The notes under the pieces are model-generated. The model had not been told where the DNA came from and made no database searches. It saw only the letters and a program-made list of their open reading frames with translations. From NCBI GenBank assembly GCA_900258555.1, contig LT984854.1:118850-161568 (forward strand): a stretch of DNA of 42,719 nucleotides. The letters run 5' to 3'. Of the stretch, positions 1-42,719 are shown piece after piece (positions within the stretch are counted from its first letter, which is position 1; each line of letters begins with the position of its first letter). Made by a program: the position numbers and the translations under genes. Source of the stretch: an uncultured Desulfobacterium sp. (lineage in GTDB: Bacteria > Desulfobacterota > DSM-4660 > Desulfatiglandales > Desulfatiglandaceae).

Positions 1-26
1 AAACAAACACAAAGGAGAGTAAAAAA

Positions 27-245
27 ATGGAGATCACAATTGAGAAAGAGGGCAAGGGCTTTGCGGTAACAATTATCAATGGTAATGACAAACAATCGGC
101 AACCTTCAAGACTGAGGCAGAGGCGGAGGCTTATAAAAATTTCATGAGCAACCTCGTTAAGAAACCGAAGGCTAAAAGAATAACCCGGTTGCAAGCATCC
201 ATAGCAGCTTTCAAGCTGATGAATGAGGGGGGGGGGTTACTTTAA
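27..245 (+). CDS. Small hypothetical protein, ends just after a G10 run
   Basis: A 72-residue, Lys/Glu-rich ORF with a good ribosome binding site (AAAGGAGAG) about 8 bases before the ATG. I recognise no domain. Its sense continues suspiciously well in another frame: the ORF runs through ten consecutive Gs at 227-236 and then stops within three codons. A -1 shift, or one extra G, would join it to the frame ending at 409 and give a coherent 127-residue protein. It lies upstream of a serine recombinase on the same strand, so it is probably accessory-element cargo. Expression is likely given the RBS; function is unknown. Confidence 0.55.
   Translation: MEITIEKEGKGFAVTIINGNDKQSATFKTEAEAEAYKNFMSNLVKKPKAKRITRLQASIAAFKLMNEGGGLL
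227..236 (+). repeat. Homopolymer run of ten Gs inside a coding region
   Basis: Ten consecutive Gs separate the frame beginning at 27 from the frame ending at 409. Such runs are prone to polymerase slippage and to sequencing or assembly length errors, so the frame change here may be biological or artefactual. Confidence 0.9.
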
Positions 246-277
246 AGCAACTGGCTACAAAGGCCAATAGCCTTTAC

Positions 278-409
278 ATGGCTGATGGGGGCAAGGACAA
301 CATTAAAGAACAGGAAAACAATGCCGGTTGGATTTTGACCATATTGCGGGAACTTGGCGAAGGCTATGTGGTACCAAAGGTTAATATCAAGCCGATAGAA
401 AATGTGTAA
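278..409 (+). CDS. Short ORF, probable C-terminal half of the preceding gene
   Basis: From the first ATG this frame gives 43 residues ending PIENV. The frame is open upstream to the G run at 227, reading VTLKQLATKANSLY before the ATG. There is no ribosome binding site before 278, which argues against independent translation. It is best read as the continuation of the 27-245 frame after a one-base shift in the G10 run. The product is unrecognised. Confidence 0.35.
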   Translation: MADGGKDNIKEQENNAGWILTILRELGEGYVVPKVNIKPIENV

Positions 410-420
410 TTTTTATGGTA

Positions 421-451
421 TATGCTCCTTATTCACAGAATAAGGAGCATA
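421..451 (+). promoter_or_regulatory. Perfect 14-bp inverted repeat before the recombinase RBS
   Basis: TATGCTCCTTATTC at 421-434 is the exact reverse complement of GAATAAGGAGCATA at 438-451, with a 3-base loop. The right arm runs straight into the recombinase ribosome binding site (AAAGGAGGG, 451-459). As RNA it would form a very stable hairpin beside that site; as DNA it is a good operator for a dimeric repressor. Which of the two it is cannot be told from sequence. Confidence 0.6.
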
Positions 452-462
452 AAGGAGGGATT

Positions 463-2247
463 ATGACAACATGCGGAATATATTACAGGGTTAGCAGTGA
501 AAATCAGAAGGAGCAGAAAACCATACAAAGCCAGCAGTATGAGCTACCCCTTTATGCTGCAAAACAGGGCTGGGACATTGTTGATACATATACCGATGAA
601 GGCATATCAGGCAGCTTTATCAAAGGAAGGACTGAATTCCAAAGGTGCTTACAAGACATGAAAGCAAAGAAATTTGACATCTTACTTGGCATGGACCTTG
701 ACAGGCTTACCCGAACTGACTCTTGGACAGAGCGGGGGGAGATCTTGGGGGCTATACAGGAATCAGGGGTCAAGCTGGCCAGCCCCGCAGATGGCTTGTT
801 GGACATAAGTCAGTTTAGCGGGAGCATTATGACAATCCTCAAGATGTTGATGAGTGCTGATGAAAAAGCCAAGATTGCTTCACGATTGAAACGTGGCAGA
901 AAGCAAAAAACCAGGGATGGTAATTATGCACAAGCAAAAGTTCCTTTTGGATTGAAAAGGATCACCGACAGGGATGTAAAACCCATAACACACAAGATCG
1001 TTATTGACGAAGGCCAGGCCAAAACAATCCGCATGATTTATGATCTTATTATCAATGACGGAAAATCGCTGGGGTTTGTGGCTGATTATCTTAATCAACT
1101 GGGCATTAAGCCCCCCAGGGGTAAAGCGGGGCAAATGTGGAATTCAGCCACGCTTAGTTCCATGCTTAGGATCAATGAATCAAGTTGGACAGGCGCACTT
1201 ATCAGCAACAGATATAATTTCAAGCAGGTGGGTGACAGAAAGTTCAAATTCCTTGGAGAAAATGAAGAGGCAGAGTGGATCAGGACTAAAGTTCCGGCTA
1301 TTTTCACAAAAGAAGAATATTTTGCTTTAAAGGCCAGGTTGTCACAAAACAGAAATGAGAGCAGACTGCAAAATGTTCCCGAGACGTTTTTACTGCGACA
1401 GATGCTAAAATGCGGTATATGTGGAAGGCCTTTAACTTGTAAACAGGTGGCCCCCAAAGGTACTAAATTTAGAAACAAATATTATGTTTGCTCAGGGCGT
1501 CTGCTGGAAGAGAAATTTATCAAAATAACCGAGAAAAAATGCAATGGCCCATATGTAAAAGCGGAACTTCTGGATTCCTATGTTGAGGGGGATTTTCTGA
1601 AAAAACTATTCATGTTCCCTGAAACGACTTTAAAGGCCTGGACTCAGGAAGATGTCAAGGATGGGGTGGCAAAAAATTTAGAAATCAAGCTAGAATCCAA
1701 AGAGGATGAAATCAACAAGGTCAAACAAAAGCTAACCAATCTTATGGATGAGTCAATTGGGGGATTGTTTGATCTCAATATGGTTAAGGCCAAGAAAGCG
1801 GAACTGGACAAGACCCTGAAAATCCTCAATGATGAAAGAGACACCTTGCAAAAAGAATTAAGTCGTATCGCCACAATTGAACGGAATCAAAAGACTTTGG
1901 AAGAGGTTACTTTGGATCTCAACAAACTGGGCAATAAATTAAGCAGTAAGGTGGCCAAGCTCGATATCACGGAGAAAAGGAAACTCTTATCATTTTTCAT
2001 CAAAAACGGACATGTCGAAATTAATCCCTGTCATCCTGATGACATTCACTATGAAAAAGATGCTAATGGAAGGAAAATCAAGGTGGATTGGAATTATAGT
2101 TTCAAAGGAGTGATTGACTTGTCTATCTTACTGAAGGTATTGAAAGAATTTGATAAAACCGGAAAGATACCTGACCCTTTATCCTTTTATTTGCGAGATA
2201 AAGATAATAAAGAATATTGGAATCAAGAAACACACTACCGCTCATAG
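463..2247 (+). CDS. Large serine recombinase (resolvase/invertase family)
   Basis: Site-specific recombinase of about 594 residues, the size expected for large serine integrases of phages and integrative elements. The N-terminal resolvase domain has the nucleophile motif YYRVSS (Ser11), GISG (47-50) and LDRLTR (79-84). A recombinase domain follows at about 160-260, then a zinc ribbon (CGICGRP near 317, Cys near 342 and 360) and a charged coiled coil at about 400-510. I chose ATG 463 because AAAGGAGGG sits just before it; an upstream in-frame ATG at 415 has no RBS and would translate through the palindrome. The last codons overlap the 3' end of the convergent antitoxin gene, which suggests that the attachment site lies there. 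The family catalyses integration or excision by a covalent 5'-phosphoserine intermediate. No excisionase gene is visible. Confidence 0.95.
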   Translation: MTTCGIYYRVSSENQKEQKTIQSQQYELPLYAAKQGWDIVDTYTDEGISGSFIKGRTEFQRCLQDMKAKKFDILLGMDLDRLTRTDSWTERGEILGAIQESGVKLASPADGLLDISQFSGSIMTILKMLMSADEKAKIASRLKRGRKQKTRDGNYAQAKVPFGLKRITDRDVKPITHKIVIDEGQAKTIRMIYDLIINDGKSLGFVADYLNQLGIKPPRGKAGQMWNSATLSSMLRINESSWTGALISNRYNFKQVGDRKFKFLGENEEAEWIRTKVPAIFTKEEYFALKARLSQNRNESRLQNVPETFLLRQMLKCGICGRPLTCKQVAPKGTKFRNKYYVCSGRLLEEKFIKITEKKCNGPYVKAELLDSYVEGDFLKKLFMFPETTLKAWTQEDVKDGVAKNLEIKLESKEDEINKVKQKLTNLMDESIGGLFDLNMVKAKKAELDKTLKILNDERDTLQKELSRIATIERNQKTLEEVTLDLNKLGNKLSSKVAKLDITEKRKLLSFFIKNGHVEINPCHPDDIHYEKDANGRKIKVDWNYSFKGVIDLSILLKVLKEFDKTGKIPDPLSFYLRDKDNKEYWNQETHYRS

Positions 2248-2471
2248 AGATCCTCCCGGACCCAGTCTCTTTCTCCCATATCGCGACTCAATTTCTGAAA
2301 AGTGGCCTCAAGCCCTTTAAGGGCACGCGCCTTTTGGTCTGCATCCCTTTCCGCAACCGATATGAGATATTCTCTCACCATCTGGGTCAATGTCGTATTT
2401 TTGTCAATGGCGATCTTCCGTACTTTTCGAATGACCTCTTCCTCCACGCTTAAAGTTATATTTGCCACCAT
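2235..2471 (-). CDS. Ribbon-helix-helix antitoxin (DUF6364/VapB-like), orphan
   Basis: A 78-residue protein that begins with a beta strand and helix pattern typical of RHH antitoxins (MVANITLSVEEEVIRKVRKI), followed by a polar C-terminal tail ending EDLYER, as in antitoxins paired with PIN-domain toxins. The RBS AAGGAGG lies very close to ATG 2471, so the GTG one codon on is an alternative start. A toxin gene would normally follow immediately downstream, but that position is occupied by the converging recombinase, whose 3' end overlaps this gene by 13 bp. No PIN gene is visible. It probably binds its own promoter (see 2505-2542). Family assignment is by pattern. Confidence 0.75.
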   Translation of the reverse strand: MVANITLSVEEEVIRKVRKIAIDKNTTLTQMVREYLISVAERDADQKARALKGLEATFQKLSRDMGERDWVREDLYER

Positions 2472-2504
2472 ATCCTCCTTGCGTATGGGTGAACCGTATT
2501 AAGT

Positions 2505-2542
2505 TTAACCCGTATTATGGTTAACGTCGTAGTGTTTGTCAA
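2505..2542 (-). promoter_or_regulatory. Sigma-70-type promoter with operator-like repeat for the antitoxin
   Basis: On the minus strand, TTGACA (2542-2537), a 17-base spacer and CATAAT (2519-2514) form a near-consensus promoter about 40 bases before the antitoxin start. The -10 box lies between TTAACC (2505-2510) and GGTTAA (2519-2524), an inverted repeat with 8-bp spacing that would suit an RHH autorepressor. Confidence 0.6.
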
Positions 2543-2570
2543 ACTGATTTGAGAAAAGAGTGTCGAGACC

Positions 2571-2752
2571 TTATTCGTTTTCGGCTTTTTGGATCATTAA
2601 TTGAATTACATGAAGGAAACGACGAGCCGCATCAATTGCGAAGCAGCAAAGTCGAAGTAGCCATCAGACAACAATTTTTCTGCTGCTTTAATAGCTTTGT
2701 CCGCCCTTTCAAGATTGGCTTGAATCTCCGAAGTGTAGTTTTCATGGCTCAT
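2571..2752 (-). pseudogene. HEPN-domain toxin remnant (internal deletion)
   Basis: The start codon overlaps the MNT stop (ATGA), the usual layout of MNT/HEPN operons. The first 38 residues (MSHENYTSEIQANLERADKA onward to FDFAAS) match the start of a HEPN protein, where an Arg-rich catalytic helix should follow. Instead the frame runs out after 48 codons at 2606. A second frame continues to 2571 and reads like a HEPN C-terminal helix (DAARRFLHVIQLMIQ). The middle of the domain, including the RX4-6H region, is missing. The simplest reading is an internal deletion plus frameshift that killed the toxin. Confidence 0.7.
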
Positions 2753-3063
2753 GCGGCTATCCCTTCACGCTTGGCTGTTCGATAGAGGTGGATTTCTCCG
2801 GATTCGAACTCGTCTTCCGCAACTGGTTTTGCTGAAATAAGGTGTTCTGATACAAGTTGAACCGGATAAAGAAGCTCAATAATTTTTCGCAATTCCACAA
2901 AATAATTGAATGGTTTTGATAAAATAACAAGCAGGTCCATATCACTTGATTCTACCTCCTGACCTCGCGCCATAGAACCATATAGAAGCAGTCCATGAAA
3001 TTGAGAACCATAGTGATCTTTTAGTATCTTCTTGCAGTCTTCAAGTATTGGTTTTATGTCCAT
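2749..3063 (-). CDS. MNT-type minimal nucleotidyltransferase (MntA-like antitoxin)
   Basis: A 104-residue protein with the pol-beta-like nucleotidyltransferase signature GSMARG near residue 30 and the metal-binding SDMDLLV near 40. In MNT/HEPN systems this protein modifies and neutralises the HEPN ribonuclease by adding AMP. The RBS GGAGGTGG sits 7 bases before ATG 3063. It overlaps the HEPN remnant by 4 bp, so the pair was an operon, but only the antitoxin half is intact. It should therefore be inert or cross-acting. Confidence 0.85.
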   Translation of the reverse strand: MDIKPILEDCKKILKDHYGSQFHGLLLYGSMARGQEVESSDMDLLVILSKPFNYFVELRKIIELLYPVQLVSEHLISAKPVAEDEFESGEIHLYRTAKREGIAA

Positions 3064-3221
3064 TATATTCCACCTCCAAAATCATTGACCCAACACCGGG
3101 GACAAGCGGCCAGCAGCACGCGCCAGAGACTGTGAAAACTGGGGGGCCCTAAGTACTCAAACATCCAAATGATGCAAATATGTTGTTTAACAATGGTCCC
3201 TCACTCATACACTTTTGCGGT

Positions 3222-3240
3222 AGATAACTACCAGTTATCT
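3222..3240. repeat. 8-bp hairpin downstream of the pentapeptide gene
   Basis: AGATAACT, a 3-base loop, then AGTTATCT. It lies about 30 bases after the stop of the minus-strand pentapeptide-repeat gene and could serve as its 3' hairpin, but no T run follows. The remainder of 3064-3268 shows no gene. Confidence 0.4.
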
Positions 3241-3268
3241 ATAATTAATCCAAACTTGGCACAAATAT

Positions 3269-4465
3269 CTACAGCCCCATCGAACGCTTAATCACCTCTG
3301 TTGCGAGTGCTATTCCAATATTTTTTGAAACATCTAACGCCCATATGCCAGCCTTTTTTAAATGCTCTAACACTTTTGTGCCTTTGCCTTCTTTCGCTGC
3401 TATTTCGGCAGATGTTATTTCGGCGACCGCAATAAAGTTGTCTGGAGTTTGAGCCTCTTTCTGAGCTTTAGTTCTTAATTGAGATAGCTCTTTGGCCAAT
3501 TGATTAAGGTCAATATTATGGCCGACTTCCTTCCAGAGTTGGTTAAACTCTATATCGTGAGCGTGTGCGCCAGGACCTACTGAAGCTGTTTGACCGTAAA
3601 TATTATAAGTATCTCCCATTGGTAATCTCCCTATAATATCTTGATAGCAATCTTTTAACGTGTCGTATTGGGCAGTTATTAATGCAACCCTGTTTTCATA
3701 TTCGGATTTAATAAGAGATAATGCCTCATCAGCGATCTCCTTATGAAGCACTGTAAACACAGCCCTTGGTGATCCCCGTGAATGAAAACTATCTAATTTT
3801 AAATCAAATTCAGGATTTCGCTCATTAATGGACTGTACAATTCGATCCATTAAAATAGTGTCAAGAGGTGTAATGCCATTTTCAAATATGTATTCTAATG
3901 TTGGGATATTCTTATATAGTAGTTCAAATTCACCTGGCCTGAAGTTTCTTGATTTCGGAGTCCTAATTTCATGATTTATATCGAAATAAATATAATCACA
4001 TTTTATGTCATCTATTATCCAATCTTCGCGAGCAGAACCATATAAACATGCTCCTGTAAGATCCGCTCCTGTAAGATTTGTGTTTATAAATCTCGCTAAG
4101 ATTAGATTTGTTCCTCTCAAAATTGCACCTCTAAGATCTGCCATATTTAATATTGCAGAAGTAAGGGTAGCATTTGTGAGGTTTACTTTTCTCAAATCTG
4201 CTGATATAAGCAGGGCAGAATGTAGAATCGCTTCGCTTAGATTCGCTTCTCTGCAATCACTATTTCTGAGATTCACACTACCTAGACTTGTTCCTTGCAG
4301 ATCCACCCCTCCGAAATTCACCCCCATCAGATTTCTCTTATAAAGAGGGTAATAATCGTAAGCAAGGTCACTGAGATCAGGGACTATATTAGGAAACGTT
4401 TCTCTCCACCAATTCCATTTATCAACTCCGTGCAATAATATTGAAAGTTGGCCTTTATTAGCCAT
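3269..4465 (-). CDS. Pentapeptide-repeat protein with an extra C-terminal domain
   Basis: 398 residues. The N-terminus LLHGVDKWNWWRE is typical of bacterial pentapeptide-repeat proteins. Residues about 44-147 carry roughly twenty A(D/N)Lxx repeats (ANLSEAILH, ADLRGAILR, TNLTGADLTGA), which fold into a right-handed beta helix. The rest is unusual: about residues 150-275 look helical, and around 285-300 there is a Gly-rich stretch (GDTYNIYGQTASVGPGAHAH) followed by a helical, Lys/Ala-rich tail. I do not recognise the C-terminal part. There is no signal peptide. Lying beside toxin-antitoxin genes and a recombinase, it could be an effector or immunity protein, but that rests on context alone. Confidence 0.8.
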   Translation of the reverse strand: MANKGQLSILLHGVDKWNWWRETFPNIVPDLSDLAYDYYPLYKRNLMGVNFGGVDLQGTSLGSVNLRNSDCREANLSEAILHSALLISADLRKVNLTNATLTSAILNMADLRGAILRGTNLILARFINTNLTGADLTGACLYGSAREDWIIDDIKCDYIYFDINHEIRTPKSRNFRPGEFELLYKNIPTLEYIFENGITPLDTILMDRIVQSINERNPEFDLKLDSFHSRGSPRAVFTVLHKEIADEALSLIKSEYENRVALITAQYDTLKDCYQDIIGRLPMGDTYNIYGQTASVGPGAHAHDIEFNQLWKEVGHNIDLNQLAKELSQLRTKAQKEAQTPDNFIAVAEITSAEIAAKEGKGTKVLEHLKKAGIWALDVSKNIGIALATEVIKRSMGL

Positions 4466-5129
4466 AGAGTTCGCACCTAGGAAAATTAAAAGTTACTTGG
4501 CAAAGCCCTTCTACCAGTCCAGACAACTTTCGGTTATTACTACCATATAACACATTGAATATCAAATAGATAAAGCTTCCATTTCTTAATCCTCATTTTG
4601 GAAAGTGATTCTCACGCATCTTTCCTGTCTTCAAGTGTTGAGATATATAGATCACAGGTACAGTTGATCCTGTGAAAAGAGACCGCTCTTTTTAGGTTGA
4701 TATTCCTTTCGGGCAGCCTTTGAAAATTTTCATTAAATATGATATTTTCAAAAAATGTTGAAGGTGGTGATTTATATGAAAAAGGTATTGGCAGTGGAAG
4801 TTAAAAGAAATGGCCAGCCCAAAACAACGTGGGAGGCCATTAACAGCCTTCTTCGCTGGGTATCCCTTAACGCCGGTGCAATAGGATTTTCATGGCCCCC
4901 TACATTTCATCGCGAACGGCGGAAATCTGCCGCCAGGAGGTAGTCGGATATTGCGATTTCGTCAGGATGGGAAGGGAAAATCCCTTCGCATACGAGTGGT
5001 GCCTGTCTTTAATATGTAGGTGCGACCATGTCTATAGTAGACACAACCTTTATTTAATATCGATCGAAAAGTCAAATCCACTGATCAATTACTGCCATCA
5101 ATCACACATAGCAAATAAGGAGGCACAAT
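4466..5129. other. Gene-poor stretch with hairpins
   Basis: No convincing gene in about 660 bases. An ATG at 4776 with a GGTGG-like RBS opens a 55-codon frame to 4943, but its composition is not protein-like. Hairpins present are GGCGG/CCGCC near 4920-4935 and GAAGGGA/TCCCTTC at 4971-4987. The RBS AAGGAGG at 5117-5123 belongs to the next gene. Confidence 0.5.
4652..4694. terminator. Tandem hairpins ending in a T run
   Basis: TCACAGG (4652-4658) pairs with CCTGTGA (4669-4675). It is followed by an AAAAGAG/CTCTTTT stem running into Ts. It resembles a terminator, but no gene on the plus strand reads into it now. Confidence 0.3.
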
Positions 5130-5591
5130 ATGGCACTTTATCTGGTTCAGCATGGAAAGAGCCTGCCCAAAGATGTTGATCCTGACCAGGGACTGTCGAA
5201 AGAAGGCATTGCAGAGGTTGAAAGAATTGCCCAAGTCGCTAAGGGATATCACATTCATGTCAGGCAGATCCTGCACAGCACAAAGGAGCGGGCGCGCCAG
5301 ACCTCAGCCATTTTTCAGGGTGCGCTTATCCCTGAGGAGCCCATGCAGGTCATGGCGGGTCTTCAGCCGTTGGATGATGTTAAGGCTGTTGCCGGCCAGA
5401 TCACCGGAGAAAGAGATCTGATGATCGTCGGGCATCTACCTTTTATGGAGCGGTTGACCTCATATTTGATCATCGGATACGTCGAAAAGAGGATATTTAA
5501 ATTTCAGAACGGCGGCATTGTCTGTCTGGACAGGGACCCGGAAACCGGTGATTGGTTTATAAAATGGTCACTGATGCCCAACATCAAATAA
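5130..5591 (+). CDS. sixA: SixA-like phosphohistidine phosphatase
   Basis: 153-residue histidine-phosphatase-superfamily protein. The N-terminal LYLVQHGKS carries the catalytic His in the QHG form seen in SixA rather than the usual RHG. DPDQGLSKEG and the second conserved His in VGHLPFM (near residue 108) complete the active site. SixA removes phosphate from histidine phosphotransfer domains or PTS proteins. The RBS AAGGAGG at 5117-5123 fixes the start. It stands alone upstream of a pump relic. A link to nearby orphan response regulators is possible but is inference. Confidence 0.85.
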   Translation: MALYLVQHGKSLPKDVDPDQGLSKEGIAEVERIAQVAKGYHIHVRQILHSTKERARQTSAIFQGALIPEEPMQVMAGLQPLDDVKAVAGQITGERDLMIVGHLPFMERLTSYLIIGYVEKRIFKFQNGGIVCLDRDPETGDWFIKWSLMPNIK

Positions 5592-5636
5592 AGAGATCAC
5601 CGCCAAGCGGATGAGCATGAAGCGGGACAACAGTGA

Positions 5637-5891
5637 CCTAAGGGCCTCGATGATCTAAAAGATGCCATAGTCCACGGCGCAGTCACAAGGATAAGGCCAG
5701 AGATGATGACGGTCATGGCCGCTGCAATGGGGCTTATGCCGATCATGTGGTCCATGGGCACTGGTGCTGACGTGATGAAACGCATTGCAGCCCCTATGGT
5801 GGGGGGGCTTTTTACATCGTTCATTATGGAGCTTTTGGTATATCCCGCCATTTATCTGTTGTGGAAAAGGAGGGAAGCATTTAGGATGTAA
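5637..5891 (+). pseudogene. C-terminal relic of a CusA/CzcA-type metal RND pump
   Basis: About 84 codons read like the last transmembrane portion of a heavy-metal RND transporter: DAIVHGAVTRIRPEMM, then a membrane helix, MGTGADVMKRIAAPMVGG, and a final helix with YPAIYLLWK. The full protein has over 1,000 residues; nothing of the rest is present. An in-frame stop lies just before 5637 and no start with an RBS is present, although an internal ATG occurs at 5703. Clear remnant of a deleted gene. Confidence 0.85.
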
Positions 5892-5944
5892 TGAACCGCA
5901 GAATATCGTTGAACATCTTACAGCTTATCCAAGGATAGGTTATT

Positions 5945-7096
5945 ATGACACAAAACCCCGTCAAGTTGGCTGATGAAGTAGTAATAGATAGAGATGATCT
6001 TCAACAGATTCTGGATGTCTTGGAATCCGATGGATATCAGACCATCGGCCCTGTAATCCGCGAGGGGGTCATGGTTTATGGAGAACTTAAGACCGTCTTC
6101 GATCTTCCTGTCGGGTGGACTGATGAGCAGGGGCCTGGGTCATACCGTCTGAAAAAGTCAGACACCCCCACTCTGTTTGGTTATGTAGTAGGGGCGCAGT
6201 CATGGAAGAAGTATCTCTATCCTTCAGTCTCAAGGCTTTGGCGTTCAGAACGCGAAGGCAACGGATTCAGTGTTATAGAGGAAAAAGATCAATTTCCCGC
6301 ATATGCCTTCTTCGGCGCACGTTCATGTGAAATCAGCGCCATTAGTATACAGGACAGGGTGTTTAATAATGACAAATATTCCGACTATAACTACAACGAG
6401 ATTCGCAGAAAGTCATTTATCGTAGCAGTAAACTGCACAAAACCTGCAGGCACATGCTTTTGCGCTTCAATGGATACCGGCCCCAAGGCCTTTGCAGGCT
6501 TTGACATCGCACTGACCGAACTGTTGACTAACAAAAGGCACTTCTTTATTGCAGAGGCTGGGAGTGATCGTGGGGCCTCAGTGCTTAGCAGGGTCACGTT
6601 CAGACCGGTAACTAAGGATGACAAGGCGCTTGCGCTGGGTGTTCATCAGGCGGCATTGCGACAGATGGTCCGAAGACTCAACACCTCTAATCTTGCCGCC
6701 ATATTTTCTGATCACTTTGATCATCCCCAATGGGAAAAGGTCTCGGGCCGTTGCCTGACGTGCGGCAACTGCACCATGGTCTGCCCGACCTGTTTCTGTC
6801 ATACCATAGAGGATAAGACCGCCCTGGACGGCCTTTATGCAGAGCGCTGGCGGAAATGGGACTCCTGCTTCACAAAGGACTTTTCCTATATCCACGGCGG
6901 AAGCATAAGGGCCTCGGAAAAGTCCCGTTACAGACAGTGGCTTACCCATAAGCTGGTGACATGGGTGGAGCAGTTCGGCACCCTCGGCTGTGTCGGGTGC
7001 GGACGATGTATCACCTGGTGCCCGGTTGGTATTGATATTACTGAAGAGGCAAGTGTCATAATGCAGGCACCTGATGGAGTTTCTCCCTCAATATGA
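5945..7096 (+). CDS. hydB: Group 3b [NiFe] hydrogenase (sulfhydrogenase) beta subunit, Fe-S
   Basis: 383-residue cytosolic iron-sulfur protein, related to anaerobic sulfite reductase subunit A. Near the C-terminus are two cysteine clusters: CLTCGNCTMVCPTCFC at about residue 271 and CVGCGRCITWCPVGID at about 349, fitting two [4Fe-4S] centres that pass electrons between the small subunit and the flavin subunit. It is the first gene of a run in the Pyrococcus order beta, gamma, delta, alpha, with a cNMP-binding gene inserted. The ATG has only a weak RBS (AAGGATAGG). There is no signal peptide, so the enzyme is intracellular. Confidence 0.88.
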   Translation: MTQNPVKLADEVVIDRDDLQQILDVLESDGYQTIGPVIREGVMVYGELKTVFDLPVGWTDEQGPGSYRLKKSDTPTLFGYVVGAQSWKKYLYPSVSRLWRSEREGNGFSVIEEKDQFPAYAFFGARSCEISAISIQDRVFNNDKYSDYNYNEIRRKSFIVAVNCTKPAGTCFCASMDTGPKAFAGFDIALTELLTNKRHFFIAEAGSDRGASVLSRVTFRPVTKDDKALALGVHQAALRQMVRRLNTSNLAAIFSDHFDHPQWEKVSGRCLTCGNCTMVCPTCFCHTIEDKTALDGLYAERWRKWDSCFTKDFSYIHGGSIRASEKSRYRQWLTHKLVTWVEQFGTLGCVGCGRCITWCPVGIDITEEASVIMQAPDGVSPSI

Positions 7097-7118
7097 GTTC
7101 AGTGCAGAGCCCATAGCC

Positions 7119-7201
7119 GGTTTTGAGTTTTAGGTGTTATGTTTTAACTGTTTAATATAGAGCAAGCATGCCCTGAAACGTAACACTTAAAACCTAAAAC
7201 C
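7119..7201. repeat. Imperfect 28-bp inverted repeat between hydB and the cNMP gene
   Basis: 7119-7146 and 7174-7201 are reverse complements with 5 mismatches by my count, separated by 27 bases. The right arm AACACTTAAAACCTAAAACC (7182-7201) recurs with two differences near 31134. It could form a long mRNA hairpin within the operon, and it belongs to a dispersed repeat family. Confidence 0.6.
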
Positions 7202-7221
7202 TGACCAAAAGGAGTAACCCC

Positions 7222-7683
7222 ATGGACAATTCAAAAAAGACCCTAGAGTTACACCCCTTCTTTGAGGGAATGGACCCTGATTTGCTCGATGTCATGGCCT
7301 GCTGTGCGTGCCATCGGGAATATCAGCCAGGCCAGTTCATTTACAGGGAAGGTGATGAGGCTGACCAGGCTCTTTTGATAATCGAGGGAAAGGTGTGTGT
7401 GGAGATATTTGCCGCCCAGCGCGGATCTCTGGTCATACAAACCCTTGGTCCTGGGGATATCCTGGGCTGGTCCTGGCTTTTTCCGCCGTTTAAGAGGCGT
7501 TTTGATGCAAGGGCGATTGAGCTTACCAGGGCCATTGCCCTGGATGGAGGCGTGTTGAGGCAAAAGGCCGATGAAGACCATCGCCTGGGGTATGAGCTGT
7601 TAAAGAGGTTTTCAAGGCTTGTTGTAGAACGCCTACAGGCGACCAGATTGCAGATTATTGACATTTACGGAAAACATATCTGA
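7222..7683 (+). CDS. Cyclic-nucleotide-binding-domain protein without DNA-binding domain
   Basis: 153 residues forming one cNMP-binding beta-barrel domain (GQFIYREGDEAD near residue 40; the phosphate-cassette region near GDILGWSWLFPP at about 80). The C-terminal helix ends at IDIYGKHI, where Crp/Fnr regulators would continue into a helix-turn-helix; none is present. The RBS AAAGGAG is clear. Its place between the beta and gamma hydrogenase genes suggests it senses a nucleotide or another ligand and acts on the enzyme complex by protein contact. The phosphate-binding Arg of true cAMP receptors is not obvious, so the ligand is unknown. Confidence 0.85.
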   Translation: MDNSKKTLELHPFFEGMDPDLLDVMACCACHREYQPGQFIYREGDEADQALLIIEGKVCVEIFAAQRGSLVIQTLGPGDILGWSWLFPPFKRRFDARAIELTRAIALDGGVLRQKADEDHRLGYELLKRFSRLVVERLQATRLQIIDIYGKHI

Positions 7684-7697
7684 GCAGGAAGATCAGC

Positions 7698-8531
7698 ATG
7701 AAAGCCCTTATAAAAGACATCATGGCGCCCGCGGTCTGTGTTATACAGAAATTCAGAAAAGAAACACAAGACACCTTTACCCTTGAGCTGTCACCACCGG
7801 AGGAAGGATTCAGCTTCTCACCCGGCCAGTTCAACATGCTTTACATGTATGGTATCGGTGAGGTGCCCATCTCCATAAGTGGAGACCCGGCGGACACCGG
7901 CAGGATTATTCATACCATACGCGCCTATGGTGCGGTGACCAGCAGGATGATGACACTTAAAAAACAGGAAATGATTGGTGTGCGCGGTCCCTTTGGGACC
8001 CACTGGCCCATAGAGGATCTTGTCGGCCGCGATATTCTGCTGGTGGCAGGAGGGATTGGTATTGCGCCCCTACGGCCCGTATTGTTCCACATCCTCAGTA
8101 ACAGGACAAGGTATGGAAAGGTGCTGCTGCTCTATGGCGAGCGGACCCCGGGGGACCTGATATTCAGGAACCAGATCGAGAGCTGGCGCGGCAGGTTCGA
8201 TCTTGAGCTTGAAGTTACAGTGGATAGCGCCCGGGAGGGGTGGCGCGGGAATGTCGGGGTGGTGACGACCCTTATGCCGCGGATCGTGCTCGACCCCTCC
8301 AACACCGCCGCCATGCTGTGCGGGCCTGAGATCATGATGCACTACACCATACAGGAGCTGACCAAGAAGGGCCTAAGAGATGATCAGATATACATATCCA
8401 TGGAGCGAAACATGAGATGCGGCATAGGCCTTTGCGGCCACTGTCAGTTGGGACCCACCTTTGTCTGCAAGGACGGGCCGGTGTTTCTATTAAGTAAGGT
8501 GAGGCATCTGTTCAGGAAGAGGGAGTTGTGA
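7698..8531 (+). CDS. hydG: Group 3b hydrogenase gamma subunit, FAD/NAD(P) reductase
   Basis: 277 residues of the ferredoxin-NADP reductase type, like the dihydroorotate dehydrogenase electron-transfer subunit. A FAD-binding barrel covers about residues 10-105. The nucleotide-binding motif [12 protein letters not shown] lies near 116. A C-terminal [2Fe-2S] site has [14 protein letters not shown] near 239 and a last Cys near 255. It links the hydrogenase to NAD(P)H. It starts 14 bases after the cNMP gene and is separated by 1 base from the small-subunit gene, so translation is probably coupled. Confidence 0.9.
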
Positions 8532-8532
8532 T

Positions 8533-9312
8533 ATGGCGACAAAAAAAAGGCCGAAACTCGCGGTATGGAAATTTGCCTCCTGTGACGGATGTCAACTCAG
8601 TCTCCTGGACTGTGAGGACGAGCTTTTGGCCGTGGCCCGGGAGATTGAAGTAGCCTACTTTCCCGAGGGATTCCGGGAGGTGATCAAAGGCCCCTATGAC
8701 ATATCTCTTGTAGAGGGCTCCATCACCACTGCCCACGATGCAGAGCGGATCCATAAGGTGAGGCGCATGTCAAAGACAGTAATCGCCATAGGCGCCTGCG
8801 CTACCTCAGGCGGCATCCAGGCCCTGAGGAACTTTAAGGACGTAAAGGAGTTTGCCAGATACGTTTACCCAAGGCCTGAATACATCTCGACCTTGAGTAA
8901 ATCCACACCCCTGTCGGACCATATCAATGTTGACTACGAACTCAGGGGCTGCCCGATCAGTAAGGTCCAGTTGATTGAGACAGTAAGCGCCTTCTTAAAT
9001 TCCAGAAAGCCCAATGTCCCGTCCCACAGCGTATGCATGGAATGCAAGCGAAAGGGCAATATCTGTGTGATGGTGGCAAAGGGCATCCCATGCCTTGGCC
9101 CTGTCACACACGCAGGATGCGACGCCCTCTGCCCCACCTATAACAGGGGCTGTTACGCCTGCTTCGGGCCTAAGGAGTCTCCCAACACCGGCTCTTTAAG
9201 CCGATGGCTTGGTGAGCGATCAGGCATGAAAGACAAGGACATCATGCGGTCTTTTCGCGGGATCAACGCATATGCAGAGCCCTTTCGCAAGGAGAGCGAG
9301 GCCCATGAATAA
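8533..9312 (+). CDS. hydD: Group 3b [NiFe] hydrogenase small (delta) subunit
   Basis: 259 residues with the proximal cluster motif [12 protein letters not shown] near residue 17, GACATSGG near 95, RGCP near 140, and a Cys-rich C-terminal region ([11 protein letters not shown], then [13 protein letters not shown] and GCYACFGP) for the remaining [4Fe-4S] centres. There is no twin-arginine signal, consistent with a cytosolic enzyme. It relays electrons from the NiFe site to the beta and gamma subunits. It overlaps the large-subunit gene by 8 bp. Confidence 0.92.
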
Positions 9313-10606
9313 GACGATAAAGCTTGATTACCTTGCCCGCGTGGAAGGCGAAGGAGGCCTGACAGTGAGGCTTAAAGGGGACGAGGTGGTAGATGCAAGG
9401 TTAAACATCTTTGAGCCCCCGAGGTTTTTTGAGGCCTTTCTCCGCGGAAGACGCTTCTCAGAGGCCCCCGATATCACCGCCCGCATCTGCGGCATCTGCC
9501 CGATTGCCTATATGATGAGCTCTATACAGGCAATGGAGACAGGTTTTGGTTATCATGTGGATGGGATGCTCCGCGAATTGCGCAGGCTGATATACTTTGG
9601 GGAGTGGATCGAAAGCCACGCACTCCACATCTACATGCTGCATGCCCCGGATTTTCTGGGCTACCAGGATGTAATCAAGCTTGCAGGGGATTTTCCCGAG
9701 ATTGTCGAGCGGGGTCTGAAACTAAAAAAACTGGGAAACGATATCATGACGCTGATCGGAGGTCGGGAGATCCACCCGATCAACATAAGGGTGGGTGGCT
9801 TTTACAGGGTTCCCACAAAAAATGAGCTTAACTCCCTAAGCGACCGTATAAAGTGGGCAAGGGAGGCAGCACTTGAGACTGTCCGATGGGTCGCTACGAT
9901 GGAGTTTCCCGACTTTGAGCAGGATTACGAGTTTGTGGCATTACGTCATCCGGAAGAATACGCTGTTATTGAAGGAGACCTCGCCTCCAACAAGGGCCTT
10001 TCCTTTCCCATAAGTGCATTTGAGGAATATATCCGGGAAGACCATGTGAAGCACTCCACATCTCTCCAGGCCTCTGTTAGGGGCAGAGGGGCCTATTGCG
10101 TGGGGCCGATGGCTCGGATCAACATAAACTTTGAAAAACTCTCCGCCCTTGCCAGGGAGGCCGCAAGCGAGGTAAAATTCGGACCGGGTTGTCTTAACCC
10201 GTTTAAGAGCATTATTGCTAGGGCGATTGAGGTTGTGCATGCCTGTGATGAGTCCCTGCGTATTATTGAAGGATATCAGATGCCTGAGATGCCATCAATT
10301 GATTTAACACCCAGGACGGCCACCTGTTACGGCTGCACAGAGGCCCCGCGCGGGATCTGTTGGCACCGTTACAGGGTGGATGAAGACGGGACGATTCTGG
10401 ATGCAAGGATTGTCCCCCCCACTTCCCAGAATCAGCGGGCTATTGAAGATGACCTCCTTCACTTTGTCAGGAAGAATATGGCACTTCCCGAGGACAGACT
10501 GGCGTGGTTGTGCGAACAGGTGGTCAGGAATTACGACCCTTGCATATCATGCTCTTGTCATTATCTTAAGTTGAAGTTTGAAAGGGACCTCGACGGGGAT
10601 ATCTAG
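9305..10606 (+). CDS. hydA: Group 3b [NiFe] hydrogenase large (alpha) subunit
   Basis: 433 residues carrying both NiFe ligand motifs: [11 protein letters not shown] (near residue 60) and DPCISCSCH (near 411). After the final His there is a 14-residue tail ([14 protein letters not shown]), the part that a maturation endopeptidase removes after nickel insertion; that protease is encoded next. I chose ATG 9305 because the family begins just before the conserved VEGEGGL and AAGGAG precedes it; an in-frame ATG at 9272 lies deep inside the small-subunit gene. It catalyses reversible H2 oxidation coupled to NAD(P), and relatives reduce sulfur. Confidence 0.92.
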
Positions 10607-10611
10607 CCCGT

Positions 10612-11118
10612 ATGGATCATGCATTTAAAACATGCGGATTCAGACCTTGCGGACCAAGAGGGGCCATAGTTTTAATCGGCGTAGGCAATGAATTCGCTGG
10701 CGACGATGGGGTGGGCCATTATATTGCCCGCAAGTTAAAAGCAAAAGACTTACCAGGCACCCAGGTTGAATTTTTAAACGGAGACCTCTCATCTCTAATT
10801 GAGGCATGGAGGGGTAAGGATAGCGCAATTATCTTTGATGCGGCAAAATCGGGCGCACCGCCGGGAAAAATTTACTGTTTTGAGGCCAGCAGTCAGTCCG
10901 TACCTGGCCGGTTATTCACCCAGTCGAGCCATAAGCTGGGTTTGGCAGAGGCGGTTGAGCTTTCGAGGCAATTGAGCCTTCTGCCGTCATACACTGTGAT
11001 TTACGGGGTCGAGGGAAAAAGTTTTAATTACGGAGTGGGGCTTTCCCCTGAGGTCAAAAATGCCGCCCTCGATGTTGTGGAGCAGGTTACGAGGTATGTC
11101 TTGGGAGGAGAACAATGA
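10612..11118 (+). CDS. Hydrogenase maturation endopeptidase (HycI/HyaD family)
   Basis: 168 residues with GVGNEFAGDDGVG near residue 23 and IIFDAAKSG near 75, the acidic residues that read the bound nickel, plus the SSHKLGL segment near 105. It cleaves the C-terminal tail of the large subunit after the DPCxxCxxH motif. The N-terminal 20 residues before the conserved core are unusual and the RBS is weak, so the start may lie slightly elsewhere. It overlaps the LuxR-type gene by 4 bp (ATGA). Confidence 0.88.
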   Translation: MDHAFKTCGFRPCGPRGAIVLIGVGNEFAGDDGVGHYIARKLKAKDLPGTQVEFLNGDLSSLIEAWRGKDSAIIFDAAKSGAPPGKIYCFEASSQSVPGRLFTQSSHKLGLAEAVELSRQLSLLPSYTVIYGVEGKSFNYGVGLSPEVKNAALDVVEQVTRYVLGGEQ

Positions 11119-11804
11119 TCAAGAAAAAGACCGTCCTGATAGTTGACGACCACCCCTTTATCAGGGAGGGGCTTAAGGCCATCATTGGTCGCATCATTGG
11201 CTCTGAAGCAATGTATGAGGTGGTTGGAGAGGCCTCAACAGGCCACGAGGCCCTGAAATTGGCCAAAGAACTTAAGCCTGATATCTGCCTGATGGACATA
11301 TCTCTGCCGGACCAAAGCGGCATTGAGCTTACCAAGGAAATCGTCCGGCTTATTCCAAAGACAAGGATATTAATCCTGAGTATGCATTCAAAGATTGAAT
11401 ATATAGCCGAGGCAATCCAGGCAGGGGCCTCAGGATATCTTGTCAAGGACTCTGCCTATGAAAAACTCTTGCAGGCACTGGATTGGGTTTCAAAGGGGGA
11501 ATATTACCTGGACACCGCCATATCCGGTCAGGTAGTGAAGCAATTAAGATCTGTCCCCAAAAAAGAAAAGGTGATCACCGACCAGGAATACAGAAACCTG
11601 ACCGAAAGGGAGCAGGAGGTGATGACCATGCTTGCCCAAGGTCTTAATATAGAGGCTATTTCCGAAAGGCTCTTCATAAGCCCCAAGACCGTGAAAAACC
11701 ACCGCGCAAGCATAATGGCAAAGCTTTCAGTACACAGCCACTATGAACTGGTCCGATACGCGGCAAAGCTTGGACTGATTGATGTAGACTTGTGGAAGAC
11801 CTAG
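11115..11804 (+). CDS. NarL/FixJ-type response regulator (receiver + LuxR HTH)
   Basis: 229 residues. The receiver domain has IVDDHPFIREG, the phospho-acceptor Asp in CLMDISLPDQSG (near 58) and YLVKDSA. The LuxR-type HTH (LTEREQEVMTMLAQGL to SPKTVKNHRASIMAKL) begins near 160. Overlap with the protease gene places it in the hydrogenase operon, so it is a candidate autoregulator of it. No histidine kinase is in the window. The stop codon TAG is the second to fourth base of an inverted-repeat element, so the native C-terminus may have been replaced by the insertion. Confidence 0.9.
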   Translation: MIKKKTVLIVDDHPFIREGLKAIIGRIIGSEAMYEVVGEASTGHEALKLAKELKPDICLMDISLPDQSGIELTKEIVRLIPKTRILILSMHSKIEYIAEAIQAGASGYLVKDSAYEKLLQALDWVSKGEYYLDTAISGQVVKQLRSVPKKEKVITDQEYRNLTEREQEVMTMLAQGLNIEAISERLFISPKTVKNHRASIMAKLSVHSHYELVRYAAKLGLIDVDLWKT

Positions 11805-11949
11805 GAGGCTGTCCGAGAATGCCCTTTTACCCAAACTCTTCGTTATGCGCGAAAAAATTATCCTCAACATATCAACCACATGCCTGCGGTAATTCTTTCG
11901 GGCATGCCTCGATTTTGGAAAAAATTGCTATTTTCGGACAGACTCATAG
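11801..11949. mobile_element. MITE-like 150-bp element, copy 1
   Basis: It shares about 87% identity (19 differences in 150 bases, counted by eye, no gaps) with 19102-19251. The ends form a 19-bp imperfect terminal inverted repeat: CTAGGAGGCTGTCCGAGAA at the left against CTATGAGTCTGTCCGAAAA read inward from 11949. It contains no gene. Its first TAG is the stop codon of the response regulator. Confidence 0.8.
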
Positions 11950-11950
11950 G

Positions 11951-11980
11951 GGCAATTTCCAGGCCTCCGAGGAAATTACC
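11951..11980. repeat. Hairpin next to the MITE-like element
   Basis: GGCAATTTCC (11951-11960) pairs with GGAAATTACC (11971-11980) with one mismatch. No T run follows. The stretch from here to 12242 otherwise shows no gene. Confidence 0.45.
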
Positions 11981-12242
11981 CTATACGGTCGGGAAAAAAT
12001 CCTGTTTGCCCCGGGAGTTTTGCCCAGCAAAATGAACCTTTCTCTCTATTTACAAATTCCTAATATTTAGCAAATATTCTCCTAACTCCAAAACACCATA
12101 GATGCTGACGATCATTTTGTGGTCTTGAGATTTCGGATCAACCATACCCGAGCTGAATCTTTGCGTAAGCGCTGACAATTAACATTTGCGCAATACCTCG
12201 GAAAATTTAAAGAGATCTTGTGTTTCAGAAGGAGGAATCTTG

Positions 12243-12449
12243 ATGAAAAAAATAATAATTTTCTTAAAAAACAATGAGATACAAGAAGCTCTCCCTTCGG
12301 TGATGCAGGCTTTATTTCCCGACTGTGAAATCAGTGTGGTTTCCGAAGAGGAAGATTTCATAGGTAACAATCCGAAGCAATGTAATGTCTCAAAAACTCC
12401 GGGTGCGAGCGGGCAGGGGGTGGGGGTCTGTGAAGCACGCCCCTTTTAA
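12243..12449 (+). CDS. Small hypothetical protein, perhaps a truncated receiver
   Basis: 68 codons with a strong RBS (GAAGGAGGAATC) before ATG 12243. It begins MKKIIIFLKNNEIQEAL and resembles the first beta strand and helix of a receiver-like fold, followed by a second strand (CEISVVSEEED). It then runs into Gly/Val-rich sequence without family character. The downstream part may have been deleted. Weakly supported beyond the RBS and the N-terminal pattern. Confidence 0.45.
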   Translation: MKKIIIFLKNNEIQEALPSVMQALFPDCEISVVSEEEDFIGNNPKQCNVSKTPGASGQGVGVCEARPF

Positions 12450-12553
12450 TTTAGATTTAAATAGATTTAAAAATGCAGTTAAGACCTCAAGATTAAGCAT
12501 TTAAAATTATGTCTGAACCGCCCTGTCGTTCAGACGTCATGGGGAGGCGCCAA

Positions 12554-12766
12554 ATGCACATCAACGAAGTAAAAAGAAAAGCAAAGGAGTTGGACATCAA
12601 TACCTACAGGATGAAAAAACAAGAAATGATCCAGGCTATTCAGCAAGCGGAAAACAATATCCCCTGCTTTGGCACAGAAAGGGTAGACTATTGTTATGAG
12701 GATAGATGCCTGTGGAGAAAAGATTGCGTTTCCTCAAATCACAATGCAAGGGTTGAACTTCTTTAA
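12554..12766 (+). CDS. Small SAP-like protein with a Cys-rich tail
   Basis: 70 residues. The N-terminal half (VKRKAKELDINTYRMKKQEM) has the helix-turn-helix pattern of a SAP motif, a short nucleic-acid-binding fold. The C-terminal half has CFGTERVDYC and CLWRKDC, four cysteines that could bind a metal. ATG 12554 is preceded by GGGGAGG (12541-12547) at good distance; an upstream in-frame ATG at 12509 lacks this. Similar small proteins are common in Desulfobacterota. Role unknown, probably DNA or RNA binding. Confidence 0.65.
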   Translation: MHINEVKRKAKELDINTYRMKKQEMIQAIQQAENNIPCFGTERVDYCYEDRCLWRKDCVSSNHNARVELL

Positions 12767-12821
12767 TTTGTACTTAGTTAGGTTAATAGACTCAAGGTTA
12801 AAAGTAAAGAAACCGAGGTCA

Positions 12822-12849
12822 GGAGGGTTTTCGCCCGCAAAAACCTTCT
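12822..12849 (+). terminator. Terminator-like hairpin after the SAP-like gene
   Basis: GGAGGGTTTT and AAAAACCTTC can pair with mismatches around a CGCCCGC loop, followed by a short T-rich tail. It sits between the SAP-like gene and the receiver gene. Moderate support only. Confidence 0.35.
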
Positions 12850-12865
12850 TTCATGAGGTAGTGCA

Positions 12866-13285
12866 ATGTATAAGATATTATTTGTAGATGATGATTACGC
12901 TATCAGATTCCTTTATCAATCCGAATTGGAAGATGAGGGCTATAGCGTAATGACCACGAATGACGTAAGAGGTCTTTCAGGTCACATTAAACAGTTCAAA
13001 CCTGATATCCTCCTCCTAGACGTCAGATGTGGAGAAACCGGCGGCGTGGATGTCCTGAAGGAAATTAAATCAAGACAACGTAACATGCCTGTAATATTGT
13101 GCTCGGCATACGATTCATTCCTGCACGACAACAAGGCGATGGGGGCCGATTATTACGTATCAAAGAGTATAGATCTGACTGAATTGAAATCCACGATAAA
13201 AACCGCATTTGATAAACTTCTGGAAGATGAGTCGAGATATACGCCCGGGCACCATGAACAGCATTCCGTTCCATTATATGTATAA
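12866..13285 (+). CDS. Single-domain response regulator (receiver only)
   Basis: 139 residues. The acidic pocket is FVDDDYAIRF, the phospho-acceptor Asp lies in LLLDVRCGETGG (near 52), the conserved Ser is in LCSAYD, and Lys in YVSKSID (near 97). No output domain follows; the last 20 residues are polar. Such proteins relay phosphate in phosphorelays or act by contact. No kinase is adjacent. The start follows a GAGG RBS. Confidence 0.88.
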   Translation: MYKILFVDDDYAIRFLYQSELEDEGYSVMTTNDVRGLSGHIKQFKPDILLLDVRCGETGGVDVLKEIKSRQRNMPVILCSAYDSFLHDNKAMGADYYVSKSIDLTELKSTIKTAFDKLLEDESRYTPGHHEQHSVPLYV

Positions 13286-13316
13286 ATCCGACTCTTTTTC
13301 TTCTTGAAAATGAGGG

Positions 13317-13514
13317 CTATTCTCCTCTTTCTATAACATAGTGGTATAAGTGCGAGCCGTTTCTTTTGTAGTTAGCAAGACAAACAATGTCCTTTCCGAC
13401 AATAAATGGCTTGTTTAGGCCGTCAACCCACTGCGACACCTCTTTGCTTACAAGCGAAATCCTTTCCGTAAGCGGTATTTTTTTGGATATATTGATGGTC
13501 TTTTCCTCTATCAT
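13317..13514 (-). CDS. Small hypothetical protein
   Basis: 65 residues with a clear RBS (GGAGG) 9 bases before ATG 13514. Mixed alpha/beta composition, no Cys cluster, no membrane segment. The sequence WVDGLNKPFIVGKDIVCLA looks like a beta-rich core. I do not recognise it. It converges with the receiver gene. 13515-13700 shows no gene. Confidence 0.5.
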   Translation of the reverse strand: MIEEKTINISKKIPLTERISLVSKEVSQWVDGLNKPFIVGKDIVCLANYKRNGSHLYHYVIERGE

Positions 13515-13700
13515 GACAGCTTGCCTCCGACCATAAAATCTCTGTAACTACTCAGGTGCCTTCTGCAATTCCTCTTCTAAATTCTGACTCCTGACTACCG
13601 GATTTCAAATAGTTACAAATTTCTTTGACAGACTTAAACTCTATACAATTTTAATAATCACCAAAAGCCTGTTTTCAAGGTTCGAGGAAGCATCCCCGGT

Positions 13701-14729
13701 TTATCCGATCTTTAGGACCTTACCGCCCCTGATCTTTCTCTGTTTGAGTTCTGCAAGCGCCCTGTTTGCCTCGTCAAGGCCGAATTCCTCGACTTCAGGC
13801 ATTAGAGGAATCTGGGCCGCAAGCTCCAGAAATTCGCTTACGTCATTTCTTGCGACATTTGCGACGCTCTTTATTTCTTTTTCAAGCCACAGGTGAACGG
13901 GGTAATCAAGCCCTGAAAGACAGCCCTTGTCAGAGTCCTCTTTGCGAATGGCGTTTATGACCAGCCTGCCGCCGGGAGCCAGGTTTTTAAGGGCCTCTAC
14001 GACCGGCCTCCACACCGGAGTGGTGTCAATAATGCAGTCAAGCCTTTCAGGCGACATATCGTCTGTGTCTCCGGCCCAATAAGCACCGAGAGACCTTGCG
14101 AATTCCCTTTCCTTTTCACTCCGGGCAAAAACAAAAACCCTGGATGCAGGGTATCTTTTCATCGCCATCTTGAGCACAAGATGCGCCGAGGCGCCGAAAC
14201 CGGTGAGACCCAGGGATTGGCCGTCCTTTATGCCGGTCAATCTCAGTGATCTATAGCCTATGGCTCCTGCGCAGAGTAAGGGGGCGGCCTCAGAATCGGA
14301 AAATATCTCCGGGATCTTATAGGCAAAATCCTCCGGGACAGTAGTATACTCAGCGTATCCGCCGTTTGCATCCCTGCCGGTTGCCATGAAATCAGGGCAG
14401 AGGTTTTCATAGCCGTTTAAACAGAAACTGCATCTTCCGCAGGAAGAGTAAATCCATCCGATCCCGACCCTGTCCCCGACAACAAACTTCTTTGCCTTGC
14501 TTCCTGTTGCCTCGACCCTTCCGACAATCTGGTGACCAAGGACAATAGGAAAACGCGGCGGCGGCGTCCTCCCCTCTATTTCGTCCAGCTCTGTGTGACA
14601 GACGCCGCAGGCCGAAACCTTGACCAGAATTTCTTTTTCCCCATAAACAGGCGTAGGGATATCGGCCATTTTAAGGGGCGTTTTATTTTTATCTATGGAA
14701 CTTATCTCATTCAGCACCATTGCCTTCAT
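13701..14729 (-). CDS. Zinc-dependent alcohol dehydrogenase (MDR family)
   Basis: 342 residues. The catalytic-zinc region has CGVCHTE near residue 38 and LGHQIVG near 65, where most family members have GHE; the structural zinc site is CGRCSFCLNGYENLC near 97. The nucleotide-binding fold follows at about 155-290, with GFGASAH in place of the usual GxGxxG. It should oxidise an alcohol or reduce an aldehyde with NAD(P). The RBS GAGGTG fixes the start. It is transcribed away from the UspA gene, with a palindrome in its upstream region. Confidence 0.88.
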   Translation of the reverse strand: MKAMVLNEISSIDKNKTPLKMADIPTPVYGEKEILVKVSACGVCHTELDEIEGRTPPPRFPIVLGHQIVGRVEATGSKAKKFVVGDRVGIGWIYSSCGRCSFCLNGYENLCPDFMATGRDANGGYAEYTTVPEDFAYKIPEIFSDSEAAPLLCAGAIGYRSLRLTGIKDGQSLGLTGFGASAHLVLKMAMKRYPASRVFVFARSEKEREFARSLGAYWAGDTDDMSPERLDCIIDTTPVWRPVVEALKNLAPGGRLVINAIRKEDSDKGCLSGLDYPVHLWLEKEIKSVANVARNDVSEFLELAAQIPLMPEVEEFGLDEANRALAELKQRKIRGGKVLKIG

Positions 14730-14763
14730 CTCAACACCTCATAACCCGTAGCAATTCTGCGAA

Positions 14764-14791
14764 AACAATTTAGAAATATTTCTAAGTTGTT
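14764..14791. promoter_or_regulatory. 28-bp near-perfect palindrome upstream of the alcohol dehydrogenase
   Basis: The left half AACAATTTAGAAAT and right half ATTTCTAAGTTGTT are reverse complements with one mismatched pair. It lies 35-62 bases before the ADH start in the divergent ADH/UspA region, a good position for an operator of a dimeric regulator. It is AT-rich and could also be a hairpin. Confidence 0.5.
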
Positions 14792-14912
14792 TTTCCAAAA
14801 TGTGGACATCAAAATCCATTATTTTGTATAATATATTAAATTCATTGATATTAAAATAAAAAACCCGCCTGGCATGTTTAATGCTGATATTTGATGTCGG
14901 TAGTATATGTAC

Positions 14913-14939
14913 TTGAAAAATCGTGTGTTATGGTATAAA
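14913..14939 (+). promoter_or_regulatory. Possible promoter of the UspA gene
   Basis: TTGAAA (14913-14918) and TATAAA (14934-14939) with a 15-base spacer, shorter than ideal, end 14 bases before the UspA start. The RBS GGGAGG then follows. Confidence 0.35.
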
Positions 14940-14953
14940 AAGGGAGGCTGGTT

Positions 14954-15409
14954 ATGGTGCAAATAAAAAATATCCTTGCAGCAATAGACTTCTCCGAATA
15001 CTCAAACGAGGTGATGGGATATGCCGTCTGCCTGGCTGAATCTCTAAAGTCCCGATTGATTGTTGTCAATGTTATTAATCAGCGTGACATCACCGCAATG
15101 AGAACGATCATTCAGAGCCGGGTGGATATTAATGTGGATGAATATGTGCAGAAGGAAAGAGAAAGGCGTATCCAGGAAGTCCAAAATTTGTTACTCTCAA
15201 ACAAGGGTTCTCATCTCACGGTCAATACCGTTATCAGGATTGGCGTCCCTTTTGTTGAATTGTTAGATGCCATTAAAGAGGAAGGTATTGACTTGGTGGT
15301 AATGGGCTCAAAGGGTCGCACCAATGTGGCGGATGTACTTTTCGGCTCTACAGCGGAAAAGGTGTTCCGCCGTTCTCCGGTTCCGGTAGTCAGTATACGT
15401 CGAAGATAA
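14954..15409 (+). CDS. Universal stress protein (UspA family)
   Basis: 151 residues, one Usp domain. The N-terminal [14 protein letters not shown] and the C-terminal nucleotide-binding motif [16 protein letters not shown] (G-2x-G-9x-G-S) indicate an ATP-binding Usp. It lies 24 bases before the 1003-residue membrane protein on the same strand; a second Usp follows that gene. The RBS GGGAGG is good. Usp proteins respond to energy limitation, redox change or growth arrest. Confidence 0.92.
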
Positions 15410-15433
15410 ACCGAACACTGTTATTTTGGTTTT

Positions 15434-18400
15434 ATGCAAAGAATCCTTTTCGACAAGCGCGATTACCTCCTCTTAAATATCGTCAATGACGTTCTCAGCA
15501 GGGATAAGTCCCGTGAATACACCCGGAGGCTTGTCTATTCTTACTTACATCCCCATGGAGTAAAGGAACTGGCGGAGTCAAAGGGCCTGCGCCTTGCCTT
15601 TGCAGTCATTCACCTTTTTCAGTCCCTTGAGGCAGGAGGCGTGGATGCGCGATTGAGTGCATTGCGTTCCTTACATTCCGAGGTCCTGCATATCGGCGGG
15701 GGCTCTCTGCCCATAAATACTGCCAGAGTCCTGTTACAGATCATGAAGGAGTTGATCAGGGCTCATGGAGACACTGAAAGACAACTCCAACTCGCCCATG
15801 ACTTTAGAAGATCTGTAACCGGAAACCCCAGGATTATAAGGGCGCAACTGCGAAATTATCATCTCCTCGAAATGCCCGAAGAATGGAATCAGGTCACCTT
15901 TGACGATCACGTTCACGATGCAAACACCAAAGGCCGCAAGTCCTCATCTCATCTGATAATGGATGCCTGGATTAAGGGCATCAGGCGTTTGAGGGTCATC
16001 TACTACAACTATCTTGAGCCCAGATTCGCAGTAGAACTGCTGGAAGCGGCCCGGATTATGGGGATTGATATCCGCACTGGTATAGAGTTTTCTTCAAGAT
16101 TTCGCGGAAAATACGTTCACCTGATCTGGGTTCCCAGGGGTTTTGTAGATTCCCAGGATTTTCTGTGTTTCCTTGCCGAAGACCCTGTTGTGGAGTTTAT
16201 GGCCGAAGGCAGAAGGGTTTCGGAATATCAGACGGCCTATGTCTATAAGATATTCGATGAGTTCAACAGCAGGCATCGCCTTACAGTAAGAGAGACCCAT
16301 GGCCTTGAGATACCCCCGCTCAACATATCGGATTTCATCTCCTTTGTGGGCACAGGTCAGGCCTCCTTGCTCCACCTTGCTGAATTTCTGCACAAGAACA
16401 TGCTTCCCCTGATGAATTCTTATGTCGAGGAATTGAGAAATTTATATGCAAATGCGGCCAATGAGGAGCGACAGCGCATAGCAGATAAGGTGGCTGAGTT
16501 AAACCGACTTGATGCTGAAACCATCCTTGAGCAATACCTCCAGCCTGAGAAAAATCCTGGCATACCAGACCCCAATTTCCCCGGAGATGACAGCAACGTC
16601 CCGGCCTTGCTCAAGCTGTCTCCCAAGGGGCTGATTGATCGTCTGGTTCAACTCCATTCAGGTCAGCGCTTTACCCTGAATCTCAGCAATCTTAAGGTGG
16701 AGGATGTTATTGAACTCCTCTATGACTGCGAAGGTATAATCACCCGTCTGGAAATATTCAATCTGAAGGACCATGCCAACAAAAAGACGGATCATATCCC
16801 TGATATCAGCAGACTCCAGGAGGCACTTAACAGGAAGAACGTTATTCACCTGAAGAAGATTATCAGGGAGGTTATTTCAAAACTCGAATCATCAGGCCTT
16901 GAAGACAGCGGCGACAGGATCAAAAAGTTAGCCTATATACTCAATGACATCTCAACCTTGAGGGACATGTATTTGGGTGCACAGTTAAAGTCCCGCATAG
17001 GAAGCGATTCCACGGGCCGTTCAATCCGTTTTCATGGTATGGGGCTGGCCATAATGGATACCCTCCCACGCCGCGCTGTTAAAGAGGTCCATAATCCCGG
17101 GGCCGCTGTCCGTGAACATATCCCAATCAAGGTAGCGGCGTTCAGAAGAAAAACATCTTTTCGCCGAACCAGTCCTAATAAATCTGTGGCACGATTATAT
17201 CGCCTGGCCGAAAAGATACCTGCATTACAACTGGTTAGCCAAAAACAGAGCGCCGACTGGCTGATAGGTCAGTCTGAATATGTAAAAGGATGCGGCAATG
17301 TCGTCACCCTGGGAGGGATTCAGAAACATATGGATAATGGACTTTCCATTGATCCGCCCCGGGCTGAAAAAAGGAAGGCCGGATTATCATTAAGCTATCT
17401 TAATACCGGTACAAAAAACGGACTTAAGGTCCTCATCGGCTTCATCCCCGCCTTTTTTACATTCGCTTTGACAAAAGACTGGTGGCTGTTGGCCTATTTT
17501 GGGGCATTTATCTGGTTCGGGATTACCGGATTGAGGAATATACTGCAATCTGTTATGGGCGGTGGCGGTATCAAGCGAGCCCCGATGTTAAGGTGGAACG
17601 ATTATGTAAGCTGGGAACGCTTGACGGACTCGCTCTTATTTACAGGTTTTTCTGTCCCTTTACTGGACTATGTGACAAAGACCGTGGTGCTGGACAGGTG
17701 TTTTAATATCACAACCGCTACCAATCCCATTGCCCTTTATGCCTTTATGGCCCTTGTCAACGGGTTGTATATCTCAAGCCACAACGCCTTCAGGGGACTG
17801 CCCAAGGGGGCGATCATCGGCAATCTCTTCAGAAGTATCCTTTCCATACCGGTTGCAGTGCTGCTCAATGCGGCAATCGGCGGAATTTTGGGCTCCAGCG
17901 GTGTGACGCACGTAAGCGATGTCTTACAGAAATGGGCCGCGGTAATCTCAAAGGCATCATCGGATTTTGTAGCAGGCATCATAGAAGGGACAGCCGACAG
18001 GTACCAGAACATTCGCATCAGGCTCAGGGACTATTCTGAAAAGCTTGAACAGCTCTTCGACACATACTCAAAACTGGAGATGTTTTTCCCGGAAGTGAAC
18101 ACAATGGAATTGCTCAAAAACCCGACAAAGATCACCCAGGCCACTAATGAGGAGGTGAGAGACCTTGAAAAAATCCTGATCATCCACGCCCTGGATCTCC
18201 TCTACTTCTGGATGTATCAGCCGCGAGCCAGAAGCGCCCTTCGCTCTCTGGTTCAATCCCTGTCTGATGAAGAGAGGGAAATCCTTATTGGAACCCAGTC
18301 CGTACTAGTTCAACAGAGAAAGATCAGCCTTCTTTTTGTTGATGGATTGGTGGGCAAGAACTTTTCAAAGGCCCTGTCATTTTATCTCGACCGTTCTCAG

Positions 18401-18445
18401 GAATATATGGCGGATATGGATCAATTCTCCATCCCGAAACAATAA
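15434..18445 (+). CDS. Large protein with degenerate PHP-like domain and membrane region
   Basis: 1003 residues, no signal peptide. About residues 1-150 are helical. Residues 155-240 resemble a PHP phosphoesterase domain: DDHVHD at 157-162 (His159 and His161), GIEFS at 216-220, and VHL with His229. Where PHP enzymes have the TDH motif there is YYNYLEP (190-196), so one metal ligand set is lost and activity is uncertain. Residues 330-560 are predicted helical and charged. About 660-825 contain four to six hydrophobic segments (GLKVLIGFIPAFFTFAL, PIALYAFMALVNGLY, LSIPVAVLLNAAIGGIL). The C-terminal 170 residues are helical and probably cytosolic. It is flanked by Usp genes on the same strand. 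I cannot name the family as a whole. Confidence 0.8.
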   Translation: MQRILFDKRDYLLLNIVNDVLSRDKSREYTRRLVYSYLHPHGVKELAESKGLRLAFAVIHLFQSLEAGGVDARLSALRSLHSEVLHIGGGSLPINTARVLLQIMKELIRAHGDTERQLQLAHDFRRSVTGNPRIIRAQLRNYHLLEMPEEWNQVTFDDHVHDANTKGRKSSSHLIMDAWIKGIRRLRVIYYNYLEPRFAVELLEAARIMGIDIRTGIEFSSRFRGKYVHLIWVPRGFVDSQDFLCFLAEDPVVEFMAEGRRVSEYQTAYVYKIFDEFNSRHRLTVRETHGLEIPPLNISDFISFVGTGQASLLHLAEFLHKNMLPLMNSYVEELRNLYANAANEERQRIADKVAELNRLDAETILEQYLQPEKNPGIPDPNFPGDDSNVPALLKLSPKGLIDRLVQLHSGQRFTLNLSNLKVEDVIELLYDCEGIITRLEIFNLKDHANKKTDHIPDISRLQEALNRKNVIHLKKIIREVISKLESSGLEDSGDRIKKLAYILNDISTLRDMYLGAQLKSRIGSDSTGRSIRFHGMGLAIMDTLPRRAVKEVHNPGAAVREHIPIKVAAFRRKTSFRRTSPNKSVARLYRLAEKIPALQLVSQKQSADWLIGQSEYVKGCGNVVTLGGIQKHMDNGLSIDPPRAEKRKAGLSLSYLNTGTKNGLKVLIGFIPAFFTFALTKDWWLLAYFGAFIWFGITGLRNILQSVMGGGGIKRAPMLRWNDYVSWERLTDSLLFTGFSVPLLDYVTKTVVLDRCFNITTATNPIALYAFMALVNGLYISSHNAFRGLPKGAIIGNLFRSILSIPVAVLLNAAIGGILGSSGVTHVSDVLQKWAAVISKASSDFVAGIIEGTADRYQNIRIRLRDYSEKLEQLFDTYSKLEMFFPEVNTMELLKNPTKITQATNEEVRDLEKILIIHALDLLYFWMYQPRARSALRSLVQSLSDEEREILIGTQSVLVQQRKISLLFVDGLVGKNFSKALSFYLDRSQEYMADMDQFSIPKQ

Positions 18446-18655
18446 CCACCATTGAGCCACCGATAATTTTCTTATTCCTCCGAGTCGAAATTTTTCCATA
18501 AAATGTATTGGAATATTTCAATATTTCCATGGTCAGGCCTCAGCATAATAAATTATATCCAGCCTATCACCTTAATATAACGGCATATATTGAAATAGCA
18601 GCGGTGGCATGGTTCGTGCTAGTCTTTCCTCAAGACCAGGACGGAGAATATTACG

Positions 18656-19105
18656 GTGATAGAAATAAAAAATATACTCTTTCCCTGTGATTTGAGGGAA
18701 ACCAACTCGATTATTTTGCCCTATGTCATATCCATGGCAAAAAAATACGACAGCACCATCCATCTGCTTCATGTCATTGTTGACGTTTCAAAATGGGGTG
18801 GCCTCTATATACCGCACATCCCGCTGGATCTGTATCAAAAAGAGGCAGAACAGGCCGCAGAAAAAATGATGGACAAGATCTGTACGGAAACGCTATTGGG
18901 TCGTTCCAAATTTATAAAAAAAGTTGTCTCCGGTGATCCGGCAGCGGAAATCCTGAAAACAATTCGAACCGAGAATATTGACCTGGTGGTAATGGGAACG
19001 CACGGATTAAACGGGCTGGAGCTGAGGATGGTGGGTAACGTTACCGATAAGGTCATCAAGGAATCAAAGGCCCCTGTGCTGGTCATCAATCCATTCAGGC
19101 TCTAG
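18656..19105 (+). CDS. Universal stress protein (UspA family), second copy
   Basis: 149 residues starting at GTG, with GGAG about 10 bases upstream. It has IKNILFPCDLRETN at the N-terminus and GTHGLNGLELRMVGN near the C-terminus, matching the ATP-binding motif except that the final G-S is G-N. It is only weakly similar to the Usp at 14954. 18446-18655 has no gene, just an AT-rich inverted repeat near 18508-18530. The stop codon is the TAG at the left end of the second 150-bp repeat element. Confidence 0.9.
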   Translation: MIEIKNILFPCDLRETNSIILPYVISMAKKYDSTIHLLHVIVDVSKWGGLYIPHIPLDLYQKEAEQAAEKMMDKICTETLLGRSKFIKKVVSGDPAAEILKTIRTENIDLVVMGTHGLNGLELRMVGNVTDKVIKESKAPVLVINPFRL

Positions 19106-19250
19106 GAGGCTGTCCGAAAATACCCTTCCCCCCAGACTCTTTGTTATGCACTAAAAAATTATCCTCAACATATCAAGCACATGCCTGCGGTAATTTTTTC
19201 GGACATGCCTTGATTTTGGAAAAAACTGCTATTCTCTGACAACCTTATAG
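19102..19250. mobile_element. MITE-like 150-bp element, copy 2
   Basis: Same length as 11801-11949 and ungapped, about 87% identical. The ends again pair (CTAGGAGGCTGTCCGAAAA with an inward-reading CTATAAGGTTGTCAGAGAA; 5 differences). It fills the space between two convergent genes: its left end is the stop of the UspA gene, and the stop of the minus-strand gene lies 2 bases past its right end. Confidence 0.8.
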
Positions 19251-19252
19251 GC

Positions 19253-19819
19253 TCAGACATTTTTTAATAAGGTGGAATTCAAATATGTCTTTGCCGCATG
19301 ACCCCGGACGTCCTCAGGCCAGGAAAGCAGCCTGAAATACTCGGAATATCTTTCACATATATGACGATATCTTTCAGCATCATCCTGAGGCACATAGTCC
19401 TTTAGCTTCAGCGTCTTGAGGCAGTCTTCCGCAAATCTTATTTCCTCATCAGTTGGGTGGTCGCACCTGGCCAATGCATCTTCAAGTTTTTTCCTCAACT
19501 TCTCAACTGCTTGGGCCTTTTTGATCTCGCGCCTGTTTTTCCTTTCTATCTCCTTTTTCTCTTCCTCATAGAGCTTGCAGAGGATATCCTGCGCAGCCTG
19601 GTAGTAGTGGTTTTCCACAAAAAAAGAGATCCCGCTAAAATTCGGATTGCATATGACCTTACACCCACAGTGGGCCTCTATGCGCTCAATGGCCTCAGCA
19701 CAATATATGTGCTCCGTGAGGTTCAGCTCCTTGTGGTGTTTGAGAAATTCTTCATTTTGCTTTAGGGAGTCTTCGTCAATCCCTTCGGTTTGGTTCATAG
19801 GGTCTTGTTTCATCTTCAC
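19253..19819 (-). CDS. Hypothetical coiled-coil protein
   Basis: 188 residues, highly charged. It contains a short domain-like segment with AHCGCKVICNPNFSGISFF near 50-70, and a long Lys/Glu-rich coiled coil (KLYEEEKKEIERKNRREIKK, about 82-118). No signal peptide or membrane segment. I do not recognise the family. There are in-frame Met codons at residues 1, 3 and 8; the RBS is weak (GAAGGTG). The coding sequence ends beside the 150-bp repeat element, so its native tail may be altered. Confidence 0.65.
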   Translation of the reverse strand: MKMKQDPMNQTEGIDEDSLKQNEEFLKHHKELNLTEHIYCAEAIERIEAHCGCKVICNPNFSGISFFVENHYYQAAQDILCKLYEEEKKEIERKNRREIKKAQAVEKLRKKLEDALARCDHPTDEEIRFAEDCLKTLKLKDYVPQDDAERYRHICERYSEYFRLLSWPEDVRGHAAKTYLNSTLLKNV

Positions 19820-20000
19820 ACCTTCCCGGATTCCGGATCCTTGCTCCTAAGTAATAATCAAAACATATATTACAACATGATCCTGTGATTACAAGCCCTA
19901 AGATTTCTCAGCCCTGGTTTTGATGTTGACCAATTTGAATTTACTATATATTTTGCAGGCAGAATTGAGATTGAAAAGTTACAACATATCGAGATATTGA

Positions 20001-20771
20001 ATGTTAATAGATAGTCACGCCCACCTGGACATGGTGGATTTTGATAAAAACCGGCAGGATGTCATTGACAGGGCCATAGCAGGGGGCCTTACCGGCATTA
20101 TCACAATAGGAATAGACCTTGGAAGCTCCGCCAAGGCCTTGGAATTGGCCAGGCAGCATGATTTCATTTATGCCGCTGCCGGTTATCACCCCCATAATGC
20201 AGATAAATGTGAACCGAAGTCATTGGAAAAGCTAGGCAATCTGGCCTCTGATAAGCTGATTGTGGCGTGGGGTGAGATAGGACTTGATTTTTATCGCGGC
20301 TATTCAATCCGTGAAAACCAAATAAGGATATTTGAGCAGCAACTCAAGATCGCAGACGACATGGAGCTCCCGGTAATAATACACGATCGGGACGCCCATG
20401 ACGATGTCCTTAACATATTAAAAAGGCGGGGAAAGGGCGAAGGAAAAGGTGTAATACACTGCTTTTCCGGGGACCTGGATCTGGCACATGAATTTATGGA
20501 GCTGGGTTATTATATCTCTATCCCCGGGACCGTAACCTATCAAAATGCGACAAAGACCAAAGAAGTGGCTGCAAAGATCCCCATGGAGCGTATGCTCATA
20601 GAAACCGATGCCCCGTTTCTTGCACCGGTGCCAAAGAGGGGCAAAGGCAATGAGCCGCTTTTTGTCGTTTATACAGCAAGAGAGATCGCCCGCCTGAGAG
20701 GCATTGAATTTGAAGAGGTGGCCACTAGGACCGCGCAAAATGCTATCAGCCTTTTTGGACTTAAGCAGTGA
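20001..20771 (+). CDS. tatD: TatD-family metal-dependent hydrolase (DNase)
   Basis: 256 residues with the family motifs: DSHAHLDM at the N-terminus, GYHPHNA near 62, GEIGLDFYR near 91, IHDRDAH near 126, HCFSG near 151 and ETDAPFLAP near 198, giving the two-metal site of the amidohydrolase fold. TatD proteins have 3'-5' DNase activity and act in nucleic acid repair or quality control. The start lacks a strong RBS. It overlaps the maf start by one base, so translation is coupled. Confidence 0.93.
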   Translation: MLIDSHAHLDMVDFDKNRQDVIDRAIAGGLTGIITIGIDLGSSAKALELARQHDFIYAAAGYHPHNADKCEPKSLEKLGNLASDKLIVAWGEIGLDFYRGYSIRENQIRIFEQQLKIADDMELPVIIHDRDAHDDVLNILKRRGKGEGKGVIHCFSGDLDLAHEFMELGYYISIPGTVTYQNATKTKEVAAKIPMERMLIETDAPFLAPVPKRGKGNEPLFVVYTAREIARLRGIEFEEVATRTAQNAISLFGLKQ

Positions 20772-21427
20772 TGCCTTTCCCATTTATTGACAATCTGCGC
20801 CCCTTGATCCTTGCCTCCGCCTCCCCCCGCAGGAAGGACCTGCTCAATCAGATAAGGATTCCTTTTCGGTCTGAGGTCAGTGATGTTACTGAAGAAGATC
20901 TTTGCGCAAACCCCCAAAACAGCGCCTGCCGCCTTGCGGTGAAAAAGGCAAAAGAGGTATTTATAAACGCAGGGGGCTCATGGATACTTGGGGCGGACAC
21001 TATTGTGGCTGCCCCCAACGGTGTCCCTGCAAAGGAGGTTGAGGATGAAGGACCTTTGCACATTCTGCTTGGAAAGCCAACAGACGAGGCGGAAGCGGCA
21101 CGTATGCTCAGGTTGCTAAGCGGCAAATCGCACATGGTAGTAACGGGGTTTTGCATACTGGAGCCGACAGGCGGGACTGCCCATTTGGAGGCAGTCACCA
21201 GCATGGTCCGGCTCAAGGATCTCACAGATAGGGAAATAGAGTCCTATGTCGCAACAAGGGAGCCCTTGGGCAAGGCGGGCGGGTATGCTATTCAGGGAAT
21301 CGGGTCTTTTATGGTCAGCGGCATATCCGGGTCATATACAAATATCGTGGGGCTTCCTTTGTATGAACTGATACAGGCGCTTGTCAAAATTGGGGCCATA
21401 AGGGGTTTTCCATTATCGCCTGACTGA
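20771..21427 (+). CDS. maf: Maf-like nucleoside triphosphate pyrophosphatase
   Basis: 218 residues. Motifs are LASASPRRKDLL near 18, the catalytic GADTIV near 75, and KAGGYAIQG near 170. Maf proteins hydrolyse dTTP, UTP or modified nucleotides to the monophosphate and pyrophosphate and keep them from nucleic acids. The TGATG junction with tatD favours ATG 20771; a GTG one codon upstream is an alternative start. The sequence between about residues 82 and 95 is longer than usual. Confidence 0.92.
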   Translation: MPFPFIDNLRPLILASASPRRKDLLNQIRIPFRSEVSDVTEEDLCANPQNSACRLAVKKAKEVFINAGGSWILGADTIVAAPNGVPAKEVEDEGPLHILLGKPTDEAEAARMLRLLSGKSHMVVTGFCILEPTGGTAHLEAVTSMVRLKDLTDREIESYVATREPLGKAGGYAIQGIGSFMVSGISGSYTNIVGLPLYELIQALVKIGAIRGFPLSPD

Positions 21428-21460
21428 TTCAGCCATCAAACCAAGAAGGGGTATTTCCAC

Positions 21461-22336
21461 ATGAAAAAAAGGGGTACTTTGATTTTTTGGTCAGCATTTC
21501 TGTCTTCCGCGCTGACCTGTTATGCAGGGGTTATTGGTTGCCATGCGCAGGGTGTTTCAGATCCTGGAGAGGGTATGAAAAACACGGCCTCCGGCGTAAA
21601 GACTGAATACACAATCTCATCCATTAACTATAAAATGATATACATTCCCCCGGGGACATTTTCCATGGGAAGCCCGTCAACTGAAAAGGGAAGATATGAT
21701 GATGAAGTCCTGCACACAGTTACATTGACCAAGGGTTTTTATATAGGCGCCACAGAGGTGACACAGGCTCAGTGGAAGGAGATAATGGGGGACAACCCTT
21801 CCGCCTTTAAAGACTGTGGCGACGACTGCCCGGTTGAAAAGGTCTCCTGGTATGAGTGCCAGAAATTTATCCAGCAACTGAACCAGAGGGAAAAGAGCCG
21901 TAAATATCGCCTCCCCACCGAGGCGGAGTGGGAATATGCATGCAGGGCCGGGAGCGATAAACCATTTTCCAACGGCGATATCACAAGTACCGGTTGTGAG
22001 CCTGATCCCAATCTTGATAAGATCGGATGGTACTGTGGAAACACCCATGATAAGACACAGCCTGTTGCCAGGAAAATCCCCAATGCCTGGGGGCTGTATG
22101 ACATGCACGGCAATGCCTGGGAGTGGTGCGAGGACTGGTATGATGACTATAGGATAGGTCATGTTGAGGATCCCAAAGGGCCTGAAAACGGTGCAGCCCG
22201 AGTGTTTAGAGGAGGGGGATGGGGACTGGCCGGCCGCACCTGCCGATCAGCGTTCAGGGATAAATACTCCCCGGAGCTGAATTGCAAGCTTATGGGATTG
22301 AGACTGGTCAGAGATGCTGACATTCTAAGCAAGTAG
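21461..22336 (+). CDS. Secreted FGE-sulfatase (SUMF1)-fold protein, probable lipoprotein
   Basis: 291 residues. The first 27 form a signal peptide, with a lipobox-like GVIGC, so it is probably anchored at Cys27. The rest is a formylglycine-generating-enzyme-like domain: YIPPGTFSMGS near 66, TEVTQAQWKE near 97, YRLPTEAEWEYACRAG near 149, and GNAWEWCEDWYDD near 219, FRGGGW near 247. Members of this fold range from true formylglycine enzymes to sulfoxide synthases and non-enzymatic relatives. The Cys pair of true FGE is not evident. It is probably co-transcribed with maf and the RNase gene. Confidence 0.88.
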   Translation: MKKRGTLIFWSAFLSSALTCYAGVIGCHAQGVSDPGEGMKNTASGVKTEYTISSINYKMIYIPPGTFSMGSPSTEKGRYDDEVLHTVTLTKGFYIGATEVTQAQWKEIMGDNPSAFKDCGDDCPVEKVSWYECQKFIQQLNQREKSRKYRLPTEAEWEYACRAGSDKPFSNGDITSTGCEPDPNLDKIGWYCGNTHDKTQPVARKIPNAWGLYDMHGNAWEWCEDWYDDYRIGHVEDPKGPENGAARVFRGGGWGLAGRTCRSAFRDKYSPELNCKLMGLRLVRDADILSK

Positions 22337-24370
22337 ATGGAATCGCAGATGCATCAGGGCAAGGTTATAGAATACATTGATCAGGGCAGATTTATCTGCA
22401 CCATATGCCTCCAGGACAAGGGAAGCAGCTTGCACCTGCTTACTTCTTCAAACAGGGAGGTCAATCTCTCGCCCAAGAGGGCTGTAATCGTCTCAGAGTC
22501 AGCCGTTAATGTATCAAAACCCAGGGAGGACCTGCTCCATAGACTCAGACACATGGAAGAGGCAAGGCTCAGCCTTGTGGGGCAGGTTAACACAAAGGAG
22601 CTCTGGGAGTTGGTCCACGATGAAAAGGAATCCTTCGGCGCCAGGGATTTCGCCCAGTTGGCATTCGGCAAGGATATCACAGACGACCATATGGCCGCTC
22701 TTGTAAGGTCTTTGTTTGACGATCGCGTCTATTTCAAGATGAAGGACGGCCTGTTCCTGCCGAACACCCCGGAAAAGGTCGAGCAGATCCTGGTGCAAAG
22801 AGAGGAGGATGCACTAAGACAACAGAAAATTGATACAGGAAGCTCCTGGCTAAAGGACAAAATAGAAGGGCGGCATTGCGAGGATCCGGCGAATAAAGAT
22901 GAAATTATAGGCCTGCTGATTCAAATGGCCCTTTATGGGACATACGGAGACGACACAAAGTACGGCAAAGAACTCCTTACAAGGGCGGGAATCTCTGATA
23001 TCAAAAAATCACGCGATCTGCTGATTGATCTTGGTGTGTGGCAGGAGGATGAAAACCTCGATCTTCTGAGGTCCGGTATTGGAGGCGGATTTTCCGAAAA
23101 TATCACAAGTGAATCGGCCCTGGTGGCAGGGACAGAGGTGGATTTTTGCGGCAGGGAGGACCTGAGGGATCTCTTTGTCATGACCGTAGACGGCCCGCTC
23201 ACGCGCGATTTTGATGACTCTATCAGCGTGGAAGTTACAGACGATCAAATACGTTTAGGTATACATATTGCCGATGTGGCATCAATAATCGCCCCGGAAA
23301 GCCTGATTGACCAGGAGGCTGCAAAAAGGGGCTCATCCCTCTATCTGCCTGAAAGGCAGATCCCCATGATCCCTCATGAGCTGTCGCAGGGGGCATTGAG
23401 TCTGATGCAGGATTGCGACCGGCCCGCAATTTCACTGCTCGCCAGTTTTGAAAGGAGTGGGGGTCTTCTGGACTACAGGTTTGCTGCAAGCACGATAAGG
23501 GTTAAAAAACGGCTGACCTACGAAGAGGCGGATAACATGCTGAGTCTGCAAGAAGTCACTTCGGCCGCACAGCACACTCAAAACATCCCGATTTTGCTTC
23601 AAGAGGTATTTGGGATATGCAAACGCCTTCAGCAGGAAAGGATGAACAACGACGCCATGAAATTGTCTCTGCCGGAATTGCAGGTGGTGTTTAATGATAA
23701 TTCCACATTCAGTCTTGTAAAGGAAGATCAGGATACCCCGTCGAGGATGATGATAGCGGAGCTGATGATCCTCTACAACTGTCTTGCAGCAGAATTCTGC
23801 AGGGACAACCAAATCCCCGCCCTTTACAGGACCCAGGCTGAACCCACTGAAAGGCTCGCGGATGACGAGGCAGACTATATCTATTATGTCTTCAAACAAC
23901 GCAGAAAGCTGAGCCCGGTCCGTATAGAAACAACCGGTCTGCCCCACAGCGGGCTCGGCCTCAAATCCTATCTACACGCCACATCCCCGATAAGGAGGTA
24001 CCTAGACCTGGTGATCCAGCGCCAGATAAGAAATCTCCTTTTAGGTCAGGCGCCTGTATATGATCAAAAGCGTCTTGAGGAAATAAGGGTTCTTGTCGAA
24101 CCGACTATAAAGGACTTGCAGAACATTAAAAGAAACAGCACACGTTACTGGACCCTCAAATATCTGGACCAGCGCCGGGGCGAAAGGTACCCCGCCATTG
24201 TGTTGGATGAGTTCAAGAGGAAATTTCGTGTTGTCCTAAAAGACTTTTTCCTGGTGGCGGAGATAAATAAACCTAACGGCTTAATGGTCAAACCCGGAGA
24301 GGAGATTGTTGTAGAGGTCAGAAAGGCCGACCCCTGGGAAGACGAGCTTAAGATGGAATATGTGGGTTAG
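22337..24370 (+). CDS. RNB-domain exoribonuclease (RNase II/R family)
   Basis: 677 residues. The N-terminal part (to about 270) contains a small beta domain and a helical/winged region. The RNB catalytic domain begins near 275 with VDGPLTRDFDDSISVEV, carrying the acidic cluster that binds Mg2+, and continues with YLPERQIPMIPHELSQGALS and HATSPIRRYLDLVIQRQ near 550. The C-terminal S1-like portion is short. It degrades RNA 3' to 5'. It starts directly after the preceding stop; ATG 22349 is an alternative. It overlaps purB by 4 bp tail to tail. Confidence 0.9.
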   Translation: MESQMHQGKVIEYIDQGRFICTICLQDKGSSLHLLTSSNREVNLSPKRAVIVSESAVNVSKPREDLLHRLRHMEEARLSLVGQVNTKELWELVHDEKESFGARDFAQLAFGKDITDDHMAALVRSLFDDRVYFKMKDGLFLPNTPEKVEQILVQREEDALRQQKIDTGSSWLKDKIEGRHCEDPANKDEIIGLLIQMALYGTYGDDTKYGKELLTRAGISDIKKSRDLLIDLGVWQEDENLDLLRSGIGGGFSENITSESALVAGTEVDFCGREDLRDLFVMTVDGPLTRDFDDSISVEVTDDQIRLGIHIADVASIIAPESLIDQEAAKRGSSLYLPERQIPMIPHELSQGALSLMQDCDRPAISLLASFERSGGLLDYRFAASTIRVKKRLTYEEADNMLSLQEVTSAAQHTQNIPILLQEVFGICKRLQQERMNNDAMKLSLPELQVVFNDNSTFSLVKEDQDTPSRMMIAELMILYNCLAAEFCRDNQIPALYRTQAEPTERLADDEADYIYYVFKQRRKLSPVRIETTGLPHSGLGLKSYLHATSPIRRYLDLVIQRQIRNLLLGQAPVYDQKRLEEIRVLVEPTIKDLQNIKRNSTRYWTLKYLDQRRGERYPAIVLDEFKRKFRVVLKDFFLVAEINKPNGLMVKPGEEIVVEVRKADPWEDELKMEYVG

Positions 24371-25659
24371 GAAAATACCCTGTTGAATATATCATCTACA
24401 TACTTCAAGTGATAATTGAGATCGAATATCTCTTCGATTTCATCCCTGCTCAGATATCCGCCTATCTCTGTATCCTCAAGGATAAGGCCCTTAAACTCCC
24501 TGCCCCCTTCCCAGACCTTCATGGCATTTCTTTGCACCATTACATAGGCCTGCTGCCTTTCAAGGCCCTTTGTTGCAAGCTTCATCAGGATCTGCTGCGA
24601 AAAGATCAGCCCCTTCATCTTGTTGAGGTTTTCAGCCATTCGGTCTGCATGCACCACCAGTCTGTCAACAATACCGGTCAGGCGAAGGAGCATGTAATGG
24701 ATAAGTATGGTGCTGTCAGGTCCTATCACCCTTTCGACCGAGGAATGACTGATATCCCTTTCGTGCCACAGGGCCATGTCCTCCATGGAGGCCAGGCAAT
24801 TGGCGCGGACAATACGCGCTAGGCCTGATATGTTTTCACTTCCCACAGGGTTTTTCTTATGCGGCATGGCCGATGAGCCCTTCTGGCCCTTTGAGAACGC
24901 CTCTTCCGCCTCAAGGACCTCTGTTCGCTGTAGATGTCTTAATTCAACGGCGATCTTTTCAAGTGTGCCTGCCAGGATTGCAAGGCTTGTAAAGTATTGT
25001 GCATGACGGTCGCGCTGGATGATCTGGGTGGATATCTTTGCAGGCTTCAGACCCAGTCTCTCCATGGTCCGGGCCTCGATCTCCGGGCTTATGTTGGCGA
25101 ATGTCCCTACTGCACCTGAGAGCTTTCCATGTGATATGACCTCTTTTGCCTCCATAAGGCGTTTTAAGTTTCGATCCATCTCTGCATACCACACAGCCAT
25201 TTTAAATCCGAAGGTTATGGGCTCTGCATGGATGCCGTGGGAACGGCCTATCATCACCGTGTTTTTGTGTTCATGAGCCCTGCGTTTTATCACCTCCATG
25301 AAACCAGTTACGGCCTTTAGGATTAAATCCATGGCCTCTTTCAGCAGCAGGGCGAAGCTGGTGTCCAGGATGTCGGATGAAGTCAGTCCCAGGTGGATAT
25401 AGCGCGAGTCTGGTCCTACGTGTTCCTCCACGTTGGTCAAAAACGCAATGACATCGTGCTTGGTCTCTTCTTCTATTTCAAGGATGCGGGCTACGGAGAA
25501 TTGGGCCTTTTTCCTGATGGTTTCAAGGGCCTCTTTCGGGACCAGGCCCTTTTCCGCCATGCTCTCACAGGCTGCTATCTCCACCTCAAGCCACTTGGAG
25601 TATTGGTTTTCAAGCTCCCATATGCGGCCCATCTCCGGACGTGTATATCTCTTGATCAT
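24367..25659 (-). CDS. purB: Adenylosuccinate lyase
   Basis: 430 residues, full length for the family. The signature SSAMPHKKNPVGSENISGL lies near residue 260; TSSDILDTSFAL near 90 and GRSHGIHAEPITFG near 138 complete the active site of the fumarase/aspartase superfamily. It acts twice in purine synthesis: on SAICAR and on adenylosuccinate, releasing fumarate. The RBS AGGAG fixes the start. It is downstream of the glycosylase gene (26 bases) on the same strand. Confidence 0.96.
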   Translation of the reverse strand: MIKRYTRPEMGRIWELENQYSKWLEVEIAACESMAEKGLVPKEALETIRKKAQFSVARILEIEEETKHDVIAFLTNVEEHVGPDSRYIHLGLTSSDILDTSFALLLKEAMDLILKAVTGFMEVIKRRAHEHKNTVMIGRSHGIHAEPITFGFKMAVWYAEMDRNLKRLMEAKEVISHGKLSGAVGTFANISPEIEARTMERLGLKPAKISTQIIQRDRHAQYFTSLAILAGTLEKIAVELRHLQRTEVLEAEEAFSKGQKGSSAMPHKKNPVGSENISGLARIVRANCLASMEDMALWHERDISHSSVERVIGPDSTILIHYMLLRLTGIVDRLVVHADRMAENLNKMKGLIFSQQILMKLATKGLERQQAYVMVQRNAMKVWEGGREFKGLILEDTEIGGYLSRDEIEEIFDLNYHLKYVDDIFNRVFS

Positions 25660-25685
25660 CTTAATGCTCCTGAATCACTGAACGG

Positions 25686-26375
25686 TTATGAAAGATAAAT
25701 CCCCTGACCCCACTTGCTTAGGGGACACTTATCACAAAGGGGATTTTTTCTGCAATAGTCTTTACCTGTCTCAACAATCAATGCGTGAAACTCATTAAAA
25801 AGTGAAACATCCTCCGGGAGATTGTCCATGAACATCTCCTGAAGATCATGATATGTCGCCTCATCTTCCGCCATGCCGTGTCTTTTCAGTATGCGATGGG
25901 TATATGCGTCAATGACAAATATGGGGCAATTTGCGCCATATAGGATTATGCTGTCCGCTGTCTCAGGCCCTATTCCATTGACAGAAAGAAGCCCCTGTCT
26001 TAAGGCGGCTGTCCCGTCTTCCAGCATCCGCCCAAGATTTCCCCCATAATGATTTTCAACAAAGCTGATCAGGTTCTTCAACCGTCCGGCCTTAATGTTG
26101 TAATACCCCGCAGGCCTTATCTCCAGGGCAAGCTCATCGGCAGAGACCGAGCAAAGGGCCTTTAAAGAAAGAAGCCCACTTTCTTTAAGATTCGTGATAG
26201 CCTTTTCCACATTTTTCCAATTGGTGTTTTGTGTAAGGACTGCACCGACAATCACCTCCAAGGCCGTCTCTCCCGGCCACCAGTGTCTGGGGCCGAAATG
26301 GGCGAACATCAGCTCGAACATCTCCATCAGCCTCTGGCCGGTCCGGGTCTTTGGAGTAATCTTTTTGGCCGTCAT
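25686..26375 (-). CDS. Endonuclease III-like DNA glycosylase (HhH-GPD), MagIII-like
   Basis: About 229 residues from ATG 26375 (in-frame ATGs at 26399 and 26453 would extend it). WWPGETALEVIVGAVLTQN near 32 and the helix-hairpin-helix VNGIGPETADSI lead to the catalytic Asp in FVIDAYTHR. The Lys that gives endonuclease III its lyase step is replaced (GPET), so it is probably a monofunctional glycosylase like MagIII. The C-terminal cluster reads CRKNPLCDKCPLSKWGQ: three Cys, with the fourth missing. It likely excises damaged bases such as alkylated purines. Confidence 0.85.
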   Translation of the reverse strand: MTAKKITPKTRTGQRLMEMFELMFAHFGPRHWWPGETALEVIVGAVLTQNTNWKNVEKAITNLKESGLLSLKALCSVSADELALEIRPAGYYNIKAGRLKNLISFVENHYGGNLGRMLEDGTAALRQGLLSVNGIGPETADSIILYGANCPIFVIDAYTHRILKRHGMAEDEATYHDLQEMFMDNLPEDVSLFNEFHALIVETGKDYCRKNPLCDKCPLSKWGQGIYLS

Positions 26376-26486
26376 TTTAACCTTAATATTTAGATTCATA
26401 ATGCCTTGACAGGCATGGCAGGATACTCTAGTCTTACCCGTCATGTCAAACACCGGTTCAGTGTATTCTGAACAAAGAACTTGTAA

Positions 26487-26686
26487 CTCAATGTCATTAA
26501 TTTAAGAGAATATCCAATATCGAACAAGGAATTACGAATGAAGAAGTAGGGATACAAGAAAAAAGGCGACTTATTACTTCGACATTCGAAATTCCTTGTT
26601 CGATATTCTGCGCTTCAAAATATTTGCTTCACGATTACGAATCCGGTTTGTTTCTCTTATTGTGAATCGTTAAGTTAATGACATTG
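26487..26686. mobile_element. MITE-like 200-bp element with 8-bp target duplication
   Basis: TCAATGTCATTAATTTAA (26488-26505) and TTAAGTTAATGACATTGA (26670-26687) are terminal inverted repeats with one mismatch. The element is flanked on both sides by ACTTGTAA (26479-26486 and 26687-26694), a likely target site duplication. Inside is a second palindrome: arms 26516-26540 and 26583-26607, 25 bp with one mismatch. It encodes no protein. It lies just upstream of the EF-G gene, in the space between divergent genes. Confidence 0.8.
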
Positions 26687-26733
26687 ACTTGTAATTACTG
26701 AACATATAAGCGACTTCAGGAAACGAGATCCCT

Positions 26734-28764
26734 ATGCCGCCGGCACCAAAACTTGATAAAACCCGCAATATCGGCATCATAGCCCATATTGACGCCGGAA
26801 AGACCACCGTGACGGAAAGGGTCCTGTTCTACACCGGCCGCGTACACAAGATGGGAGAGGTCCATGACGGCGAGGCCACCATGGACTGGATGCTTGAGGA
26901 AAAGGAAAGGGGGATCACGATCACATCCGCCGTCACCTCCTGCTCCTGGCGGGGACACACAATTAATATCATTGACACCCCGGGGCACGTGGATTTCACC
27001 ATTGAAGTTGAAAGATCCCTGCGCGTGCTGGATGGCGCAATAGGGGTATTCTGTGCTGTGGGCGGCGTGGAGCCTCAATCCGAAACCGTATGGCACCAGG
27101 CCGACCGGTATAAGGTCCCGAAGATCGCCTTCATAAACAAGATGGATCGTGTGGGTGCGGACTTCTACCGGGTGGTTGAGATGATCAAGACAAGACTCGG
27201 GGCCTCGCCCCTGGTCCTGCAACTGCCCTGGGGGGCGGAAGACAGCTTCAAAGGGGTTATTGATCTTGTCACTATGAAGGCGGTTCGGTGGGATGACGAG
27301 GCGTTCGGTGCTGAATACCGGGAGGAAGATATCCCGGATGAATTAATGGAGGAGGCCATCCATTACAGGGATCTCATGATTGAAACCGTGGCGGACAAAA
27401 ACGACCTGGTCATGGAGAAATACCTTGCAGAAGAGGATATTCAGCCTGGCGACCTGAGGCAGGCGATTCGGGCGGTTACAACAGGCCTTAAACTGGTGCC
27501 CGTGTTCTGCGGTGCAGCATTGAGAAACAAGGGCGTACAGTTGCTCCTTGACGGCATTGTAGATTATCTGCCCTCTCCGTTGGATATCCCTGCGATTGTG
27601 GGGAGGCACCCATCATCAGATAAAGAAGAGGCCCGCCATGCGGACGCCAAGGGTCCTTTTTCAGCCCTGGCCTTTAAGGTGATGATGGACCAGGGGAGAA
27701 AGATGACCTATCTGCGTGTATATTCCGGCGCTGTAAAAGTAGGAGACGTTGTCTACAATCCGGGCAGAAACATAAAAGAAAAACTATCACGGCTCCTCAA
27801 ATTACATTCCAATAAGAGGGAACGTATAGAAACGGCATCTGCTGGCGATATCATAGCAGCAATGGGTCTAAAAATAACATCTACAGGAGACACCCTGTGC
27901 ACGGAGGACAGCCCCATACTCCTGGAGCCCATGCAGTTTAAAGATCCTGTGATCAGCGTGGCGATCGAGCCCAAAAGCATTCAGGACAATGACAAGCTTC
28001 TAGACGTGCTGGGAAAACTCTCTGATGAAGACCCGACATTCAAATTCAAGATTGATGAAGAAACAGGTCAGACGGTTATCTCCGGCATGGGCGAATTACA
28101 CCTGGACATCCTGGTCAGCCGTATCAAGAGGGAATTTTTTGTTGATACCAACCGCGGTAAACCCCAGGTGGTATACCGTGAAACCATAACCAAGGCAGTT
28201 GAGCAAAAAGAGGTGTTTGACAGGGAGATTGCAGGTCAGCAACATTTTGCAGGGGTCAAGATCAGGTTGTCACCTTTAGCCAGGGGTTCTTTAAACAGCT
28301 TCGTTGACCGATGTGAAAACCCCGCCCTCACGGAAGAATTCTTAAATGCGATCGCTCAGGGCGTCTCCGAGGCAGAAGCGGGCGGCGCCTTGATGGGATA
28401 TCCGATGATTGACATTCAGACATCACTTCTGGATGTAGATATCAGGGAGACATCGGATGCCATGGCCTTTAAGATCGCAGCCACCATGGCCTTTAAAAGC
28501 GCCTGCCAGAAGGCCGATCCCATGCTCCTTGAGCCGATCATGAAGACAGATATACTGGTGCCGGAGGAATTCGTTGGTGAGGTAATAAGCGACCTGAACC
28601 AGAGGCAGGGTAAAATCGAACAGCTTTCCAAAAAAGGGGCCATTCAGCTCATCACGGCAAGATTGCCCCTTTCAAAGATGTTCGGATATTCCACCTCCTT
28701 AAGGTCCGTATCTCAGGGCAGAGGAACCTTTAGCATGCAGTTCAGCCACTACGACAAGACCTGA
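26734..28764 (+). CDS. fusA: Elongation factor G, EF-G2-like paralogue
   Basis: 676 residues with all GTPase motifs: AHIDAGKTT (about 17-25), RGIT in the switch region, DTPGHVDF (near 87) and NKMD (near 140), followed by domains II-V. The sequence departs from the main EF-G in domain IV and in segments such as the long stretch around 180-215, suggesting the second-type EF-G (spdEFG2-like). EF-G drives ribosomal translocation; the EF-G2 role is less clear. It is not near rpsL/rpsG or tuf, which also fits a paralogue. RBS AGGAAACGAG. Confidence 0.9.
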
Positions 28765-28820
28765 TCGAACAGCCGCAGTTCAGTTCGTGACCTGTATATT
28801 GACGCCGTTTCAGAATCCCC

Positions 28821-28851
28821 GAGAAAGCAGACCCTGTCTGCAAGGTTTCTC
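28821..28851. terminator. Bidirectional hairpin between EF-G and the molybdoenzyme gene
   Basis: GAGAAA pairs with TTTCTC, and inside it GCAGAC pairs with GTCTGC around a CCT loop; the right side has a 4-base bulge. It lies between convergent genes and fits a shared transcription end, although no long T run follows. Confidence 0.5.
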
Positions 28852-28895
28852 CCAAACGTTAAAACCTTCTGTAGATGTCAATCCGGGACTGAACC

Positions 28896-31058
28896 TTACG
28901 CCCCTTCCACCTGGCATAACAGCGCCTTGAACACCGGGAATCCTGAAACCGGATCACGGTTTTGGTCATCGGTTAAGAGGTTTACATTACTTTCTCTCCA
29001 GCCCTTGGTCTGAATCGGCGTCCCTCCCCCCTGATTGACTTCAACCACACCGGATATGATATCTTCTGTTACATGGGCCGTAAATAAAGCCTCTCCTCGC
29101 GCTGTTATCACCCGGACAGTATCGCCGGTGGAAATATTTCTTGGTTGTGCATCAGTAGGATGGATCAGCACTTCGGCATTGGGTTGCAGTTTTATAAGCC
29201 CGGGGATATTCAAATGCTGACTCCTGAAGGTTGATCGGAGACGTGCCCCGGTGGTAAGGGTCAGGGGAAAGTCCTTCACCATCTCCCTGTTTTCCGGACC
29301 CTCGGTCGCTGCCTCGTAGGCAGGGAATGGATCACATTCCGATTTTTCAATTAAGGAAGATATGATTTCCCATTTGCCTGAAGGCGTGGCAAAGCCGACC
29401 TTTCCATCCGGACGAAGTTTTCCGCTGAGCCATTTTCTTTCTTCATAAGGAGGATGCTCATCTTGATAAATGGGAATCGGCCCTTGTTCAGAACGGCTCT
29501 TAAATGTGGAAAAATCAATGGGCAGGTCTTTGATCAGATACTCAACCATCCCATCTTCGGTCTGGGGATAATAGTGGCCGTATCCCAGCCTTTCCGCCAG
29601 TCGGGCGTAGATAAGATAGCTGCTCATGGATTCACCGACAGGTTCGATTATTTTCTTTCTGTATTGAATTGAAAATGGCGATGGGCCAACGTTCTGGTAG
29701 CAGTACAATGATGACATTTCATAGAAGGTGGTTGCGGGCAGGACAATATCCGCATAACAGGCATCCGCATTCAGAAATATATCTACACACACAAGATAAT
29801 CGAGGGCGGCAAGGGCCTTCCTGAAAAGCGTTGTATTTGGAAAACTGGTCAGGATAGAAGCCCCTCCTATGAGCAAGAACCTGATCTTATAGGGATCTCC
29901 ATCCAGCACTGATCTGGGAAACTCCATGAAATGGGCGCCATTTGTCATCTGAAAACACAAGGGATATTCATCCCTGCCGATGGGGATTGCATCTGTCGGC
30001 ACCTGAACATCAGGCTTTCTGAAGGGGACGGGAAAGAGCATTTGAACACGCAGTCCGCCTACTACGTCAAAATGGCCTGTCAGGGCCCAGAGGGTCAAAA
30101 GCGAACGTGTGGTATGGACACCGATATTAGAATATTCCAGGCCCGTATAATTTAAAAGTGTCACCTTATCAGTGGATGAAATCAGTTCCGCCAGTTTTAT
30201 AATGGTGGCCTTTGGCACGCGTGTAAGGGCTTCAACCCGTTCAGGGTTAAAATCCTTGATATATGCCTCCAGTTTATCGAAGCCCAGGCAAAAATCGTCA
30301 GCGAATTCTTTGTCTACAGAGCCTGACCTGAGGCACTGTGACAAGATTCCATAGATGAGCGCCATGTCTGTACCAGGCTGGATCGGCACCCATAGGTGGG
30401 CTTCTTTTGCAATACTGGTTTTTATGGGATCAATGACAATAATCCTGGCCCCCCTCTTTTTTGCCTCCCTCAGTTTCACCATATCTATCGGAGGACTTTC
30501 AGAAAGCCTGGTTCCCCAGACAAAGATGACATCTGCATTTTCCATGTCAGGAACCAACATCCTCATCGGGATGCCGAAGGTAGAAACGGGGGCAAGCAGG
30601 CCGTAGGAGATATAGCAAAGGCTTCCCACTGAAAATGCATTCGGGGAGCCAAGGGGCATGAAGATTGAGTTTCCCACAGAAAACCCCTTTGTTTTCGCCG
30701 TAAACATGCGCCAAATGGATTCTTCAAAGTTACCCCTCCCAAAAAACGAGGCAATGCACTCTGCCCCATACTGCTCCTTGAGCTTAAATATCTTTGAAGC
30801 GATTTCATCCAAGGCCTGATCCCATGAAATGGGCTCAAAATCAAGGCTGCCTTTAGTGCCCTTCCTCTTTAGAGGCCCTGTTAATCGGTCCGGAGAGTAG
30901 ACAATTTCCGGGGCATGCATTCCCCTTACACATGGTACCCCCCGGATGTGTCCCTTCCATGGGGAAATTTTTGTGATCCGATCGTTTTCCAAAGTAATTT
31001 CAACCCCACAGCCAAAAGGGCATATCCCGCAAATACCTTTTTCCATACGGTCTGCCAT
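28896..31058 (-). CDS. Molybdopterin (Mo/W) oxidoreductase, DMSO reductase family
   Basis: 720 residues. The N-terminal [4Fe-4S] site has Cys10, Cys13, Cys17 (CGICPFGC) and Cys43. The likely Mo/W ligand is Cys148 in SVGSLCYIS. Domains for bis-MGD binding follow, with the C-terminal barrel starting near 590 (LTLTTGARLRSTF). There is no Tat signal, so it is cytosolic. No electron-transfer or membrane-anchor subunit is adjacent, so the substrate and partner are unknown; acetylene hydratase-like or formate/polysulfide enzymes are possible relatives. RBS AGGAG fixes the start. Confidence 0.88.
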   Translation of the reverse strand: MADRMEKGICGICPFGCGVEITLENDRITKISPWKGHIRGVPCVRGMHAPEIVYSPDRLTGPLKRKGTKGSLDFEPISWDQALDEIASKIFKLKEQYGAECIASFFGRGNFEESIWRMFTAKTKGFSVGNSIFMPLGSPNAFSVGSLCYISYGLLAPVSTFGIPMRMLVPDMENADVIFVWGTRLSESPPIDMVKLREAKKRGARIIVIDPIKTSIAKEAHLWVPIQPGTDMALIYGILSQCLRSGSVDKEFADDFCLGFDKLEAYIKDFNPERVEALTRVPKATIIKLAELISSTDKVTLLNYTGLEYSNIGVHTTRSLLTLWALTGHFDVVGGLRVQMLFPVPFRKPDVQVPTDAIPIGRDEYPLCFQMTNGAHFMEFPRSVLDGDPYKIRFLLIGGASILTSFPNTTLFRKALAALDYLVCVDIFLNADACYADIVLPATTFYEMSSLYCYQNVGPSPFSIQYRKKIIEPVGESMSSYLIYARLAERLGYGHYYPQTEDGMVEYLIKDLPIDFSTFKSRSEQGPIPIYQDEHPPYEERKWLSGKLRPDGKVGFATPSGKWEIISSLIEKSECDPFPAYEAATEGPENREMVKDFPLTLTTGARLRSTFRSQHLNIPGLIKLQPNAEVLIHPTDAQPRNISTGDTVRVITARGEALFTAHVTEDIISGVVEVNQGGGTPIQTKGWRESNVNLLTDDQNRDPVSGFPVFKALLCQVEGA

Positions 31059-31358
31059 TTCTTAATTTCTCCTCATATAAATTAACCCTGTTTTAACAGA
31101 TTAAAATCAAAAGACAATTTGAACATAAAACTTAACACTCAAAACCTAAGACCTGATGAGTTCGACTTTTTACGAGTTCATCATAATTGATTGAGGCTGA
31201 AAAGACAACTTATCCACTGGAATTGGCATAATAAGAGGCACTGGAAGTTTGTATGTCGGCAGTAAAGAGGATTTGTTGAGATTGCAGAGGGTGGGGGCGT
31301 CTTGTCTTCTTGCAGGTTGCACCAACGTGGTGAAAATACTGTGGATTAGAATAAGATT
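31059..31358. other. Intergenic region with repeat fragments
   Basis: No gene. 31134-31156 repeats the right arm of the 7119-7201 repeat with two differences (AACACTCAAAACCTAAGACC). 31154-31164 (TGATGAGTTCG) and 31173-31183 (CGAGTTCATCA) form an imperfect inverted repeat around a T run. Confidence 0.55.
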
Positions 31359-31745
31359 TCACTTAATGTTTGCGCCTCGCTGTTCGAGGAGTTCTTTCAA
31401 TATGGATCTGTGACAGTGTGATTCATCCTTGCAATAGCACCCGATTGAGAAATTAGCATGATGGGACAGCGCGGCAAGTAAGTCCAAATCCCTCCTCGCC
31501 CCGGGCAATTTCATTTCTGCCACAAACTTATGTTTGAACATTTTCCAGGAATTTTCGTCAGTCAGGGATGAAACTTCCTTCAGCAAAGATTCACTCGGCG
31601 AAAGGTTCGGAAACCACACATCAAAGATATCTTTGGATGCGTAATCCTCTTTTTTTACTCCACGTGGAGGTCGTCTCACTGTACCGATTCGCAAGCCCTC
31701 ATTATCTACTCTGGGGCTTCCTAACCTAATGATCCGTATGGTCAT
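31359..31745 (-). CDS. DUF488-family protein
   Basis: 128 residues. The N-terminus RIIRLGSPR and the C-terminal SIGCYCKDESHCHRSILKELL, with its CxC...CHR motif, are diagnostic of DUF488. The family has no firmly established function; the Cys and Arg residues suggest an enzymatic site. RBS GAGGAG fixes the start. It stands alone. Confidence 0.85.
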   Translation of the reverse strand: MTIRIIRLGSPRVDNEGLRIGTVRRPPRGVKKEDYASKDIFDVWFPNLSPSESLLKEVSSLTDENSWKMFKHKFVAEMKLPGARRDLDLLAALSHHANFSIGCYCKDESHCHRSILKELLEQRGANIK

Positions 31746-31870
31746 ATCGTCTCCTCAATAATTACAGCCGTACTTACCCCCAATTCACGGACTGCCCAAA
31801 AACATAATGAACTGCAGGCTTGTAAGAGGTTTTTATTTAAAATCATTGCGGACTTTTTAGAAATTACGCC

Positions 31871-33274
31871 TCAATCGGATACTTCAGCCTCTTCTATCCA
31901 CCCTCCGCCCATGGCCTTATAAATATTAATAAGGGAGATAAAAAGCCCGGCCCGGGACTGGGCGTAGTTGAGTTCTGAGGGAAAGAGCTGCTGCTGGGCC
32001 TGCAGCACTGTCATATAGGGGGAATACCCCCCATCATACTGGAGCTGCGCAAGACGCACATATTCTTTATTTGCATTGACAAGACGGCCCTGTGCCTCAA
32101 GCTGCTCAACGAGCTTTTTACGGCCGATCAGGGTGTTTTCAACATCGGCAAAGGAATTCTGGATCGTCTGTTCATAGTTGAGCAGTGCCGCCTTTCCCAT
32201 CGCTTCCGCCTGCCTGAGCTGACCAAAAATAGCGCCTCCTGTGAAAATCGGACCTGTCACGGAACCGCCGTAACTCCAGAGGCGGGCAGGACCATGAAAA
32301 AGATCAGAGAGTTCCGGGCTTGCATACCCAAAGGCGCCTGTAAGGGAGATGCTCGGGAAAAAGAGCGCCTTGGCGGCACCGATCTGGGCATTTGCCGCAA
32401 TGAGTTGCTGTTCTGCCTGGCGTATGTCGGGCCGATTTTCAATCAGATCCGAGGGAAGCCCCGCGGGCACAGGCAAAAGCTGCAATTGATAAATGGTCTT
32501 CCCCCGCGCTACAGGCCCCGGGTTGCGGCCAAGCAGGATTGAAAGGGCGATCTCCGTCTGCGCAATCTGTGCCTCTATCTGGGGAATGGCGGATGCTGCG
32601 GTCTCGTACTGTGAACGGGCCTGCTCCAGGTTCATCTGGGAGATCTGCCCATATCTAAAGCGCAGCTCAAAGACCTTGACCGACTCTGCATAGGTTGCCA
32701 GGGTCCTTTTTGCTATGAGGAGCTGCTCGTCAAGACCCAGCAGTTGGATGTAATTGCTCGCCACAGTTGAAACCAGGGATAGGATCACTCCCTGTCGGGC
32801 CTCCTCAGTGGCAAAAAGCTCTGCCTGGGCAGATTCAGACAGGCGCCTGATTCGACCCCACAGGTCTATCTCCCAGCTTGCGCTTGCAAGGGCCTGAAAG
32901 GAATTTTGGGGGTTTGGAATGAAGGAAAAGATCCTTGAGTCACTGGCCTCACTTGTGCGCTCCCTTGCCCCTGTGCCGCTGTATCCGGCCTGGGGGAAAA
33001 GGGGCGATCGGGCCTGCATCAGGACCCCTGCCGCCTGTTCAATGTTTGCCACGGCGATCTTGAGGTCCCTGTTGTTGGAAAGGGCCTCGGTGATCAGACC
33101 ATCCAGCACCGGATCCTGAAATTTTTTCCACCACTGTGTGTTGGCGACCTGTTGCGCGTCCCCTTCTTGGTACCTGAAGGTCCCCGGCACATCCACCTTC
33201 GGTCGCACGTAGTCCCTGCCCATCATGCAGCCGGAGAGAAGTAAGATAAGCATTACAACCCTGAGAGTGCGCAT
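31871..33274 (-). CDS. RND efflux outer-membrane channel lipoprotein (TolC/OprM, NodT family)
   Basis: 467 residues from ATG 33274, which has GGAGG at proper distance; earlier in-frame Met codons lie inside the RND gene. The signal peptide ends in LLLSGC, a lipobox. Two outer-membrane-efflux repeats follow, with long alpha-helical segments of the periplasmic barrel and motifs such as WEIDLWGRIRRL and ENRPDIRQAE. It forms the trimeric exit duct. It starts one base after the stop of the transporter gene. 31746-31870 holds nothing I can identify. Confidence 0.92.
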   Translation of the reverse strand: MRTLRVVMLILLLSGCMMGRDYVRPKVDVPGTFRYQEGDAQQVANTQWWKKFQDPVLDGLITEALSNNRDLKIAVANIEQAAGVLMQARSPLFPQAGYSGTGARERTSEASDSRIFSFIPNPQNSFQALASASWEIDLWGRIRRLSESAQAELFATEEARQGVILSLVSTVASNYIQLLGLDEQLLIAKRTLATYAESVKVFELRFRYGQISQMNLEQARSQYETAASAIPQIEAQIAQTEIALSILLGRNPGPVARGKTIYQLQLLPVPAGLPSDLIENRPDIRQAEQQLIAANAQIGAAKALFFPSISLTGAFGYASPELSDLFHGPARLWSYGGSVTGPIFTGGAIFGQLRQAEAMGKAALLNYEQTIQNSFADVENTLIGRKKLVEQLEAQGRLVNANKEYVRLAQLQYDGGYSPYMTVLQAQQQLFPSELNYAQSRAGLFISLINIYKAMGGGWIEEAEVSD

Positions 33275-33275
33275 G

Positions 33276-36200
33276 TCAGTTGTCCTCCACCGGGCCGGAC
33301 GGCACATTTTGTTCAACGTCTACGGATACAGGTTTTTTTCCCGGGGATTTTGCCCCTTTCTTCTCCTTGGATCGCTCGATCATTCGGTCAAAGAGATAAA
33401 ATAAAAGCGGCACATAGAGCATGGCCAATGTGGTCTCGCCGATCATGCCGCCGATTATGCCGGTGCCGATGGAATGACGGGCATTTGCGCCTGCACCCAT
33501 GGCTATTGCAAGGGGAAGCACGCCAAAGGCAAAGGCAAGGGAGGTCATGATAATGGGCCTGAGCCTCTGCTCGCCCGCTTCAATGGTGGCCTCCATGATG
33601 GATTTACCCTCTTTGCGAAGTTCCACGGCAAATGATACCCTGAGGATCGCATTTTTCGCCCCAAGACCGATCAGCACTAGAAGACCGATCTGGAAGTAGA
33701 CATCGTTTTCAAGCCCCCTCAGCCAGTTGGCTGTGAGTGCCCCCAAGACACCAAAGGGTACCGCCATCATCACGGAACCAGGCAGGGTCCAGGATTCGTA
33801 TTGGGCGGCAAGGACCAGAAAAACGATGATCAGCCCGAATACAAAGGCCATCATGGAGGTCCCGCCGGAGAGATTTTCCTCAAAGGCAAGACCGGACCAC
33901 GCAAAGGTGTATCCCTGGGGCAGCACCTCACGGGCAACCTCTTCCATGGCTGCAATGGCCTGGCCGGAGCTGTATCCTGGTGCGGCATTACCGTTTATCT
34001 TTGCCGCAGGAAATCCGTTAAAATGGGGAAGCAGGTCCGGCCCCGTCACCCATCTGGTGGTGACAAGTGCGGAGAGGGGGACCATCTCACCCTGACTTGA
34101 TCTTGTATACAGGCGTCTTAGGTCTCCCGGGTCCTGACGGTATTTCGGCTCGGACTGGAGAATGACCCACCAGACCCTGCTGAATTCATTGTACTGGCTG
34201 ACCGTAAGTGAGCCGAACTGTGCCTGGATGGCGCTGTAGACATCGCTTACCGAGACCCCCAAGAGATTGGCCTTTTCGCGGTCCACATCCGCACTGAGTT
34301 GCTGGGTGGTGGCGCGGAACGTGCTGTTTAATCCGGCAAGTTCCGGACGCTCATGGGCCTTACTGATAAATTGCCGGGTCAGCTCATCCAGTCTCGCAGG
34401 TTCACCTGCAGCCGTATCCTGGATCCAGAATTCAAAACCGCCTGTTGTCCCGATCCCTGGTATTGCAGGAGGGGCCACAGGGATCACCAGCCCCTCGTGA
34501 ATGTCCTTTGCCTTACCGTACAGGCCCATGAGCACGGCACGGGCGTTTTCAGCAATCGCCTTTTTTACTGAGTCGTAGCGCTCTTCAAATGGTTTAAGGG
34601 TCACGAAGAAGGTCCCTGCATTTGACTTGAACCCGCTGTCAAGAAGGCTGTAGCCCGTGAGCTGGGTGCGGGTATCCACCCCTGGGATATCCTTAAAAAT
34701 GGACTCCACCTTTTCTGCAACGGCCTGGGTGCGGTTTATGCTTGCGCCATCGGGCATGATGATCGCGGCCATGACATAGCCCTGATCCTCGTTGGGCACA
34801 AAGCTGGTGGGGATCACCTTGAAAAGGTGGAAGATGGAATAGAGAAGTACGGCCAAGATGACAAAGGCAAAGAGCATCCTTTTTATAACAAAGGTTACCG
34901 CATGACCAAAGCCCCTCGTAATGGCATCCACCTGACGGTTGAACCAGGCAAAGAATCCCTTTGTGGGAGGCGCGGTGTGCTTGAGCATAATCCCGCACAT
35001 GGCAGGCGTCAGGGTAAGGGCCACAAACCCGGAAACCGCCACTGAGATGACGATGGTGATGGCAAACTGCTTGTAGAGCTGGCCGGTGGTGCCGGGCAGA
35101 AATGCTGCGGGGATAAAGACCGATGCCATGACTAGCACGACTGCCACAAGTGAGCTGGATATTTCTCCCATGGCCCTGGTGGTCGCCTCTTTTGCGGTCA
35201 GGTGAAAGCGTACCATGTTACGTTCGACGTTTTCGACCACAACAATGGCGTCGTCCACCACCATACCGATTGCGAGTACCAGACCAAAAAGGGTGAGCAG
35301 GTTGATGGAAAAACCCAGTAAAAGCATGCCGGTAAATGTGCTGATCAGGGCCACAAGGATGGCGACAGAGCAGATGACCGTGGTGCGGAAGCTCTGAAGA
35401 AACAGATATACCACCAATACGACGAGCAAGATCGCCTCAAAGAGCGTATCAACCACCTCTTTTATGGAAAGACGAACAAAGTCGGTTGTGTCAAGGGAGA
35501 TCTTGTAGTTGAGGCCGCTGGGAAACCGGGGTTTCATGTCCTCCAGTGTCTTGCGGATTGCCTTGGAGACCTCAAGGCCGTTTGCCCCGGGCTGCTGGTA
35601 AACGGAAATCATGGTCGCGGGAATGCCGTTCAACTTGCTGTTGATCACATATTGTTTGAGACCGGTCTCGACGCGGGCGACATCTTTTAAGTGCACGATC
35701 CCGCTGCCGTCCTGATCCGAGCGTAAAATAATATTCTCATACTGCGAGGGCTCGGTAAAGGGCCTTTGGGTCACCACCGGAATCGTCAATTGTACAGGGC
35801 CTGATGTGGGCTGCTGCCCGATCTGCCCGGCCCCATACATGGCATTCTGGCTTGAAACCGCATGCTGGATGTCAGAGGTGGTGATCCCAAGGGATGCCAT
35901 CCGGTCCGGGTCCATCCAGATGCGCATGGCCTGATCGGCAACACCCATAATCTGCGCCTGCCCTGCGCCCGGTACGCGCTTGATTGCATCAAGGACGTAG
36001 ACATTGGTGTAGTTTGCAATATAGTCACTGCTGTAACGCTCCCCCTCTGCAAAGATGCCGATCAGCATCATAATGGTCGAGGCCTTTTTCTGCACTGAAA
36101 CACCCTGCTGTACAACTGCTTCAGGCAACTGGGCCAGGGCCAGATTGACACGGTTCTGGACCTGGACCTGGGCGATGTCAGGGTCGGTATCCAAGTTAAA

Positions 36201-36482
36201 ATATACGGTCAGGGTCAACTGGCCTGTAGAGGAGCTGGTGGAAGTCATGTAGAGCATGTTGTCTACACCGTTGATCTGGGCCTCGATGGGCGCTGCCACG
36301 GAGTCGGCAAGGGTCTGAGAATCCGCGCCGGGGTAAATGGCCGATACGGTCACCTGCACAGGTGTAATGGTCGGGTACTGCTCGACGGGAAGGGCCTTCA
36401 TGGCAACGAGGCCGGCAAGGCAGATAATTATTGAGATGACTGTGGCGAAGATGGGCCGGTCAATAAAAAATTTGGAGAACAC
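33276..36482 (-). CDS. RND multidrug transporter, inner-membrane pump (AcrB/MexB type)
   Basis: 1068 residues, full length, HAE-1 type (hydrophobe efflux). The start is GTG with AAGGAG upstream. It begins FSKFFIDRPIFATVISI, as in AcrB, with two large periplasmic loops and 12 membrane helices. The proton-relay pair is visible in AIGMVVDDAIVVVENVERN near residue 400 (Asp-Asp). It exports drugs, bile-like compounds or hydrophobic metabolites with proton exchange. It lies between adaptor and channel genes; the 25-base gap to the adaptor gene suggests one transcript. Confidence 0.95.
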   Translation of the reverse strand: MFSKFFIDRPIFATVISIIICLAGLVAMKALPVEQYPTITPVQVTVSAIYPGADSQTLADSVAAPIEAQINGVDNMLYMTSTSSSTGQLTLTVYFNLDTDPDIAQVQVQNRVNLALAQLPEAVVQQGVSVQKKASTIMMLIGIFAEGERYSSDYIANYTNVYVLDAIKRVPGAGQAQIMGVADQAMRIWMDPDRMASLGITTSDIQHAVSSQNAMYGAGQIGQQPTSGPVQLTIPVVTQRPFTEPSQYENIILRSDQDGSGIVHLKDVARVETGLKQYVINSKLNGIPATMISVYQQPGANGLEVSKAIRKTLEDMKPRFPSGLNYKISLDTTDFVRLSIKEVVDTLFEAILLVVLVVYLFLQSFRTTVICSVAILVALISTFTGMLLLGFSINLLTLFGLVLAIGMVVDDAIVVVENVERNMVRFHLTAKEATTRAMGEISSSLVAVVLVMASVFIPAAFLPGTTGQLYKQFAITIVISVAVSGFVALTLTPAMCGIMLKHTAPPTKGFFAWFNRQVDAITRGFGHAVTFVIKRMLFAFVILAVLLYSIFHLFKVIPTSFVPNEDQGYVMAAIIMPDGASINRTQAVAEKVESIFKDIPGVDTRTQLTGYSLLDSGFKSNAGTFFVTLKPFEERYDSVKKAIAENARAVLMGLYGKAKDIHEGLVIPVAPPAIPGIGTTGGFEFWIQDTAAGEPARLDELTRQFISKAHERPELAGLNSTFRATTQQLSADVDREKANLLGVSVSDVYSAIQAQFGSLTVSQYNEFSRVWWVILQSEPKYRQDPGDLRRLYTRSSQGEMVPLSALVTTRWVTGPDLLPHFNGFPAAKINGNAAPGYSSGQAIAAMEEVAREVLPQGYTFAWSGLAFEENLSGGTSMMAFVFGLIIVFLVLAAQYESWTLPGSVMMAVPFGVLGALTANWLRGLENDVYFQIGLLVLIGLGAKNAILRVSFAVELRKEGKSIMEATIEAGEQRLRPIIMTSLAFAFGVLPLAIAMGAGANARHSIGTGIIGGMIGETTLAMLYVPLLFYLFDRMIERSKEKKGAKSPGKKPVSVDVEQNVPSGPVEDN

Positions 36483-36507
36483 AGCTAAGGGCTCCTTTAT
36501 CTGTCAG

Positions 36508-37734
36508 CTATTTTTCTAACTTCACAAGACCTGTCTCAGGCGAGGCAGGCCTGGATGATACTGGGCTGTCTACTCCCTCGGCGGGTTTTATGGAGACGGT
36601 CGTACCCGGGCGAAGTGTCAGGCCGCCGTCTACAACCACCCGGTCGCCGTTTCTCAGGCCTTCAAATATGAACCAGTCGTGTTCGTGCCACCCCCCGACC
36701 GTGACCGGTCGCTGTTCGACCTTATGATCATCTCCCACCACCCAGACAAAGTGACCCTTAGAACCCTGCTGTACGGCCCGTTGCGGCACCAGGATCGCAC
36801 CGGGCCGAACTGCACCCTTCAGGCGCGCCCTGACATACTGATTTGGCCGCAATATACCGTCCGGATTCTGTACGCTTGCCCTGATGAGAAAGGTCCCGGT
36901 CTGGGGGTTATAGGACGGCTCTGCAAAGGTCATCCGCCCTTTGTGGGGATAGACCGAGCCGTCTACGAGTATGATCTCCACCTCATAGGTCTTGTTTCTA
37001 AGGGGCGGCCGCAGGAGTCCCTTGGCCATCTGGTCCCGGTACTTCTGCAATTCATTTTCTGAGATGCTGAAATTCACCCACATGGGCGAGAGCACCGAGA
37101 CAGTGGTCAAAAGGCTGTTCTCCGGGTTTATAAAGGTGCCTTCTGTCTGCCGTGCCGAACTGCTGACCCCGGTAACAGGGGTAGTGATCGTGGTGTAGGA
37201 AAGATCCAGCTTTGCCGCTTCCAACTGGGCCTTGGCCTGCTCCACTGCGGCTGCAGCGGACTGATATTGACCTGTGGCGTCATCCAGGTCTTTCTGGGAG
37301 AGGGCATTTTGTTCAGTGAGGGGTTTTGTCCGCTCAAGGTTTACGCGGGCTGTTTCAAGGGCGGCCTCCTGCTTGGCCAGCGCGGCCTTTGCCTGGTCCA
37401 GTTGGACCTGAAATGGTTTGGGGTCTATCTGAAAGAGGACCTGCCCTTCTTTGACCACCGATCCTTCGGTATATAATCGCCTGTCCAGGAATCCGCTTAC
37501 CCGCGCCTGGATGTTGACCAAGTGGGAACTCTGGGTCTGCGCAACATATTCAAAGCCAACCGGCACATCCTTTGGAACGATTTTTATCACCACGACAACA
37601 GGCGGCGAAGCTGCCGGGGCCTCCACCTTGCCTTTGCAGGCTGGAGTAAGAAAGAACAACAACAGAATAAGAATTATATGATTAGTAACCGATCCAACAT
37701 ATCCCAGCAGGTTGTTTTTACCTATCTTATCCAT
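36508..37734 (-). CDS. RND efflux periplasmic adaptor (AcrA/MexA type)
   Basis: 408 residues from ATG 37734 (an in-frame TTG two codons upstream is an alternative). The N-terminal hydrophobic segment ends in LTPAC, a lipobox, so it is a lipoprotein. VNIQARVSGFLDRRLYTEG near 72, a helical hairpin around 100-160, then lipoyl and beta-barrel domains. It joins pump and outer channel. First gene of the operon adaptor-pump-channel. No TetR or other regulator is adjacent; a MITE-like element lies in the upstream region. Confidence 0.94.
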   Translation of the reverse strand: MDKIGKNNLLGYVGSVTNHIILILLLFFLTPACKGKVEAPAASPPVVVVIKIVPKDVPVGFEYVAQTQSSHLVNIQARVSGFLDRRLYTEGSVVKEGQVLFQIDPKPFQVQLDQAKAALAKQEAALETARVNLERTKPLTEQNALSQKDLDDATGQYQSAAAAVEQAKAQLEAAKLDLSYTTITTPVTGVSSSARQTEGTFINPENSLLTTVSVLSPMWVNFSISENELQKYRDQMAKGLLRPPLRNKTYEVEIILVDGSVYPHKGRMTFAEPSYNPQTGTFLIRASVQNPDGILRPNQYVRARLKGAVRPGAILVPQRAVQQGSKGHFVWVVGDDHKVEQRPVTVGGWHEHDWFIFEGLRNGDRVVVDGGLTLRPGTTVSIKPAEGVDSPVSSRPASPETGLVKLEK

Positions 37735-37813
37735 CGGCAAGTCTCTCCATGTCTAAGGTCACCGCTTGTCTTCCCGGTCAAAAGTATCTGTTTTTCTCAG
37801 CCGGTTCAAGCAT

Positions 37814-37985
37814 ATTATCCTAAAAAAAGCAGTTACCGCTTAGCCTTTAGCTATTAGGCAAGGGTTCTGACATGTTGACAACTTTAATGTTTGCACCCAG
37901 TGGGTGAGGATAGAAATTGTTGAACCATCTTGAATTCTTTAAGCTAACGGCTAATCGAACAGCTAAGCGCTTTTTTTAGGATTAT
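37814..37985. mobile_element. MITE-like element upstream of the efflux operon
   Basis: Arms ATTATCCTAAAAAAAGC (37814-37830) and GCTTTTTTTAGGATTAT (37969-37985) are 17-bp inverted repeats with one mismatch. The interior, about 138 bases, contains a CACCCA/TGGGTG palindrome and no gene. It sits between the divergent efflux operon and a toxin-antitoxin pair and may carry promoter or terminator signals. Confidence 0.65.
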
Positions 37986-38064
37986 TTGAATCGAGACATC
38001 TGTCGTAGATTTTTATTTTCATGTTTTAATTTCCCTAATTCGCACTTTACTGTTTCTAAGAAAA

Positions 38065-38093
38065 TTGACATAGTAAAAGGATGCAGTTATCCT
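38065..38093 (+). promoter_or_regulatory. Promoter with operator-like repeat for the toxin-antitoxin pair
   Basis: TTGACA (38065-38070), 17-base spacer, TATCCT (38088-38093). AGGAT (38078-38082) and ATCCT (38089-38093) form an inverted repeat covering the -10 box, typical of an autoregulated antitoxin operator. Confidence 0.5.
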
Positions 38094-38121
38094 GCGGACA
38101 GAATACAATAGGCATACGAAT

Positions 38122-38376
38122 ATGAAGTATTATGATTGGAATGACGATAAAAATGAGTTACTCAAGAGATTGCGCGACGTGTCGTTTGAGCAAGTCGTAT
38201 TGGCTATTGCTTCAGGGGACTTAGTTGACCGGTTGAAACATCCAAACCAGTGGGTTTTTCTTGTGAAAATTGAAGATTATATCTATTCGGTGCCATATGT
38301 GGAGGATGATGAGAAGGTTTTCCTGAAAACAATAATACCTAACAGGCGAGCAACCAAGAAGTATTTGGGAGGCTGA
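38122..38376 (+). CDS. BrnT-like toxin of a type II toxin-antitoxin pair
   Basis: 84 residues. The N-terminus YYDWNDDKNELLKRLRDVSF, followed by EQVVLAI and later FLKTIIPNRRATKKYL, follows the BrnT pattern, a small RNase-fold toxin that blocks translation. Subfamily assignment is by pattern and not certain. It lies two bases before the antitoxin gene (toxin first, as in brnTA). The RBS is weak. Confidence 0.65.
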   Translation: MKYYDWNDDKNELLKRLRDVSFEQVVLAIASGDLVDRLKHPNQWVFLVKIEDYIYSVPYVEDDEKVFLKTIIPNRRATKKYLGG

Positions 38377-38378
38377 AA

Positions 38379-38663
38379 ATGTTAAAAGTAAAATATATGG
38401 ATAAAGACGAAATGGAACTAGCCAGATCCTTGGAAACTGAGGAATGGGTTTCTGATCTGCCCAGGAGGGATAAGCAGCGATATGAGGAATACGCCCGCAC
38501 CAGCTTGACTAAGCAGAAGAGAATCAATATCCGAATGACTGAACGAGACTTAAAAAAAATCCAGGCAAGAGCAATCGAAGAAGGGATACCCTATCAATCT
38601 CTCATCTCAATGCTGATTCATAAATATAACGAAGGCAAAGTGACCATCCACGAGCGGAACTGA
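38379..38663 (+). CDS. Ribbon-helix-helix antitoxin (CopG/BrnA-like)
   Basis: 94 residues. The C-terminal half (INIRMTERDLKKIQARAIEE, then YQSLISMLIHKY) is a ribbon-helix-helix domain. The N-terminal half (EMELARSLETEEWVSDLP) is the flexible, acidic part that would bind the toxin. RBS GGAGG fixes ATG 38379. Partner of the BrnT-like gene just upstream, and probable repressor of the pair. Confidence 0.75.
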   Translation: MLKVKYMDKDEMELARSLETEEWVSDLPRRDKQRYEEYARTSLTKQKRINIRMTERDLKKIQARAIEEGIPYQSLISMLIHKYNEGKVTIHERN

Positions 38664-39115
38664 TATTAGACATTTGATGGCGGGACGATAATATCATCAA
38701 CCGCCTTTCATGCTGTTATTATAGTTTATATTGATTTTCTATGTTTTGATGTACGCGTCCTCGCCCCTTACTGTTAAAAGTCAAGCAGCAAACATCCCAC
38801 GAGGAACTTGATGTCGCAATTTGCGATTTCAAGTTGACAACCTCTTAGGTCAATCGAGGCATAAATTCTTCTTTAACATTTTCTGAGCGTTCTGAGGGAC
38901 AACCTAAAAATCGTAAGCATTAAGGGTTGTCCGTCCTATCCCACCGGCTTTTCACTGTGTTATCTGGTTCGACGACCCTTATTTTCATCATTTGGTCTGC
39001 ACCCCCCTGAAACTCATAAGGAACAGGAGCGATTGTCGCAGGGGCGAGTTAGGAGGCGTAAGGGACATGGAAATATGAATCAAGTCATCTATTTGTTCTC
39101 TGCGCAGGGTTCTTT
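38664..39115. other. Intergenic region with palindromes, no gene recognised
   Basis: It contains the palindrome at 38805-38835 and an inverted repeat with GGACAACCT (38897-38905) and AGGGTTGTCC (38923-38932). A frame reading into the next ORF is open from 39062. Confidence 0.5.
38805..38835. repeat. 31-base near-perfect palindrome
   Basis: Outer arms AACTTGA and TCAAGTT and inner arms TCGCAA and TTGCGA pair exactly, with two 2-base mismatches between. It fits a dimeric DNA-binding protein, but no regulator gene is adjacent and no promoter is clear. TTGACA follows at 38834. Confidence 0.6.
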
Positions 39116-39376
39116 TTGGGGTCCATTGCCATAGCAGGTGTTGAACCATCGCCGTTCAAGGAAGTCATCAAAGGCAAGATTGATCTGATTGTTGAACGTC
39201 TCATGCCTCTCACGGAAGTTTCGCCCACAGGAACATCCGGTGATGTCCAGGCATTGGCGATTGAAATTGTGAATTATCTCCAGTCTGCGGATGAACGGCC
39301 GATCAAGCGCCGCCTTGCCACTATGTGGGCAATCATCATCATGGAACGTATTTCCTCTGTCTTGTTTGATCCCTAG
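39116..39376 (+). CDS. Hypothetical protein, start uncertain, possibly truncated
   Basis: 86 residues from TTG 39116; the frame is open without ATG from 39062. The sequence reads as a real protein (VEPSPFKEVIKGKIDLIVER, then DVQALAIEIVNYLQSADERP, and a final helix). No domain recognised. There is no good RBS, so it may be the 3' part of a disrupted gene. Confidence 0.4.
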   Translation: MGSIAIAGVEPSPFKEVIKGKIDLIVERLMPLTEVSPTGTSGDVQALAIEIVNYLQSADERPIKRRLATMWAIIIMERISSVLFDP

Positions 39377-39677
39377 CCAGAGCCTCCGGGATATCAGCTA
39401 AATGCACGTGTAAACTTAGAAACAATTATTTCGATATCATAAGACACTTATCCCCTCCTTATTTTTTTCCGCAGATGTCGAACGAATGATTTTGTGGTTT
39501 CTGTTAAACTCCAAATATATTTCAGCTCACTGAGGATCTTCCCTCAATAACATCCATTCTACTGGCGGTAAAACACCACAACTTGAGGATCATACAAATA
39601 ACTTCTTTCCCCCCGAAGCTGTTAGGATTTTTTGCACCCCGTGTTGAAATCTTATAGGATAAAGCGGTTCTGTGGTT

Positions 39678-39753
39678 TAGGGCACCTTGGTTCCAAATCA
39701 ACTTCCCGGTTCGAATCAATTGCGGGGTTTTTTAAATCACATGAGGTGCCCTA
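39678..39753. repeat. 10-bp inverted repeat bracketing a structured segment, after larA
   Basis: TAGGGCACCT (39678-39687) and AGGTGCCCTA (39744-39753) are perfect reverse complements 56 bases apart. Inside are a CCCG/CGGG pair and a TTCGAAT motif. It lies 5 bases beyond the larA stop on the minus strand, where it could form a stem at the mRNA 3' end. 39377-39677 otherwise shows nothing. Confidence 0.5.
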
Positions 39754-39758
39754 TTCCC

Positions 39759-41066
39759 TTAGTGGACCTTAATTTGTTTTCTGGATTTCGCAATGTATTT
39801 GGGTATCACATATGGTCCCTCTGGAATGACAACTACGCGCTTATCGCCAAAGTATTCCACACTATGCTGGATTGCATCCGCCATCGATTGGACAGGGCTA
39901 ACGCATGTCAACTGCCTGTCCGATTTGCGTAGACAACTGCTATAGAGATGGATTTTACCCATCTTTGCGACCTTAAGCTGCATCTCTGTCTCCCACTCAT
40001 CTATGTCGGCCCTTGTTTTATATAAAATTTGTTGCATAAACTCCTCTGGTCCGATCTCGATAAGACGCCGCTGACATTCCGCATATTCGTCGGAGCCGAT
40101 GCCGTCTGAGCACTCAGAGATGATAAATATGTTCCCCCCGGGCTCAAGCACATCAATTGCCGCCACCATGCCCTTGACGGTTTGGTAGTAATTCTTGTCC
40201 AGGGGGTATCCTCCTCCGCTCGTGATTACTGTTTTGAATTTCTGTGTTATCGGAACCTCTACAAAAGGACGGACGAACTTTACCGCTTCCATATGGCTCT
40301 TTTCAATGTCTCCAAAATTGACAAAAGAGATTTTTCGAGCCTCATCAATAACAACATTCACTGCATAACATTTTCCCAATGCCTTCACTATCTCTATCAT
40401 CTCCTGATGAAGCGGATTTTCTTCAATTACACAATTTTGGACTCCCTTTTGCTCCAGAATGCTGGCTGCATGTATGGAAGTAATGGTTTCACGATGGGCA
40501 ATGCCCGGGATGATAAGCTTTCTTCCACCAGAATAGCCTGCCATAAAATGGGGTTCTACGAGCCCGACAACAATTCTAAGATCAGCCTCCACAAAACGCC
40601 TGTCAAGCTTTATGAGCGTGCCTTTTTGGGTTTTGCCCAAATCTATATGGTCTTTGCCACGATTCGCGAAGTGATTTTCAATTTTCACATTCTGCATAAC
40701 CCATTCACTTCCAACCACTTCAAGCAGTTCCTGGCCTTCATTGGGCCGATGAAGACCAGTTGCCACTAATACAGTGATGTTTGCCGGTTGAATACCAGAA
40801 GAGGTGAGGAGTTGGATCAATGCTGGAAGGATTACCCCGTTTGGGACAGGCCTGGTTATGTCGCAAATCAGAATACAAGCGTTCCCATGATTTTTTGCCA
40901 ATTCGCTGAGGGGATGACACCCACAAGGGTGGGCGAAGGCCTCTTTCAAGGTCATCACCGGATCAAACAAAATAGGCATGGGCTTCTTTCGAATCACCGT
41001 GATATCCCATTCATCAGGAAGGTCAAGGGGCAAACCCATTTTACCATAGTGCATCATTATGCGCAT
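39759..41066 (-). CDS. larA: LarA-type nickel-pincer racemase (lactate racemase family)
   Basis: 435 residues from ATG 41066, with GAGG about 8 bases upstream. Catalytic residues known from LarA are present: GLHRP (His106), EPHFMAGYSGGRK with His173 and Lys183 (the lysine that binds the pincer cofactor), and SIHAAS (His199). It interconverts D- and L-lactate, or a related 2-hydroxyacid, using a nickel-pincer nucleotide. The genes for cofactor synthesis (larB, larC, larE) are not in the window. It is downstream of a glcD-type gene on the same strand, so both probably act on lactate. Confidence 0.9.
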   Translation of the reverse strand: MRIMMHYGKMGLPLDLPDEWDITVIRKKPMPILFDPVMTLKEAFAHPCGCHPLSELAKNHGNACILICDITRPVPNGVILPALIQLLTSSGIQPANITVLVATGLHRPNEGQELLEVVGSEWVMQNVKIENHFANRGKDHIDLGKTQKGTLIKLDRRFVEADLRIVVGLVEPHFMAGYSGGRKLIIPGIAHRETITSIHAASILEQKGVQNCVIEENPLHQEMIEIVKALGKCYAVNVVIDEARKISFVNFGDIEKSHMEAVKFVRPFVEVPITQKFKTVITSGGGYPLDKNYYQTVKGMVAAIDVLEPGGNIFIISECSDGIGSDEYAECQRRLIEIGPEEFMQQILYKTRADIDEWETEMQLKVAKMGKIHLYSSCLRKSDRQLTCVSPVQSMADAIQHSVEYFGDKRVVVIPEGPYVIPKYIAKSRKQIKVH

Positions 41067-41234
41067 TTCCGTATCCTCTTTTAATGTTTCAATATTTCCC
41101 AGCTGCAATTATGTTGTGATTCGGGTTTCCGTAAAATTTGTCTCTATAGCTTGATCCCCCATAGATACCTGTCGGCATAAAACCTAAATCTAACTGACAG
41201 CCCCCAGAGCTGGTGTTGCAATAACTTCTAGAAG

Positions 41235-42563
41235 TTAGTCATTGTCATCGGGAAATATTTTTTCTGGATTGAGGAGCCCCTTGGGATCGAAAGCATATTT
41301 AACACGCTTCATAAGGTCAATCTCGACAGGGGTCATCTGGATTGTCATGTAATCCTTTGCTGTTATACCCACACCGTGTTCCCCTGTCAGTTTTCCACCC
41401 ATTTCGATGGTTTTTCTATATATTTCTCCAAGGAGTTCATGCGCCTCCTCAAGCTCTGAAAAGTTTCCCCTTAAATACTGGATAGTTACATGGAGATTGC
41501 CATCACCTGCATGACCGAATGTCGCGACCTTGACGGTTTTTCCCTCTATACTTTCCTGTATTGATCGGACTAGAAAGGGGAGTTGATAACGTGGAACAAC
41601 CACATCTGCTTCCAGGTGATCTTTGCCCTTTGCCTTGAGGGCAGGGAGGGTTTCCCTCCTGATTCGCCATAGTTGCTCAGCTTGCTCATCGTTTTCTGCG
41701 AGCTTCGCGTCAACGATTCCTGAGTGGCCTTCACACAAAGACATTATCCGGCGGGCTTCCGAATCTATTGCTGCCTCATGGTTGCCATCAATTTCGACAA
41801 GTATTAGAGCTGCAGCCTCCCGCCTCATGAGGGACCCTAGTCTCGGCAGATAGTCGGCTACACTGTTGATGCTCATGTTATCCATAAACTCAACGGCACT
41901 GGGCAGGTTCCCGGCCCCAAAGAAATCTACCACCAGGTCTGCCGCAGCTCCGAGATCGTTCAGATATATGATGCATGTTTTTCTGATTGCTGGTTTGGGT
42001 AGCAGCTTGCAGATGATTTTGGTGACAACAGCGAGGGTCCCCTCGGAACCGATAAGGAGGGCGACGAGATCATATCCTGTTACATTCTTTACTGTTCTGC
42101 CGCCCACATTAATTATCTGTCCGTCAGGTAAAACAGCTTCTAAGCCAAGAACATAATCCCGGGTAACGCCATATTTAACCGCCCTTGTATAACCGGCATT
42201 TTCTGCAACATTGCCCCCAAGAGTGCTTTCCACGGTGCTTGATGGATCAGGAGGGAAGAAGAGATTGTGCTTTTTTAATGACTCCTGAAGGTCTGCCGCG
42301 ATGACTCCAGGCTCTACCACGACCTGCATGTTCTTTACATCAATTTCAATTATTCTATTCATCTTGAGAAGAGAAAGTACCAGCCCTCCCTGAACAGGCA
42401 AGGCTCCCCCTGATAGCCCTGTTCTACCACCCTGGGGAGTGACAGGAATATCTAAGGAATAGGCTATTTTCATAATCTTGGATACCTCTTCAGTAGAATA
42501 GGGAAGTAGAACGACATGCGGCATAAACCGTATTTCAGTGGCATCGTAACAAAAGTGGGACAT
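41235..42563 (-). CDS. glcD: GlcD-type FAD-linked oxidase (D-lactate/glycolate dehydrogenase)
   Basis: 442 residues from ATG 42563. The FAD-binding PCMH domain is intact: PQGGRTGLSGGALP near 42 and PDPSSTVESTLGGNVAENAG near 100. The C-terminal FAD-oxidase domain has ATFGHAGDGNLHVT near 350 and GKLTGEHGVG near 395. The frame is open upstream to 42648 and encodes SYVREFLKDDQIITDKEG, which looks like the missing N-terminus of this family, but no start codon is available there. The true start was probably lost; translation, if any, begins at 42563, with AAAGAGGG too close for a good RBS. It oxidises D-lactate or glycolate and passes electrons to Fe-S partners. Confidence 0.85.
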   Translation of the reverse strand: MSHFCYDATEIRFMPHVVLLPYSTEEVSKIMKIAYSLDIPVTPQGGRTGLSGGALPVQGGLVLSLLKMNRIIEIDVKNMQVVVEPGVIAADLQESLKKHNLFFPPDPSSTVESTLGGNVAENAGYTRAVKYGVTRDYVLGLEAVLPDGQIINVGGRTVKNVTGYDLVALLIGSEGTLAVVTKIICKLLPKPAIRKTCIIYLNDLGAAADLVVDFFGAGNLPSAVEFMDNMSINSVADYLPRLGSLMRREAAALILVEIDGNHEAAIDSEARRIMSLCEGHSGIVDAKLAENDEQAEQLWRIRRETLPALKAKGKDHLEADVVVPRYQLPFLVRSIQESIEGKTVKVATFGHAGDGNLHVTIQYLRGNFSELEEAHELLGEIYRKTIEMGGKLTGEHGVGITAKDYMTIQMTPVEIDLMKRVKYAFDPKGLLNPEKIFPDDND

Positions 42564-42623
42564 ACCCTCTTTGTCTGTAATGATCTGATCATCTTTGAGA
42601 AATTCACGGACGTAACTAAACCA

Positions 42624-42644
42624 CCCTCGACTATAAGTCGAGGG
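42624..42644. repeat. 9-bp hairpin at the end of an IS-like segment
   Basis: CCCTCGACT, a 3-base loop ATA, AGTCGAGGG. It lies between the truncated 5' end of glcD and the coding end at 42648. Such hairpins close the ends of IS200/IS605-type elements, and it might otherwise be a terminator. Confidence 0.5.
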
Positions 42645-42647
42645 GTT

Positions 42648-42719
42648 TTATGAGGGGTCGATTTCAAATCGACTATCATCAGGAATCGGCTCCCCTTCTT
42701 GCTTTTGAAAATATTGCTG
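42648..42719 (-). CDS. C-terminal end of an unidentified protein, perhaps an IS200/IS605-type transposase
   Basis: The last 23 codons of a gene that continues past the window edge; the C-terminus reads QQYFQKQEGEPIPDDSRF and five more residues. The pattern recalls IS-type transposase tails, but 23 residues are too few to be sure. The closeness of the hairpin and the beheaded glcD supports an insertion sequence. Confidence 0.35.
   Translation of the reverse strand, partial: QQYFQKQEGEPIPDDSRFEIDPS

Follow-up and report, generated by a model that had tools for sequence, protein, structure and literature searches.

The window analyzed here, the whole stretch of 42,719 nucleotides from an uncultured Desulfobacterium sp., encodes a 1003-residue membrane protein that belongs to a stand-alone family found across the phylum of this bacterium, in many bacteria of the sulfate-reducer type. 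Residues 153-615 are predicted, with high confidence, to form a full PHP barrel of the distorted (beta/alpha)7 kind, and the C-terminal part carries a membrane domain with a nearly invariant set of polar residues. PHP itself is a known kind of domain; the libraries searched contain no description of the family or of its combination of domains. We tentatively interpret the protein as a membrane-bound PHP-type protein that would act on phosphorylated ligands, perhaps as a lipid-headgroup phosphoesterase. The two Usp genes beside the large gene are a local arrangement and do not represent a general system.

The locus and the spread of the family

Three open reading frames (ORFs), all on the plus strand, make up the locus (Table 1). 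The first Usp gene is separated from the 1003-aa ORF by 25 bp, and the latter from the second Usp gene by 211 bp. Both small ORFs match the Usp family in Pfam (PF00582, E 1.3e-27 and 1.9e-24, respectively) and share 27% identity. Thus, the layout given in a preliminary description of this DNA, with two Usp genes flanking the large ORF on one strand, holds, and the motifs listed there for the 1003-aa protein are found as described: DDHVHD (157-162), YYN (190-192), GIEF (216-219), and VHL (228-230).

Table 1. Features of the locus, with positions in the window
Feature	Position	Strand	Basis
Usp gene 1, 151 aa	14954..15409	+	PF00582; GSKG...GS nucleotide-binding loop present
1003-aa membrane protein, divergent PHP barrel	15434..18445	+	ORF, family alignment, AlphaFold2 model
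Residues 1-150, N-terminal helical region	15434..15883	+	AlphaFold2 secondary structure
Residues 153-615, predicted PHP barrel, RNase AM / metal-dependent phosphoesterase type	15890..17278	+	VIA-align, Foldseek, hhalign
Residues 157-169 DDHVHDANTKGRK, first barrel strand, ligands 1 and 2 (H159, H161)	15902..15940	+	Conservation, structural register
YYN at residues 190-192 in the second strand, in place of canonical TDH	16001..16009	+	Y191 104/108, N192 96/108
GIEF at residues 216-219 in the third strand, with ligand 5 (E218)	16079..16090	+	E218 102/108
His229, ligand position 6 in the window protein	16118..16120	+	H in 4/108, not conserved
Residues 240-400, helical insertion within the barrel	16151..16633	+	AlphaFold2 secondary structure
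Residues 523-528 GSDSTG, last barrel motif, ligand 8 (D525) kept	17000..17017	+	D525 103/108
Residues 656-860, about six transmembrane helices and polar set	17399..18013	+	Hydrophobicity, AlphaFold2, conservation
Residues 861-1003, C-terminal helical region	18014..18442	+	AlphaFold2
Usp gene 2, 149 aa	18656..19105	+	PF00582; 211 bp downstream of the 1003-aa gene

In an alignment of 108 homologues, the 1003-aa protein is conserved over its full length, with a mean column identity of 41%. Homologues are present in 14 of the 46 genomes of the taxonomic family to which the window belongs and, in a sample of the phylum, in 44 of 395 genomes and 27 of 246 genera. A scan of GTDB genome contigs revealed at least 392 loci; the best 80 of these were inspected, all at 52% identity or more, and their titles are mostly those of Desulfobacteraceae, Desulfobacterales, Desulfobulbaceae, Syntrophales, and other deltaproteobacterial genomes. 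The ORF is more than a chance reading frame, because it is conserved from end to end across hundreds of genomes. Genus g99 often contains two paralogues of the large protein. The most remote member of the family (L131) has 27% identity, and the order of motifs in it is unchanged.

Scans of Pfam, NCBIfam, and PADLOC yielded zero relatives of the 1003-aa protein; a profile-library search had been suggested in the preliminary description, and neither Pfam nor NCBIfam gave a match. In particular, the PHP models of both libraries do not match the window protein, and those of Pfam do not match members of A1 and four divergent members either. No relative of the 1003-aa protein was found among PDB sequences (phmmer and hmmsearch) or among plasmid and phage records (tblastn), and a literature search for PHP combined with Usp, or with transmembrane segments, in these bacteria returned no paper.

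Fold and extent of the PHP barrel

The AlphaFold2 model of the 1003-aa protein, based on 108 family sequences, has a pLDDT of 84.6 and a pTM of 0.83. A PHP-like barrel, for which structural modeling had been proposed as a check, is present in this model. In the comparison with PDB by VIA-align, the highest scores belong to 3e0f (Z 18.2, 255 residues, 2.8 A), 2yb1 (17.0), 9etk (16.5), and 7ug9 (16.3), followed by the PHP domains of DNA polymerases with Z of 12-14 (13.9 for 2hnh). PHP proteins fill the first 24 rows, and the best non-PHP protein follows in the next row with Z 6.1. The top PDB matches in Foldseek are PHP phosphoesterases and RNase AM, with E-values from 7e-6 to 3e-4.

At the level of sequence profiles, a PHP profile of the RNase AM type, built from proteins of these genomes, matched in hhalign with E 0.0016 (as a single comparison) and a probability of 16%; the glycerophosphodiester phosphodiesterase (GDPD) control gave E 0.78. 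An earlier hhalign run with mixed PHP subfamilies was not significant, and the RNase AM match was obtained after the subfamilies had been split. The register pairs DLHVHS with DDHVHD, TDH with YYN, and GVEL with GIEF. In a further, weak hhalign match, GSDAH of a different PHP set aligns with GSDST.

The preliminary description had placed the PHP-like domain at residues 150-240. The fold stands, but the extent does not: the barrel is far longer, because the structure match spans residues 153-615, including the helical insertion at about 240-400. The model places the insertion helices between the strands at residues 240-247, 250-289, 298-305, 312-340, 343-357, 361-369, 391-394, and 397-407.

A reduced metal site

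In PHP domains, nine positions (H H D/H H E H C/H D/N H) coordinate three metals (PMC3666897). Four of the nine ligands are kept in the window protein, at positions 1, 2, 5, and 8 (H159, H161, E218, and D525, respectively), and positions 3, 4, 6, 7, and 9 are replaced. The four residues are jointly present in 97 of the 108 homologues. In the structure of YcdX, one of the three metals is probably held by positions 1, 2, 5, and 8. The assignment of H159 and H161 to positions 1 and 2 assumes an ungapped first strand, with residue 159 then corresponding to Eco 10 and Taq 11 (PMC3666897, Table 1). The starts of the VIA-align ranges are behind this register: residue 152 of the model aligns with residue 3 of 2hnh, 153 with residue 5 of 2hpi, and 154 with residue 2 of 2yb1.

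In the first strand and the following loop, D157, H159, D162, G167, R168, and K169 are invariant, and H161 is found in 106 and K166 in 105 of the 108 homologues. Ligand position 3 falls in the loop K166-G-R-K169. Asn occupies position 4 in 96/108, N416 or L417 corresponds to position 7, and at position 9 His is replaced by T527 (Thr in 101/108). E218 is replaced by Ser in five members. The histidines of the TDH, HxLxY, HP, and SDxH motifs are lost in nearly all homologues. The replacement of TDH by YYN noted in the preliminary description is confirmed, and the loss of TDH is family-wide. The metal site proposed there, His159, His161, Glu218, and His229, is retained for its first three residues. 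His229 has to be dropped, since Q (54), K (16), and N (12) are more frequent at this position than H (4 of 108). The fourth ligand is likely D525.

The retained set varies within the family. L131 still has His at position 6 and, close to position 7, an HP motif, and lacks D525, a pattern that fits a stepwise loss of ligands from an ordinary PHP ancestor. L126 and L128, representing one paralogue type of genus g99, have lost H161 and D525 and have kept the polar set of the membrane domain.

The membrane domain

The multi-helix membrane region of the preliminary description is borne out by hydrophobicity and AlphaFold2, with about six helices. Five hydrophobic peaks lie between residues 662 and 820, and helices are predicted at 658-680, 684-710, 727-756, 765-787, 791-821, and the start of 827-884. 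Ten polar residues of this domain (R701, N702, H783, N784, R787, R800, S843, D844, E851, and D855) are identical in 105 of the 108 homologues, including the 27%-identical L131. The positions of basic loops suggest that both soluble parts are cytoplasmic.

Folded alone, the membrane domain has a pLDDT of 84.0 and a pTM of 0.75. Comparison of residues 640-1003 with PDB gave a best E of 0.68 in Foldseek and a best Z of 6.9 in VIA-align, the latter to a soluble helical protein. No clear PDB fold match was found for this segment, which does not count as evidence of a new fold. Weak Pfam matches on the membrane domain (best E 1e-4, Pneumo_ncap, 7/108 members) were judged to be due to chance. SpecificRecomb (PF10136), considered as a candidate relative, is not supported: it is absent among the 25 Pfam families listed for the 108 members and has no hhalign match with one member, L227.

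Genomic neighborhoods

The neighbors of the large gene differ between clades, and none is general; therefore, the large protein probably acts alone. In two independent lineages the large gene has a GDPD gene as its immediate neighbor on its own strand, downstream in L012, L015, and L019 (one clade) and upstream in L131 and L186. A GDPD profile search of the flanks revealed no other GDPD genes. In L019, GDPD is followed by two FAD-oxidoreductase genes resembling glycerol-3-phosphate dehydrogenase subunits (GlpA/GlpB-like), and upstream in L012 lies an AsmA-family gene. In two distant members, PhoU_div genes are located 23 and 9 bp upstream. These few loci, weighted lightly, loosely point to phosphate or phospholipid metabolism. 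The only large cluster of conserved neighbors (21 loci) was judged to be an artefact of multidomain signalling proteins joined through shared domains. The remaining clusters mostly track single clades (LysR, MBL-fold).

The preliminary description had suggested a Usp/PHP-membrane/Usp system and a search for flanking Usp genes in other genomes. This search showed homologues without Usp neighbors, the outcome named there as refuting, and the idea is largely refuted as a general system. Among 131 distinct homologous loci, Usp is the nearest neighbor on 5 of 240 sides; among the 95 loci flanked by 1 kb or more in both directions, the window alone has it nearest on both sides. The genome of the window has 15 Usp domains over the cut-off, so Usp genes are common in it, and the Usp-bearing lineages are scattered on the tree. 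Still, Usp within 2 kb is loosely enriched relative to more distant flanks (6 near vs 3 far loci, one-sided p 0.02). L006, a genome of the same genus, has the equivalent Usp gene 18 bp upstream. Usp also occurs within 2 kb in L008, L045, and L016 (in the last on both sides, not adjacent downstream), and Usp-domain oxidoreductase-type proteins of 657 aa in L044 and L047. By eye, the vicinity of L016 contains Usp, a cNMP-binding-like protein, and a dodecin-like protein. The large gene thus shows some tendency towards stress-gene regions, yet has no Usp partner as a rule. Given the gaps of 25 bp in the window and 18 bp in L006, the large gene is probably co-transcribed with the first Usp gene.

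Proposed function and alternatives

The phosphoesterase reading, which we hold tentatively, describes an integral membrane protein composed of a PHP barrel of the RNase AM/TrpH type with a helical insertion and, C-terminally, about six transmembrane helices; the barrel would be on the cytoplasmic side, as positive-inside loops suggest. A phosphorylated ligand would bind to the barrel at its reduced metal site, where H159, H161, E218, and D525 probably hold one metal. By their positive charge, K166, R168, and K169 may stand in for the further metals of canonical PHP enzymes. The membrane domain would present or pass a lipid-like phosphorylated substrate via its invariant polar set. The enzyme would then be of a membrane-bound phosphoesterase type, with a phosphorylated lipid, a headgroup, or a related metabolite as substrate. 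Its gene stands alone; in this genus, Usp stress genes lie beside it, and at least the upstream one is probably expressed together with it.

Several observations count in favor of this reading: the PHP fold, the joint retention of the four ligands in 97/108 at a mean column identity of 41%, the conservation of the polar set, and the context of GDPD, GlpA/GlpB-like, AsmA, and PhoU_div genes. Counted against it are the small number of loci behind the lipid link and the absence of five of the nine canonical ligands. Moreover, L126 and L128 lack H161 and D525 yet have the membrane set intact, and five members have Ser for E218; hence metal chemistry may be dispensable. The PHP domain of E. coli DNA polymerase III, with comparable ligand losses, is inactive (PMC3666897).

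An alternative that we hold just as tentatively is that the PHP domain is non-catalytic. The barrel would then serve as a regulator, either structural or by binding a ligand, and the work would fall to the membrane domain as a transporter, channel, or membrane enzyme. Such a role has a precedent in the inactive PHP domain with a structural role (PMC3666897). The metal site is less strictly kept (97/108) than the polar set (105/108), the latter is retained in paralogues whose barrel site is degenerate, and the histidines of TDH, HxLxY, HP, and SDxH have disappeared from nearly all members. However, D157 and H159 do not vary, and H161, E218, and D525 are each retained in at least 94%, whereas a purely structural role needs none of them, and the membrane domain has no clear match to a known transporter fold.

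A membrane-anchored nuclease acting on RNA or oligonucleotides is unlikely: RNase AM is among the top structure matches (9etk and 7ug9), and the basic residues R168 and K169 are invariant and K166 nearly so, but the nine-ligand trinuclear site is not kept and the neighborhoods have no link to RNA genes. A stress module with the Usp proteins as dedicated partners is very improbable, as the tight same-strand layout, the upstream Usp gene in L006, and the enrichment within 2 kb are set against the rarity of nearest Usp neighbors, their scatter on the tree, and the Usp-rich genome.

Significance and relation to known proteins

A thousand-residue protein conserved from end to end in hundreds of Desulfobacterota-type genomes is absent from Pfam, NCBIfam, and PADLOC. 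An active protein would make an unusual PHP enzyme, membrane-bound and with a reduced metal centre; an inactive one would be a natural example of a PHP barrel put to new use as a membrane-protein regulator. On either reading, the residues to mutate are now named. The unclassified membrane domain is the most interesting part of the large protein. It is possible, though rather doubtful, that the C-terminal domain has a new membrane enzyme or transporter fold with an invariant buried polar site and is steered or aided by a single-metal PHP barrel reading a phospho-ligand; such a system would be phylum-wide and previously undescribed.

Among known families, SpecificRecomb / Gcr-type proteins are also large, with a C-terminal multi-helix membrane part, but have no Pfam or profile match to the window protein. 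GDPD (PF03009), which adjoins the family in two lineages, is a separate protein whose sequence does not match the barrel (hhalign E 0.78). In the PHP domain of E. coli DNA polymerase III alpha (2hnh, Z 13.9), five of the nine ligands are likewise replaced, partly by basic residues (PMC3666897). That domain is fused to a polymerase and keeps other positions, whereas the window protein has a membrane domain and keeps positions 1, 2, 5, and 8. The closest likeness is to RNase AM / TrpH (YciV) and related PHP phosphoesterases (3e0f, 2yb1, 9etk, 7ug9), with the same distorted TIM-like barrel (193-265 residues, 2.8-3.9 A, Z 16-18) and the HxH, GxE, and GSD motifs in the same order. These proteins are soluble, of about 280-290 aa, and have a fuller ligand set, whereas the window protein is a 1003-aa membrane protein that has lost positions 3, 4, 6, 7, and 9.

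Divergence of the barrel and clade-specific neighbors

In the barrel of the family protein, replacement of the ligand position E218 by Ser is confined to one clade of homologous loci (L022, L029, L030, L042, and L052), and in four of these five members the family gene is adjoined by a LysR-like regulator gene. In genus g99, a second paralogue type occurs at L126 and L128, in which the barrel motifs HVHD and GSDS are changed to HVYD and GTSS, respectively. The barrel of this type is degenerated further, and the polar set of the membrane region is intact. Locus L026 carries two copies of the family gene, arranged tail to tail with a spacing of about 23 bp; the copies are close relatives on the tree.

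In the Desulfamplus clade (L068, L074, L075, and L076), an MBL-fold hydrolase gene overlaps the family gene or is located directly upstream. Proteins of equal length are encoded near the family gene at L044 and L047, and the one at L047 matches the Usp profile. In the L044 protein, an NADH:flavin oxidoreductase domain occupies the N-terminal part, whose C-terminal counterpart matches the final portion of Usp.

Coordinates of features at homologous loci and in the window
Locus	Feature	Coordinates	Strand
L026	Family gene, first copy	54-3389	+
L026	Family gene, second copy	3413-6790	-
L126	Second paralogue type	1432-4479	
L128	Second paralogue type	1486-4467	
L044	657-aa protein, Usp match	73-2046	-
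L047	657-aa protein, Usp profile match	6684-8657	-
Window	Large serine recombinase beside pentapeptide-repeat protein	415-4465	
Window	[NiFe] hydrogenase-like cluster	5945-11804	
Window	188-aa protein	19253-19819	-

Other genes in the window

The recombinase (Resolvase/Recombinase/Zn ribbon) is adjoined by a pentapeptide-repeat protein on the opposite strand. For the 188-aa protein, the type ISP restriction coupler domain is the sole match, a weak one under the cut-off (E 0.0022). The multi-subunit hydrogenase-like cluster comprises, in order, an Fe-S subunit (Fer4_22), a cNMP-binding protein, an NAD-binding/DHODB-type subunit, the large subunit, and HycI protease, followed by a LuxR-type response regulator.
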